DNA from: Lagopus muta
Lineage: Eukaryota > Chordata > Aves > Galliformes > Phasianidae
Reading direction: 5' to 3'
Length of the DNA stretch: 64,000 nt
Assembly: GCF_023343835.1 (NCBI RefSeq)
Contig: NC_064438.1
Location: 58,614,578 to 58,678,577 of the forward strand
Below, in pieces: positions 1 through 64,000 of the stretch; the first letter of the stretch is position 1, and each line of letters begins with the position of its first letter. Both the position numbers and the translations under genes were made by a program. Under the pieces are notes generated by a model. That model was not told where the DNA came from. It ran no database searches and worked only from the letters and a program-made list of their open reading frames with translations.

Positions 1-1540
1 CTGAGCTAACACTGTGCAAGAGGAATCAGCCTGCACCTCCCAGTCCTCTCACAGTACCACTGCCAAAGAACACATCTCCATGGAAGCACGTGAGACTCAA
101 TACCAGGTCCCCTGAAATTCTGAGTACAAGCCTTAATTCCTCTTGAGTCTTTCACAGCTGGAAAAGATCTAACCAACAATGACATTATTAAGACTATGGT
201 TAAAAAACTAAACAAACAAAAAAAACCAGAAGATTATTACTGCTGCTAGAATATTTTTGACCCAAGCCTAGGAGATGTTAGACTCATTTGTAACTACCAT
301 ACAGTTCAGGGACCCAGTTCAGGGAGGAACAGAAACCTGTAGGAAAGGAAAACCAAGAAACACTTATCAGAAAAGTCTACCTCATAGCCTTCTGTTATTT
401 ATAAGAACAGCTAAGTTTTAGGTTTGCTTGAGCAGTAACTATCCACAGCCACACACCAAGACAGTACTTCAGCCTTGAATCAGTGTGGAGCTCTGGACAT
501 TGTTGCCTGGCAAGGAATAAAGAAAAGGCCAGGAAGAGGAGACCTATTTGAAGCCTAACAGCCAGTCCAAAGGGAGTTCCACTGCCCTGCTTCAGACATG
601 TCTTCACATCCAAGAAGAGAGCTGCCTGCCAAGGAATCAAGGAGGCACTTCCAAACAGCAAATTGCTAGATGGGAAATAGCAGGCATCAGCAAAAACCTT
701 CTCAGGCAAACAGATCTGGTTTGAGATAGCTCTGGCTGCTCTTGAAGATGGTTATCCAAAGAGCGTACCAGAACCTTCTGTAAGAGTTCAGGTGATGAAC
801 ATGTCATCCAGACACATTAAAGGAAACAATGAGAACAACAGATGACTTCAGTTTTTCCGTTACAGATCCAGAGAGCGACTCGTTCTGACAAAGCAAGAGG
901 ATCCTGTGATACCATCTGCCCAAGTACTGCACATGGATCCTACTGTCCAAGGTCACATAGGCAGGAAGGCCTCCAATAGCTTGCAGCATTCAGTAACGGC
1001 TACTTTGCAAAGCTCTGTGCCCAGTAACCGAGCTATTACATTTCTGTTCCTGAGCAGAACAAACTTTTTGGGCAATACAACGTACTCTGTGCATGGCAAA
1101 ACACACAACAGGTCTCCGTGAGAGAGGAGAATGGAAGGGAATCCCCTTGGCTTGCAGAGAGTACAGATTAATGCCTGTCTTACAGGCTGCTCAACTCTTC
1201 CCTTCTCCAGAAACAACAATTCCATACAGCATGGAGAAATGCCCCAGTCGTCTGATCCAAACACTTGGACGCCTCAGGCTAAGGGAGGAAAGCAGGAGCT
1301 GAAGTTGGCATTCAAAGCCTTCTTTTCCTATGAAGTGTAGTTGCTGTCAAACAGGGAAGGAACATGAAGCAGACTGAAGGTAGCCAAACACCAAATGAAC
1401 CCCAAGAACAAGTGAAAAGCAAGGAAGGATAGATGAGGACATACGCAATGTTCATTACAGCTTCCACCTTCAACTTTCCAACGTAGAAGGGAACACTTGG
1501 ATAAGAAGGAGAAAATGCAAAAAATTAAAGAGCTTACTCT

Positions 1541-1611
1541 TCTTTTTGAGATTTGCCTTGAATATCATTTGCACTGGCAGCAGGCACTGCTTCATACAGT
1601 AACGAAGGGAA
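1541..1611 (-). CDS. Candidate small downstream FANCM exon
   Basis: On the minus strand an acceptor (TGTGTTCCAG|TTCCCT) is followed by an open frame, QFPSLLYEAVPAASANDIQG, and a donor-like GA|GTAAGC near 1545. A QF.SL pattern resembles the human FANCM stretch after the helicase domain (VQFSSLQNEE), but similarity is weak. The preceding exon (human DWFLSEEEF region) was not found, so this is only a guess; boundaries are approximate. Confidence 0.3.
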
Positions 1612-2592
1612 CTGGAACACAAAGCTGGTGCTCAGTATGAAGAAAGTATCAGTAATTTACACTCTTGTAGCACTTGTTTGCAAGACAGGCAGTCAATCCC
1701 ATCCATCTTCAGCCAGGGACAGATCACCACCTACACGATGTATTTCAGCTGTGGCTGCTGCTAACCTACTTTGCACAAAAGGAACCTGGTAATTATTGCA
1801 GCCTGCTGAGTGCTATTCCCTCAGCAGGAAACATGTTCAGCCAATTATCTGCTCTGTGCACCTTGTGCCTCTTGGTCCTATTTTCTAGGACAGACGTCCA
1901 GATTTTCTACAGTGATTAATTCCACATTTTGTTCTGCTCTATCTTTTTATACCACCCTTGCTTTTCTTTACTGGGTGCTGCCTGGGTTGTGTGCAAAGCC
2001 CAGATAAGCACAACTTACAGAGGCACGGAAAAAAGTGATCAGGAGGAGCATCATGGCTGTGCCTGCAGCAAGGCAGACTCACAGAGAGGTAAGGCTGAGG
2101 ATGGTATGTGCAGACTGATTTCCTGATACTGATCCTTCTCCTTCACATTTCTCCCATGAAGGATGCTGAAATGGGAAACTGTTTCGCAGCCAAAGAGGAA
2201 ACTGATAATTTCTGCACGATCTTGTAGCTTGCTTCCCCATATCTTCCCCACATCAAGAAGTTCAGGCTTCTTGATAATAAGAAATTCTGCGTTCAGAAGT
2301 GCTTAAAATCCACAAATACATTTTAAGCGTAACTACTTGGATACTGAAAGATAAAGTTTCTCAAGTCTTTCAGAAGCTTCTTCCTTCAGGGCATTTGCTG
2401 TTGGTCCTTAAGGTACTGAAAGCACCTAATAAAAGAGATTGTGAATGATTTCCAAGTATTTGTAACAATTAGCCGTTTCATCTATCTTGTAATCTTATGC
2501 CAGTGCCATGTCAGTGAACCATCTAAGGAGCCATTTCTCTTTAAAACTCATTTTCCTCCACAAGTTTATGCAATTATAAATCACAAAAGAAA

Positions 2593-2640
2593 TTACAGAA
2601 TGGTTGAAGTTGGAAGGGACTCGGGGGGTCCAAGCATCCT
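2593..2640 (-). repeat. CR1 LINE 3'-end fragment
   Basis: The stretch ACAGAATGGTTGAAGTTGGA followed by AGGGAC is the reverse complement of a CR1 3' terminus. Only about 50 bp is recognisable. Confidence 0.6.
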
Positions 2641-3180
2641 GTTCTTGCTTTCTCCCTTTTGTCCCTTAACATTCTCCAGTTTTCAAGCACTTCTGTTTCA
2701 CTGTAATTTCCAGCAGTATAAAAGATCTATTTCCTGTATTAATAGAAGCATCAAGCCTAGACCTCACAGCTCCAGCCCAAATCCAGTACAGATTTACCAC
2801 CAAACACTTGGTGACCAGCATGCCAGCTGACACAGGCGTATCAGAAGCCTTCAGCAGACATTAATGTTTGCTTCTGCTTCTTGTAGCTCAAGTTTCTGAC
2901 CCTCAGTCATTGACTCTATGGGAAGCTCTATGGAGAAGGATGAAACAAAGATCTGATATGAAGGACAGACATTTAAAGGCAGGACTGTGATGTGAGGATG
3001 TTAAAGAAAAAGAAGGCAGCATCGAAGCAGGATAACACAGCTGCAAGGTTACAGCTGTTAGAAGGGCACTTCTGCTCTAGACCCAAACCGATGTGAGCAG
3101 GCACTTTTGATATGCTGTAAGATAACAACATGATATAGCAGCTTGCAGAGTGCTTACAGAAAACACCATAATCCTCTTAC

Positions 3181-3412
3181 CAGTGACACAGGAGAAGAGA
3201 GCAGATTTATGGTGGAGAGAACTAGGTCTCCCTCTGGAAAGCTTTCTTGAATCGCTCGGTTCGTATTTTTCAGCAGTAATAAACATTCGGTGCAGCTCTG
3301 GATTTATGCCTTCTGGAATCATCCGTGGGCTGTGCTGGTAAAAATGAAGCATTTTGTTTCCTGAAATAGCTTTCTGGATGTTTCTTTTGTTGGACTGGCT
3401 TTGATTGTAAGT
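3181..3412 (-). CDS. FANCM: FANCM exon 11
   Basis: 232 nt, phase 0 in and phase 1 out: acceptor CTTACAG|ACTTAC, donor ACTG|GTAAGA. It encodes [18 protein letters not shown] and [20 protein letters not shown], the FANCM segment just after the helicase core. Confidence 0.94.
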
Positions 3413-6400
3413 CTGTAAGAGAAAGGAAAAAGTCATACGTTGCTGAAACACACAGGGCTCGATCAAAAGAACACCTGAGTGTCTGTGAGGTCTTCCACAC
3501 AATAGCAGGGGTTGGAAGGGCCTCTGGAGATCACCCAGCTCAACCTCCTGTCAGAGCACGTTGCACACATGGGCACCCAGTCGGGTCTGGAATATCTCCA
3601 GAGAATGCTCCACAACCCCTCTGGGCAGCCTGTCCAGCGCTCTGCCACGCTCACAGCAGAAGTTCTCCCTGGTGTGATTACGGAGCTCCCCGTGTTTTGG
3701 AACGTACTGTAATGCATTTCTATCACTGGCTTTTTGCCCCCTCAAATGCAGATAAAACAAATCATGATGGCCAGTTAGGTCAACAAAACGCTGTGTTCAA
3801 GTTCTTGACCCGCAAGTTCAGGGCTGGCAGCATGCATCCACACCATGGGAACTACAGCAGAGCAACAGGATTTGAAGAAAACATAAAGCAGTGCAGTTCC
3901 ACAGACAATCTGATCATGGTTACATCAGAAATGGCTTGCGAGTCCTTTTAATTCCTTCTTTTTCAAAAGCTTCCACAATAACACACATCAGTCAAATTAA
4001 ACTTGAACTATCATCTCTTTGTACCCATGCAAGACGTGCAAAGCAGAGTAAGAATCTAAGAGGCACCAAAGAACAGTGACTGTTCTCTAAATTGCAGGCA
4101 TGCCTTAAAACTCCTGACTACAAATAAGACAAAACACAAACACAACATGCAGCTTTTTACATTCTGTCAGACAGCCAGAAGTAGGCACAACACTTGCAAG
4201 AAATACAGCTCTTGCCTGGAGGAATCTGCCATCTACAACAGATACAGGGGTGATGTAAACTGGATTACATCAGAATGAAAGGAGGTCAAGCAAATTAAGG
4301 TATAAAGTCATTAGTTACTATCATACTTGCTTCAAGGCCTTTTAATGACACTTCCTTTCATTGCACAACAGAGAAACCAAGATGAGAATGGAGAAAGTAA
4401 GGCATGAATCCAGTTCCCACAGCACATCTCTTGCCCTAAAGCACTGCTCTGAGCACTGCTGGAGGCAGGGCAGCAGCAACATTCTTGTGACAGCTCCAGT
4501 TGGAAACCAGGACTCGAAAGGATGGACACAAGGAGATGCTCCCTGAACAAAGCTGAAAGGTGCTATGGTGAGCTTCATTAAGCTGCCCACAGGCATTCTG
4601 TTAAATGCTGGGATCCCAGCACAGGTTAAAAAAGTTGTTTTATGGAACAAAATTTGAGCAAGATTTTTGAGTAACACAGGAGAACTCTGTAGAAATACAA
4701 CTGCTTAAGGGAAACGTCAAGGAATTTAAGGGATTATATCAATATCCCATCAGAGAGTGGAACCTTCAGTCTTCATGAGCAACATAAGAAAACATCTCTT
4801 TACAAATACCATTCACCTCCATTTTAAACTCTCTTCCCTTCAAATACGCTTCCCCCTTTCTTCCCCCCTCAGACAGGACCCTTTTGACCAATTAAATTCC
4901 AGCTACCTACAAATTTAAATCAGAGGCACATTGTTGATAGGAACAGATCAAATATTAGCAAGACTCTGAAACTTGGGCTTTGCAATTAGCTTACACAGAT
5001 CTCAAACTTCACCTTCATGAAAGCCAACCCACCTGAGAACCAGCCAAGCGACTAAATGAAACCAAACAACAAAGAACAAAATCCATTTTCAGCCAGAACA
5101 GCGATAAAGCCTACAAATGCCTGGCATTCAAGATGATGTTGCAAGGTGAAAACGTGAAAGTGCAGCTTCATTTCACACTGCGACCAATCTAACCAAAGAG
5201 AGCTGCCCCAGGGATTGCCAGGCTTTCTCCCACCTAAGCACTACTGTGTCATCTCGGGTCCCAAACCCATGGTCATGCAGCTGTGGGCTGACCCTGGTCA
5301 GGCTGCTGGTACAGCTGAAGATCAGTTCCCAGCTCTCAGCTTAGCTCTCCCAGGTACATTTGTTTCCCAAGGGGCAGCCGGCACTCAGAGAAGATTAACT
5401 GTACTCAGAGCTGAGTGCTGAGATTCAGGAATTTAGCAAAAGTAGATTTCCACTTAAGCTGATCTCTTCAGACCTCATACGCAAGCTGCTGCCACTAAGC
5501 ACTGCTCTGAGAGCGCGGTGCGTCAGCAGCTCAGAGCGAGGCACTCCCAGCCCCAGCCCTCAGCACTGCATTCTCATCTTTTCCTCAGTCTGTCCCCTAA
5601 CCTTGGCAAAAAAACCCTGTGCTTTCTGCATCTCAGTTCATCATGGACAAACTAAGCGCTTTTAACAACAAAGGCTTCCAATCACACAATCATGAATGCT
5701 GGGGAACAGCTCCGAGATCCCCAAGCCCAACCCCAGCCCACCCACCATCCCACTGCCCACATCCCTCAGTGCCACATCCCCACGGCTCTGGGACACCTCC
5801 AGGGATGGTGACCCCACCCCAGCTGTGCCACTGCAGCACCGCTCTCACAGAGAAGAAATTTTTCCTAATACATCCAACCTGAAAGCCAAAGCCCTTAGCA
5901 CTGAGCAAGCACACGCATTTTCTGACGCCATAGGCCACGATACCTTCCAGCACGGTCAAACAAGACATTGCTGAGAGCACTCCCACGCGGCCCAACTCCT
6001 AACATAAGCACCCCGTTCTGATCCAAGCCCCCCATGTCTCCCAGTGAGGATGCAGCTCACGCTCACCCGCTCCTCGCGCCCCTCGGCGAGGATGACGACG
6101 ACCCGGCCCTGCCGCTGCCGCCCCGTGCGCCCCATGCGCTGCACCAGCCGGATCGGGCTCTTCTGGGCATCAAAGCAGATGATGAGATCGACTTCCCCAA
6201 TGTCCAGACCTTCTTCTCCCACACACGTAGACACCAAGGTGTTATAGCCACCCTCGCGAAAGCGTTTTACCACCTGAAGAAAGGAATGGATTTCACAGGT
6301 TAGCCTGGAGGCCCCTCATGCACGCTTCCTGGTTCAGCCAGATTTTGAAAAAGAAATAAATTTATATTTTAAACCTACAAAACTCAGTCAGTCTTCCCGA

Positions 6401-9400
6401 ATGTGTTGATTCCTTCACTGTGATCAAATACCACACACTGATACTATCAGCGCAGCCCTTCAATTCTAAACCAAAAAGAATCACAGAATCACAGAATCAC
6501 CCGGGTTGGAAGGGACCCCAAGGATCATGTAGTTCCAACCCCCCTGCCTAGCAGGGCCACCAAACATACACATTCAGATCAGGTTGCCCAGGACCCCGTC
6601 CAACCTGGCCTTAAACACGTCCAAGGACGGGGCATCCACAACCTCCCTGGGCAGCCCGTTGCAGGGCCTAACCACTCTCCTAGTAAAGAACACCTTATTC
6701 TGACTCTAACCATGGTATTTTTCTAACTTTCATCTTCCAAGCCTTTCAATTATTATTTTTTTAAAACTCTGCTACATCAAAACTTAAAGATACATCTTAT
6801 TTTCCTATCTACGAGGAAAAAAAATCCCCAAAGCAAGTATTTATGTTAGATCATAGAATCCTAGAATGGCCTGGGTTGCAAAGGAGCACAGTGCTCACCC
6901 AGCTCCAACCCCTGCTGTGTGCAGGTTGCCAACCAGCAGCCCAGGCTGCCCAGAGCCACATCCAGCCTGGCCTTGAATGCCTGCAGGGATGGGGCATCCA
7001 CAGCCTCCTTGGGCAACCTGTGCCAGTGCCTCACCACCCTCTGGCTGAAAAACTTCCTCCTCAGATCCAACCCAAACCTCCTCTGTCTCACTTTAAAACC
7101 ATTCTCCTTGTCCTGTCACTGTCCACCTTGTAAACAGCCATTTACATTCTGTTTAGTGAGTGTAGTTTTGGATAATCTGAAAGCAAATGAACCACCTAGG
7201 AACTTACCAATGACATCTGACATCTCAGTCATCACCACGCAACCCACATTAATATTAATATCTTCACTTATACATTTAATATTCCTTATAAATACTTCCA
7301 ACTTCAAGTTTCAGCTGTTTACCTCCAGCTGCTCCTTTTGGGTGAAGCCCTTTGTGCTCTTTCCTGTGGCGTGCCCAACAAAAGTCATCACTCTAACAAC
7401 TGGGCTGAACCGGGACAGCATTTCTGCAATTTCTTGCACACTATCCCGAAATGATGAGAAGATCATCACCCTGGTGTCCACAGATGTGCTTCCAGAAGTG
7501 GTTTGATCTGTTTAATTAAAGAAAGGCAGAAAAGTACTTCTGTAAGTGATACAAAAGCAAAGATCTCCCCAAAAACAGGACATCCCACAAGTTGCACACT
7601 CACAGCTCTCATCGTAGTCAACAATTACAAGATACACTTCACCTATATGGCATTTTGATTTTTCAAATAAATTTTATTTCAACAAAATTCTTTTTAAAAT
7701 AACTAAAAAAAAAACAAAAAACAACACTTAAATTAATCAAAAAAAAAATCAACAGTGGAGCAAACAGTTAATTATGAGCCCTTCAGCCTCCTTAGGCTAA
7801 CCTGAAATCCCCAGAAAACACTCCCACATAGACCTGCTCCAACAATTCCTCTCTGGAATCGAAGCAGCATTCAAATTTTGGAGAATTTGCACCAACTCAA
7901 GTGAGAATGGCTGATGTCTGAGGTAATGTTATTAATGCTGCTTTGAAAGGCTCAAGTTTGGTGGCAAGTATCTTGAAATAACATGAAAGATGCCTTCTTC
8001 TGAGGAGCGTACAACATGACTTCAGGACGTCACTGCAGAGTCCAGAGCAAAACCAAGTCAGCTGGGCATAGCAGTGAACAGCAGCACAGCAGCAGTCCAG
8101 CACAGGGCATGGTGCAGTGCAGGGATGTGTAACAGCTTTCTGTGACTTACTGCCCCAAGCCACACCTGCCTCTACAGCACAGGAACCCCATGACAGCAGA
8201 AAGGTTCAAAACCTTCCCTTGCTCTCTTACTCTGTTGCTTCTGAATGTTCTTCCATCACAATCACTTGTATCTCCCAGCTCTGTGGCAAAGACAAGCTCT
8301 GCTTCAAAGCAAAGGCAGAAAGACCTGCACCTGTATTAGGTTTCTTAGCAAGGTGCCTTTAACCAAAAGCGTATCTTAATGCTACACAGAGACAAAATGT
8401 GCCTCCTGGACACTTCTCTTTTTAATACTTTATTTTAAATCACATAGGGATACTTTTAGAGCACAAGTCTCAGCAGCAAGACAACAACAGCATCTTTCCT
8501 AGTGCGACAAGGTCAAAGCTGTCTCCCTTCAAAAACTTCAACTGCATTTCAATGCTCTATTAGAGTTCATCAAATTTCTTATGAATATCCATCAACAGAC
8601 CAGGTAATCTGCAGTGAAACACAATCTAGAGTACAACCCTGTAGCCAATTAATTTCCTTAGCACAGTACCCACCAGAACAGCCTGCCTACAAGAAATACC
8701 TGAACAAATGAAATCAGAGGGCTCTTCTGCTCATTTTTGTCAACAGCTTCAACTGTTCACTCCTTTTTCTTTGAGCTGTCAGCACTTACCAGAACATCCC
8801 ATCTTCCAGGACTTGAAGTGCTCTATTACTATTTCCTCCAATTTCTTTAATTTTGGGTGACTGTAAATAAATTCCTTTTTATTTTCAGACACTGAAAAAA
8901 AAGACAGAAAGCAATTAGAGATAAAAATGAAGCTGCCACAACTATAAAGATTCAGTGAAGTTCTCCTGCTTTTCTCCTTTTCTCCTGCTACAGTTCTCCA
9001 GTATCACAGAGTCACAGAATGGTTTGGGTTGGAAGGGACCTCAAGGATCATCAAGCTCCAACCCCCAAGTCAGGCATACAGATTCCTGGTGCCTGCACTC
9101 ACTGCATTCACCTAAACAAAAACTGAAGTGAACTACTTACTGAAGTGTGTTTGTTAAATCCAGTTTTTTAAAGCATGCTGTTACCATGTCACAGTCACAG
9201 TGTGAAAGGTATACAGCCAAAGCATTATATTTCAACCTTTCATTTGAAATCAAATTCAAAACTTCAAACACACAGCACTCATGGGAAGGTAGCTAAACCC
9301 ACCGAGAGATGGGAAACACCACAAAGAGTCTGGAGAAACTGATCTCAAATAAAGAACTACATAGCCAGGTGTATCAAAATGCACAGCTTCCTGCATCCAC

Positions 9401-12400
9401 AAACTGTGCAGAAATACTCAGTGTTTCCATTAAACAGAAAGTAAATACCCTGTCCCTAAAGGGGAAACACCAACCTGTTCTACTCTTGTGAAGATTTCCA
9501 TTTGCTGAAGTCTGACACATGTCTGAGAACATGTCTGCCAGCTGCTGGTACAGCCTCATGAAGTCCTCATTGCGACCAAGTTCATTCTTTGTACGAGTTA
9601 ATCCTGTGCAAAAGAAGGTAAAACACCTCAGCATTCAGACTCCAGAGCAAATCTCACTTTTGCAGTCCAAAAGATAAACTTCTCAAAAGCAGTGAACTCC
9701 TTTCAAGAGCTCAGTGCCATAAGTTGGCTTAGGAAATACAGCAAACGTTGTTTAGAGTTGGTATTTTCTCAGGGAAAATGCCACTGGAGATCTGAAGGAT
9801 GAAAACTATCTGTAGGAACAGAAGCCTGGGGTCCCTGGGTAAACTGAAAGCTCCTACCTCAACCATTCAGCAGGAAGAAAGCTGTCCAGAAATGCTGTGG
9901 GGTTTTTTTTAACCAACTGACAAGAAAGAAACCTCGTTTAAAAGCTCAAACTAACAAACCAACAAGTCTCTGGGATGACTTTCTGACAGTGCAGAAAAGA
10001 ATTTTGTTCTATTCAAATCAGAAAGCAAATGTACCAAATGCAGAACAGAAAAACCAGTTACTAAGAATATTTTCCCTCTGTCACCTTTTAACAGCAGACA
10101 TGAATTTAAGGGGTCTGAGAATTGAGGAAGCACATGAAGTGCTCCCCAGCACCAACAGGAGCTCTGTGCCATCAGAGAACAACAACCTGAAATCAACTGT
10201 AAAAAGGTCAGAAGCATAGAATTCACAAGACAATATATTAGCACACACACACCAGAAACAGACATTCTGCAGACACTCTGGTATGTGATAGGCACTGCAC
10301 ACCTTCGGGTCACACACAGGACAAAGCAGTGCCGTTTTAATTAAGCAGTGCTCTGGGCAAAGTGCTGGCTAAGCTATCCCAAATTACGTGGCCAGATGAC
10401 ACACATGCAAATGAGAACGAAGCAAGAGACCACAGAGCTTCATCCCAGGGCATTCTGCACAGCTGAAACCATCCCCTCCCTGACACAAACTGCAGTTAGA
10501 CACTGCCAAGTGGAAATTTCTCAGCAAAGATGTCAGAACCAAACCAGCTGCAGCTTCATATCTCCCTATGTGAGATCCTGCACAGCTGGGATAGAAATTC
10601 TAGTGTGATGTACCCACATTTATAATCTTCTGGCAAAGGTGCTTGAATCATGCATATGCTTTAAGTACTTCTGCTACAGGGGGAGCTCAATACTGGGAGA
10701 ATTGCTTTACTGAGCAATTTTGGCTTAAATAGTTTAGCACTTTATCTCTGTCTGTCCTGAGGTATTACTGCCTCTTAGTTTGTTTTTTGTGCCTTATTTG
10801 TTTTCAAAATTACTGCTGTACATACACGTGCTTTCCTAAATATACCCCATCTGTAACGCTGAGTTAATGCAATTCCTAGGGGGTCAAAGGAAAAACAAAC
10901 ACCAATTAGGCTTGCAACCCACTCGTTACATTAATTGATTTGTATAAAGCTAGCGAGACAGATGAGGTAAATTAATTGAGGAACAGTGGGAAAAAAAGGA
11001 AGGATGCTTCTGAAGACAGCTCACCTTTTGATCCATCCATAATTCCACAAAGGTAGATGAATAACGATCGCACTCCCATTTGCTGCAGCAGCTCATAACC
11101 ATGATATAAACTGATACAGAGCGCAAAATCTCCTTCAACTATGCCTTGCTGCATCCCCTGTGAAAATAAAACCAACTCATCATTAAATGAGATGATAAAC
11201 AGCAGGAATCGTACTGCCATTCTTACAACAAATACGAGATGAGTGTCTGAGCAACAGGGCCAAAGAACAAAGCGTGCGTAGCAAGTGTCTGCCTGCCCAG
11301 ACCTCCATTAGGCAGGTTACAGGACTTGGGCACCCCATGACAACTGACAGACAAGAGGTGCAGTCATGGCATTCTGAGGGGAGGTGCAACTTTGCTCATC
11401 ATGAACTACAGAGCAATTTCTCAAAACAATCCCAGTTGGGAAGAACGCTTCTTCTCTTTTTAACTCTCCCACAGTAGAATCAGGAACGGTGGAACAAGTA
11501 GGCCTGTTTTATTCCAAAGCTAGAACCAGAATGCTACACTGGAAATCTAAATACACCAAAAAACCTCATAAACTCCAAAGTGCTGTTTTTTATTTACTAC
11601 TTTAATGTAGTAAATGTTTAACTAAAACGTTTAACTTCTGAGTTTAATAACACGAAATAAATGATGGTGCTTACCATGTTTTGAGGAGAAGGGTTTTTTC
11701 TGTACTGATCTCTCGCTAGAATTATCTGGTACTTGGTGAGGCTGGGAATGTCCCGCCTTGCTAAAACCCCCATTTTGATCAGGCGTCCAGCAAACGTTTC
11801 TAGCACCTGCAAACAGAAGTGTACAAGACATGTGAAGGTTAAAGATGTTCAGCCTCCTGCAGTAGTTTTATTTCTACATCTCTGGTACAGCAGGATGCAA
11901 ATCACTCATTTACTTTACTTGAAATGTTGAATTTTTCATAACCAGGTGGTTCCAAAGTAACTTGTTAGTGTACCAGACACAACCATCACAGTATTTTACC
12001 ACAATGCGGTTCCCTACGGATCTGTGCCTGCCATGGCAGCTCCTCCATGTGCTGCCAACCCCAACCTTCTCCACATGCTCAAACCAGCACCAGCAGACAA
12101 CTGGCCCAGGTTGGAGGTGTGTGTGGCAGGGGTGGGAGCAGAGGTGATCAGCAAGGGATGAGCAGAAGGCAGCCGGGCCCAGAACACAGGCTGCCCTGCT
12201 TCCCTCAGCCAGCAGGCAATTTATTTTTACACATCACATGTACCTGCTTTCCACATTGGTGAAATGAAGGAGCTGACCTGCACTAATTCACCGTAATCTT
12301 GTTTTTCCTCTTTGTTTCTCAGCCTTATGCGGTCAGGACTTATTTATGTGTTTATTTATACAGACTTAGCTTTGCAGGAGCGCTAACTGTAATAATTGGA

Positions 12401-15400
12401 GTAATCAGATTTGCTCTACAGAATGACTTACAATCCACCAGCCCACTTGGCGAGCAGAACCCAAAGCACTCAGTGTCCTACAGCACGACGATACGCCTGC
12501 CAAAGGCACCCTGACCTGTGTGGCAGCAGGCAGCCCCTGACCTGCATGCGGTGCTTCCCTGCTCTGCTGCAGCCTGTCCCAGCTCAGCCCAACCACAGCG
12601 CAGAGCTGCAGCCTAACAGCCCCTATCCCCTGTGCTGCTTCTCCCAGCCTGCTGAAAATCGAGTCTGACTGAACCAACGATGACATTCTTTCATTCTACA
12701 CACAATGCTGACTTAAGTATGTCTGCAGTTTCTGAAGATGAAATACCCTAAGATGAAAACCAAAGCCATTTTAAAACTGTGATGCATGTTTGAACACTAA
12801 GTAACAATGCTCCATTCATCCTCCGCGTGCGTTTCATGCTGTGCTGGGTTTTCAGAGCCCATCAAGTTGCACAAATATTACTAATATCTGCACTATTCAT
12901 ACATTGTCAAGCAGCAGCATTTACTTTAACTGCTCTCTGCTGCTTTGGTTGTTTTCATAGTTTGGTGCTGCCTCAGCTTCTTGCTCTGTGTACGGTGCCT
13001 GCACGGCACGAAGAGGTAAATCCCGAGAAAAGGGAGAGGCAATGATTGCCACCACAACTCCAGCGGTATTAATCACCCAAAGAAACAAAAAGCACACAGA
13101 CAACGGTGATAGGGCAAAGGAAAAATTGTGAAAGCAGAAGCTAAACTGAGAAAACAACGCGCTGGGGAATTTCCATGCTGCTGGCTGTGGGCCCACAGCT
13201 CTTTCAAAAACAACTCTCTGCAGTCGGCAGCTAAGCGGATTACAACAGATAAAGGCTGCTGAGAAATAATAGAAACATGGCCTAAATTCCAAACACCGGC
13301 GCACCTCAGGCTGCCGTGGGCCTTTGGACAGGAACAGCACAGAATCACAGAATTGCTCAGGTTGGAAAAGACCTTAAGGATCATCGAGTCCAACTCCAGC
13401 CCAACCATCCTACCCCAACTCTAAGAACATCACGGCCCTGAGCACCACATCCAAACGGTTTTTAAGCACATCCAGGGATGGTGACTCAACCACCTCCCTG
13501 GGCAGCCCATGGCAGTGCTTCACAGCCCTTTCTGCAAAGAAGTGTTTCCTGACATCCAACCTAAACCTCCCCTGCTGCAACTTGAGGCCATTTCCCCTCA
13601 TCCTGTTCACCTGTTCACCAGTGAGGAGAGACCAGCCCCGCTCTGCTGCAATCACCTTTCAGGTATTGGAAGAGAGCAGTCAGGTCTCCCCTCAGCCTCC
13701 TTTTCTCCAGCCCAATCAGCCCCAGTTTCTTCAGTCTCTCCCCATAGGCCACATTCTCCAAGCCCTTCACAGCCTTGTTGCCCTTCTTTTGCACCTGCTC
13801 CAGCACCTCCATGTCCTTTCTGTACTGAGGTGCCCAAAACTGAACCCAGCACTCGAGGTGAGGCCTCACCAGTGCTGAGTACAGGGCAGGATGACTTCCC
13901 CAGTCCTGCTCACCACAGCATTCCTGTCACAAGCCAGGATGCCACTGGCCTTCTTGGCCACCTGGGCACACTGCTGGCTCATATTCAGCTGCCTGTCCAT
14001 CAGTACACCAAGGTCCCCTTCCATCAGAAAGACAGAATGTAGAATATATATATATATATATACACACATATGTATACATACACACACAGAAAGCCACCCA
14101 GAAGCCTGAACTGCTCCTTTTTTTAGTGGGATACCACTGGCACAGCACTTCTTGCTCCCATCAGAACCCAAGCAGTTAAGTGAACACTGGAGAAGCTTAG
14201 GATCAAGCTTTGGTCACAACTAGTGGAAATGGGGTCAGTCTCTCATCACAAAAATATTTATTTAGAAAAGAAATTAATGCTTTAATTAAAAATTAAAGCC
14301 CACATGAGTATAATATCTCTGCGCTGGTTTGTTATTTCCTACGCTTGTTGCATAACTTTTTTGTTTTTTAATTTCCCATTACTTGTATTTTTATGTTTCT
14401 TCTCTTGACCTGGTTTATAACATGCAAGAAAATCATATTGGCACTGTTTGCTTAGTGTCCAATTTAATCATCTTCTGCAAAACAAACCAAGGAAGACTAT
14501 TACAAAAGACAGCAGGATCCAGGCACCTGGAGCTTCAAAACTAACAGAACAGTAAACATAACCTACTTAGAAGAGATACAGAAACAAGCACTACTCAGAG
14601 TGATTGCTTTTATCTGGTCTCCCTACCTTTACTTTTAATTGAAAAGATAATACTTCTGGATTAGGTCTCCTGAACCTTTCCAAAACATTGACATGTTATA
14701 TTACACTCATTTAGATGAATTTCTTGCTAGGACTAATGACTTCTTCTAGCTTGCTAAATGCAATTCAAAAAGCTGACAGATTTACTACCAGTATATACAA
14801 GGCAGCCAGTGAAGTTACCCATACTGCACTAAAACTGCCAGGAACACAAAGGTTTTGGCAGAACAAGAACCTTCCCAGCTCCAGCCGTGACAAACACAGA
14901 ACCTATATGCAAGGACACGAGGCTGCAAGGTGTGATGGAGAGCTACCATGACACCTGTCCTGTGCAGGAACACCACCGTGTCCTACATCTGCACATGCCT
15001 AATGGGACACGGGGCCAGGCAGCTTCACAACACCCCCCTGGGTCTGTTGTGCCCCACACAAACATTGCACTGCTCAACTCTCAACTCTGGGGTAGCAACT
15101 TTTCAACAGAGTGAATTAAGAAAAGAAGGAAAGAGGAGGCTTTTCCCACGTCTGGACCCCACAGTTCTCAGCTGGAAAGCTGGTTGAGCAGCGTATTTGT
15201 CACAGGTCTACAGGGAAGGGTTCTGGTTGTACCGTGCCGGTGGAGTGATTTTGTAGGAAGGCGTGAAGGCAACAGGGGTCTTCCAATATCACACAGAATC
15301 ACATAGAATCACCTAGAATCAATGGAAACGACCTAAAAGATCATCTAGTCCAACTGTCCCCTCATCACCACTGCCACCACAAGCACTAAACCATATCACG

Positions 15401-18400
15401 CAGCACGTCGTCCAGACGCCTCTTGAACACTGCCAGGGACGGCGACTCCACCACCTCCCTGGGCAGCCATTGCAGTGCCTGACCACTCTCTGAGAGAAAA
15501 AGTTCTTCCTCACGTCCAACCTAAACCTCCTCTGGTACAACTTGCGGCCACTGCCCCATGTCCTGCTCGTTGCCCGGGAGAAGAGGCCAAACCCTTCTTC
15601 ACCACAGCCTCCCTTCAGGAGGTTGCAGAGTGCAGTGATGTCTCCCCTGAGCTCCTCTTCTCCACACTGAACAATCCCAGCTCCCTCAGCCTCTCCTCAT
15701 AAGACTTGTGCTCCAGACCCCTCACCATTTTGTTGCCCTTCTCTGCACACGTTCCAGGGCCTCAAGGTCTTTCTTGTAGTGAGGGGCCCCAAACTGAACA
15801 CAGCACTCGAGGTGCGGCCTCACCAGTGCTGAGTACAGGGGGATGATCACCTCCCTGCTCCTGCTGGCCATTCCTAATGCAGGCCAGGATGCCGTTGGCC
15901 CTCTTGGCCACCTGGGCACACTGTGGGCTCATGTTCAGCCGAGCATCAACCAAAACCCCCAGGTCCTTCTCTTCTTCAGACTCACAGCCACTCATCCCCA
16001 AGACTATAATGCTGCATGGGGTTGTTGTGCCCAAAGTGCAGGACCCAACACCTGGCCTTGTTGAACCTCATCCCATTCACCTCAGCTCAGCCATCCAGCT
16101 GATCCAGATCCCTCTGCAGGGCCTCCCTGCCCTCAGGCAGATCCACACCACCTCCCAGCTTCGTGTCATCTGCAAACTTGCTGAGGATACACTCAATGCC
16201 CTCATCTGGGTCATCAATAAAGATATTAAACAAGATGGGCCCCAGTACCGACCCCTGGGGGACACCACTTGAAACGGGTCACAGCTGGACTTCACTCCAT
16301 TCACCACGATCCGCTGGGCACGGCCCTGTAGCCAGTTCCTTACCCAAAGAAGGGCAGACCTGTCCAGGTCACAGGCAGCCAGTTTCCCCAGAAGCAGCCT
16401 GTGAGAGATCATGCCAAAGGCTTTGCTGAGGTCTAGGAAGACATCAGCAGCCCTTCCCTCATCTACCAGACTGGTCACCCAGTCGTAGAAAGAGATGAGG
16501 TTGGTCAAGCACAACCTGCCTTTCACAAACCCGTGCTGGCTGGGCCTGATCCCCTGGACACTGCATACATGCTGTGCAATCTCATCCAAGATGATTTGCT
16601 CCATAACCTTCCCTGGTACCAAGGTCAGGCTGACAGGCCTATAGTTCCTCGGATCCTCCTTACAGCCCTTCTTGAAGATGGGAGTCACATCAGCAAGCCT
16701 CCAATCCTCTGGGACTTCACCAGTTAACCAGGAGCACTGATAGATGGCTGAGAGGGGCTCGGCAATCACCCCCGCCATGGGGTGCAGCCCATCCGGTCCC
16801 ATGGACTTGTGACAGTCCAGATGGAGGAGAAGCTCTCTGACTGTCTCCACGGAATCGCTGGGGGCATATTCTGAGCAGTGTCACAGACTTCCAGATCAGG
16901 GCATGAAAAGCCCAGAGGATAACTGGTGTGGCTATTAAAGGCAGATGTAAAGAAGGCATTGAGGACCTCAGCCCTCTCCTTGTCCTCAGTGACCACATTC
17001 CCTGCTGCTGAGATCTGGAGCGTTCATTGCTTTGTTTTAGGAACTAAAAAGGGCTGTGTTTAACAAAGTGTGATGCCTTGGGAGGGGTAACCCTAACATT
17101 CCCTAAAAGCTCCAGCAGGAACTGTGCACCACCTGTGCAAACTGTAACTCAGCTTCAAGTGGAAGAGCCCAGGGATGCCAGCAGCACAAAGCCCCATGGG
17201 GGGAGACACAGAGGGATGGAGCAGCTCACACACTGCTCCACCAGCTGCAGAGAGCCCTGCACTCCCTGCACACAGGAGAACAAACAGCTCATTGGCATGT
17301 CTGGGGAAACCTCTCAGATCATAAATACAGCACGTCAACGAAGAGGAGGACAATTATTAACATAAAAAGGTGTGGGGCTGCAACAGAAGATGGCTGAGGA
17401 AGGCACAGGAGCTGGTGCTCAGTTTGAGTTACTCTCCGTGTATCTCAGAGCTGTGACAAACGACCAGTAGACTCTAACTGTAAGCCAGAAGAGTGCTGTT
17501 ACATGTAACCTTTGTGCTGACAGATTCCTATCTCCCTTAAAGCAGAAATACAGAAACAGGGACACAGAAGGGAACGGTGCTTTTAAGATGATCTTCTGAT
17601 TCTCTAAAACCAGTACCGATCAACAGACAAAGCATCTTTCTTCCTCTCAAAGTTTCTTTGTCACATTGATGCCAATTCATAAAATCACAGAACAGCTTGG
17701 GTTGGAAGGGACCTCAAGGATCATCAAGCTCCAACCCCACTGCTGTGTGCAGCGTTGCCAGCCACCAGGTCCAGGACCAGATCACATTGCCCAGGGCCCA
17801 TCCAACCAGGCCTCGAACATCTCCAGGGACGGCACCCACAGCTCCTCACCATCCTCTCAGTGAAAACCTCCACTGACATCTACTCTCAATCTCCTTTCCT
17901 TTAGTGTAAAACCTTTCCCCTTTGTCCTACCACTGTCTGCCCATGTAAAAAGTTGACTTCTCTCCTTTTAGTCTCCCTTTTAATATTGGAAAGCCGCCAT
18001 GGGGTCTCCCCAGAGCCTTCTCCTCTCCAGGCTGAACACCCCCAGCTCTCAGAGTTTCTCCATAGGAGAGGTGCTCTGAGCACCCTCTGGACCCACTCCA
18101 GCAGCCCCACATCTCTCTGTGCTGGTCCCAGGTCTGGATGCAGCACTGCAGGCATGGCCTCACAAAGGCAGAGCAGAGGAGGACAGCCTCTCTGTCGGTG
18201 CAGCCCAGAGTGCAGCTGGCCTTCCAGACTGCAAGTGCACACTGCTGGCACAATCTTCTATTACGGCATATTTCACTTATAAAAAAGGCCTACAGTTTAT
18301 ACTTTTCAATTAATTTCACTGAGAATATTTTTCCTCTGTTACTTGAGAGGTTATAAAAAGAAATGGTATTTCTATACCAATCTGTAGTTCAGTAAATGGC

Positions 18401-21400
18401 ATCTCTTTGCACATAACAGAATGAATTGTATCCTCAATCTGCAAGGCTGAATATTTGTTCTTCTTGTATATACAGAGAAATAATCCTCAGGAAAACACCA
18501 GGAATGCAGCACTAACAAAACCACCAAGATCCAGCAGCTACACACAACATCAGTAAGTTGCAGGAAAAAATAAGAAAAATAAAAAAATAAAAAAATCAGC
18601 TTTGTTCAGCTCTAGGAATAGTCCTATGCTAACAGTCCTAACAGCACCAGACACAGACCATGGCACATCTTCAGCACTCTATGAGGCAGCTTCTTGTACA
18701 AAATTACCAGGCACATCACAAAATAAAACCAAATGAAATAAACAAAGAGCAGATCTTCGAAGGAGGATCTGAAATTCCTGCCAGCCTCTCTCTTGGAGCA
18801 GCCACTTACCCTCCAAATGATGCCAGAACAAGGGTTGGAATAGTTTTCTGTTACAAAGTATCAGAATCACTTCTGCAGGCCGAGGAGGAGCCTCTGCACA
18901 GAGCCCAGAAGTCAGCCCATCTCCAGAGCACTGACCAGCTGGGAGCCATCTGAGGTGCTATGATTAAGTTGCAGTAATTCAACTTGCCCAACCATGTAGA
19001 AATTCCCAATCCTCACAAGTGAAGTAGGTGCTCGTACTGCACTGAAGCACTGTTCAAGACGTTACCTGTGATGTGGATGCATTCATACAGTGACTTGTTT
19101 CATGACACCCACCTGCAGCCAAGCAGCTGCCCCACATAGGAGCAGCTTGATGAACGAAGCCTGATAACACCCACAGCTCAGCTCCCGTCAGCATGTGCTC
19201 CACAAATCCCGTGATTCAGCACATCAGGAGCTGACCATGGAATCACATCACCAAGCAAGGCTGTCAAGAGACAACCTACCTCGGCCGGCCACCTTTGGCT
19301 GGCAGAAGGAACGCATCGCAGAACTGATTTCAGTCTGTTCTGTGCCATTACGACCAGCGAACTCCTGCTCCTAAGGCAACTAATACTTTGTTGGATCAGG
19401 GAACGGAGCCTGGGAGGGAGAATTAAGTGTCACATCTCACAGACAACAGCTTCATTCCCAACCCATGTTCTCCTTCCCCTACAGGCATCTCAGCAGCGTA
19501 TGGGAGAGATTCCTTTCCTTAAAGAAAAGTGAAAGGTCCATGGCTTCCCTTTCTTGCCTGAGACAAAGGGAGTGCAACTCATATTCCAGTAGTGTTGGGA
19601 ACCACGGACAGGCAGCTACAAGCAGGGCTGCACGCTCTGCACAGCCCACAGTCAGGTCCGGCTCTGGGACAGCCCTCCCACATTCCGGGGAGCTGTGTGC
19701 CTTTTCCTTTCCATAATGTGATATAGCCATCAAATCCCAAAGCTGGATATTCAAGCACAAAACGACTCCTGGATTTTGTGTGCAATCAGCGTCCAATAAC
19801 ACTGCAGGAACTCCTGAAAAAAAAAGATGGATGTGCCAGGAAAGAAAGGGAGCAGGGAAAGGAAAGGAGTTGGGAAGGGAAAGAAAAGCAGACAGGAGAG
19901 AGAAAGGAGCTGGAAATGGAAAAGCGCTGTGAAAGGAGAGAAGCAAAAAGAAAAAGTGCGGAAGGAAAAGGAGCTGGGAAAAAAGAAAGAAGCAAGGAAA
20001 GGGAGATGGGAAAGGAGCGGAGCTGGGAAGGCGAACCTTCCTTAATACCTGAAAGCACACGAAATGCAAACACCCTGACAGCTGCACCGCTGGGAGCTGG
20101 CAGCAGCAGGCAAGGCAGAAAGGCAGCTGCAGACAGGTGTGTAAAACACACGCACACACTCACACGCACGCACACCTGCTGTCCCCGTGCCCGCCCCTCG
20201 CTCCCGCCCCCTCCGAGCCCTTCATAAAGCGGCTCTGCACACACGGCGCGGCACGGCGCACCCGGCGCGATGGAGACGGGCGGCTGCCGCATGAGCGGCG
20301 CGGAGCCGAGCGGCCCGGCCGCCATCACGCTGGAGGATCTGGACGGCGTGGCGGAGGAGAGCGCCGACTCGGCGTACCACAGCCACGGCAGCAGCCTGGA
20401 GGAGGAGGGGGCCGAGCGCATGGACGACGAGGAGCAGGAGCGGCTGCTGAACTACTGGCAGAGCGTGGGCAGGGGGCACCAGGTGGACGTGCCCCGCGGT
20501 AAGCCGGCCGAGCGCGGGGCGGGGGGCGCGGGCGGCTCTCCCGTCGTTCGCCTTCCGAGCTGCGGGGCGTCGACCCTGGAGCCGATGGGGGCCGACGGCC
20601 TTGGTTAAAAGTTCAACGGGCCGACCCCGAGCTACAGAATGGTAGAACCGTTCGGTTGGAAGGGCCGGCGCCAGTGATCCTATGATGTTGTAGGAACGCG
20701 CCTCAGTGGGGCGAGCTGAGTAGGCCGTCTGTTCTTAAACCTAAGCCATCTTTCAGTGCCAGCTTTCAGTAAACTAGAGGCTTAACTTTGCTTTTTGACA
20801 ACAAGCTGCCAGGTTTGCCCCAATGAAAAGTTCTGTATTTTCCACGTTGAGCATAGAAAAATCAGAGAAGCTGTAGCAAATAGCACAGCTCAGCGACCAC
20901 AAGCCGCCTTTTGCAGTGTAACGCTGAGCAGGGATCCTCAGCACTGCTGCTGGGCTCCTAAGCAGCCTTCAAAGAGGGGGGAGGCAGCAAGCCCCAAAGA
21001 GACTGCCTTAAGTTCTGCTGAAATGGACCTGCTGCTATTGATGCTCCTTCACTCCAGCACAAAGGGCACAAGCTCACTTTCTCCCTTTTCAAGTAATTCC
21101 CAGAAATTCCATGTTACATTTCTGATGCCTTAAGAAGGAGAACTGATGGCTCCTCAGGTACCAGAACACCTCCAGCCTGGCTGAGAGCTGTGAATGCACA
21201 GCACCAGCAGGGCAGCCCTGGGCTCCAGTACTCGCTGTGGAGTCCTTAGGATAGCAAGCTGAGCATCACAGAATGGTTTGGGTTGGAGGGGACCTTTAAG
21301 GTCATCCAGCTCTAGCCCCTGCTGCAGGCAGGGCCACCTCCCATAGCCCAGGTTGCTCACAGCCCCATCCAGCCTGGCCTTCAGTGCTTCCATGGAGGGG

Positions 21401-24400
21401 CATCCACAGCCTCGCTGTGCAACCTGTTCCAGTGTCACATCACCCTCACAGTAATTAATTCCTTCCTGATATCTGGTCTAAATCTACCCTCTTCCAATTT
21501 AAAGCCATTTCCCCTCGTCCTGCTGCTACCTGCCCTTATAAAAAGTCAAAAGTGGTGCACATGCCAAAGTAGTATGTTGCCACATTTTGGTTACTACAAC
21601 AGAAAAGGTTTGCTTCATAATATGAAGCAGGTATTACAAAAATCAGGAGAGGGCTTCCTTCAGGTCCTGCCTGGAGCTGTCAGAGAGGGTTGCACCTTAC
21701 CTAGCAGAAAGAGCCTGTCAGATTAGCTTGCACCATTCTAAGTACAGGGGAACTGTTATCCCCCAGGGCAGCATGCAGTCAGCTAGAGCATCCCCAGCCT
21801 CAGGAGTCCCAGACGAAACACGGATGACTCTCTGTGAAGAGAAACCCACCGCTCTACCCATTGCAGCTGATGCTGCAGCGCACACAAATGTGGGATTTAT
21901 TTGCTGCCACAGTGGTAGCTGTGCAGCCAGGGCACTGCAATCTTAACAGCAGAGCATATGCTTGCTGTAGCCTAGTGGTAAAGTCTGTGAAATAAGAGCA
22001 AAACTGCTCCTGTCCATAGTTCTGGGCCGTGCAAGCTTGGCACCTTGCTGCATGGTGGCAGCACGCCTTGGAGAAAGATATCTTGCTAGTAGCTTTTGTT
22101 AGTACCTTGTAAGGGTTACAGAGCAGCATCACCCTCCTACAGACATCATGAGGTTTGAACACGCTTACAGGACTGACATACCAATTTGTCACTGTTAGCA
22201 AGACCACAGTAATCCTGCAGTGAGACTGATCAGCCTGTGCCAAACCTTGCAGCCAAAAGGAAAGTACAGGTGTAGGATGATGCAATACGGCTTTCTTGGC
22301 TTGAGAACTCCATGTTATCCACTCCCAGCAGAAGCAGAAAACATGCTGCAGCAGTTCCTTCACATTTCTCAATTCTAACTTCAACACAAGATTAACAAGA
22401 GAACTGTTAAGCATGGAAAACATCCACTTGCTGTAGCGTTAGGCTATCTAAAGATCCGCAGCATACAAAGCAGCATGTTCTGAATTGAGCACCCTGGCTC
22501 CAGATCAAGCTTCAGATATTGACTTGCACGTGATTTTCCATCAGTTCCCATACACTCCCCATGCTGAGGTTATGTCACATGGGCAGTAGCACATCTGTGC
22601 AGATATGTGGCTGCTGGGCATGCAGGGAAGGAACCATGGGGGGAAGGATGGAAGGATGGAAGGAAGAGGCTGCTGTCAAGTGTGCATCATCTACAGAAAG
22701 CCCTTTGTAAAGATTAGCCTCTTTCACAAACCTACCCACAGCTTGGGATACAATTATTTCATAACCATAATTTACAATTTTAAAACGTAATTAAACCAAG
22801 CCCTCACCCAGGTGCACTGTTACAACTCGTTATCATCTCGCCTCATTTTGTCACACCAGGATTCAGGTTGCCAAGCCTGGACTGAGAGAGCATCTGTATG
22901 TGAAACAACTCCCTTGCTTTGAGCCATGAAAGCTGAGTGCTGTGCATGGCTGAGTATTCACAGCGCACATCATGCTGCTGTGCTGGTGGGCACGGATTTG
23001 TGGAGTGAAGAGTAAAACTGAAGGGACTTCCATTGGTTGTAACTGTTATCCCGTGTGTTAACATGCAGAAAAGAGTCTGATCACATTTGTCAGTGAAAGA
23101 ATCAGAAATAGAGTTAAGGTTTCCAGGGCCTTAAAAGATCTTCTAATTTGCCACTGTAAATCCAGAGCTGAAGCATAACGTGCTGTTTTTTCCCTCAGCA
23201 TCCAAGGAGGTCAATTTTAAATGTCATTACTTGCATTTTAAATTTATTTCTCAATGACATTTACAAAAACAGGTCTAAAATAAGCTAAAGTGTATCCTTC
23301 TGCCCCTTATTAATAGGATCTTTACTGCTCCAAACAGCAGTAGAGCCCCACACTGAGTGCCAGGAGATGCAGGTTTGATTCCCAGCTCAGCTCCAGATTT
23401 ACTGAGTGACACAGGCCCAGTTAATCCCTCTGCACTTTAACCCTCTCCTCTCTGCAGCTCCGTGCCCCCAGCACCCTGTCTCCCTGCTGAAGGCACTGGG
23501 GCACTCGGGACACAGAAAAGGGATTTTCAGTTGAAACTTCCAGTCCTTTGCACACCCGTGTCTGACACCACGGGGCCGTATGGCAGAAACTCACAGACAT
23601 GTTTTCAATCACTGTACAGGAAAAACAAGTTTCTTAACCCCTACCCAAGTGCACAAATGCTCGTATCAGCCCAGCTTGGAGAAACAAGGGAGCAGCTCCT
23701 TTGGCAGAGAGGCTTTGTGTCGCCAGGCACAACCCTGCGGCTGAGCTGCTGAAGCTGCCTGTGAGGGCTGGCCAAAGCCTATTTACCAACTGCAGCCAAA
23801 GGCAAACACAAATACATTCACCCCAGCCATATTTAAACTGCAAAACCCACAGGGGGACAGAAGCACAAGGATGTGCTGGTATTTCACATGTGAGTACAGA
23901 TACTGACCGTGTGAGCTTAGCTGGGAATATAATGATTAATACAGCTGCTTTGCTCTACTCCCACCCTGCTCTTGGGCTTCACTTTGCTGGAACATCCACA
24001 TCTCTGCTGGCTTCCACCAGCAGCCCCCTACCCCTTCCAGGCCTCTCACAGCCCGCACCTGATGTCCTCAGCATCCAGCCACAGACAGTGGTGGGCTGCT
24101 GGGTGGATTTGATGATCTCAGTGATCTTTTCCAACCTGAATGATTCTATGATAAAACTATTATGCACCAAAAAGAAATAGCCTCAAATTAACACGTGCAC
24201 AAAAAAGTTCTATTCTAGTTCCTTTGTTAAACAATCACATCTTGAGAAGATGCATTTCTTCAGTGAAGCATGCACTGAGGAATTTCAATTTTGCTCTTAT
24301 TTATTTCTTTAATTTAACAGGACACTTTTCTTCTCTCTTATCTGTGGTTTTGGTGCTGTTAAAGAAGCAAACATCTTACATTAAGAGTCATCCATCTCTG

Positions 24401-27400
24401 CAATTTCCCAAGGGCAGGGGTTCCTTAACGTACCCAGCACACTGGGTTTGATCACAGGCACTGTGTTTTTCTTTACATACACAGTCAGAATTTTCTATGC
24501 TAACTTCTGTCTGCTGCCTGTTCTCCATCACTGCATCCTGAGCCCAGCTGTGATGGGATCGAGGCACTCCCATCCCACCTGCCCCACCTCATGGGCTGCT
24601 CTCAGCATCCTTTACTCCCACTGTACACCTTGGTGCTCTCTGCTGATGATCACAGAATGGTTTGGGTTGGAAGGGGCCCTTCAAGGCCCTCTGGTCCCAC
24701 TGCCTGCAGTGCACAGGGACACCCACAGCCCCATCAGTGCTCACAGCCCATCCCCTGAGCTCTGCTGTCTCTGGGCTGGGACACCAGCACCTCTCTGGAC
24801 ATCCTGTGCAGTGCCTCAGCACCCAAACCCTCCCAGCTGTGCAGCCTTAACAGCAGAGCTTGCATTACAAAAACCTTGCGTTTGCAAACAAGAGCAGCTG
24901 ACACAATTTACTTTTTCACATGAACGCATCCAGCGCCGAAGGATTTGCCAGGATGGGCAGCACCATCTGCACAGAGCCAAGTGGGCACTGCCAAACCCCC
25001 CAGGAGACACAGCCATAACATACAGCACACAGACCAGAGCTGCTGACTGCACCTGGTGATACGAAAGCACTGAGTCTGCTCCCATTCAACCGACAGAAAG
25101 CAGCGTGAAGCGTTCCACTGCTGTCTCTGCAGCTTCACATCTAAAACTGGGAATGCTGTCTTTTGTTGCAGATATGGCAGAGCCCATCCAGCAGCTGACC
25201 CGGAACAACAGCCCCCAGGAGAGGCAGAGCATCCCATTCACCCTCATCCAGCGCAAGGAAAAGGTACCCAGCCCCTCCCAGCTCCCTTGGTAACAGACTT
25301 GGCACTGCCCAAACCGAGATTTGAAAGCTGTGTTCCTTTATAAAGTTAAGTTACCTACTCAGGATTTTTGGCATTGTAGGTGCAAAGTGTTACATTCACA
25401 CAACTGCATTTCATTTGTAACCTGTTGCCATTTTTTCAAGCATGGGCAAACTTTCCTATTTTTATTAGCTGGAAATCAGAGGAATGTCAGAACACAGACA
25501 GGTATCACAGTCCTCGTGACATTTTAGAACTAATTTAACAAAAAAACCTCCTATTTTGAGACTTGAAACAAACCCAGCATTTCCTCCATCTAAAATAATG
25601 CACTTGCTTCTTTACAATCATGGTAATTAAACATCAGCAGAGGTTGGAACTGGAAACAAAAGTTGGGAGTTGTGTGTCACGGGCCATTATCAAAGAGAAC
25701 ATCAATTTGCAAATCCATATCCCACAGCCAGCTCTTGTGTAATAAAACCTTCAAGGTGATGCCCAGCAAGTTGGGCAAACGGCAAATCAACAAACCTCTC
25801 CTTATCACTTATGAAGGTTTCCTGTCACATTTACTTTAAACAGAGCCATATAATTCAAATTTATAAATATCACCACTTCACTGTATTTCATTTAACCAGT
25901 TCAGGACTCCCATTACAGCTTGCATTTTGCATTAACCTTACAACTTACACTTTGCATTTACACTGCAATGAAACACTCAAAGCAATGTCTCAGTGCTGCT
26001 GCAATAAATAAATACTCAGCATCACAAGCTCCTGAGATGGCAGTTTCTTTAAAGAAGAGCCACCCGTGAGTCTGCCAAGAGATCCCTGTCCATGCTCATT
26101 GCTGCAACCCTTCCTGGCCGATATGAGGAAGGACTGAAGTTTGCATGACCATTTCAGTGAGAGCAGAAAAAGATGCAGCTCTTCCTGCTCTCAGGTGAGA
26201 TGCAAACACTGTGCTGGTTTTAAGAGCCTGCCTGCTGCATGCCAGCCTGGGCCTCAAAGCACACAGCGTGCCCAAGGCACAGCCAGCACCAGCCTTTCCA
26301 ATCGTTCCTTGTGCTTGCTGTTCTCTAAAGAACAGCATTTCTTGATGTCAAGCTACTGAGTAACATATGACTTTATGACTTCTGCTTGCTTGTGGGTTTT
26401 TAAATTAGTGAACTTGAAATACAAAACCACGATCCTCCTGTGCCTGCAGCTCGGAGACCTGCTGTATGAAAAGCGTCAGTATGGGAAGGCCAAGTGGGCC
26501 TGCATAAAGATGAAGGAGAAGCAGTACGAGCAGAGCATCTGCCTGGGCTTCATGAAGCTCATGAGGTACATCTGTGAGCAGAACTCCTCAGGTATGGTAC
26601 CACAATTCTGCTTTAGAGTAAAAACAGCACGTGTGTGCATTGGCTCCTCCCAGTTAGACGGATATTTGTTGTTTTCCTTTTCCCAAGCAGACCACCCCAG
26701 TCAATGGACATTTTCATGCCATACAGCCTTTCCAGCACAACATCAACCAGGCAGCTCCCCCAGCACACCTGCTATTAGAGAGCACCTGAAGGAGACCAGC
26801 CCTCCAAGGCTGCGTGGCACTGATGCTGGCTGGCTCTGTATGCTGCCAGCCAGGCCCAAGGCCTTTGCTGCAGGATGCCATGGTGTAGCTTTCACAGCAG
26901 AAGTGGCATTGTCTGCTCACAGTTTAATGCTCAAGAGGCAGAACGCGATGCCTGCCCTGCTGTAGCTCAAATTGTGCATGACATGATACTCAAATTGTGC
27001 ATGACATGAAACATCCGTGCAGTTGAAGCTTATCTTCCAAAACCATAATCCAGTTTTAACTCAAGAACTGTCAAGGATGGCAAATGCACCATGCCCTTGA
27101 TTTTCATTCTTCTACCCTCCATTAAAAAGTACTGCAGCCTCCAATGCCTTGTTCGCCCTAGCACACGTCAAGTCAATCCTTCATTTTCTTTCCAAGAAAC
27201 TCAAACCATTGCTCTCCAAAGTTTGTCCTTAATCAGGTACCTTCCCTTTCCCCGTCCTGTTAATGCTTAAATAATTGTAAAAATGTTGTTCTGGCTCCAG
27301 AACAGTTCAGTGCTGTTTTCAGTCTGCACAGAGAAGCTAACTTCTCACTCCCAATCATCACTGCTGTATGCACCCTCATAGCTACAAATTCATTTTCTGC

Positions 27401-30400
27401 AGCACCACAAATGAAGCACTGTGTTTGTCAACAGCAAACCCTACAAGAACTCACAGTGCAGACCCCTGTTCTGCCTACGCTTTGTTCCCAAATACTCAAA
27501 ACATGACACAAGAGCAGTATGCAAGATAAACACAACCATCTCAAAATGGAGGAAAGTAGTTAAGTCAAATCATACATGAAGATAGGGGAGCTCACTAACT
27601 GCTGCGTTTTAGACAGATATGCAAACCTATGTACAAATTGAAGTTCTATGTATATACACACACAGATATATACACACAGCCACACACAGATGACAAGGTT
27701 TAATTCAATGCCTCTTCCAATCTGGAATACAGAAACCCACCTTCTGAAATATCACACTGAATTCCTTTGCAATGGAAACCTTTCTTCTCAGCAGTACTCC
27801 CTTTCTATTGCTCACTGTGAGCTCAGAAGCCAGGAACAGCACACAGGCATCCTTTTGCACTTTCTAAAAGCCATCTGTGTCTCCTCAGGGCTGTACCTGG
27901 GGATAACCATCCCCATTGTGACCATCGTCCACACCAACGAGTCTCAGTCGGAGATGAGGCAGGCGGTGACGGTGGCATACTACCTGCCCGAGGTGCTGCA
28001 GGATCAGCCTCCTCATCCTTTTGACTCCGACATCATCATTGAAGAATGGCCTTCTACTATTGTTTATAGTAGGTAAGAAACGTTTTCGTTTTGCAAACCA
28101 AATTCTTAAAGCCAACCAACTTAAAACGTGACTTCCAGTAACTTTTCAAAAGCTGCCTGCTGTGTGAAACGAGGGCACTCAGCAAATAACAGCTACCAAT
28201 ATGATGTACATCCTTGCATGTAAATATAAGGTATAACTGCTTCCCAAAACAGAACATTCTGTGTAGCTGGGACAAACCATCCAGCATATCACTGAATGTA
28301 CTGAGTTAAGGAAAAGCGTTACCTGGCTGAGGTCAGCCACAGTCAGTGGCACTTGTGAATCACCACCAAGTAGCTTAGAAGAGAAAGCAACGCTTCCAGG
28401 CTCTGGAAAAGATGCAGATGTTAAAGAAGAACCTGATACGAAGTTGCTTGTTACAGGAGCTTCAGAGGAATCACCAACGAAGACTCAATCATGAGAGAAA
28501 TAAACCTGCTGGCGGAAATCCTGGAGAGCCCCGAGCTGTGCCTGCAGGACACGTTCATCATCGCCGGCTACACAAACCCCGCTGCTGCCAACAGACACAA
28601 CGAGATCTGGTTCCTGCAGAGGCCATAGCCTCCTGCTCCTGGTGCTCAGCCCCCCCAGAACCAGTCCTGACCTGCTGGCACCATCCCACCTCTGGACGGG
28701 GCAGGACTGGCTGTGAGAGCCCGGGAACGGCAGAGCGGTGGCTGGCAGCACAGCGCAATCACTGCAGCTCAGCGAGCGCACAGAGGTAACCCCTGGCACC
28801 GACATCATTTCCTATGTCAACTTCTACAATTTCTGAACAGTCATCACAGAGATTTTTAGCACTACGAAGAGCAGTTCACCCTATTTATTTTTCCCTCTCA
28901 GATAAGGGAGACAGAGCCCTCCCCCATCCCATCCCTAGGGCAGATCCCCAGCACCAGCTGCAGCCGCTGCCAGCAGGACACAGCACAACACCAAGCCCAT
29001 CTCCTGAAATACAAACACCAGGTCTTCATTTCTAAAAGACTGCTCAGATTTAGGGACCAGAGCAAGGAGCGAGGCCCAGCCTGTTCTGACCCCCTCTCTT
29101 GTGCAGCAGAGGCTCTCAGTGCTAACCTCAAAAAGCATTCAACCAAAGTAACTTCAACCTCGTGAAGAGACCAAAAAGGCAGAACAGCACTAATGCTCAC
29201 TGAAATTGCAGGGGAAAAGTTATAGTTCACCTCATTGACACACATACAGCCCCATGACCCTACTTAGCACTCCTAAATAGGGAGTGCTCGCTCTCAATTC
29301 TTTTAGAAGTGTTTTCTGAGCACTTTTTCCTTTAGTCTTTGCAGAACGCTGCAGTGCTGCCACTGAAGCCACCTGTTGGCTGCTCCCCACATCTCCCAGC
29401 AGTATCACCAAGGTTCAGAACCACCTCAGCCAGAAATGCCCTCTGGCACAGCAGCTCCGAGCCCCACACGGTCGCTCAGAGCATCCCTTCTGGCTGGGCT
29501 GCCCCCACCTCTCCAGGCTCTGTCCCAGCTCCTGACCACTCTCACTGTGACAGTCCCTGATTTCTGACTTCCCACATCGCAGCTTGTTTCCTTCAGCCAC
29601 ATCCTTAGGGCAGCTCCTGCACGCAGCTGAGCACCCCCACAAAGCCCAGCTGCGTGTGGGGCTGGGGGCTGCACTCGCAGTTACAGCACCTGACCCTTTA
29701 GCATTGGGTTAGCAGATGGCTTTGCTCTCAGAAATCCCTTCTTAATGTCTCCCCTTACCTGATAATAGAATATAGGACTTAATTAGTACCTTTTTATACA
29801 AAATTTAAGGAAGCCTGTCACCAGTTATTTATCAGTTACCAGAGCGATGCTTCATAGAGAGCTTTGTGTTCTCCAGCTGCAACACACAGCATGACGCCCA
29901 GTGCTGGGTGTGCAGTGCTGACAGGTCAGGAGGGCTTAAGGGGTTCTGGGGCAATGCCACCCCCACAGACCCTGCTGGAAGCGCCAGCATTAACGCAGAA
30001 GCTAACAAACTAATGGAAAATAACTTTTCTAAAGCTGACCTGAGTATAGAGCCCAGGGAGGCATGAAATGATAAGCTTTGCTCCTCTCACGCCCTTGTTC
30101 CCCCACCCCCTCCAGCAATACAGCAAATAAAAAACAGATTTCCACCTCTGACAAGATTTGTTGAATTAAATTTTGCCAGTGACACAAGCACCCAAGGAGG
30201 CTGTGGATGCCCCATCCCTGCAGGCATTCAAGGCCAGGCTGGATGTGGCTCTTGGCAGCCTGGGCTGCTGGTTGGCAACCTGCACACAGCAGGGGTTGGA
30301 ACTGGATGAGCACTGTGCTCCTGTGCAACCCAGGCCATGCTGTGATTCTGGCACATCAAACACAAAGTACCCATTGGAAGCAGTTAACCCTCTCACCAGA

Positions 30401-33400
30401 AAGCATTGGTTTGTACATATTTTATACTTCAAATGCCTTTTGCTTGCTGCTATCATGTCTCTTTCCATAGGCAGCCCTCACCAAAACACTTCTGTGGCTC
30501 AGCTACTTGTGGGTATGTCACAGAAACACCTTGTTACAAACACACAGCACCTGCTGAGCGTGCTGGCAATATCTGCAGCAAGTGCTCAGTGTTGTTCAAT
30601 GTAAAACTGTGAAGTCCGGGGTAGTAGTGATGCTGACTTAGGTTAGGCTGCTTCTGCTGCTGAGAAAGAACCAACAAATCCTACATTTGAAGATATGGAA
30701 CACTTCTGTGAATGGCCCTCCGAGGCACAGAGCTGCGTTTGCTAATTGCCACCACGAGATCAGCCTCACAGTCAGTCCCTGAAGGCCAAGGAGGTGTTAC
30801 AGGGACTCAGATGGATCATCTCCAAGTCCCACACGAGTCCCTAACCCCTGTTACTGGGACAGGCACTGCATTATTCACCTGCAGCTCTGCTTTGTAAGCT
30901 CTTAATTAAAGGACTGCCATTTTTAATTAGAAGCATTTGATTTCCGCTATCCAAAGGCCATAGTAAAACAGATTCCCCCCTATTTCTGGAAGATTAAATG
31001 CTGTAGCCTTAACAGATAAATGCTGTCCCGCATACTGCGTGTTTTCCAAACAAGTGTTAGTGCCTAAAATGTCTGTTCCAGCTTTGTGACGCTCAGGGCC
31101 TTGCTTACTGTGTGTATCCAAGTACAAGCATCGGCAAGCTGCGCTGTTTTATGCTGCCCTTTGTTTTTACTTCTGTGTTGTCTTGTTTACTGTTACTGTT
31201 TCTCAAAGTAAAGGTGATGATTTTATTGTGCACAGAGCATCCTTGGGTTTCATTTTTGTGACACACAAATTCTTGCCTTCAGCAGCACTGATTTCAGAAC
31301 TCAATGTCAGGGTCTCTTTGCTGCTGCGTTTCCTCTGAATGGAAGCAGCAGAAGGTGCGGTTCTGATGCTGCAAGAGGCTTGAGGCCTGCATTTGAGACT
31401 GTCACTGTAAGAGCCAGAAGATGTGAGCAGCACTCAAATAGTGCTAGCAGTGCTCAAATAGCACTCTGCAGTGTAGAGCACAGCAGACACCCTACCTTCC
31501 CATTCAAGCAGCTCATATCAACTGCCTCACCCTCTCCAAAAATGGAGAACTGAACGCACAGATGAGCTAAAGCTCTCAAGAACAGTTTCAGAGAAAATGT
31601 TTGAGCTCTGCAGAAAGCTGGGCACAACCAGGACAACACAAAACCTCCCAGCACCACCACATTCCACCTCAACTGGAGGCCCTCAGCTCGGGTGTTGTTC
31701 TGCAAGGAGGAGAAAACGAATTAAGCTCTCCACTGCAGCTCCTGAAGGGTAACAGTGGTGCAGAGCAAAATAGCAGCTCTTGTAGTTGACAGCACAAAAT
31801 GAACCGGGGAGCGAAGTATTGTAAGTTCTTGCTGTTCTAGGTGGAGATGTTAGAGTAGGAAGGCACACACACAGAAGTACCTTGGAGAAGTTACTTTGAG
31901 ATTGAAGAAGAGAAGGCTGTGGGGAGACCTCATGGTGGCCTTCCAGTGCTCGAAGGGAGCAGATAAAAGGAGGGGAACAACGGCTGTTTGTGAGGGTGGA
32001 TGGTGATGGGACAAGTGGAATGGTTTTAAAGTGAGACAGGGGAGGTTTGGGTTGGATATGAGAAGGAAGTTTTTCACCAGAGGGTGGTGAGGCACTGGCA
32101 CAGGTTGCCCAAGGAGGCTGTGGATGCCCCATCCCTGCAGGCATTCAAGGCCAGGCTGGATGTGGCTCTGGGCAGCCTGGGCTGCTGGTTGGCGACCTGC
32201 ACACAGCAGGGGTTGGAGCTGGATGAGCGCTGTGCTCCTTTGCAACCCAGGCCATGCTGTGGTCCTATGAAGTACACACTTGGTGACAGCCCCATTTAAC
32301 AGTAAGGAAAGGAAAGGACTCACGTGGATGTAAGCTCTCTGAATCCCACCCAGCTCTTCACCAAGAGGAACGACGATTTTTTCCACTTGCCGCTCATGAG
32401 AATAAGGCTGAATTTCTGGAGAATCTTCAGTACACAGCTCTATCTGAGCAATGAGTAAGTTGGAAACAACTTGCTGCACAGCCTGTGGGAAAAGCCACCA
32501 AACAAAAGAGCACATCTTTGTGTTAATATCCCAACCATGCAAGTCAACACGTCATGAAAATAACTACTTTTAAACAGCTTTGAATGGCACATCAAGGAAA
32601 ACACACTATGCAAAAACTGAAATGTAAAAACCTTCAACTTGAAGATTTTAAACAGTATGTTAACAAACACTGCAGCGGCACGAGGGCTGGAGTGCCAGAG
32701 CCCTCCCTTAGGGCTGGGTACCCCAGGGAGGTGGTGGATCGCAGACCCACAGCACAGATGGGGTGGAAGGTTCCCACAGCCCCACGTGGTAATTAAATGG
32801 CAGAGCTTTCCCTTTCAGTGGGTTTGGACGTCCATCTGCCTTTGGTGCAAACCTCAGCCCAACTTACTTTCACACAGCAAACAATGCTGAGGGGAATACA
32901 AGAAACATTCTGCATGAGCTGTATGTTTTCTTTGGCTCTGGTAGGTTTGCATTCTCAAAGAACAGAAGATAACATTTCCTCTGAGGAAGGGCAGAAATAA
33001 TGAACAGAGCCTACAGCAGTAATTAATTCAGAGTCTACATGACCAAGATAAATGCTGAAGAACCCATGGATGGTGAAGCGATTCAGCTTTGATTTACAAC
33101 TCCCCTGACTTCAATATCCCACATGTGCTGCCAAGCAGAGCCCGTTCAGCTCCAGCTCCCTCACCTTGGTGTCACTGCCTGGCGTTGCACTCAGGGCCAA
33201 AACCCGGAACTGCTTGGTGTATCTGCTCAGCTCCTTCACGACCTGCAGACAGGAAGGGTCCACATCAGCACCCACACAGGGATGGGCAGGAGACAGAAGG
33301 TGGCGAATGCTTTGGCTCTGTGACACAGCAGTGTGTCAAACAGCAACATGTCTTCAGGAAAGGTTTTATACGTTACTTGGAAATCAGATAACCGATCAGC

Positions 33401-35129
33401 TCCAAGTCTTTGACACCTAACTTGCTATAGCTCTGAAAAGTAAAAGGGCAACAGAAGAAGAAAACTGCAGCGGAGGCAAAGCAGCAGGCACTGCTCTCAG
33501 TTATCAAGCTAACATCCGTCCTCCAGCACAGCACGTCAAACAGGCACCAAAGCCACCTCCTTTCCCCTACAGGGGCACAGCAAACAGCTCACGGACACAC
33601 GGTCAGCTTCTCCAGCTTACAGAGCAGCAGCTTTGCCTTCACTCACAGATCCATGGAGGTTAAGATGAGATAACACGACAAACTCTTTGCTAACAAGCAA
33701 AATCCTGAACCCTCCCCATCTCAGATCTGCTCAAGGACAGCAAAGCAGCACCAAGGAATCACCTTATCAAGTCTCAACACAAATTATACTTAAGATCAAC
33801 GTACTGATTGAGCAACGGGCAGAGAGCAGACAAACAAAGGAACTGAAAGATCTCCGTACAACTGCAAACTGCTATGGAGGACAGAAGGGATGTTGGTGTA
33901 ACTGCAACCCAAGCGCAGGGCTGGGCCCGCAGTGTTACCTGGCAGTAGGCATGGTTCCCCAGAGCTTTGTGGGCTTCGTCAACGACCAAGCATTTGATTT
34001 CCACAGCAGGGCACGTTCCTCGGCTGAGGTCGTTCACCATGATCTGAGGGGTCAGGAAGAAAACCCTCCTGCTGGCCCACAGCTCCCTGCGGCTCAGGGC
34101 CTGCGTCCCACCTGGAAACGAGGAGCCGTTAGGGGTGGGAAAGATGGAATCTGACCTGATGGGGTCGGATGGGAGCTCTGGAGCTCCTCCAGTCCAACGC
34201 CACGTGAAGGCAGTTTCCCGAGCAGCTGCACCCAGAGCACGCAGGCGGCTTTGGGTCGGTGCAGAGGAGACTCCCTCACCTCTCTGGGCTCGGTGCCACC
34301 CTCACGGCACTTTCTCACGGCCGCACGGATCTCCCCGGCTCCAGTCCGTGCCCGCCGCTCCTCGTCCCGGCGCTGGGCACCACGGAGCAGAGCCCGGCCC
34401 CACTCGGATCCCCTCAGCCTTCTCTCCTCCGCCCGCACGGCCCCGGGGCTCTCAGCCCGTCCCGTCGGGAGGCGCTCCAGGCGTCCCCGCCATCTCCGCT
34501 CCCTCCTCCGCGCTCTGCCAGCGGCTCCCATCCGCCCGGAGCCCCGCACTGCAGCCGAGGCCCCGGGGCGGAGCGGCTCCGCGCACGGCCGCCCGCGCTC
34601 CAGCCCCGTTGCCCCCGGCTCCCTTCAGCCACGACCCGCCCCGCGGCGCCGCCCTACCGGTCATCTCGGCCATGTCCCGCCCTGGGATGCCCATCAGCTG
34701 AGCGCACGCCTCCATCTGCTGAGCCACCAGCGCCTTGGTGGGCGCGAGGAAGAGCACTTTACCGGACGGGAACCAGCGGTAGAAGTTATACATGACGACG
34801 GCGGCCACGAAGGTCTTTCCCAGCCCGGTGGGCAGGCACAGCAGCGTGTTGGCGAGCAGCGCGGCGCGGGCCATGCGCAGCTGGTAGGAGCGCTCCGGCC
34901 GGTTGCTCGGGTAGATCCACAGCGCGCCCGCAGCCGAGCAGAAGCCGCTGGCCGCCGCTTCGGGACCCGGGCTCGGGTTCGGGTCCAGCTCCGCGGCCGC
35001 GGCCGCCAGCAGCTCGTCGTCATCGTCGTTGTTGTCGTTGTTAACAGCGGCGTCCCGCCCGGCCTGTAACGCGGGGCCCGCGGCCCGCCGCCACGCCTCG
35101 AGCAGCGTGCGCTGCCGGCCGCCGCTCAT
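3181..35129 (-). CDS. FANCM: FANCM, 5' half of gene (ATP-dependent DNA translocase), partial
   Basis: FANCM is the Fanconi anemia core-complex anchor, an SF2 (Hef/Mph1-type) translocase that binds branched DNA, remodels stalled forks and recruits the complex with MHF1/2 and FAAP24. Coding exons seen: 35129-34658, 34111-33939, 33242-33165, 32482-32324, 11806-11675, 11157-11025, 9603-9475 (or -9484), 8891-8790, 7507-7323, 6273-6067, 3412-3181. All join in frame, giving about 664-667 residues. Visible motifs: Walker A LPTGLGKT (residues 99-106), DEAH (202-205), SAT (233-235), and motif [14 protein letters not shown] in exon 10. The N-terminus MSGGRQRTL resembles mammalian FANCM. The start ATG at 35129 is the first Met of that conserved N-terminus. 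The C-terminal two thirds (MHF-binding region, ERCC4-like and HhH domains) lie beyond the left edge. The gene is divergent from FKBP3, and intron 4 (20.5 kb) hosts an antisense gene. Confidence 0.96.
3413..6066. other. FANCM intron 10
   Basis: Apart from the CR1 copy just next to exon 11 (about 3,497-3,750) I recognise nothing here. 3,760-6,066 is unique-looking, AT-rich sequence with no conserved open frame on either strand. Confidence 0.7.
3497..3750 (-). repeat. CR1 LINE 3' fragment
   Basis: GGGGTTGGAAGGGCCTCTGG, then GATCACCCAGCTCAACC, and later CTCTGGGCAGCCTGTCCAG identify a reverse-oriented CR1 tail of a diverged subfamily. It starts only about 85 bp upstream of FANCM exon 11. Confidence 0.8.
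6067..6273 (-). CDS. FANCM: FANCM exon 10
   Basis: 69 codons, phase 0: acceptor TCTTCAG|GTGGTA, donor CGG|GTGAGC. It carries helicase motif V ([20 protein letters not shown]) and motif VI ([12 protein letters not shown]). Confidence 0.96.
6480..6708 (-). repeat. CR1 LINE 3' fragment
   Basis: It begins with tandem AATCACAG terminal units, then GGGTTGGAAGGGACCCC and the GGGGCATCCACAACCTCC block. It lies in FANCM intron 9, reverse-oriented. Confidence 0.92.
6850..7137 (-). repeat. CR1 LINE 3' fragment
   Basis: A second reverse-oriented CR1 tail in FANCM intron 9, of the subfamily with GCTGTGTGCAGGTTGCCAAC. The same subfamily recurs at 30.2, 31.9, 56.4 and 63.3 kb. Confidence 0.92.
7323..7507 (-). 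CDS. FANCM: FANCM exon 9
   Basis: 185 nt, phase 1 in and phase 0 out: acceptor AAACAG|ATCAAA, donor GAG|GTAAAC. It starts the second RecA-like domain (motif [22 protein letters not shown]; then [18 protein letters not shown]). Confidence 0.95.
7508..8789. other. FANCM intron 8
   Basis: No gene or recognisable interspersed repeat was seen. An A-rich low-complexity patch lies at about 7,690-7,752. Confidence 0.6.
8790..8891 (-). CDS. FANCM: FANCM exon 8
   Basis: 102 nt, phase 1 at both ends: acceptor TTTTCAG|TGTCTG, donor TCTG|GTAAGT. It encodes [20 protein letters not shown], almost identical to mammalian FANCM. It is visible only by eye because the open frame is short. Confidence 0.94.
9003..9092 (-). 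repeat. CR1 LINE 3'-end fragment
   Basis: TCACAGAATGGTTTGGGTTG followed by GAAGGGACCTCAAGG is a short reverse-oriented CR1 terminus in FANCM intron 7. Confidence 0.88.
9475..9603 (-). CDS. FANCM: FANCM exon 7 (3' boundary ambiguous)
   Basis: Acceptor TTGCACAG|GATTAA. It encodes [18 protein letters not shown]. Two in-frame donors are possible nine bases apart: ACAG|GTTGGT ending at 9475, or AAGA|GTAGAA ending at 9484. Both keep phase 1, so the product differs by three residues. Confidence 0.85.
9604..11024. other. FANCM intron 6
   Basis: I recognise no exon, repeat family or RNA gene in this intron. Intron 5 (11,158-11,674) is likewise empty to my eye. Confidence 0.6.
11025..11157 (-). CDS. 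FANCM: FANCM exon 6
   Basis: 133 nt, phase 0 in and phase 1 out: acceptor TTCACAG|GGGATG, donor AAAG|GTGAGC. It encodes [20 protein letters not shown] and the following LCGIMDGSK, characteristic of FANCM. Confidence 0.95.
11675..11806 (-). CDS. FANCM: FANCM exon 5
   Basis: 44 codons, phase 0: acceptor TTTGCAG|GTGCTA, donor ATG|GTAAGC. It encodes [18 protein letters not shown], near-identical to the mammalian helicase insert. It is separated from exon 4 by a 20,517-bp intron. Confidence 0.95.
13338..14038 (-). repeat. CR1 LINE, about 0.7-kb 3' portion
   Basis: A reverse-oriented CR1 running from the terminal CACAGAATCACAGAATTGCT units through the 3' UTR into the end of ORF2 (minus-strand frame with the [20 protein letters not shown] motif). 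It belongs to the same subfamily as the plus-oriented copy at 58.8-59.2 kb. Confidence 0.93.
14043..14090. repeat. TA/CA microsatellite
   Basis: An uninterrupted run of about nine TA units is followed by imperfect CA/TACATA units. It starts directly at the truncated 5' end of the CR1 copy. Confidence 0.9.
15289..17020 (-). mobile_element. CR1 LINE, about 1.7 kb with partial reverse transcriptase ORF2
   Basis: The longest CR1 in the window, reverse-oriented and 5'-truncated. Its minus-strand frame (16,850 to about 16,230) encodes a non-LTR reverse transcriptase fragment with [29 protein letters not shown] and [16 protein letters not shown], then [13 protein letters not shown]. The usual Asp of the AFD motif reads Gly, and the frame breaks near the region that should give the YADD-like motif (FADDT in CR1). 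It is a dead copy. Confidence 0.93.
17680..18255 (-). repeat. CR1 LINE 3' portion
   Basis: AATCACAGAACAGCTTGGGT followed by TGGAAGGGACC, then the Ser/Pro-rich reverse-strand coding tail. It is a reverse-oriented CR1 of about 0.58 kb. Confidence 0.92.
19838..20031 (+). repeat. Near-homopurine (GGAAAG-rich) tract
   Basis: About 195 bases, roughly 90% A/G, built from loose GGAAAG, GGGAAA and GGAGCTGG units. It lies about 240 bp upstream of the nested SOUL-family gene's start codon. Such tracts can adopt triplex (H-DNA) structure; that is inference here. Confidence 0.85.
20143..20176 (+). repeat. Imperfect CA microsatellite
   Basis: Imperfect (CA)n with interspersed G (CACACGCACACACTCACACG) about 95 bp upstream of the SOUL-family start codon. 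Confidence 0.85.
20180..20620 (+). promoter_or_regulatory. CpG island / promoter of the nested SOUL-family gene
   Basis: A CpG-dense block surrounds the first exon, in otherwise AT-rich intron sequence. A TATA-like CATAAAG sits at about 20,223-20,229, about 45 bp before the ATG at 20,270. Together they suggest an independent promoter inside FANCM intron 4. Initiation site not determined. Confidence 0.65.
20270..20498 (+). CDS. SOUL-family gene exon 1
   Basis: 76 codons plus one base, donor CGCG|GTAAGC. GC-rich. It encodes an acidic, Ser-rich segment ([18 protein letters not shown]) and a helical [21 protein letters not shown] at 20,270 is chosen as the first in frame; the Met at 20,291 is an alternative. 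Confidence 0.8.
20270..28628 (+). CDS. SOUL/HEBP-family haem-binding-like protein, nested antisense in FANCM
   Basis: Five exons (20270-20498, 25172-25263, 26450-26591, 27889-28072, 28457-28628) join in frame to 272 aa. Residues about 108-272 form a SOUL domain: [11 protein letters not shown] at the start, [10 protein letters not shown] in the core, and the C-terminal signature [10 protein letters not shown] (compare RRNEIW and NNEVW in HEBP1/HEBP2). Family members bind haem or tetrapyrroles, and HEBP2/SOUL is also linked to mitochondrial permeability. The family was first described from chicken retina and pineal, but I cannot tell whether this is that locus, so no symbol is given. Residues 1-107 are an acidic extension absent from the roughly 190-205-aa HEBP1/2. 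Starts at 20,270 (METGG) and 20,291 (MSGAE) are both possible. The gene lies wholly inside FANCM intron 4 on the opposite strand. Confidence 0.88.
21263..21550 (-). repeat. CR1 LINE 3' fragment
   Basis: CATCACAGAATGGTTTGGGT, then GACCTTTAAGGTCATCCAG and CCATTTCCCCTCGTCCTGC: a reverse-oriented CR1 tail. Confidence 0.92.
22634..22668 (+). repeat. Short GGAT/GGAA tandem patch
   Basis: GGAAGGATGGAAGGATGGAA is a small interrupted tetranucleotide repeat. Confidence 0.7.
24095..24152 (+). repeat. CR1 LINE 3' tip
   Basis: GGATTTGATGATCTCAGTGA and then CCAACCTGAATGATTCTATG form a forward-oriented CR1 terminus with one ATTCTATG unit. Confidence 0.8.
24648..24845 (-). repeat. CR1 LINE 3' fragment (diverged)
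   Basis: ATCACAGAATGGTTTGGGTT followed by GGAAGGGGCCC marks a reverse-oriented CR1 terminus. The interior is diverged. Confidence 0.85.
25172..25263 (+). CDS. SOUL-family gene exon 2
   Basis: Acceptor TTGTTGCAG|ATATGG and donor AAG|GTACCC, phase 1 in and phase 0 out. It encodes [13 protein letters not shown] and then [12 protein letters not shown]. The internal MAEP could serve as a start if an alternative promoter existed; human HEBP2 also begins MAEP. Confidence 0.82.
25264..26449 (+). other. SOUL-family gene intron 2
   Basis: AT-rich, with no recognised repeat or exon. Confidence 0.55.
26450..26591 (+). CDS. SOUL-family gene exon 3
   Basis: Acceptor GCCTGCAG|CTCGGA, donor TCAG|GTATGG, phase 0 in and 1 out. 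It encodes [18 protein letters not shown] and GFMKLMRYI, the opening strands of the SOUL fold. Gln117 occupies the position of mouse SOUL His42. Confidence 0.9.
26592..27888 (+). other. SOUL-family gene intron 3
   Basis: It contains a perfect 21-bp direct duplication at 26,966-27,009 and a TA/CA-rich patch at about 27,648-27,690. Otherwise nothing recognised. Confidence 0.6.
26966..27009 (+). repeat. Two-copy direct repeat
   Basis: The sequence CTCAAATTGTGCATGACATG(A) occurs twice, 23 bp apart, with no mismatch. Confidence 0.9.
27889..28072 (+). CDS. SOUL-family gene exon 4
   Basis: Acceptor CTCCTCAG|GGCTGT, donor AGTAG|GTAAGA, phase 1 in and 2 out. It encodes [18 protein letters not shown], then [20 protein letters not shown] and [14 protein letters not shown], matching the SOUL-domain pattern Y.P...Q..PP.P.....I. 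Confidence 0.92.
28457..28628 (+). CDS. SOUL-family gene exon 5 (terminal coding exon)
   Basis: Acceptor TTACAG|GAGCTT; stop TAG at 28,626-28,628. It encodes [20 protein letters not shown] and the signature GYTNP......NEIWFLQR. No clear AATAAA follows until about 30,125. Confidence 0.92.
30176..30352 (+). repeat. CR1 LINE 3' fragment
   Basis: CCCAAGGAGGCTGTGGATGC and the ACACAGCAGGGGTTGGAACT block: forward-oriented CR1 tail. Confidence 0.92.
31895..32270 (+). repeat. CR1 LINE 3' portion
   Basis: GAAGAGAAGGCTGTGGGGAG, then GTTTTAAAGTGAGACAGGGG and the CR1 tail ending GGTCCTATGA. Forward-oriented (antisense to FANCM), it ends about 50 bp from the FANCM exon 4 donor. Confidence 0.93.
32324..32482 (-). 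CDS. FANCM: FANCM exon 4
   Basis: 53 codons, phase 0 at both ends: acceptor CACAG|GCTGTG, donor CAC|GTGAGT. It encodes the start of the helicase insert domain ([15 protein letters not shown]). A CR1 3' end lies about 50 bp beyond its donor, in intron 4. Confidence 0.95.
33165..33242 (-). CDS. FANCM: FANCM exon 3
   Basis: 26 codons, phase 0 at both ends: acceptor CTGCAG|GTCGTG, donor AAG|GTGAGG. It carries helicase motif III ([10 protein letters not shown]). Confidence 0.95.
33939..34111 (-). CDS. FANCM: FANCM exon 2
   Basis: Acceptor TTTCCAG|GTGGGA and donor CAG|GTAACA. It encodes residues 158-215, including [12 protein letters not shown] and the DEAH box ([11 protein letters not shown]). 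Phase 1 in, phase 0 out. Confidence 0.95.
34658..35129 (-). CDS. FANCM: FANCM exon 1 (coding part)
   Basis: It encodes residues 1-157 plus one base and ends at donor CCG|GTAGGG. It carries an acidic Asn/Asp run ([13 protein letters not shown]), then the helicase Q-motif region, Walker A (LPTGLGKTF) and motif Ia (APTKALV). It lies within a CpG island, so it is very GC-rich. Confidence 0.95.
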
Positions 35130-35192
35130 CGCGAGCCCGCGCGGGGCGGGGCGGACGCTGCGCTGCGGGAGGAGGAGCGGGGCGGCGGGAAG

Positions 35193-35303
35193 ATGGCGGC
35201 GGCCACGGCGCCCGCGCAGCCCTGGAGCGCGGAGGAGCTGCGGAGCGAGGCGCTGCCCAAGAAGGACATCATCAAGTTCCTGCAGGAACACGCGGCGCAG
35301 GCG
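35193..35303 (+). CDS. FKBP3: FKBP3 exon 1
   Basis: 37 codons, donor GCG|GTACGG, phase 0. It encodes [16 protein letters not shown] and [13 protein letters not shown]. Followed by a 77-bp intron. Confidence 0.95.
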
Positions 35304-38300
35304 GTACGGCACGGCGCGGCGCCCGGCCCCCAGCCACCCCGCTCAGGCCGGCCCCGCTCAGCCCGATTCTGTCCTTGCAGTTCCTGGCCGAGCACCGCCT
35401 GCTGGGGCAGGTGAAGAACGTGGCCAAGACGGCCAACAAGGAGCAGCTGATCGCGGCCTACACGCAGCTGTTCCTCACGCAGGTACGGGTGCGGGGCGCC
35501 GGGTGCGGGGCGCCGGGTGCGGGGCGCCGGGTGCGGGGCGCCGGGTGCGGGGCGCCGGGTGCGGGGCGCCGGGTGCGGGGCGCCGGGTGCGGGGCGCCGG
35601 GTGCGGGGCGCCGGGTGCGGGGCGCCGGGTGCGGGGCGCCGGGTGCGGGGCGGGCCGTGATGGAGCTGCGGCCCCGCGGCTCTCAGCGCTTCAAGGGCAC
35701 GGACGGAGCCGAGCCGGCGGCGGAGAAGGCGAAGCCCGGCAAGGCGGAGAAGGAGAAGGAGAAAGCGGCGAAGGCCGAGGAGCCCACGGAGGAGGTCGGT
35801 GAGGCCGCGGCCGGGGAGCCGCACGCCGTGCCCGCAAATGGGGGGCGGGCGGAGGGGGGGAGGCGGAGCGCTGCCATCGGAACCGTTCTGCAATCAGGGG
35901 CCGCCGAAGTACGTCAAATCCATCTTAAAGAAGGGCGACAAAACCAACTTCCCAAAGAAAGGAGACACCGTGCACTGCTGGTACACCGGGAAGCTGCAGG
36001 ACGGAACCGTCTTCGACACCAACATCCAGACCAGTAAGGCTGCGTGTGTGCTGTGCGTGCGCCCTGTGAGCCTTTGTGCCTGCCTTCGTGGAAGGAACTG
36101 AGCTGGGCTGTGTGGGTGCTGGGCGTTACTGTGGGCTGCAGTGTGACATGGCTGCTTCCTGCTCTTCTGCTGTCCCCGCAGCCACAGCTGGCACTGAGTG
36201 CAGTGCTTCCAGCAGTGCTGCAGCTGCTTGGGGTGAAGGATGGGGTCTGAATGGAGAGCTTTCCTATCTGTGGAACAGGACAGCGTGGTTAGCTTCTCTA
36301 ATGAGACACTAATTGGTGTGCTTATGTAAGAAAACCTGCACTGTGGGAGCACTGGAGCAGCAGAGCTCTGAAGCAGTCTCCTGTAGAACACCAGAAGCAC
36401 AGAACGGCCCGGGTTGGAAGGGACCTCAAGGGTCACGAAGCTCCAACCCCCCGCCACAGGCAGGGCCACCAACCTCCACATTTCACAGCAGCCCAGGCTG
36501 CCCAGGGCCCCATCCAACCTGGCCTTCAACACCTCCAGGGGTGGACGGGGCATCAGAGCACAGACGTGTGCTGATAATGCGCACTCATGGAATGGTGGGG
36601 TTGGAAGGCACCTTTAAAGATCATTTGGTTCCAACCCCAATCGGAGAATTCAGGTGTGTGACACTGAAGAGCAAGGAGCCCTTCCAGCAGTGCTGCCCAG
36701 AACTGCCAGTGCTCAGAACTGCCAGTGATTCATTGCTTGCTTTAAAACACTTCTGCAGCATTCACAGCGGAATCGGTTCCCTGCTGGCTCTGCTGTTTCA
36801 GTAACACATCTATGAGATGTGCCATCGAATCTAGTAATTCAGAACTGACTCTCTTAGGTTCAGTGGGTCGGTATGTGGAAGATGTGTGTCAGCATGCAAC
36901 CTGAACATTTAATGGTGTTTTTAGTGCACAACACTGAATTTTATCCTAAAAATCTGATAGTTCCTAGAGGTGATACAAGGAGGATGGGTATTTATTTAAA
37001 GCATGACCTCAGCAGTAATTCCAGATAAAGTTCTGCGTGTGATGTTAAAGCACATAAATGTAAAACTGTCTTTCAGGTTCAAAGAAGAAGAAAGCAGCCA
37101 AACCTTTAAGTTTCAAAGTCGGCATAGGAAAAGTTATCAGAGGCGTAAGTACAAATCAGTGCCGATTCCCTCGGGACCCAATGAGTTTTCAGCCTTCAGT
37201 TACATGGCTGCAATGCAGAGTTGGAGCTGGTTTGTTCCCTGCTGAGGTGAAAAGGGGAAAGCTCTGCCATCAGCAGGACGTGCTGTTGGTCCGTTCCGGT
37301 GCATCCATCCACCTGCAGCGGTGCGGGGGGAGCGCAGCCCCTTGCTGTCTGCACAGCACTGCAGCACAGAGATGATCGGGTTCCCAGGCTCAGCTGCCGC
37401 AGTGCTGTGTGCTCTGAGCAACCAGGAGATTGGCTTTTGTCAGCATCTTTTCTGTTTGCCTCAGTGCTGCTTTGTGTGCTGAGCCTCCATATTCTGGTTG
37501 CTGTCGTGTACAGAGTTGTGCTTTTGATGCTGTGAACTGTTCTGCAGATCCACCTGCTTGCTTAAATCTTCAGCCCGCAGGTACTGGTGTGCTCGGCTGT
37601 GTGGGGGAGATACCAGCACAGAGCAGAGCAGTGCTGAGCCTGTGCTGAATTTGGCTGTCTGTGGCAGATAAGGATACAGGAGGGATCTGATGCTGACCTG
37701 ACTTTGTATCTGTTCACATGTGTGACCTTCCGTGCAGCTGCTCTGCAGAAAGGCAGCCTTGCTGGGTGGAACTGGGGAGGGGAAGCAGCCTCAGGCACGT
37801 GGCCAGCACTGCAGAAGTAGTGGGGTTTTCTTTAGTCACTGGGTTTGATGCTCCTGTGGCATCCTTCACCTTCGCAGAGGGCCCTTCATCGGTTACAGGC
37901 CATGAGGAGCAGCTGTTTGTTGTGGTGCTGATGTGGTGCTCAAATGATTGCTGGCTTTGGTAGGGCAGTCTCAAAGAGGGACGAGGACTGATGTAAAGTT
38001 GGCATTTAAGAGCAGACCTCAATGAGCACTGATCCGTGGTCAGGAGAGGGGGGAGATTGAGAGGTGGAGACGGAGCAAAGACAAAACCTCTCAGTGCTGT
38101 ACAAGCAGTGTTCAGCTCCAAAACGTGTTCTGAGGCCGTGCATAGTTCCCTTAAGCAGGCATGTTCACTTCTTTGATTCAGCAGCACGTTTGCTACATGG
38201 ATCCATGGGGCTGAGCTGTGCTGGACGGCCCAGGCCTGTGCAGATTGGGTTGGTGCCAACAGCAGCTGTGGGTAAATGCTTCCTCAGTTGGAAGGAATGA

Positions 38301-39416
38301 GGAGGTACCTTACAGCGTGCACTGGGGGGGTGAAATGCTGGAAGAAGTTGTTCTATCAAACTGAGCTTTGTAGAAACGAGGTGAGAAGCAGATCAGCGCT
38401 TTTTTGTTGGTGGTGCTTTAAGACTTTGTTGTGTTTTCTTTTGTTTTGGTCTGTCTGTAGTGGGATGAAGCTCTCTTAACTATGAGTAAAGGAGAGAAGG
38501 CTCAGCTGGAAATTGAACCTGAGTGGGCGTATGGCAAGAAAGGGCAGCCGGATGCTAAGTATCCTTTCACAATCAATAACTCACTGCTATTTTAAGTGCC
38601 CTGGGAATGCAGCTTGGCAGAAGGATGTGCTTTGCAGGCAGGGACGCAGGGCAAAGTGTTCACTTGCTGCTTAGAGCAGGCTCAGAGCATTGGGGGATAT
38701 AAATAAGTGTCACGAAGTGATGGATCCAACTGCTCACTTGTTGGAAGAAAACCTTCTGTCCACATTGCTGCATTCCAGCATGCAGCAAAGGTTTCTCATT
38801 GTTTTCTACCTTTTCTTTCCTCCAGCTCCTTCTGAACGCAGCAAAAGCACAGATAACAGCCAGTGTAGCTGGGAGAAGCTGCTGCTGTAGTGTTGGAGCT
38901 TGCAGAGCAGCAGCTCTGGATACAGCTGAAATCACAGCTGAATGAGTGGTCCTGTTGATTCTTTACCAACCCTTCCTGCTGCTTATTAGGGATTGCTCTC
39001 CTGTTTTAACCTTACGTCTGGTAGCTGGAAGTGTTGTCCAAGCAAATTTACGGCAGCGTATCTTGAAATGAGGCAGTTTGCCCACAAGGGGAGACAACAC
39101 TCAGCAGTGAAGGTAAAACTTCAGGTGGAGAGGAATCACAGTAATGAAAGTGTGTTTTAGTAGCAGCTCGCCTGCAGCCCTGCTACTGAATGTCTCATGA
39201 CCGCTGTCGTTGAGCAGCAGCTGTGGTTCCACACTGAAGTCAGGATGTTAACACAGGCCAGGAAATGTGAACCAGACACTGAGCAGAACAGGTGCTGAAC
39301 CATTGCTCAGCCCCACGAGCTGGTAACCGCCTCGTTCAGTTTCCTTAACTTGTGCCAACAGAATTCCACCAAATGCAAAACTCTTCTTTGAAGTGGAATT
39401 GGTGGATATTGAGTGA
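35193..39416 (+). CDS. FKBP3: FKBP3 (FKBP25), nuclear peptidyl-prolyl isomerase, complete
   Basis: Seven coding exons (35193-35303, 35381-35482, 35687-35794, 35898-36033, 37077-37144, 38461-38558, 39362-39416) give 225 aa, matching the 224 aa of human FKBP3. Residues 1-71 form the N-terminal basic helical bundle ([33 protein letters not shown]). Residues about 72-107 are a Lys/Glu/Ala linker. Residues about 108-225 are the FKBP-type PPIase domain ([49 protein letters not shown]). KKKKAAKP fits the family's nuclear-localisation region. Family role: chromatin- and RNA-associated prolyl isomerase that binds rapamycin. The start at 35,193 has a strong context (AAGATGG). It is divergent from FANCM and convergent with PRPF39. 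The last intron is U12-type. Confidence 0.97.
35381..35482 (+). CDS. FKBP3: FKBP3 exon 2
   Basis: 34 codons, acceptor CTTGCAG|TTCCTG, donor CAG|GTACGG, phase 0. It encodes [20 protein letters not shown]. Confidence 0.95.
35487..35651 (+). repeat. 14-bp G-rich minisatellite in FKBP3 intron 2
   Basis: Eleven perfect tandem copies of GGGTGCGGGGCGCC (35,487-35,640) plus an 11-base partial copy. It fills about 165 of the 204 bases of intron 2 and starts four bases after the donor GT. Each unit carries a G3 and a G4 run on the transcribed gene's coding strand. Confidence 0.98.
35687..35794 (+). CDS. FKBP3: FKBP3 exon 3
   Basis: 36 codons of Lys/Glu/Ala-rich linker ([19 protein letters not shown] and onward), acceptor CTCTCAG|CGCTTC. 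Frame continuity with exon 4 requires donor GAG|GTCGGT at 35,795; the stronger-looking GTGAGG four bases later would shift the frame. Confidence 0.88.
35898..36033 (+). CDS. FKBP3: FKBP3 exon 4
   Basis: Acceptor AATCAG|GGGCCG, donor ACCA|GTAAGG, phase 0 in and 1 out. It encodes [20 protein letters not shown] and [18 protein letters not shown], the beginning of the PPIase domain. Confidence 0.96.
36396..36552 (-). repeat. CR1 LINE 3' fragment
   Basis: CACAGAACGGCCCGGGTTGG followed by AAGGGACCTCAAGG and a CR1 body up to CACCTCCAGGGGTG. Reverse-oriented. Confidence 0.9.
36584..36642 (-). repeat. CR1 LINE 3'-end fragment
   Basis: CATGGAATGGTGGGGTTGGA followed by AGGCACCTTTAAAGATCAT: a second short reverse-oriented terminus right after the first. 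Confidence 0.82.
37077..37144 (+). CDS. FKBP3: FKBP3 exon 5
   Basis: Acceptor CTTTCAG|GTTCAA, donor GGC|GTAAGT, phase 1 in and 0 out. It encodes [19 protein letters not shown] then IRG, including the Lys cluster. Confidence 0.95.
37145..38460 (+). other. FKBP3 intron 5
   Basis: No recognised repeat or exon. T-rich run (TTTTTGTTGG...TTTTGTTTTGG) just before exon 6 serves as the polypyrimidine tract. Confidence 0.6.
38461..38558 (+). CDS. FKBP3: FKBP3 exon 6
   Basis: Acceptor TCTGTAG|TGGGAT; 98 nt, phase 0 in and 2 out. It encodes [20 protein letters not shown] and [10 protein letters not shown]. The donor is AA|GTATCCTTT, a perfect U12-type 5' splice site. Confidence 0.95.
38559..39361 (+). 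other. FKBP3 intron 6, U12-type (minor spliceosome)
   Basis: The intron opens GTATCCTTT, and TTCCTTAAC (39,341-39,349) is a consensus U12 branch site whose branch A lies about 13 nt before the AG at 39,360-39,361. There is no strong polypyrimidine tract between them. No repeat was recognised inside. Confidence 0.93.
39362..39416 (+). CDS. FKBP3: FKBP3 exon 7 (terminal coding exon)
   Basis: Acceptor GCCAACAG|AATTCC; encodes [17 protein letters not shown] then TGA at 39,414-39,416. Near-identical to the human C-terminus [17 protein letters not shown]. Confidence 0.96.
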
Positions 39417-41431
39417 AATGAAGGTTTGTCTTTGCTGCTGGGAATGCATTTGAGCAAGAAAGCTTCTGACAGCTGCAGTTCTGCTCTCGTAACTTCAGGA
39501 TATAACTACAACTGTGGCCTTGTATTGAAATCAGATTTGCTCCCCCCAACTGCTGTACAGTAACACACCACTAAAGAAAACATTGTTTATACACGCAACT
39601 GTTCTATTGTGTCTGCTTGCCTCCCACCTTCTCTTGCTCTAGGGGGGAAATGCACAAAGCTCCAGTTACTGTAGAAGCAGCTCCCTCTGAACTGCCAGTC
39701 AGTGTCCCTGCCAACCTCAGTCCCTTCAGTGCTGACCCATAACTGAAATGCCTTCATTTCAATCCTGAGCTGCCTTTCTCTCCCGACTTCATCACAGTGC
39801 AGCTGCAGCAGCACTCACCAGCACTGTTGGTTAGAGGTGGGAAATTTCTCCTTTAAATACATTCCAAACTGTTAGGGCTGCTGTCGACCCACCTCGAATT
39901 TGAGGTGTTTCTGTAACTACAGCACTCAATCTTTGTTTTTTTGAACAAAACTGGCATTTATTCTCAGTGTGAATGAGGACATCCAAGAAAGCTCCAAGAA
40001 CTGCTGAATTCCTTGCTTTTATTACGAAAATGAGAATGATCACTTTGATCAAAATGAAAAAAGTTTGCTCACATTGTGTACATGAAAAACTCTAGATACA
40101 AAAATCATCCCAAACACAGTTTGTGCTTCTTAAAAAAAGAATGCAACATCATTTTGCACTGCATTTTAATTTTTGACCCCCCCACGTGGAATAGAAAATA
40201 CACATCACAGCTTTCAGAGGCTGCCACCTCCATCTGAAGAGGTTCAGCCACGAGCCTACAACAAAGCAATCTGGGATTTGCTCACCGGGGCAGAACAGCA
40301 TCGCACCATGGAAATGGGTGAAGTTTTGGTTGGGAAGGAGAGCAGAACAGGGCAAAGAGCTGCTCCTCTCCCAGGGCAGCTTCTGGGGCCGACAGACCTA
40401 AGAACTGCTTGCTTTAAAACAGGGAGGTTCACTGCTTAGATCCACAGCACCGCATTGGGCCTGTGGGGCAGGATGGTGCCTGCAGGGTCGCCCCAAGCAC
40501 CGCCTCCATCCAAGGCGCAGTCAGCGAGCTGCACCACCTGCACTGCTGTGAGCCTGCACTGAAGAAAGGCTTCAACATTGCACAGCAGCTGTGCGAGGGG
40601 GGCGAAAGTGGGCAGCAGCCCCCGAGGTCAGCAGGGGGCAGGAGGTGCTGTGCGCTGGCTGTGCCTCAGCACGCAGGGACCACGCAGAGCTGCTGCAGCC
40701 CAGGGAGAGCGGCCCACCACGGTGCAGGAGGGCTGCAGCCCAGATGAGGTCCTGCATCACTGCCTGCGGCCACGTGGGAGGAGCTCCTGAAGGCAAGGCA
40801 AGGGAAGGGGCCACCCTGGGGCTGGGAAGAGCAGGGGAAGGAGGAGCAGAGGAGGAAATCCTACGGCTTAGATACAAGAAGAATGAGGCAGACGTTGAAG
40901 CTGGGAAGAAGGGGAGCGGCAGGAAAGCGTTCTCGTTTGCTTTTAGTTCTCACTGCCCCGCTCTGTTATGAATTCATCTTCCACACACTGAGTCTGTTCT
41001 GCCCACGGTGGTAAGGGTGAGCAATCTCCTGTCCTTGAGACCTCAGCACACGAGGTGGTGGGGTTCTGTTGGGAAATCACACTTTCTCCATGTGGGCTGA
41101 GGAGAAATGAGGGAACAGCTTGGTGGGCAGCCAGGGTCAGCCCTGTGCAGGGATCGATACGAGACTGAACAAAATGCTTCAGACAGCTCCATAAGTTAGT
41201 GCAGGGAATTAAAAAAAATGCATTTATGGTAAACTAGAATTGTACAGATACCAATTTTATCAGTTACCAGCACACAATTCTTGCTTCACACATACCCTGT
41301 GAACATCAGCTCATTTTACATGCAAAAGACCAAAAAGCAGGTATTACAACAGTTCTTTCACAACCCTAATTTAGAAAAATATATTTTACTCTTTGTTGAT
41401 ACTGCACAGTGAACTTCACTCGCTCTTCTGA
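39417..41431. other. Convergent 3' region between FKBP3 and PRPF39
   Basis: It holds the 3' UTRs of both genes. On the minus strand AATAAA occurs at 40,023-40,018 and 39,962-39,957, candidate PRPF39 poly(A) signals; if used, its 3' UTR is about 1.4-1.5 kb. I saw no clear nearby poly(A) signal for FKBP3 (an ATTAAA is at 41,209). A GC-richer stretch at 40.44-40.95 kb has no recognised gene. Confidence 0.5.
39957..40023 (-). terminator. PRPF39: Candidate PRPF39 poly(A) signals
   Basis: Two canonical AATAAA hexamers on the minus strand, 61 bp apart. Assignment to PRPF39 is inferred from orientation only. Confidence 0.45.
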
Positions 41432-41485
41432 TCAAGTTGAAGGAGAATAATACTGTCCATAATTCCATGCGTTCTGGTAATTGTA
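41432..41485 (-). CDS. PRPF39: PRPF39 terminal coding exon
   Basis: Acceptor GTTCTAG|TACAAT; encodes [17 protein letters not shown] then TGA. Human ends YNYQNPWNYGQYYPPPPT. It is too short to stand out as an open frame. Confidence 0.93.
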   Translation of the reverse strand, partial: YNYQNAWNYGQYYSPST

Positions 41486-44400
41486 CTAGAACACAAAAAG
41501 ACATGAGATAAATAAGTCAGAATGCCTTGCTGCTTTAAGCTGATGCTCTTCTTTCCAGAAAGGCACACAGGGCTTCAGCATTTCGTCCTATCAGCTGCTC
41601 TGATCACAGCAGCCCCTGCAGCCACACAGGTGTCAGTTGCTCTGTGTCACATCCACAACACCTTCTGCTTGGAGCTCTGCGTGCTCCTGAATCTCAGTCT
41701 GATACAAAGGGTGGAACAGCTGCAGGCCTTCCCTGCAGTGCAAGGCCCGTCAACTCTGAACCACCTTACAAGAGCAGCTGTGCTTCAGTTGCAATAACAG
41801 AGCAAGGCAGACACTGTTGCCTGGGATGTTTTTGTCCATCCAGTCAGAGAGGGCTTCTGTCTGATCTCCACATGATTTGAAATACAAGCACTCAGGGATG
41901 AACTCAGCACTTCAACAACAGCACAGAGACCTTCACCAAGGAAGGGCACAGGTCTGCTCCTCCTGTGGCTCTGACTCCAACAGGGGCTCTCCCCCTAACC
42001 CAGCACAGACTGGTTTCCACAGCTGACACAACTTTCCCCACCTGGCTTTGCAGTGAACATTTGTCCTTAAGGCAGACAGTTCTAGAACAAGTTACACAGC
42101 TGCCTGTGTATCTGGGAACACTGCTCTCATTGGCTTGGTGGGCTCCTGCAGCTAAAAACAAGTTTCCATTGCACTGCTTAAGCAAATGTTTCAGCTGCCC
42201 CTCTGCTACTCAGAACAAGGCCATGCACTCCAAGCCCACAGCACGTGATGCACATCCCTGCTGACGAGGAGCAGCACTATTCACCTTCAGGATTAACCTC
42301 ATACAGACAGGGCAAGTCTCGATGCTCTGACTTTGTAATCCTCCCCTTGGCCAAGACACAAAACGAGCTGTTAGTGTAGAAGCAAGCAGAGCGTGCACTG
42401 GAGGTGCTGCACCACAGGCCCAGCAACAAGAGGAAACCAAGCTTACTACGTTCCTGTGTCCCAACAGGGGATAAAATGCCATGCAGGAACAGCCTCTGAT
42501 CTCGCACACATGGTACTGGGGCAGGAGCACACACAGAGATGTTACAGGAAGCACCAGCTGGAGAAGTTAACGATGAAAACTCTCCTTAGGTGCTGCTGTG
42601 CTTCCCTTCATCTGAAGAGTCACCAAGCTGTTATCTGCCCCACGCTACAGAGAATTATTCTACACTTACAGGATAAAGAGCAACAAAAGCAAGATGAGGC
42701 TTTATTCCAGCTTTTCCTTAACGACTGACACTTGGCCACAGGTAAAGAGAAGTCCCCAGGAAAACAACAGCTTGCATACATCCAAACGTGTGCAGCAGGA
42801 AGAAAAAACAACCCTCACCTGATACCAGGCATTATAGTTGTATGCTGCCTGATTGACCTGCATGTCTCCATCCATCATCTGTGCTGATGCCATGGTTTGC
42901 TCGTCTGTGAGCATTTTCTTCTCATCTGGCTCCTCCGATCTGCAAAGTCAGCACATGCCTGTGAAGGGTGCCTTACGTTGTGCACACCAGTGAGAAATGC
43001 TGCCACAGACAGGAGTGAGCAGCATTTCCAAATTCAGCATCCTGTTAATGGGATAATGCAGCAAGGTTCTGAGGAGGACAGTGATGTACGCTGCCTCAGA
43101 ACAGCCTGCTGTTTAAATCATGCTGGTGCTCCAACTGAGACATCAACTCCATGCCCCTACTTGGAGCTTTTGTTACTTTTACCAGCATTCTTTAGTTTTA
43201 GTGGAACTAAATCTGACTTGTAATCACTTACAGAGGAAATCTCCCAGGATTTAAACCCTCAGTGCAGCCCTAGGGTTCGCTTTTAAGCGAGAAAGCAGCA
43301 ATTTTGTTCTTGCAGTCAGTTTTAAAGACAAATATATTTATTCCACAAAGTAGCAAAGAAATAAAAACCAACCCCAAACCACCAGCCTCAGAGGCTGCTC
43401 CCTGCAGTATTTCTGCATCAGACAATACATCGGGGCAGTACACCATCCACCCAGTTAGCTTACACATCAGGCTACCCACCCGTTCTCTGCTCTCCTCTTT
43501 AAAGTATCCTGCTCCTTCAGAAGTGCTTGGTGCTCGTCATATGCATCCAAAAGCCTGAAGGATAAAAAACACAAAGTGCTTTGCTCACCATGTTAACATT
43601 TTAAGCACAAGCAATCCTTTTAAAACGTCTACTTCAAAATGTAGAAATACTACAACATTCTACCCCAGTGACCAACGGATTGAAAAGCCAAGGAAAAACA
43701 AAGCAAATTCCACATCTTAATTTGAAGGGAGATTCCATAAAGCACAGCAAGAATTTTCTCAGAACCGTTAGCTGACAAATCCCCAACTTGCTCAACTCCT
43801 CACACTGCCTGCAGTTCTTTTATAGCCAAACTTCACAGAGGTTTCCAAAACATGCTGCTCCTTCCAGCAACGGCGTCACGTCACCTTGGTGCTGCTGCAC
43901 CACACTGCACTGATGCTCAGGACTGGACGTGCCTTTAAATACTGGCCATCAGTGTTATACAGAATGAAACCTGCAGCAGAAAATGTAAGGGCTTTCCTCC
44001 ACCAGGGAAGGACCAGTAATGTGCTGCAGCCCACCTGAGCTGTGCCACTGCTGCTTTATGGATGACTGCGTGCTGCTGAGCAGAAGTCTCACTTCCTTTC
44101 CTAATTCAAACTCACTATCATTGCAGCTGATCATGCTACAGTTCACAAGGCACCAAATGCAAAATGCTTCATCTGCCAGTACTGCTCCTGAGAAAAACGT
44201 TTCTTGCTCTTATTCTTCCTCCTGCAGTACTGTTTGCAAGCTTTACACTTCCCTTTGTTTGGTCTGCTTCAGACCTGAACGCTGCAGCGCCCAGCTGCCA
44301 TGTGAGCCACAACACTCAGAGCCAGCACAAGTTGAGGACAGCTATTGCTAAAAACACACAGCAGAAAGATTAACTCCTGCTTCATCTTGCCCAGTTACTT

Positions 44401-47400
44401 AGCTGCAAAATGTAAATAAAAACAAGAGCTTATTTTACAATAGAGAATCAAGACACATAAAGCTTATCTAGTGTTTCAGTAAAAGCTGCACTCTTACATG
44501 ATTCTGCCATGGAAGCGTATGGCACTGCTAACACTTCTAAGTGCAGGGGAAGGAAAAAACCAACATTGTAGTTTTGGGATCTCAAGCAGCTGCTCACAGG
44601 GCACAGCAGTGCATGTAACAGCCACAGAACTCTTTGGGAAGCATCCTCCTTCAGAGATCTTAGGGGAGGAAAACTACAGCAGGAAGTTACGGGTGGTGAG
44701 AGCTCACTCTGAGGCATCCTGAGGGACTGCAGAAAAAAGGGCTGATTTTCAGAGCAGAGATTCCTACTTCAAAGTAGGACTTCAGTGTGGAAAAGCAGCC
44801 GCACCTCCAGAAGGAGCTGTGGTGGAAATAAACAGCTTTAAGGGTGCACTAAGCCATCCCTGCCCTGCCACTTTCACAGGCACTCCGTGACCTTAATTTG
44901 GCCAATGCACACACTGTATCTTACTTGTTTACATCAGAACCAAAATCTTCAAGAAATTCCACTTTCCGCTGTGAAAACGTAACCCTCATTTTTATAGACA
45001 AAGAGCCATTAACAGCTTTATCAAAACAGCTCAGAATGTTTTCTTCGTTTTGTGTGAGATCACCACAGTACTCCATTTCAAGCAAGTTGAGGTACAGCTT
45101 TGTATTTTCCTGTACAAAAAAAAGAAAAAAGAAGAAAGAAGGAATAAGATCAGAACTTGTCAACCTGCTGCATCAGGTATTTAACAGACTGTGTATCTAC
45201 TGAACACATTCCATAACAGCACGAGGATACATCAGAGCAGCCAACATCAGCATTTTGTTTTCATACTGGTCATCTTTGACCTGGTTTGGTGCACAAAAGG
45301 ATCGAAGTGATCCAACACCCCAAAAACAGGTGCTGTGTGGAGCCAGCAGGGCTGCAGCAGTTACACAAAGCAATCCAGGAGCAATGCCTATGTGACCAGT
45401 TTGATTTGCCTCGAGACAGGAACACTTCCATCACGTTTTACTACTCCTAAAAGGCAAAATGAAGCAAACCCCACTTCCCACTAAAGAGTTACAACTGCAA
45501 ACTGCAAATATGGCAACATCAGTTTAGAGGGACTGGTGTCTCCACGCAGTAACGAAACATCACATACAGTTACAGTACCTGTCATCATTGTTGCCATATT
45601 TTAAGAAATGGGGAAAAAAAGACCGGTTTGTTTTTGTTTTTAGTACAGCAAGGAAAGAACACATACTTTGTCGATTTCTATGGCATCTGACAGCACTTTT
45701 CTTGCCTTTGGAAGATTTTTCTGTACTTTGAAGAGGTGCCGAGCTAATTTGATGGCATAGAATGAGGATTCACTAACTGACTTGGCATTCCTAACAGCTT
45801 CTTCCAGCAGGCGCTCGGCTTCTTCCATGTTCCCGTGCCTGCGCTCCAAGCTCACTCTGCGCAAGCGAACCATGGCCAGGCCTAGAATGCACTCCTCAAA
45901 GGTCTTCAGGATTCTCCTCGCCTCATCGATGTTGCCTAAAACACCAGGGGAGACGCTTTAAAATATGACACTTCCAACCGCTTCCTTCCAGCAGAACCGC
46001 TCCCAGGAGAAGCCAACCCTGCTCTTACCCTGCTGTTCCTCAAAGGCAGCCCACAGCATGTGAACCATCGGTTTCTTAGGAAGGTGTATTGTGCAAGCCC
46101 TGCTGTAGACATGCCTCACTCCTTCAATACTATGATTCTCCATGTATTTGGCATACTATAGTTGAAAACAGAGCAGAGATTGAATAATTTTACAGCTTAC
46201 GTTTGCCTTTAAGTACAGGACAGAAGGATAAAATTCTTTTGTTTAAACCCATTCAGCACCTTTATTGAACCACTAGACTAGTTTCTGTAAGGAAGGACGT
46301 AGAGAGGCAACGAAGTTGGCATATGCAGCAGTCAAATCTGGTTGCAAGCAGACCATCTCCTAATGCAACAGATATAGTTATATATGAACAACGTTCGACA
46401 AGAGTACAAAAGGTTAGTCACCAGGTCAGCGTATGCCATGGGAACAGTGGCCAACCACCTCCCTTACCTTGATCCAGAAGTCCTCATAGAGGGCACATGA
46501 AATAACACATCTCTCAAAGAGGACCACAACTCGTTCATGCGTCCCATTTTCTATCTCAAATTCTAAGTACTCTTTCCAGTTTTTTAGCTGAGCTTTCTCC
46601 AGAGGTTTCACGTGGAAGTAAGGCCTCTTTATCTGCAACAACCACAGGACGTGAGGTAAGACTAACAAGCACACAGGCAAGCCGGTCAAAAACCAACCAC
46701 ACACCATTCAAGTAATGGCATTGTATAGCAGGACTTCAAAATGGTACCTTATCACCTATTCAAGTCAAGTGGGCTGATCCCACTTAACTGAGAAACGTGG
46801 CTGATGGCTACATGTTAGTCTAGAGCTTGGTTTACCCTGAAAGCTTTCTGAGTGCAGACATACACAGCATCTGAAGAAGGCGACAAACTTAATGACCCTG
46901 CAAACCCTTCCACTGCAGTCTAACAGCAACGTTATAAGCAACAGTTACTGTGCACAAACATACTGTCCAAACACTCACCACTGCACTAATAAACATCCTA
47001 CAGGTCAACTTCCACATCTGGTTGAGGATCATGGCAAGGGAAGACAGCATTGATTTGAATTCCGTATCAAATGTTTAAAGTAAGCTGATGACTCCATAAG
47101 TAGTGAGACTGCTAGGCCAGGCTGGATGGGATCCTGGGCAGCCTGACCTGTGGCTGCAGCTCCATGACGATCCTTAAGGTCCCCCCCCAACCTACACTGT
47201 CCTGATCCTGTGACTGCACTGGCACTGCTGCCAGCAAGAGCTGGGCTGGACTTGAGCTCAGCACAGGAAGTATAAACGCTGCTCTAAACTAAGCATGGCA
47301 AAGCATCCTTCCAGAGATGTCCTTTCTTTCTCTTCACATTTAATTTTACTTGATTATTTATCACCCATACTGCAGCTCCACCTCAGTATACACTCATTCA

Positions 47401-50400
47401 CTCAAGTGTTGCATTATTACAAGTGTTATCACAATTAAGGAGGAATATTCAACCCCTTTAAGGCCACTCCAAATTTAAAGCCCATCATCTCTGCGATCCT
47501 TGCTGAATCCTACTGTGAGCCCCAGTAGTTTGTTGTGGTGATAAATCCACATACATTGTTGCTGCTAAAAACTAAAAGTAACACAGGGCTGTGAGGCCTC
47601 TATCACTCCCTGACATCTGCTGCACTTCTTCCCCATCTCTTTTGTGAAGACACATTTAATGTCACTTTACACACTCCGTAGATCCAAAGTGTTAATGTCT
47701 ACACAGCAGATGCTCTCTTGGTAGAGCAGGTAGAGATTCTGGCCAGAACTGTTACAAAATAACCTGTTTCCAATACACTTTCCATGGCACATCCACACTT
47801 AGAGCATTCTCAGAAGCTTCGGAAACCTGTAGGTAAACCTGAGCCAGTGACAGCTCCATTCACCACCATTCTGTGCTACCCAACAGCACACCTGAGCCTC
47901 ACTTCCTCTTGAGAAGCTCTCTGTATCTCTGCTCCCTCCAGGACAGACACCTGGCACAAAGGAGATCCTGCAGCACCTCTAACTGGTGACAGCCCTCCAA
48001 GCTGTGCTTCCATTCACTGCAGCTGGCTGCCTGCTAGGATGGGCCACGGAACCGCAGATCTGAGTTCCCTTGGCATGTACAGCACCTTGCCTACTTTACC
48101 AAAGCACAGCAAGGAACACAGAAACAGGTCTGAGATCATGCAGGCCATTAAGGAATCTCCGACCATCCCACCCGAAATTCTTGAGCACAATGTGCTCTTT
48201 GTTCCTCCTTTCAGTGTTGCAACACAGTACCAGCTCACCAGAAAACACCCAGAACTGAAAGCCTCAGGCTACTTTGCCTAAAGGAGTTCAACTTAACTCT
48301 ACACAAAGTGTTTTCTACTTGCTGTGATCGAATTATTACTTTAATTAACTACTTTCAACATGTCACACATGGGAGCAGCATGTTAATGACGGTTACTTCT
48401 GGAAAACAAAAGCTAAATGATTTTAGATGCAAGAATATAATCCGAAAATACACAGGCAAACCAAAATCTGTTTTTTCTTTTAGGATATGCCTTCCTTTTA
48501 AATCAACGAAGGCAGAAGACAGCAATTCCAATTACTGTGTAACACTGCACGCACAAAGCAGGGCTGAATTACAGCACCACCCAGCTGGAAGGTCGGAAGG
48601 GACCTCTGAGGACCATGGAGCCCAGCTCTCCCATCAGGCAGGCAGTACTGCAGCACCACAGCACTGCACAGCACCTGTGTGCACAGAGCGGCTCAGCGCC
48701 ATACGACCCTGCCTCTGCAAATACTGCTTAAAGGCTTTTTCAACCTCAGGTGACAGAGCCGGCCCCACAAGCTGCTTGTGATAAGAAGAGCAAGAAGTGA
48801 AGCGAGATCTTTACTCAAAGTCCCACAAGAGCTTAAACTGAAGGCCTCACTGTTACTCAAGCTCTGAGTTCCCAGTCTTACGCTCAGAACTCTCGCGTGC
48901 CGCCTTACGAAGAAAAAACAAACTTACCCCTTCTTCAAATGTCCACCTCTTACTGACTTCATGTTCATTGTGATTGAACATTTCCTGATGAATCTCAATG
49001 ATTCTGTGCCTCATGTTCTCTATTTCAGTGATTAGCTAAAACACAATTGTTCAGAAATGTAACACAAGGAGACGCTGCATCAGCTTTGTAAACACACTTT
49101 AAGACAACAGAACTATGCGTAAATCAAAAGTAGCACGGATGCATTAAATGCTGCACAACACAGCTTGGGGGAGGGAGGAGTATTACCCCGATGATGCCTT
49201 GGTTCTTAGTGCAACCCAACTAAAGGTTTTCTACGTGAAGTTTTGGTCTTATCTTAAAGATGAGCTCCATTTCTTTGACACCTACGGAAGTGCTGTTAGA
49301 GCATGCTCTACAGACAAAAGCTGTCTGTCTACAGCATGAGGCAAGGAGCAGTGATATGCAAGAGTAAGGGAAGAGATCCCGACAGAAACTCTCTGCATAT
49401 GTACCTTGGCAGGGTCAGTGATATCCTCGGTACCCGAGGGCAGGTCGTCGCCAGCCGACGCGTCGCCCCCTGTGTGGCCATTCACAGATGCCAGCTCTCT
49501 GCGCAGCTGGATAAACTGCTCAGAAGTCAGCAGGTCTCGAGGCAAGTTGTTCTGGACATGGTCTTTAAACCTACAAGTAGTCAGAACACATCATTGCTAA
49601 TTTGGCATTTTATGCTTACACACATCATCATGGCACAATAAATCCTGTCGGGTTCTAAATCACCTCATTGATCTGGAGCACCAGTGAGCACACACTGCTG
49701 AAAACAAATACACAGAACAAACCTTCTACTATGTATCAGATGTTCATGAGTTTCACATTTCAAAGAAAAATGGAATTATGAACTTAAATAATGAAAACAA
49801 ACCACTTAGATCTGCAGAAATTACAAGGAAGATCAGTGCATAACTTAACCAGGGCTTCTGGTTCTCTCTTAATCTCTCCACACTAATGTAGAGCTCAGCT
49901 ATCTGTAACTTAGCTAAGCATTTCTACTTATGCTTAAACAACATGATGTCACCACGCTCAGTAGTGCAGTTGATATGGCAGAAGGAAGGGATGCCATCCA
50001 GAGGGATCACAGAGTCATAGAATCACAAGGTTGGAAAGGACCTACAAGATCATCGAGTCTAACTGCCCTCCCATCATCATCACTACAAGCACTAACCCAC
50101 ATCTCACAGCTCCTCATCCAGACACCTCTCAAACACTGCCAGGGATGGTGACTCCCTGGGCAGCCATTCCAGTGCCTGACTGCTCTGAGAGAATAAGTTC
50201 TTCCTCATGCCCAACCTAAACCTCCTCTGATACAACCTGGTGTCACCTGCAAACTTGCTGAGGATACACTCAATGCCCTCAACTCGGTCATCAATAAAGA
50301 TATTAAACAAGATGGGCCCCAGTACCGACCCCTGGGGGACACCACTTGAAACGGGTCACAGCTGGACTTCACTCCATTCACCACAACCCGCTGGGCACGG

Positions 50401-53400
50401 CCCTCAGCCAGTTCCTTACCCAAAGAAGGGCAGACCTGTCCAGGTCACAGGCAGCCAGTTTCCCCAGAAGCAGCCTGTGAGAGATCATGCCAAAGGCTTT
50501 GCTGAGGTCTAGGAAGACATCAGCAGCCCTTCCCTCATCTACCAGACTGGTCACCCAGTCACACCAGATCCTGGCCAACTCAAAAGGTGGGCATGTGTGA
50601 ACTTAATGAGGGTCAACAATACAAAGTGCAACGTTTTGCTCTCGGGTTGGGGTAATCCCAGGTCTGCGTACAGACTGTGAGAAGACCTTACTGAGGGCAG
50701 CACTGTGGAGAAGGACTCAGGGTCCCTGAATATGAGCCAGCAGTGTGCTCTTGCAGCTCAGGCCAATGGTATCCTAGGCTCCATCAAAAGAGAGGTGGCC
50801 AGCAGGGAGAGGGAGGCGATTGTCCCCCTCTACTCTGCCCTCATCTGGAGTCCTGTGTCCAGGTCTGGGGCCCCCAGTACAGGAAGGACGTGGAGCTCTT
50901 TGAGAGGATCCAAAGGAGGCCACTAATATGATCAGAGGCTAGAGCACCTCTTCTGTGAGGAAAGGCAGAGGGAGCTGGGTTTGTTCAGCCTACAGAAGAG
51001 AAGGCTGCAAGGAGATATCACTGTGGCCAGCCAATATTTAAAGGGAGATTATAAACAGGAGAGAAGTCAACTTTTTACATGGGCAGACAGTGGTAGGACA
51101 AAGGGGAACAGTTTTAAACTAAAAGAAGGGAGATTGAGAGTAGATGTCAGTGGAGGTTTTCACTGAGAGGATGGTGAGGAGCTGGCATAGGCTGCCCAGA
51201 GAGGCTGTGGGTGCCCCATTCCTGGAGATGCTCAAGGCCAGGTTGGATGGGCCCTGGGCACTGTGATCTGGTACTTGATCTAGTGGCTGGGAATGCTGCC
51301 TGTGGCAGGAGGGTTGGAGCATGGTGATCCTTGAGGTCCCTTCCAACCCAGGCCATTCTGTGATTCTACAAAAGTGTTTTGCCACACGTGAGCACTGCAT
51401 GAGGTATTAAGTTCTAAAAGGGTCTCATTCTACAAGAGCTTTCATTCTATGATTGTTTTTTTTTTCCAAAGACTGACAATTCCAAGGCATTCTTTTAATC
51501 TGCAGAAGAATTTAAGATCTAATCTAAAACCATATTCCTAAAATGTGCACCAGCACTTTAAAATAGCTAGTGAATATGTATGAATAAATAAAAGAGAACT
51601 ATTTTAAACTGTTGCTCCAGGTGACCATTTTCACATGCAAAGAAGTAGGTTTGCACACAGTTAAGAAACTCACAGCATTAGCTACATCTTTGGTTCCTCT
51701 TTACCTTTGGAAGTGATGACTGTAGAGCTGTGTTGGAATTCCAAGGATACGATCATATATGGATGTAACTTCCCTCAGGTTTCCCTGCTCATCCTCCCAG
51801 TTTATATACATTTCCCACAGTCTGTCAGAACGGAAATCTGTCCCAGCAGCTAAAACTGCATGTTCATAGGCTCTGAAAAATAATTTAGTTGTTTCTGGAT
51901 GCAATGATAGAGCAAGGAAGAAAAGTTCTAAGAAAAATGCTCATTTACTTGCAATCATACTTCAACTGCTTACTTAAAATTATCTGCTGTATATCAGATG
52001 CAAGAAATTGAGAATGTTTCTCTAGAAGTTGAGGAGGTTTCCACTCGCAGCTCCTCCTCCAGCCCTCAGCTCAGACACACTCCTCTGGCTGCACAATGCA
52101 ACCACACACATCCTTCTCACACCATTTGCTCTGCTCTCAACTTACCCTCGAATAGTACTGTTAGCTTCAGGGTCATCAGGGTCCAAGGTGTCTTTTAAGA
52201 AGTTTATATAATGTATCCAAAGATCAACACTAAGAGGAATTGCCTGAAGCCCTCTGCGATAAACCTATGAAGAGAAGGTGAACTGTACTTCAAATACTTA
52301 ATGGTGTCCTAATAGAGAGGCAACACTGTGTTATCCGGTGAACCTTAGAAATACTAATTACTGGAATTTTGTTTAAATAATCTACCATTACCATTCGGGT
52401 GGAGGTTGGATAGAACATGGCAATGTTCTGATCTCCACGTGCAGGTCTTGATCTTCAAAGCGCAGCGGTCCCTGCATTCTGACCAGGTTGTGTGGGCAGG
52501 CTTTGGGGTATAGACCATAGGGCACAGACCCATTAGATCATCATTGACAGCGTCTGACCAAAAATGCAATAAGATGGAGCAATTGTGACCAGCAAACCAA
52601 CTATATTCTTTTGAAAATGAGTAATAAATGTAAGTGAGAGAAAAGCCCTGCCCTACTTGTTAAGCTGCAGTGTAATACAGAGGCTTGCACTGCAAAGCTT
52701 GACAAACTGTAGAGGTTTAACGCACCTGCCAACAAAGAGAGAAAACATTAGCTACAATGCCACAGAAGTGACAAGTGCAAACAAAATCCCTACAAACCTG
52801 ACCGTACACGGCAGGTTCTGGCAGCCAAATGACTTGTGGTACCTCAGTCATTATTTGGCTCACAGGATCAGAGGCAACAGCTTCATCCAGCTACCTACGT
52901 ACCTCATCGGACTGCTTGATGTTGTCATGTCTCTTCTCCAGGTCTGCATACTTCTTCCAGTACCCATAGCAATATGGATAGTGTGTGAAAAACTTGTCAA
53001 AGGCTTTCCTGGCAGCTGGCAAGTGGTTCTGCAAAGAAGCACAAAATAAAAGGTAACAGACTGTTTCCAACACCAAGTTTGAAGAACAAAACAAGCATGT
53101 AGCTAGCGTCTTGTCCTGGCATCAGGTGCCATCAGACCAAAGTCACACCTAATGCACTAAGCCCACCCAAAGACTGACCAAGACAAGTCTAAGAACAGGG
53201 CAAACATACAACAAAGCTTCCTCAGAAACCTTTCCTGGCCACTTCATTTGCAGTTCAGAGACCTCCTTAGACAGAATCACTTGGACATTACAGCCATGCA
53301 CTGTGTGTGTGTGTGTGAATTTACACGGGCTAAACAAGCAACAAGATAAACTTCTGTTTTCACATATCCTGCTGCAAGAAGCCCCACAGGTTATCTGCCT

Positions 53401-54270
53401 CTCATGAGAAAAGACACTGGTCCCTGTTTGTTGTGGTGCACGTGGCTAAGCAGGACCCAACTAACACACAGCAGGTTACACACAGCTTAGTCTAATTAAA
53501 AACTGAGAAGGGTGTTACAAAAGTCGAGCACAATCAACGTGTCTTTAAGTAATGCTGACTGTGCTCCAGTGCACAGCATTCAAAAGGCCAGCAAGAATTT
53601 TCTGTTTACATTACAGCCGATTGTTTACTATCAAAAACTAAGTGCAAAGATACTTTCACCTTTGGAAGCTGGAACAAAATTCTTGCGAGAGTGAAAACAA
53701 ACAAACAAAAAACCACATTATTCCCGTTTTCAAATTAGTTATTGTTTCAGTATCATCTCAAAAATAGCTGTTATCTTATGATCTTGACAACCACCTTAAA
53801 GCAGTGCACACCAAAGCCTGACATACAGTTTTTTTTGTTAGTGGAACATCCAGGAGCTAGTTTGGTTTTCTTTGGTTGCTTCTGCCAAGGAGGCAGGGGC
53901 ACACACTAACCTCTTGCTCTACGTACTGCAGTAGATAGACCCATCCTGTGAAATCCTGGGGATTGTCCTCTACTACTTTCCAGAACTTGTCAAAATCCGG
54001 AGGGAAGCCAGCCTCAATATCTGTTGTCTGTAAACTCCCAATATTTGGAATTTCCCCCTCTTCTTGCGTGTTGTCTTCATTCAGGCCAGGGGAACTATCA
54101 GGTGATTGTTCCATCTCAGTTACACTCATAATTTCCGTGCTGAAGTCCATATTCTGCTCTTCTGCTGCTGTTTCAGCACCATTGCCAGTGCCGTCACTGC
54201 TTACAGCCGCTGCTGTTGTTGTCTTCTCCTCCTCTGTATTATCTGAGTTCTGCATAGTCGAGTTTTCCAT
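41432..54270 (-). CDS. PRPF39: PRPF39, pre-mRNA-processing factor 39, complete coding region
   Basis: Thirteen coding exons, all in frame, give 680 aa (human 669). Exons: 54270-53911, 53028-52903, 52264-52146, 51872-51705, 49570-49405, 49035-48928, 46632-46468, 46155-46029, 45935-45667, 45109-44925, 43554-43480, 42939-42819, 41485-41432. PRPF39 is a HAT-repeat protein associated with U1 snRNP, forming a dimer in animals where yeast uses Prp39/Prp42. An acidic Ser/Thr/Glu-rich N-terminus (residues 1-90) precedes HAT units such as [36 protein letters not shown] and [15 protein letters not shown]. The tail is Tyr/Asn/Gln-rich and ends GQYYSPST. The start at 54,270 (MENST, context GACAGCATGG) lies six bases into a spliced exon; a second in-frame Met at 54,255 (MQNS) matches the human start. 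Confidence 0.97.
41486..42818 (-). other. PRPF39 intron 13 (last)
   Basis: No gene, RNA or recognisable repeat seen. Confidence 0.55.
42819..42939 (-). CDS. PRPF39: PRPF39 coding exon 12
   Basis: Acceptor TTTGCAG|ATCGGA, donor CAG|GTGAGG, phase 2 in and 0 out. It encodes [15 protein letters not shown] and [20 protein letters not shown]. Confidence 0.95.
42940..44924 (-). other. PRPF39 introns 11 and 12
   Basis: Apart from the 75-nt exon at 43,480-43,554, 42,940-44,924 shows nothing recognisable. Confidence 0.55.
43480..43554 (-). CDS. PRPF39: PRPF39 coding exon 11
   Basis: 75 nt, phase 2 at both ends: acceptor CTTCAG|GCTTTT, donor CGG|GTGGGT. It encodes [20 protein letters not shown]. Confidence 0.94.
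44925..45109 (-). CDS. PRPF39: PRPF39 coding exon 10
   Basis: Acceptor TGTACAG|GAAAAT, donor AA|GTAAGA, phase 0 in and 2 out. It encodes [20 protein letters not shown] and [17 protein letters not shown]. Confidence 0.96.
45667..45935 (-). CDS. PRPF39: PRPF39 coding exon 9
   Basis: 269 nt, acceptor TTTTAG|GCAACA, donor AAA|GTATGT. It encodes [20 protein letters not shown] and [23 protein letters not shown] repeats. Confidence 0.96.
46029..46155 (-). CDS. PRPF39: PRPF39 coding exon 8
   Basis: Acceptor AACTATAG|TATGCC, donor CAGG|GTAAGA, phase 0 in and 1 out. It encodes [20 protein letters not shown] and LWAAFEEQQ. Confidence 0.96.
46468..46632 (-). CDS. PRPF39: PRPF39 coding exon 7
   Basis: 55 codons, phase 0: acceptor TTGCAG|ATAAAG, donor AAG|GTAAGG. 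It encodes [20 protein letters not shown] and [19 protein letters not shown]. Confidence 0.97.
47112..47215 (+). repeat. CR1 LINE 3'-end fragment
   Basis: CTAGGCCAGGCTGGATGGGA and ACGATCCTTAAGGTCC: forward-oriented CR1 tail. Confidence 0.85.
48570..48680 (-). repeat. CR1 LINE 3'-end fragment (diverged)
   Basis: CCCAGCTGGAAGGTCGGAAG followed by GGACCTCTGAGGACCAT: diverged, reverse-oriented. Confidence 0.65.
48928..49035 (-). CDS. PRPF39: PRPF39 coding exon 6
   Basis: 36 codons, phase 0: acceptor TTTTAG|CTAATC, donor GGG|GTAAGT. It encodes [20 protein letters not shown] and [11 protein letters not shown]. Confidence 0.95.
49405..49570 (-). CDS. PRPF39: PRPF39 coding exon 5
   Basis: Acceptor CTTGTAG|GTTTAA, donor AAG|GTACAT. 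It encodes [20 protein letters not shown] and [16 protein letters not shown]. Confidence 0.96.
50008..50577 (-). mobile_element. CR1 LINE, internally deleted
   Basis: Reverse-oriented. It runs from the 3' terminus (TCATAGAATCACAAGGTTGG) to about 50,235, then jumps directly into the reverse transcriptase region (minus-strand frame [28 protein letters not shown]). It shares the same Gly substitution as the 15.3-17.0 kb copy but lacks roughly 600 bp in between. Confidence 0.9.
50588..51370 (+). mobile_element. CR1 LINE, about 0.8-kb 3' portion
   Basis: Forward-oriented, from the ORF2 C-terminal coding region (CTTAATGAGGGTCAACAATA) to the terminus GGCCATTCTGTGATTCT. It abuts the reverse copy with about 10 bp between. 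Confidence 0.93.
51705..51872 (-). CDS. PRPF39: PRPF39 coding exon 4
   Basis: 168 nt, phase 2 at both ends: acceptor TTTTCAG|AGCCTA, donor AAAG|GTAAAG. It encodes [20 protein letters not shown] and [18 protein letters not shown]. Confidence 0.96.
52146..52264 (-). CDS. PRPF39: PRPF39 coding exon 3
   Basis: 119 nt, acceptor TTCATAG|GTTTAT, donor CGAGG|GTAAGT. It encodes [20 protein letters not shown] and [18 protein letters not shown]. Confidence 0.95.
52903..53028 (-). CDS. PRPF39: PRPF39 coding exon 2
   Basis: 42 codons, acceptor TTTGCAG|AACCAC, donor GAG|GTACGT, phase 0. It encodes [20 protein letters not shown] and [14 protein letters not shown]. Confidence 0.96.
53301..53317 (+). repeat. 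TG dinucleotide run
   Basis: An uninterrupted TGTGTGTGTGTGTGTG run of about eight units in PRPF39 intron 2. Confidence 0.9.
53911..54270 (-). CDS. PRPF39: PRPF39 coding exon 1 (second exon)
   Basis: The exon begins at 54,276 after TTTCTGTAG|GACAGC, so the ATG at 54,270 lies six bases in. Donor GAG|GTTAGT. 120 codons: a Thr/Glu/Ala-rich acidic leader, [20 protein letters not shown], then [17 protein letters not shown]. Confidence 0.95.
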
Positions 54271-56359
54271 GCTGTCCTACAGAAACAAAAAGATTTCATA
54301 CTCAAGCAGTGAAGATTCAAGCAGAAGTTGGCTGTGAAACAGCAGCCCGTGTAGTCATTAATTCAACCACAGTACTTCAGGAAGTGGCAGTGAGAGCTGT
54401 GAGTGCTTCCATTTAAAGGGAACCACTTATTCCAAACAGACATTACTGACAGCAGAAAGCTGCCTGCTGGCTCTGGCTGCTGTGAAGCATCTCTGGGTCG
54501 AGCTACAAAATAAAGAGCTGTGGCCATACAGATCCACCCATTTTGTTATCTTGAAAGCAATGAATTCATGTCAATCTCTCTCTTGTTCTAAAGAGCGAGT
54601 GCAGAAGGTTCTGAAAAGCCTAAAAAGCTCAGAAAAAAATTGGGATTTTCCCTCAACAACCTGAGGATGGTTTCTAGTTTAACTAGAAACAAAAGTCTGA
54701 ACAGATCCTTCCACCATCAGATGGAAGAGGGTTGCACTTGAGCCCGATATCTCCTGATTTCAACCAATGCTCCCTGCACTCCTCTCATCGCAAACCTCCA
54801 CCAACTACAGCTGCTTCTCTCAGCCCCACTCACAGTCCAGTGCCAGTACCAGCCCTGCATTTGAACACAGGGACACAAACACGTCGCTGTGGATTTTCCA
54901 CATCGTTATCACAAGGAACTATCAAGGTATAAAAGTGAACAAATACAGCTTTCATCTATGACTGTGGCGTCAGTTTATTCCAAGTAAAGAAATCCATTAA
55001 AATTTATACATCAAAAAAGAATTCTCCTGCTCAGTACAGATCAGCATCTTCTGCCAAAATGAATCTGTTTTGATTCTCGGACAAAAACAATGTTGGTAAC
55101 ACAGCTTGTAGCTGTTGCTAAGCAGTGCTGTAGAGAGGCCATCCCAGCCTCTCAGTGAGGGCTGCTGGGGGCCCAAGGAGCTGGGGGGAGACAGAATCAG
55201 GACAGCTGGCTTAAAACGGCCAAAGGGAGATTGCACAGTGTGTGGCATCAAGTGGAAGGAGAGTTCTGAGGGGCGAGAGCTCATCTTGCTTTCTTCCACT
55301 CGCTGGGGGCCATCAGTTGGTGAGTGGCAACTGCTTGTGCATCACTCGTACACGTATATATAGTCACAACTGCTATGCTTTTTTCTTCTCTCTATCTTAG
55401 TAACCAGCTTTATCTCAACCCATGAACTCTTTGGCTTTTTTCCCCACTGAGAGAGGAGGGCAGTGAGCAAACAGCCATGTGCTGCTCAGCCACACGCCGG
55501 GTTAAAGCACAGCACCATGCTCAGGGCGCCCTCACCGCCTGCCTGAAGTGGCCCAGGTGATAACCTCACAGAGAGCAGAGCTACTATCAGCTGCAGACTC
55601 AGTGAGCATTAAAGGCACCCATACACACCAGTGGGCCACAACAGACACGTCAGCAGCTCCTTGTGTGTGGTCACACAGAAGCCAGGTGGTTGCAGCCTCC
55701 TCCTGCCCCTCAGGACAGACTCTGCCTGCCTCCCACTCCTCACTTTGATCTCGCTGCCAGATGCTGCCCTGCCCTCCTCCAGCCCCTGCCAAGCTCTGCA
55801 AGCCACTGGGGGGAATCACCCAGCCTGGCTCTCAGCTCAAGCCACATCCCAATGACAAACCCATCCCAGCTTGTCCTTACAGAGTAAGATAACAAATTCT
55901 TTAAAAAAAAAAAAAAAGTCCCACCCCCATTTCTTATCTCCAGAATTCTTAAGCCACCAGTAACAGAATGGAAAAAAATTTGGCAAAGGAAACATGCCTG
56001 TCCCCTATCTTCACTGCCTGAGCTAACAGCTGATGTTTGCCGAACAGCTCACCACGTCAGCTGACTCTGAAGTAGTTCTAAAAGGTCCATGTGGATCTCC
56101 TTTGTAAGTTTTCTAACTGCTACTTAAAAAGAAAGAATTATTTCAGCTCCCTACCGGATACATCATCAGGCAAATCATTAAACAGTGTCTTTCCTTTATG
56201 GAAAACTACTCAAATGTGTATCTTTATGCGACAACTGAAATCCAATAGCCACACCCTGACCATGGAAAGGACTTTGCTGTCCTGCCAGCAGAGAGGATGC
56301 CCTGTGTAAGACAAGCAGTTTGCCTTGTTGGGAACCAGTTCTTCCCAGTTCTTCTTTTA

Positions 56360-56732
56360 ACTTGGAGAAGAGAAGGCACCAGGGAGACTTCATTGTGGCC
56401 TTCCAGTACTTGAAGGGAGCTATAAACAGGAGGGAACAGCTGTTTGTGAGGGTGGATGGTGATGGGACAAGGGGAATGGTTTTAAAGTGAGACAGGGGAG
56501 GTTTGGGTTGGATATGAGGAGGAAGTTTTTGAGCCAGAGGGTGGTGAGGCACTGGCACAGGTTGCCCAAGGAGGCTGTGGATGCCCCATCCCTGCAGGCA
56601 TTCAAGGCCAGGCTGGATGTGGCTCTGGGCAGCCTGGGCTGCTGCTTGGCGACCTGCACACAGCAGGGGGTTGGAACTGGATGAGCATTGTGCTCCTTTG
56701 CTACCCAGGCCATTCTAGGATTCTATGATGAT
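56360..56732 (+). repeat. CR1 LINE 3' portion
   Basis: CTTGGAGAAGAGAAGGCACC, GTTTTAAAGTGAGACAGGGG, ending CCATTCTAGGATTCTATGAT. Forward-oriented; closely resembles the 31.9-kb copy. Confidence 0.93.
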
Positions 56733-56756
56733 GAACTGTTAGCCTTCTGATGTCTC

Positions 56757-56830
56757 AGACCATCCACAACCTCCTTGGGCAACCTGTTCCAGTGCATCAA
56801 CATCCTCTGTGTGAAAACCTCCTCCCAATA
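56757..56830 (-). repeat. CR1 LINE fragment
   Basis: GACCATCCACAACCTCCTTG then GGCAACCTGTTCCAGTGCAT: a reverse-oriented internal CR1 piece lacking its terminus. Confidence 0.82.
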
Positions 56831-57180
56831 AAGCTGCCCGTACAAACACAGCAATTTTACAATGTACACTTTTCCTGAGATGCGATGGATGTTCCCCACT
56901 TCTGTACTCAACTTCAAGTCCAGCCATGCCCTCAGGTTGGGAGAGAGAAAAGAGAAGATGGAAACAAAGACAGACAAGCAGCTCTTTCCACAAATCCACA
57001 CAGCCACATAACAGAACAGCTTAATTCCCGGAGTCGTTACGGCTCACACTAAGGCAGATCACCGTACCGGATAACCTCAGGTCCCAAACCATTTCTCAGC
57101 CGGTCTCAGAGGCCCATCCCGCACACTGCACGGCCGTCAACAGCCCGCACTCCCGGCCCAGCGCCGCGCGGCTCCCACAG

Positions 57181-57223
57181 CACGTAATACGTTATAACGT
57201 TACACGTTACGTTACACGTTACG
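57181..57223. repeat. Clustered CGTTA(C) units in the PRPF39 CpG island
   Basis: Within about 43 bases the core CGTTA occurs five times (ACGTTATAACGTTACACGTTA and on), including the palindrome TAACGTTA. Function unknown. Confidence 0.75.
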
Positions 57224-57613
57224 GCTCGGCGGGGCGCACGCTGCGAGCACCGGAACGCGAGGCGCGGAGCCGCCCGGTTACGGCACCGCTCGGCCACCTG
57301 GCGCCCGTTTCAGCACAGCTGGGTCGAAGCGCCTTCCCCCCTCGCGCGGCCGTTTGTTCCCGCAGCGATCGGCAGCACGAGGCTGAGGGCCGCGCGCCCC
57401 GCCCGCCTCGCGCCTCCCGGCCGGCCGCCCGCTGCAGATCCGCACCGCGGGGCCGCTCCGCGCTGGGCTAGGCCGAGCTAGGCCCAACTAGGCCGGCCCG
57501 GGCCGCCGGGCGAGGGAGGCGCGCCCCGCCGGCCCCCAGCGCGCTGCCCGGCCTCGGCCGGGACCGCCTGCCCGGCGTACCCCGGCCGCCCTCCGGCCCT
57601 GTTCCGCACCCAC

Positions 57614-57730
57614 CTCCTGGGGCCGAGCAGCGCAGCCTCCTCGCGCGGCGCCGGGCCTCAGAGAAGAGCGCGGGCCGCGCACGCGCACCACGTTCCGCGC
57701 CTGCGCACCGCCTTCTGCGCCTGCGCCGCG
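57614..57730 (-). other. PRPF39: Probable PRPF39 non-coding first exon
   Basis: A good donor (CAGGAG|GTGGGTGCGG) at 57,614/57,613 in a CpG island fits a 5' UTR exon spliced to 54,276. The 5' end is not determined; the upper coordinate is nominal. Confidence 0.45.
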
Positions 57731-57839
57731 CACGCGCGCTGAGCGCCGCGTATAGACCGCGCATGCGCTGCGCCGCTCCCCGCCCGCCCGCCAAATGGCG
57801 GCGCTCCCCTCCCCCCCCCCGAAACCCGAGGCGAGGAGG

Positions 57840-58295
57840 CAGCGGTTACGGAAATAAATCCCTTTATTCGCGTCAGTTCCCGTGTAAAACGCACGCGGCA
57901 GCGGGGCCCGGGCTGGCCGAGCAGAACGGGCGGGGCGGCCGCGTTACACGCACAAACGGGCGCTCAGCTCCGTGCGCTCCCGGCGGTGCCCTGCTGCCCC
58001 GGGCTCGGCTCCATCCCGCACGGCGCCCTGCTAATACTGCACGGGGGTGAAAAAAAGCCGTTGTTCACTGTTGGTGCACCAAGCCCTGCGTTCTGGATGC
58101 GGTATCAGCCGGTTCCCCTCCGGCTGAGTGCGAGGTGCAGCGCTCGCAGGACCCAGCGCTGAGGGCAGCAGCGCAGCCCGCGCCAGCACTCCCACGGTGA
58201 TCCCGACAGCAGCTCCTGGGCCAAGTGAACGCAGCCCAGGGCCGCCCCACATCCACTGCCATCTTCTGCCCCCTCGGCCCAAGGCGGCCCGCTGG
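57840..58295 (-). other. TOGARAM1: TOGARAM1 3' UTR
   Basis: About 450 GC-rich bases between the stop codon and a minus-strand AATAAA at 57,868-57,863. Cleavage is expected near 57,840-57,850, so the UTR abuts the PRPF39 CpG island. Confidence 0.65.
57863..57868 (-). terminator. TOGARAM1: TOGARAM1 poly(A) signal
   Basis: Canonical AATAAA on the minus strand 428 bp after the stop codon, the only one before the PRPF39 promoter. Confidence 0.75.
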
Positions 58296-58549
58296 TTAGG
58301 TGGCTATCTCCAGGAACTCCTCCAAACTCCTCTTGATGTGCGGTGGCTGAGCTGCAGCATGAGCAAGGAGGCTCGGCCCCATCTGTGCAAAAAGTGCTTT
58401 GGACAGTTTGGCTGTGGCTGCCCGGATGTTTCCTCCTGCTCCGGGCAGAGAGCCGCTGCTGGTCATGGTGCCCAGGAGGTGCCAGAGGACGACTAAAACC
58501 TTCTGCTCTACAGCGTGAGGCTTCCGTGGGTACAGCTCCACAACCAGGT
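58296..58549 (-). CDS. TOGARAM1: TOGARAM1 terminal coding exon
   Basis: Acceptor CCTGCAG|ACCTGG, stop TAA at 58,298-58,296. It encodes [20 protein letters not shown] and [20 protein letters not shown], ending FLEIAT. Confidence 0.96.
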
Positions 58550-61500
58550 CTGCAGGAAAGAGAGCAGTTATTTATTATCACTGGGGACTACTGTAATGTA
58601 CAGCCCAGAAGTGAGCCCCTGCCCTGAGAGAGGTGTGGAAGTACTGAAAGTCAAAGCATCTTTTCACAGCAACTAATGAAGGAAGGCCGTGCTCAAAAGC
58701 TTGTCCTTTTTCGCAGCAACATGAGTGGTCCAATAAAAGTTATCAGCTTTCCCTACAAACACGCCTTTCATCTTCTCAGGTGAAGGGCTTGGAGAATGTG
58801 GCCTACGAGGAGAGACTGAAGGAACTGGGGCTGTTTGGGCTGGGGAAAAGGAGGCTGAGGGGAGACCTGACTGCTCTCTTCCAATACCTGAAAGGTGATT
58901 GCAGCAGAGTGGGGCTGGTCTCTTCTCACTGGTGACAGGACGAGAGGAAATGGCCTCAAGTTGCAGCAGGGGAGGTTTAGGTTGGATGTCAGGAAACACT
59001 TCTTTGCAGAAAGGGCTGTGAAGCACTGCCATGGGCTGCCCAGGGAGGTGATTGAGTCACCATCCCTGGATGCGCTTTAAAACCGTTTGGATGTGGTGCT
59101 CAGGGCTGTGGTTTAGGGGTGGGCTGTTAAGTTAGGGTAGGATGGTTGGGCTGGGGTTGGACTCGATGATCCTTAAGGTCTTTTCCAACCTGAGCAATTC
59201 TATTATTACACAGAACAGAACAATCTTTTCTTTTGTCAGTACTAGCTTCACTGAGCATTATAAGGGGGTGAAATTTGACAACAGATATACTGTTGATGGT
59301 CACAGTGCACTGTGGCAGATACACAACCACCTCATCCTGCAAGGAGTTTGCGTAGCTAGGATGGTACACAAACAAACAAACATGCAAAACAAAGCAGCAC
59401 CTTACCAGCAAGCTTCTCAGTGATGTCTTGTTTTGCTTTTCCATTCAGAAATTGGACTTTTGTGCAGAATGGCTGCAGAAGCAAATAGCTGTCTAAATTC
59501 AAAGAACAAAACAAATTAAGAATTGTAAACAAAATTAAACACTCTGGAAACAAACATGATATTAAAAAAACAGTAACTAAGAATCTTACTTATGATGCAT
59601 TAACTCCAAGAATAAAGGTAATTTATTTAAGGAAATACAACCATAAGAGGATCATCTTAACAAGCCCTAACTCCAAGACTCTGGTAAGATGCAGCATTTT
59701 CCTTTTAATGAAAATAGTAACTTTCTGCTCCAAGGCCAAAACAGTTAAGGAATGATAACAGTTGTGCCATATACAGATCCCCAAGTCTCCTTCTTTGGCC
59801 TGCTTTAGAGCTTCAGTATTCTGACATGCTGCTGGGTGATGACAGACTTGCTAAGCAAACATAACAAGCCCACCTACACAGTTAGGACAAGTCTACGATG
59901 ACTTGCATGCTTTAAAATGCATGAGAATAAAAGCAAGGATGCATTAAACAAGGTAATGATTGAACGGAAATTACTGAAAAGAGCAACTCTTTACATTTAA
60001 AGCGTAATGCAATTAAAACTCTTTAAACTGAAGAGAAAATAGATTACCTAAGTGTTGGCACAGAGCCTGAATAACATCTGTTGCAGCTGCGTAGATCCCT
60101 GGATTTTTGGAGTTTAGGTTGTTATCTACCATTGCAGGAACTAACATGTTGATAACTGGTGATAAATTGTCTTTCAGCAACGGAATCATCTTGTGCATTG
60201 TCTCCAAAGCAACCAGATTGACTTTGCTGTTTGAGTCATGTAAGCGAGACTTGAAAGCGTCGAAGATCTGAAAACGTATCCAAACAGCATTCATCTGAAT
60301 TAATGAATATCTGAGCTGGATTTTATGTCTCCTGCTTTTTTGTTACGCTTCAGTGGTTCACCATAGCAAAAGATGGCTCTGATATGCAAATAATTGGGAT
60401 TATTTTTTTAGCAAGTAAACCAACGCTCGCTGTTTATTTTCATAGTGTGGATGCCTCAGCAGGACCCAACCAACTTTATCTGAATTTCAGGCTTTGCTCT
60501 ACAATGTACTACAAGTATACCAACCAGCTGTAACTTTCAGTATTGCAAGCAATTATTTTTAACAAGACGCAGCTCTACTTGACAAAAAGAACATCCAGGA
60601 GTATCTTTGAAATGTGTTTGACTTGCCTTCTGTAGCACACGGTGACATGGTTATCTTAAGAATTAATAAACCCTACTATTATAACCCCTAAGCCTTGCTA
60701 CAAGACATGCAGTAACATGATAAAAAGTAGGGGATTTTTTCGCTTTTCAGAGGCATTAGGAATAGGCATCCTTGACAGAAAAGACCTGGTCTGGACATCT
60801 TACAATTTGTTCCCACTGTGTCTATCTTCTTGTTCCTAGATCAAGCCCACCACTCTAAATTTCACCTCTTCACAACAGGAATCTCATCTTAAGGATTTAA
60901 AAAACATCCACAGTTAAGATACCAGGACGTTTCACAGCTGTATTTTATTGATTTACAGCATTGCACTGCTAAAAGTCAATCCCACTTTCATTCTATTTGC
61001 AGTTCACAACCGTTGGACATCACCACAGTATTTCTCTTCTCCTCAAGGAACTCTTCTTCTCCTGGAAAGAATACTCACCCTAAGCTGTTATATTACAGTG
61101 AAGACCCTTCCTCACTTTCTCCATGATTAACAAAGCTAACAAAACTTGCAGCTGTCTGTGACAATGTCTCATACCTTGCTTTATCCTTCCTGCTCTGCCT
61201 GTAACCTGCTCCTATTTTGGTATTTTCTCAGCAGCAGCACACAGTATTCCAGAAATACTTCTGTAACTGCTGTCTAGGTGAAAGCTTCCAACTTCTTCCT
61301 CCCGTTTATTGCCTTTACTACCTTTGCAGCTTACATCTCTCCTCTCAAAGCACACCTGACCCATCCCTCAGTACTTGCCTGTTAATCAGACATTGTTATC
61401 GAAAGAAGAAATGATGATTTTTAGCAGAAAATTCTGTGATGGAATTTTAAAAGCCTTCTAACTCAGAAGCTGTCATAGGCTTACCTTCACAATGTTCACA

Positions 61501-63837
61501 ACAACAAAGTCCTGATTGTTCTCTGTGTCTGACAACAGTTGTTTAATGCCATTTATTCGATCCCGGAAGTCTTTGGCATTCAATAAACCTACGATGTCCT
61601 TCACATATTCTTCACTTTCCAGGGAATTACGAGGAACTGGTTTTCTACTGACTTCACGTGCTTCTGTAGCCTCTCTGCGGAAAGGAAGAACTTCAGCAAA
61701 TACATCAGCAAGCTGAAACGAGTCGTTAGTCCTGGACATTCCCTTTCTGCGTAAGGGCAAATGCAAAAGCAAAAAGAAAATCTTATCAAGCCTGGAATTA
61801 ATTATTCGGAATAGCAGATAGTGCCTGAAAGAAATCTGTTCCTGAAAGACACCCTAAGCCCAGAGGCAGTCACAGAGCCGATGAACTCTATATTCTCAGA
61901 TACAGATGTTCTGGCCTGGTTTGAGTCTCTCATGCTTTTTTTTCCTCTTTTTCAGATCCATAGAAGAACTGTTAGAAGCCAAAACTGAAAACAAAAAAAA
62001 AAAATGGAGAGAGGATGGTGTGAAGCCTTCAGCATCCCCAGTCAGAATTTCACTGAATACTTAGCGTCCAAAGGCACTACAGACAATTCTTACTGAAGCT
62101 ACTCCTAGGCACGGTGTTTGTGCAGAGCTTGGATGGCAACATCTTGAAATGGGGGACCCACCATGAGCTGCAAGTGTTTGGGTTTCTTTTGTTTTTTGTT
62201 TTTACACTCTGTGCATTTTCACAGGCAGTCAACAAACAAATTAATTTCAAAATGCAGAAAGCCATTTTCATATTAGCGACTATCCTATTTGAAAGAACTT
62301 ACTCGGGACACGTCCAGTTTTCTCATTTTCTTCTCCTATGTTTAACCCTGTTGTGAACCTTTCAGTGCTCATTCCTCATCACGAGATCATTCTCCTAGAG
62401 ATCAGTTCACAGGATAGAATATTCAGGAAGGTCATTACCTGTCAGTGATGTTGAGAGCATCTCTGGAAGTAGACGATGACCTCGAATGTCCAACACTACC
62501 AGTATGAGAACGTCTTCCTTTTGCTGAGGGTGTGTCTAATGGCATCTCTCCCAAACCCTGCACAAAGATGGAACTACTTATTAAGTTGGTTGGTACGTTC
62601 TGCAGCACTGGAGACTCTTTAGAGGCAAGTCTAACAGTCATGCAAAGCACAGCAGCAAAGCACAGTGGATCCAGTGTATCTGCAAGGATTACAGGTATGG
62701 ACAGGTCAGGTAACAATCCCTGTATTAATCTGATCACCTGTCTTCACCTGAATATGCTCCTCCCATTCTCTACAGGTCTGATGTCCATTCCTAAAAACCA
62801 CTAGTACAGTTTGTGTTTCTCACCTGTTAAACAAGCTTTTCTACATACCTTTTGATGTAGATTGTTAACAAATTCCTTAATGTAAGGTAAATCCTTGGCT
62901 GGCACATACTTTTCAAGTGTTTTATCAAAATCAGGATGAGTCATCATGCAGAAAAGCATCTTTCGACCATAATACCTGCAGGGCAAAAGACCATGGCACA
63001 CACATCCATGAGCACTGATCTGTACGTTTAGACAAATGTAACTTCAAAACAGAGAAGTGCAAAAAGATTGCTATCTGTCTATATGTGTAACCAGACACCC
63101 TTTCATTTTTCCCCAAAGAAACTCTGATCAACAATCATTATCTGATCAACAACTGAACAAATTAAAGACTGAGAAGCAGTCTTGAAACAGTCTTCCATTT
63201 TAGTGTTCAAGCATTGGCTGTATTTAGACAGGGTGGTCCACCTCTGCCAGTCAGACAGCATGAATCCCAGCATGGCCTGGGTTGCACAGGAGCACGATGC
63301 TCATCCAGCTCCAACCCCTGCTGTGTGCAGGTCGCCAACCAGCAGCCCAGGCTGCCCAGAGCCACATCCAGCCTGGCCTTGAATGCCTGCAGGGATGGGG
63401 CATCCACAGCCTCCTTGGGCACCCTGTGCCAGTGCATAACACTGATCCTAGAGCTCAGATCCCCAGCATGGCCTGTGTAGGGCACATGGCCAGAAGAGTT
63501 CATCCATTGATTCCCTCTCTTTCCTGCTGCCACATGGGCACAGCTGCAGGAGACATTCAGGTAGTTCCCAACACGTTATCTTAACAGCCATTTACCACTG
63601 TGGAGAACCATACACTGAGCTGTGCAGATGTTTTCAGCCACCTCTAGTATGCTTTGCTGAATTACTGACTCTACTAACCTTGTTTGCTGTGAACTATCCA
63701 GTGCAAACCTGGCAATCGCAGAGAAGGTCCTATCAGTGACACCTTTGGTTCCAGACAGCACCCACTCTGCTCCCATACGCTCTACAACATCTGCCATGTG
63801 CTGGGCTGTGCATCTTCTCACCGCTGTATGCAGATGG
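58296..63837 (-). CDS. TOGARAM1: TOGARAM1 (crescerin-1 / FAM179B), C-terminal exons
   Basis: Seven exons (63837-63679, 62975-62849, 62557-62439, 61674-61485, 60267-60048, 59492-59406, 58549-58296) join in frame to the stop at 58,296. TOGARAM1 is a ciliary TOG-domain protein that binds tubulin and controls axonemal microtubules. The window gives about 384 C-terminal residues. These include the end of the third TOG array ([40 protein letters not shown]), a Ser/Arg linker ([18 protein letters not shown]) and the fourth TOG domain ([60 protein letters not shown]). The 5' three quarters lie beyond the right edge. It reads in the same direction as PRPF39, immediately upstream of it. Confidence 0.97.
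58550..59405 (-). other. TOGARAM1 last intron
   Basis: Half of it is the forward-oriented CR1 at 58.78-59.21 kb; the rest is unrecognised. Confidence 0.75.
58780..59208 (+). repeat. CR1 LINE 3' portion
   Basis: GTGAAGGGCTTGGAGAATGT, then AGGTTGGATGTCAGGAAACA, ending CCTGAGCAATTCTATTATT. Forward-oriented, same subfamily as the 13.3-14.0 kb copy. Confidence 0.94.
59406..59492 (-). CDS. TOGARAM1: TOGARAM1 exon
   Basis: 87 nt, phase 1 at both ends: acceptor AATTTAG|ACAGCT, donor GCTG|GTAAGG. It encodes [20 protein letters not shown] and QDITEKLA. Confidence 0.95.
60048..60267 (-). CDS. TOGARAM1: TOGARAM1 exon
   Basis: 220 nt, acceptor TTTTCAG|ATCTTC, donor TTAG|GTAATC. It encodes [20 protein letters not shown] and [20 protein letters not shown]. 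Confidence 0.96.
61485..61674 (-). CDS. TOGARAM1: TOGARAM1 exon
   Basis: 190 nt, acceptor TCCGCAG|AGAGGC, donor AAG|GTAAGC. It encodes [20 protein letters not shown] and [20 protein letters not shown]. Confidence 0.96.
62439..62557 (-). CDS. TOGARAM1: TOGARAM1 exon (Ser-rich linker)
   Basis: 119 nt, acceptor TGTGCAG|GGTTTG, donor ACAG|GTAATG, phase 0 in and 2 out. It encodes [18 protein letters not shown] and [15 protein letters not shown]. Confidence 0.95.
62849..62975 (-). CDS. TOGARAM1: TOGARAM1 exon
   Basis: Acceptor CCTGCAG|GTATTA, donor AAAAG|GTATGT, phase 2 in and 0 out. It encodes [20 protein letters not shown] and [16 protein letters not shown]. Confidence 0.95.
62976..63678 (-). 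other. TOGARAM1 intron with CR1
   Basis: Holds the reverse-oriented CR1 tail at 63.26-63.44 kb; otherwise unrecognised. 63,838-64,000 is also intronic with nothing seen. Confidence 0.65.
63262..63440 (-). repeat. CR1 LINE 3' fragment
   Basis: CAGCATGGCCTGGGTTGCAC, GCTGTGTGCAGGTCGCCAAC and GGCATCCACAGCCTCCTTGG: reverse-oriented; sense for TOGARAM1 transcription, which also reads the minus strand. Confidence 0.92.
63679..63837 (-). CDS. TOGARAM1: TOGARAM1 exon (first in window)
   Basis: 159 nt, acceptor CTCTTTAG|CCATCT, donor ACAAG|GTTAGT, phase 2 at both ends. It encodes [20 protein letters not shown] and [24 protein letters not shown]-like TOG helices. Confidence 0.94.
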
Positions 63838-64000
63838 CTAAAGAGAACACGACTGCTTAGTAAGAGCTCATTGCAGCAGCTAACTAACAGAGTTTATGCA
63901 CCCTAACAGACACGGCATACAACTGCACTCTTTTATTCTATAGCATAATCTACAACAAGCATAGTGCTGATATGCAGATACCTATTCTGGCTTTACAGAA

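Follow-up and report, generated by a model that had tools for sequence, protein, structure and literature searches.

A SOUL-family gene nested antisense in FANCM intron 4 of a bird genome is probably the orthologue of fish soul3 and was apparently lost in mammals

Introduction

Why does a complete SOUL-family gene lie within an intron of FANCM, on the opposite strand, in a bird genome? The initial annotation of the window (the whole 64,000-bp stretch of DNA analyzed here, C9:58614578-58678577 in a 1.03-Gb assembly) considered both an ancestral gene lost in mammals and a lineage insertion that expanded the intron. The evidence gathered below makes orthology with fish soul3 the most likely identity of the window gene, rather than an insertion or HEBP2, and we refer to this gene as soul3 throughout.

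Results

The gene comprises five exons on the plus strand (20270-28628) and encodes an intact 272-amino acid SOUL-domain protein. Exon 1 (20270-20498) begins with the ATG and covers residues 1 to 76 plus one base, including an N-terminal acidic stretch and the first conserved helix. Exon 2 (25172-25263) extends to residue 107 and carries a conserved 13-residue stretch, exon 3 (26450-26591) holds part of the SOUL domain with Gln117, exon 4 (27889-28072) is supported by the gene model and the SOUL domain match, and exon 5 (28457-28628) ends with a TAG stop. The joined exons measure 819 bp, corresponding to 272 codons and the stop, with GT-AG boundaries at all four introns and an undisrupted frame, as expected from the earlier description of five in-frame exons with good splice sites. 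Three bird proteins of 271-272 residues (P0001, P0002 and P0003, which represent 90%-identity clusters comprising 145, 187 and 32 sequences, respectively) are 93-94% identical to the window protein over 100% of its length, with 272, 271 and 271 aligned residues, respectively, and share its start, exon content and stop. Since these records are probably themselves predictions or annotation products, they lend support to, but do not establish, the start, exon edges and stop of our model. Homology excludes a chance origin of the predicted exons, and disruptive changes were not seen in related birds, for which full-length records exist.

Exon 1 lies inside the sole CpG-rich stretch among ten intervals tested between 19500 and 22249. 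CpG observed/expected ratios reached 0.81-1.04 in three intervals over 20000-20999, compared to 0.55 in the interval 19750-20249, which overlaps this stretch, and 0.06-0.29 in the remaining six. A motif scan of this putative promoter region (20000-20999) revealed CATAAA at 20223 and Sp1-like boxes. The proposed CpG promoter corresponds to a CpG-rich stretch at exon 1; from it we infer promoter activity, and the gene would be transcribed from the plus strand inside FANCM intron 4. The first AATAAA or ATTAAA 3′ of the stop, at 30126-30131 on the plus strand, is a candidate poly(A) signal.

To delineate the host gene, a human FANCM sequence was used as the tblastn query against the window, yielding 11 exon-like matches on the minus strand. 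These include the coding part of exon 1 (34658-35129), exon 2 (33939-34111), exon 3 (33165-33242), exon 4 (32324-32482) and exon 5 (11675-11806). Exon 4 ends at 32324 and is followed by GTGAGT, while exon 5 starts at 11806 after TTGCAG, both consensus splice sites that delimit a 20,517-bp intron 4 (11807-32323, minus strand). All soul3 coding exons are contained in this intron on the opposite strand, leaving gaps of 3.7 kb to exon 4 and 8.5 kb to exon 5, which agrees with the antisense nesting in a 20.5-kb intron initially reported. Searching with the FANCM sequence of the window retrieved FANCM records, the nearest being those of Tympanuchus (97%) and Chrysolophus (96%), which makes a pheasant-like galliform the probable source of the window. 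FKBP3, whose coding matches span 35199-39413 on the plus strand, is arranged head-to-head with FANCM exon 1 and served as a linkage marker. Intron 4 also contains a reverse-transcriptase stretch at 16080-16880.

We then examined the distribution of the gene using the window protein as query, and considered the best 120 of 237 matches, 110 of which are named (names being those of cluster representatives) and 10 without name. Within these best 120 of 237 matches are birds, turtles, a crocodile, lizards, tuatara, frogs, salamanders, a caecilian, a lungfish, coelacanth, ray-finned fish, sharks, rays and a chimaera. Five bird rows span the whole query with 88-94% identity and the remaining bird rows cover 54-90% of it with 80-93% identity, while relatives in cartilaginous fish are 58-62% identical, their five rows scoring 343-364 bits. 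Mammals are absent from the 110 named rows in this set of the best 120 of 237 matches, the weakest of which scores 341 bits, so that any orthologue of full length in mammals must have diverged further than the proteins of cartilaginous fish. Because placental mammals, marsupials and platypus are present in the same database, as seen in the FKBP3 table, the absence of soul3 from mammals is well supported by the matches covered, and we infer a loss of the gene instead of a failure to detect it. Rows labelled "lgn" whose long frames lie on short contigs (~1.1-1.7 kb) look like spliced transcripts; one of these, the unnamed P0042 (1,284 bp), falls among ray-finned fish in a FastTree phylogeny.

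Linkage was assessed from the longest contig of each protein cluster, equal size being taken as the same contig, which is not proof of nesting. By this measure, soul3 and FKBP3 contigs are equal in size in all 16 testable tetrapods: the turtle Mauremys mutica, the birds Columba livia (4.5 Mb) and Theristicus caerulescens, the lizards Pogona and Hemicordylus, the caecilian Rhinatrema, the salamanders Ambystoma and Pleurodeles (locus tags 001478 and 001466), and at least eight frogs (Hyperolius, Discoglossus, Mantella, Spea, Eleutherodactylus, Gastrophryne, Pelodytes and Pseudophryne). The linkage is less settled outside tetrapods, as the best soul3 is on FKBP3's contig in none of the five ray-finned fish compared (Megalops cyprinoides, Denticeps, Arapaima, Lampris and Myripristis). 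A second Myripristis copy (P0116) has a contig size equal to that of FKBP3, and the mismatch could reflect the survival of different gene copies in the wake of the teleost genome duplication. Contigs of soul3 and FANCM are equal in size in two of four birds (Corvus kubaryi and Theristicus) and unequal in Columba livia and Alca torda, for which the sizes suggest different assemblies. Nesting of soul3 in FANCM was directly seen in this genome only, the comparison elsewhere being one of equal contig sizes of cluster representatives.

These observations bear on the possibility that an insertion or duplication specific to birds or sauropsids placed the gene in the intron and enlarged it. Such an event would account for the length of intron 4 and its reverse-transcriptase stretch, for nesting being observed here only and for the differing soul3 and FKBP3 contigs of ray-finned fish. 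We nonetheless consider it improbable, given that relatives already exist in cartilaginous fish, that the contig matches FKBP3's in size from frogs and salamanders to birds, and that the presence of introns is incompatible with a retrocopy. Moreover, the positions of the introns near ...NSSG|LYLG and VYSR|SFRG correspond across the four SOUL genes of this bird, as judged by eye from match edges and with no comparison of phases, a pattern that indicates duplication at the DNA level. The suggestion of a lineage insertion that expanded the intron was therefore not supported, whereas that of an ancestral gene lost in mammals gained support from the distribution of its relatives from cartilaginous fish to birds.

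Full nesting on opposite strands could also suggest that the gene acts chiefly as an antisense regulator interfering with FANCM, from which mammals would have been freed by its loss. We regard this explanation as very unlikely, since conservation of the protein from cartilaginous fish to birds is the prediction of a protein function, not of an antisense role. Furthermore, the coding exons of soul3 and FANCM do not overlap in the models, and we therefore expect soul3 to have little direct effect on FANCM.

Which SOUL gene is it? A search of the bird's own genome returned 11 SOUL matches at E ≤ 0.001 in four loci (C9, C1, C8 and C2), a lower bound because the best candidates alone were scored. 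The C1 gene is HEBP1 (72% identity to mouse HEBP1), the C8 gene is HEBP2 (51% identity to its human counterpart), and the C2 gene (C2:105.21 Mb) is soul3-like, with 48% identity to the window gene over the SOUL domain and the same N-terminal motifs. In a maximum likelihood tree of 26 sequences and 159 columns, soul3 and the C2 gene are split from HEBP1 and HEBP2 with a support of 100, the HEBP2 and HEBP1 clades are supported at 98 and 100, respectively, and soul3 without the C2 gene receives a support of 79 only. The window gene falls with the fish sequences named soul3 and outside HEBP1 and HEBP2, while human HEBP2 and mouse HEBP1 cluster with the C8 and C1 genes of the same bird, a phylogenetic result that also favors the ancestral origin initially proposed. 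Inner branching of soul3 is unreliable, because this tree joins lizard and axolotl at 96, contrary to accepted relationships, and because an earlier FastTree phylogeny, in which HEBP1 and HEBP2 were the sole paralogues, put both of them within soul3 next to the caecilian (0.64).

An alternative reading of the names in the databases is that the window gene is the bird HEBP2 (SOUL), which mammals keep on another chromosome. Several birds, turtles and frogs indeed have rows named "heme-binding protein 2", "2-like" or HEBP2 among the best 120 of 237 matches, and the best PDB sequence matches of the window protein are human HEBP2. This identification is nevertheless highly improbable and is contradicted by the C8 gene, which holds the place of HEBP2 in the tree. 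Over the same columns, the window gene is only 32% identical to human HEBP2 versus 70% to hornshark soul3, and it has Gln117 where human HEBP2 has a histidine. Finally, a decayed pseudogene or chance open frames can be practically dismissed, as they are contradicted by the intact frame, the GT-AG boundaries throughout and the whole-length conservation in the three bird records.

Fish records ("heme-binding protein soul3") and tetrapod records ("heme-binding protein 1-like" or "2-like") are homologous to the window protein over most or all of its length and have in common with it the N-terminal motifs, the SOUL domain and the tree group, the tetrapod records differing from those of fish by their HEBP1- or HEBP2-type labels. 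The fourth SOUL gene, on C2, shares the ITLEDLD and LPRDMA.PI N-terminal motifs and a similar exon layout with the window gene, but it is on another contig, has a shorter acidic stretch and falls outside all soul3, including those of cartilaginous fish. HEBP2/SOUL (human 3r8k and 4ayz, bird C8 gene) shares the SOUL fold and apparently the intron places at 32-33% identity; however, its aligned chains lack the N-terminal helical arm, it forms a separate clade, and the His42 position is not fixed in soul3. HEBP1/p22HBP (murine 7oon and 2hva, bird C1 gene) is 29% identical and also belongs to a separate clade.

The sole domain found in the window protein is Pfam SOUL (PF04832), at residues 96-268 (E value of 2e-42; 145.6 bits versus a gathering cut-off of 27). 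Its predicted model has a SOUL-type fold, consisting of a SOUL barrel and two N-terminal helices. Alignments of 22 and 121 sequences reveal homology beyond the SOUL domain in an N-terminal arm containing ITLEDLD, LLxYWQ and the 13-residue stretch of exon 2. These motifs are present in cartilaginous fish too, and a few rows (e.g., P0031 and P0040) lack part of the N-terminus. The arm has no counterpart in the HEBP1 and HEBP2 chains aligned to it. Gln117 aligns with the histidine of human HEBP2 that matches His42 of mouse SOUL, a numbering transferred by eye; the role of His42 is taken from PMC6321638. This position varies, with a histidine in only 61 of the 121 aligned sequences, and such variation argues against conservation of a His-ligated heme site in soul3.

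Discussion

Altogether, we consider it very probable that the window gene is the avian orthologue of soul3, an old duplicate within its family that is linked to FKBP3, nested in FANCM and apparently lost in mammals, and whose product would bind a hydrophobic ligand and use its arm for a specific contact. Under this explanation, soul3 would belong to the SOUL/HEBP family as an ancient gene of jawed vertebrates and would have arisen by an old, intron-keeping duplication. Its own CpG promoter would drive it from the strand opposite FANCM, and its linkage to FKBP3, the neighbor of FANCM here, would date back at least to the ancestor of amphibians and amniotes. Most likely, soul3 encodes a soluble protein of the cell interior. 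Its SOUL barrel may bind a ligand that is flat and hydrophobic, the expectation for the SOUL family being a tetrapyrrole, for example heme, and the conserved N-terminal helical arm may mediate a soul3-specific contact.

The gene itself already has annotations in many genomes, where numerous fish records call it soul3 and tetrapod records use HEBP1- or HEBP2-type names. It is its identity that is under-appreciated; our literature search found no paper on soul3 nesting in FANCM or on its loss in mammals. A broader proposition, which we advance tentatively and judge somewhat less likely true than false, is that soul3 has been antisense in FANCM since before the amphibian-amniote split, that mammals deleted the guest and kept the host, and that soul3 forms a SOUL subfamily of its own, marked by a conserved helical arm and the lack of a fixed His ligand, with a ligand or partner not known for HEBP1 or HEBP2.

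If this proposition is true, evolution itself would have deleted a nested partner of long standing in mammals. FANCM survives with and, seemingly, without its guest, making the effect of nesting testable. A gene that mammals seem to lack goes unseen in human- and mouse-centered work, and given the HEBP1- and HEBP2-type names borne by many tetrapod records, "HEBP2" data from birds, reptiles and frogs may concern another gene.

Sequence surroundings of soul3

The FANCM intron 4 (11807..32323) that houses soul3 also contains a minus-strand reverse-transcriptase stretch (16080-16880; RVT_1, 7.1e-12), which we take to be probably a decayed LINE of the CR1 type. A purine-rich tandem-repeat tract (19839-19922) lies approximately 350 bp 5′ of the soul3 start codon. 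A second repeat, adjoining the FANCM/FKBP3 divergent promoter and flanked by two FKBP3 coding matches, is a GC-rich, perfect tandem array of 11.9 copies (100% match) of the 14-bp unit CGGGTGCGGGGCGC (35486-35652).

Between 43000 and 64000, we located PRPF39 on the minus strand (HAT_PRP39_N at 53860-54276, 1.7e-07), beyond which a putative TOGARAM1, judged by likeness only, lies on the same strand. Domain searches of this putative TOGARAM1 region returned one sub-threshold TTI1_C match and assigned no family to two other frames. The order FANCM, FKBP3, PRPF39 and putative TOGARAM1 matches that of human 14q21.

Additional SOUL-family genes

In Myripristis murdjan, a second soul3-like copy (P0116) evolves faster than P0057 and is carried by a contig of the same size as that of FKBP3, the slower copy being on another. 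Searching the L. muta genome itself revealed a fourth SOUL gene on contig C2 at 105.21 Mb (loci L006 and L011), with compact introns and sharing the N-terminal motifs of soul3. Its position in the protein tree (support 79) suggests an old paralogue of soul3. Because the only known human SOUL genes are HEBP1 and HEBP2, mammals may lack this gene as well.
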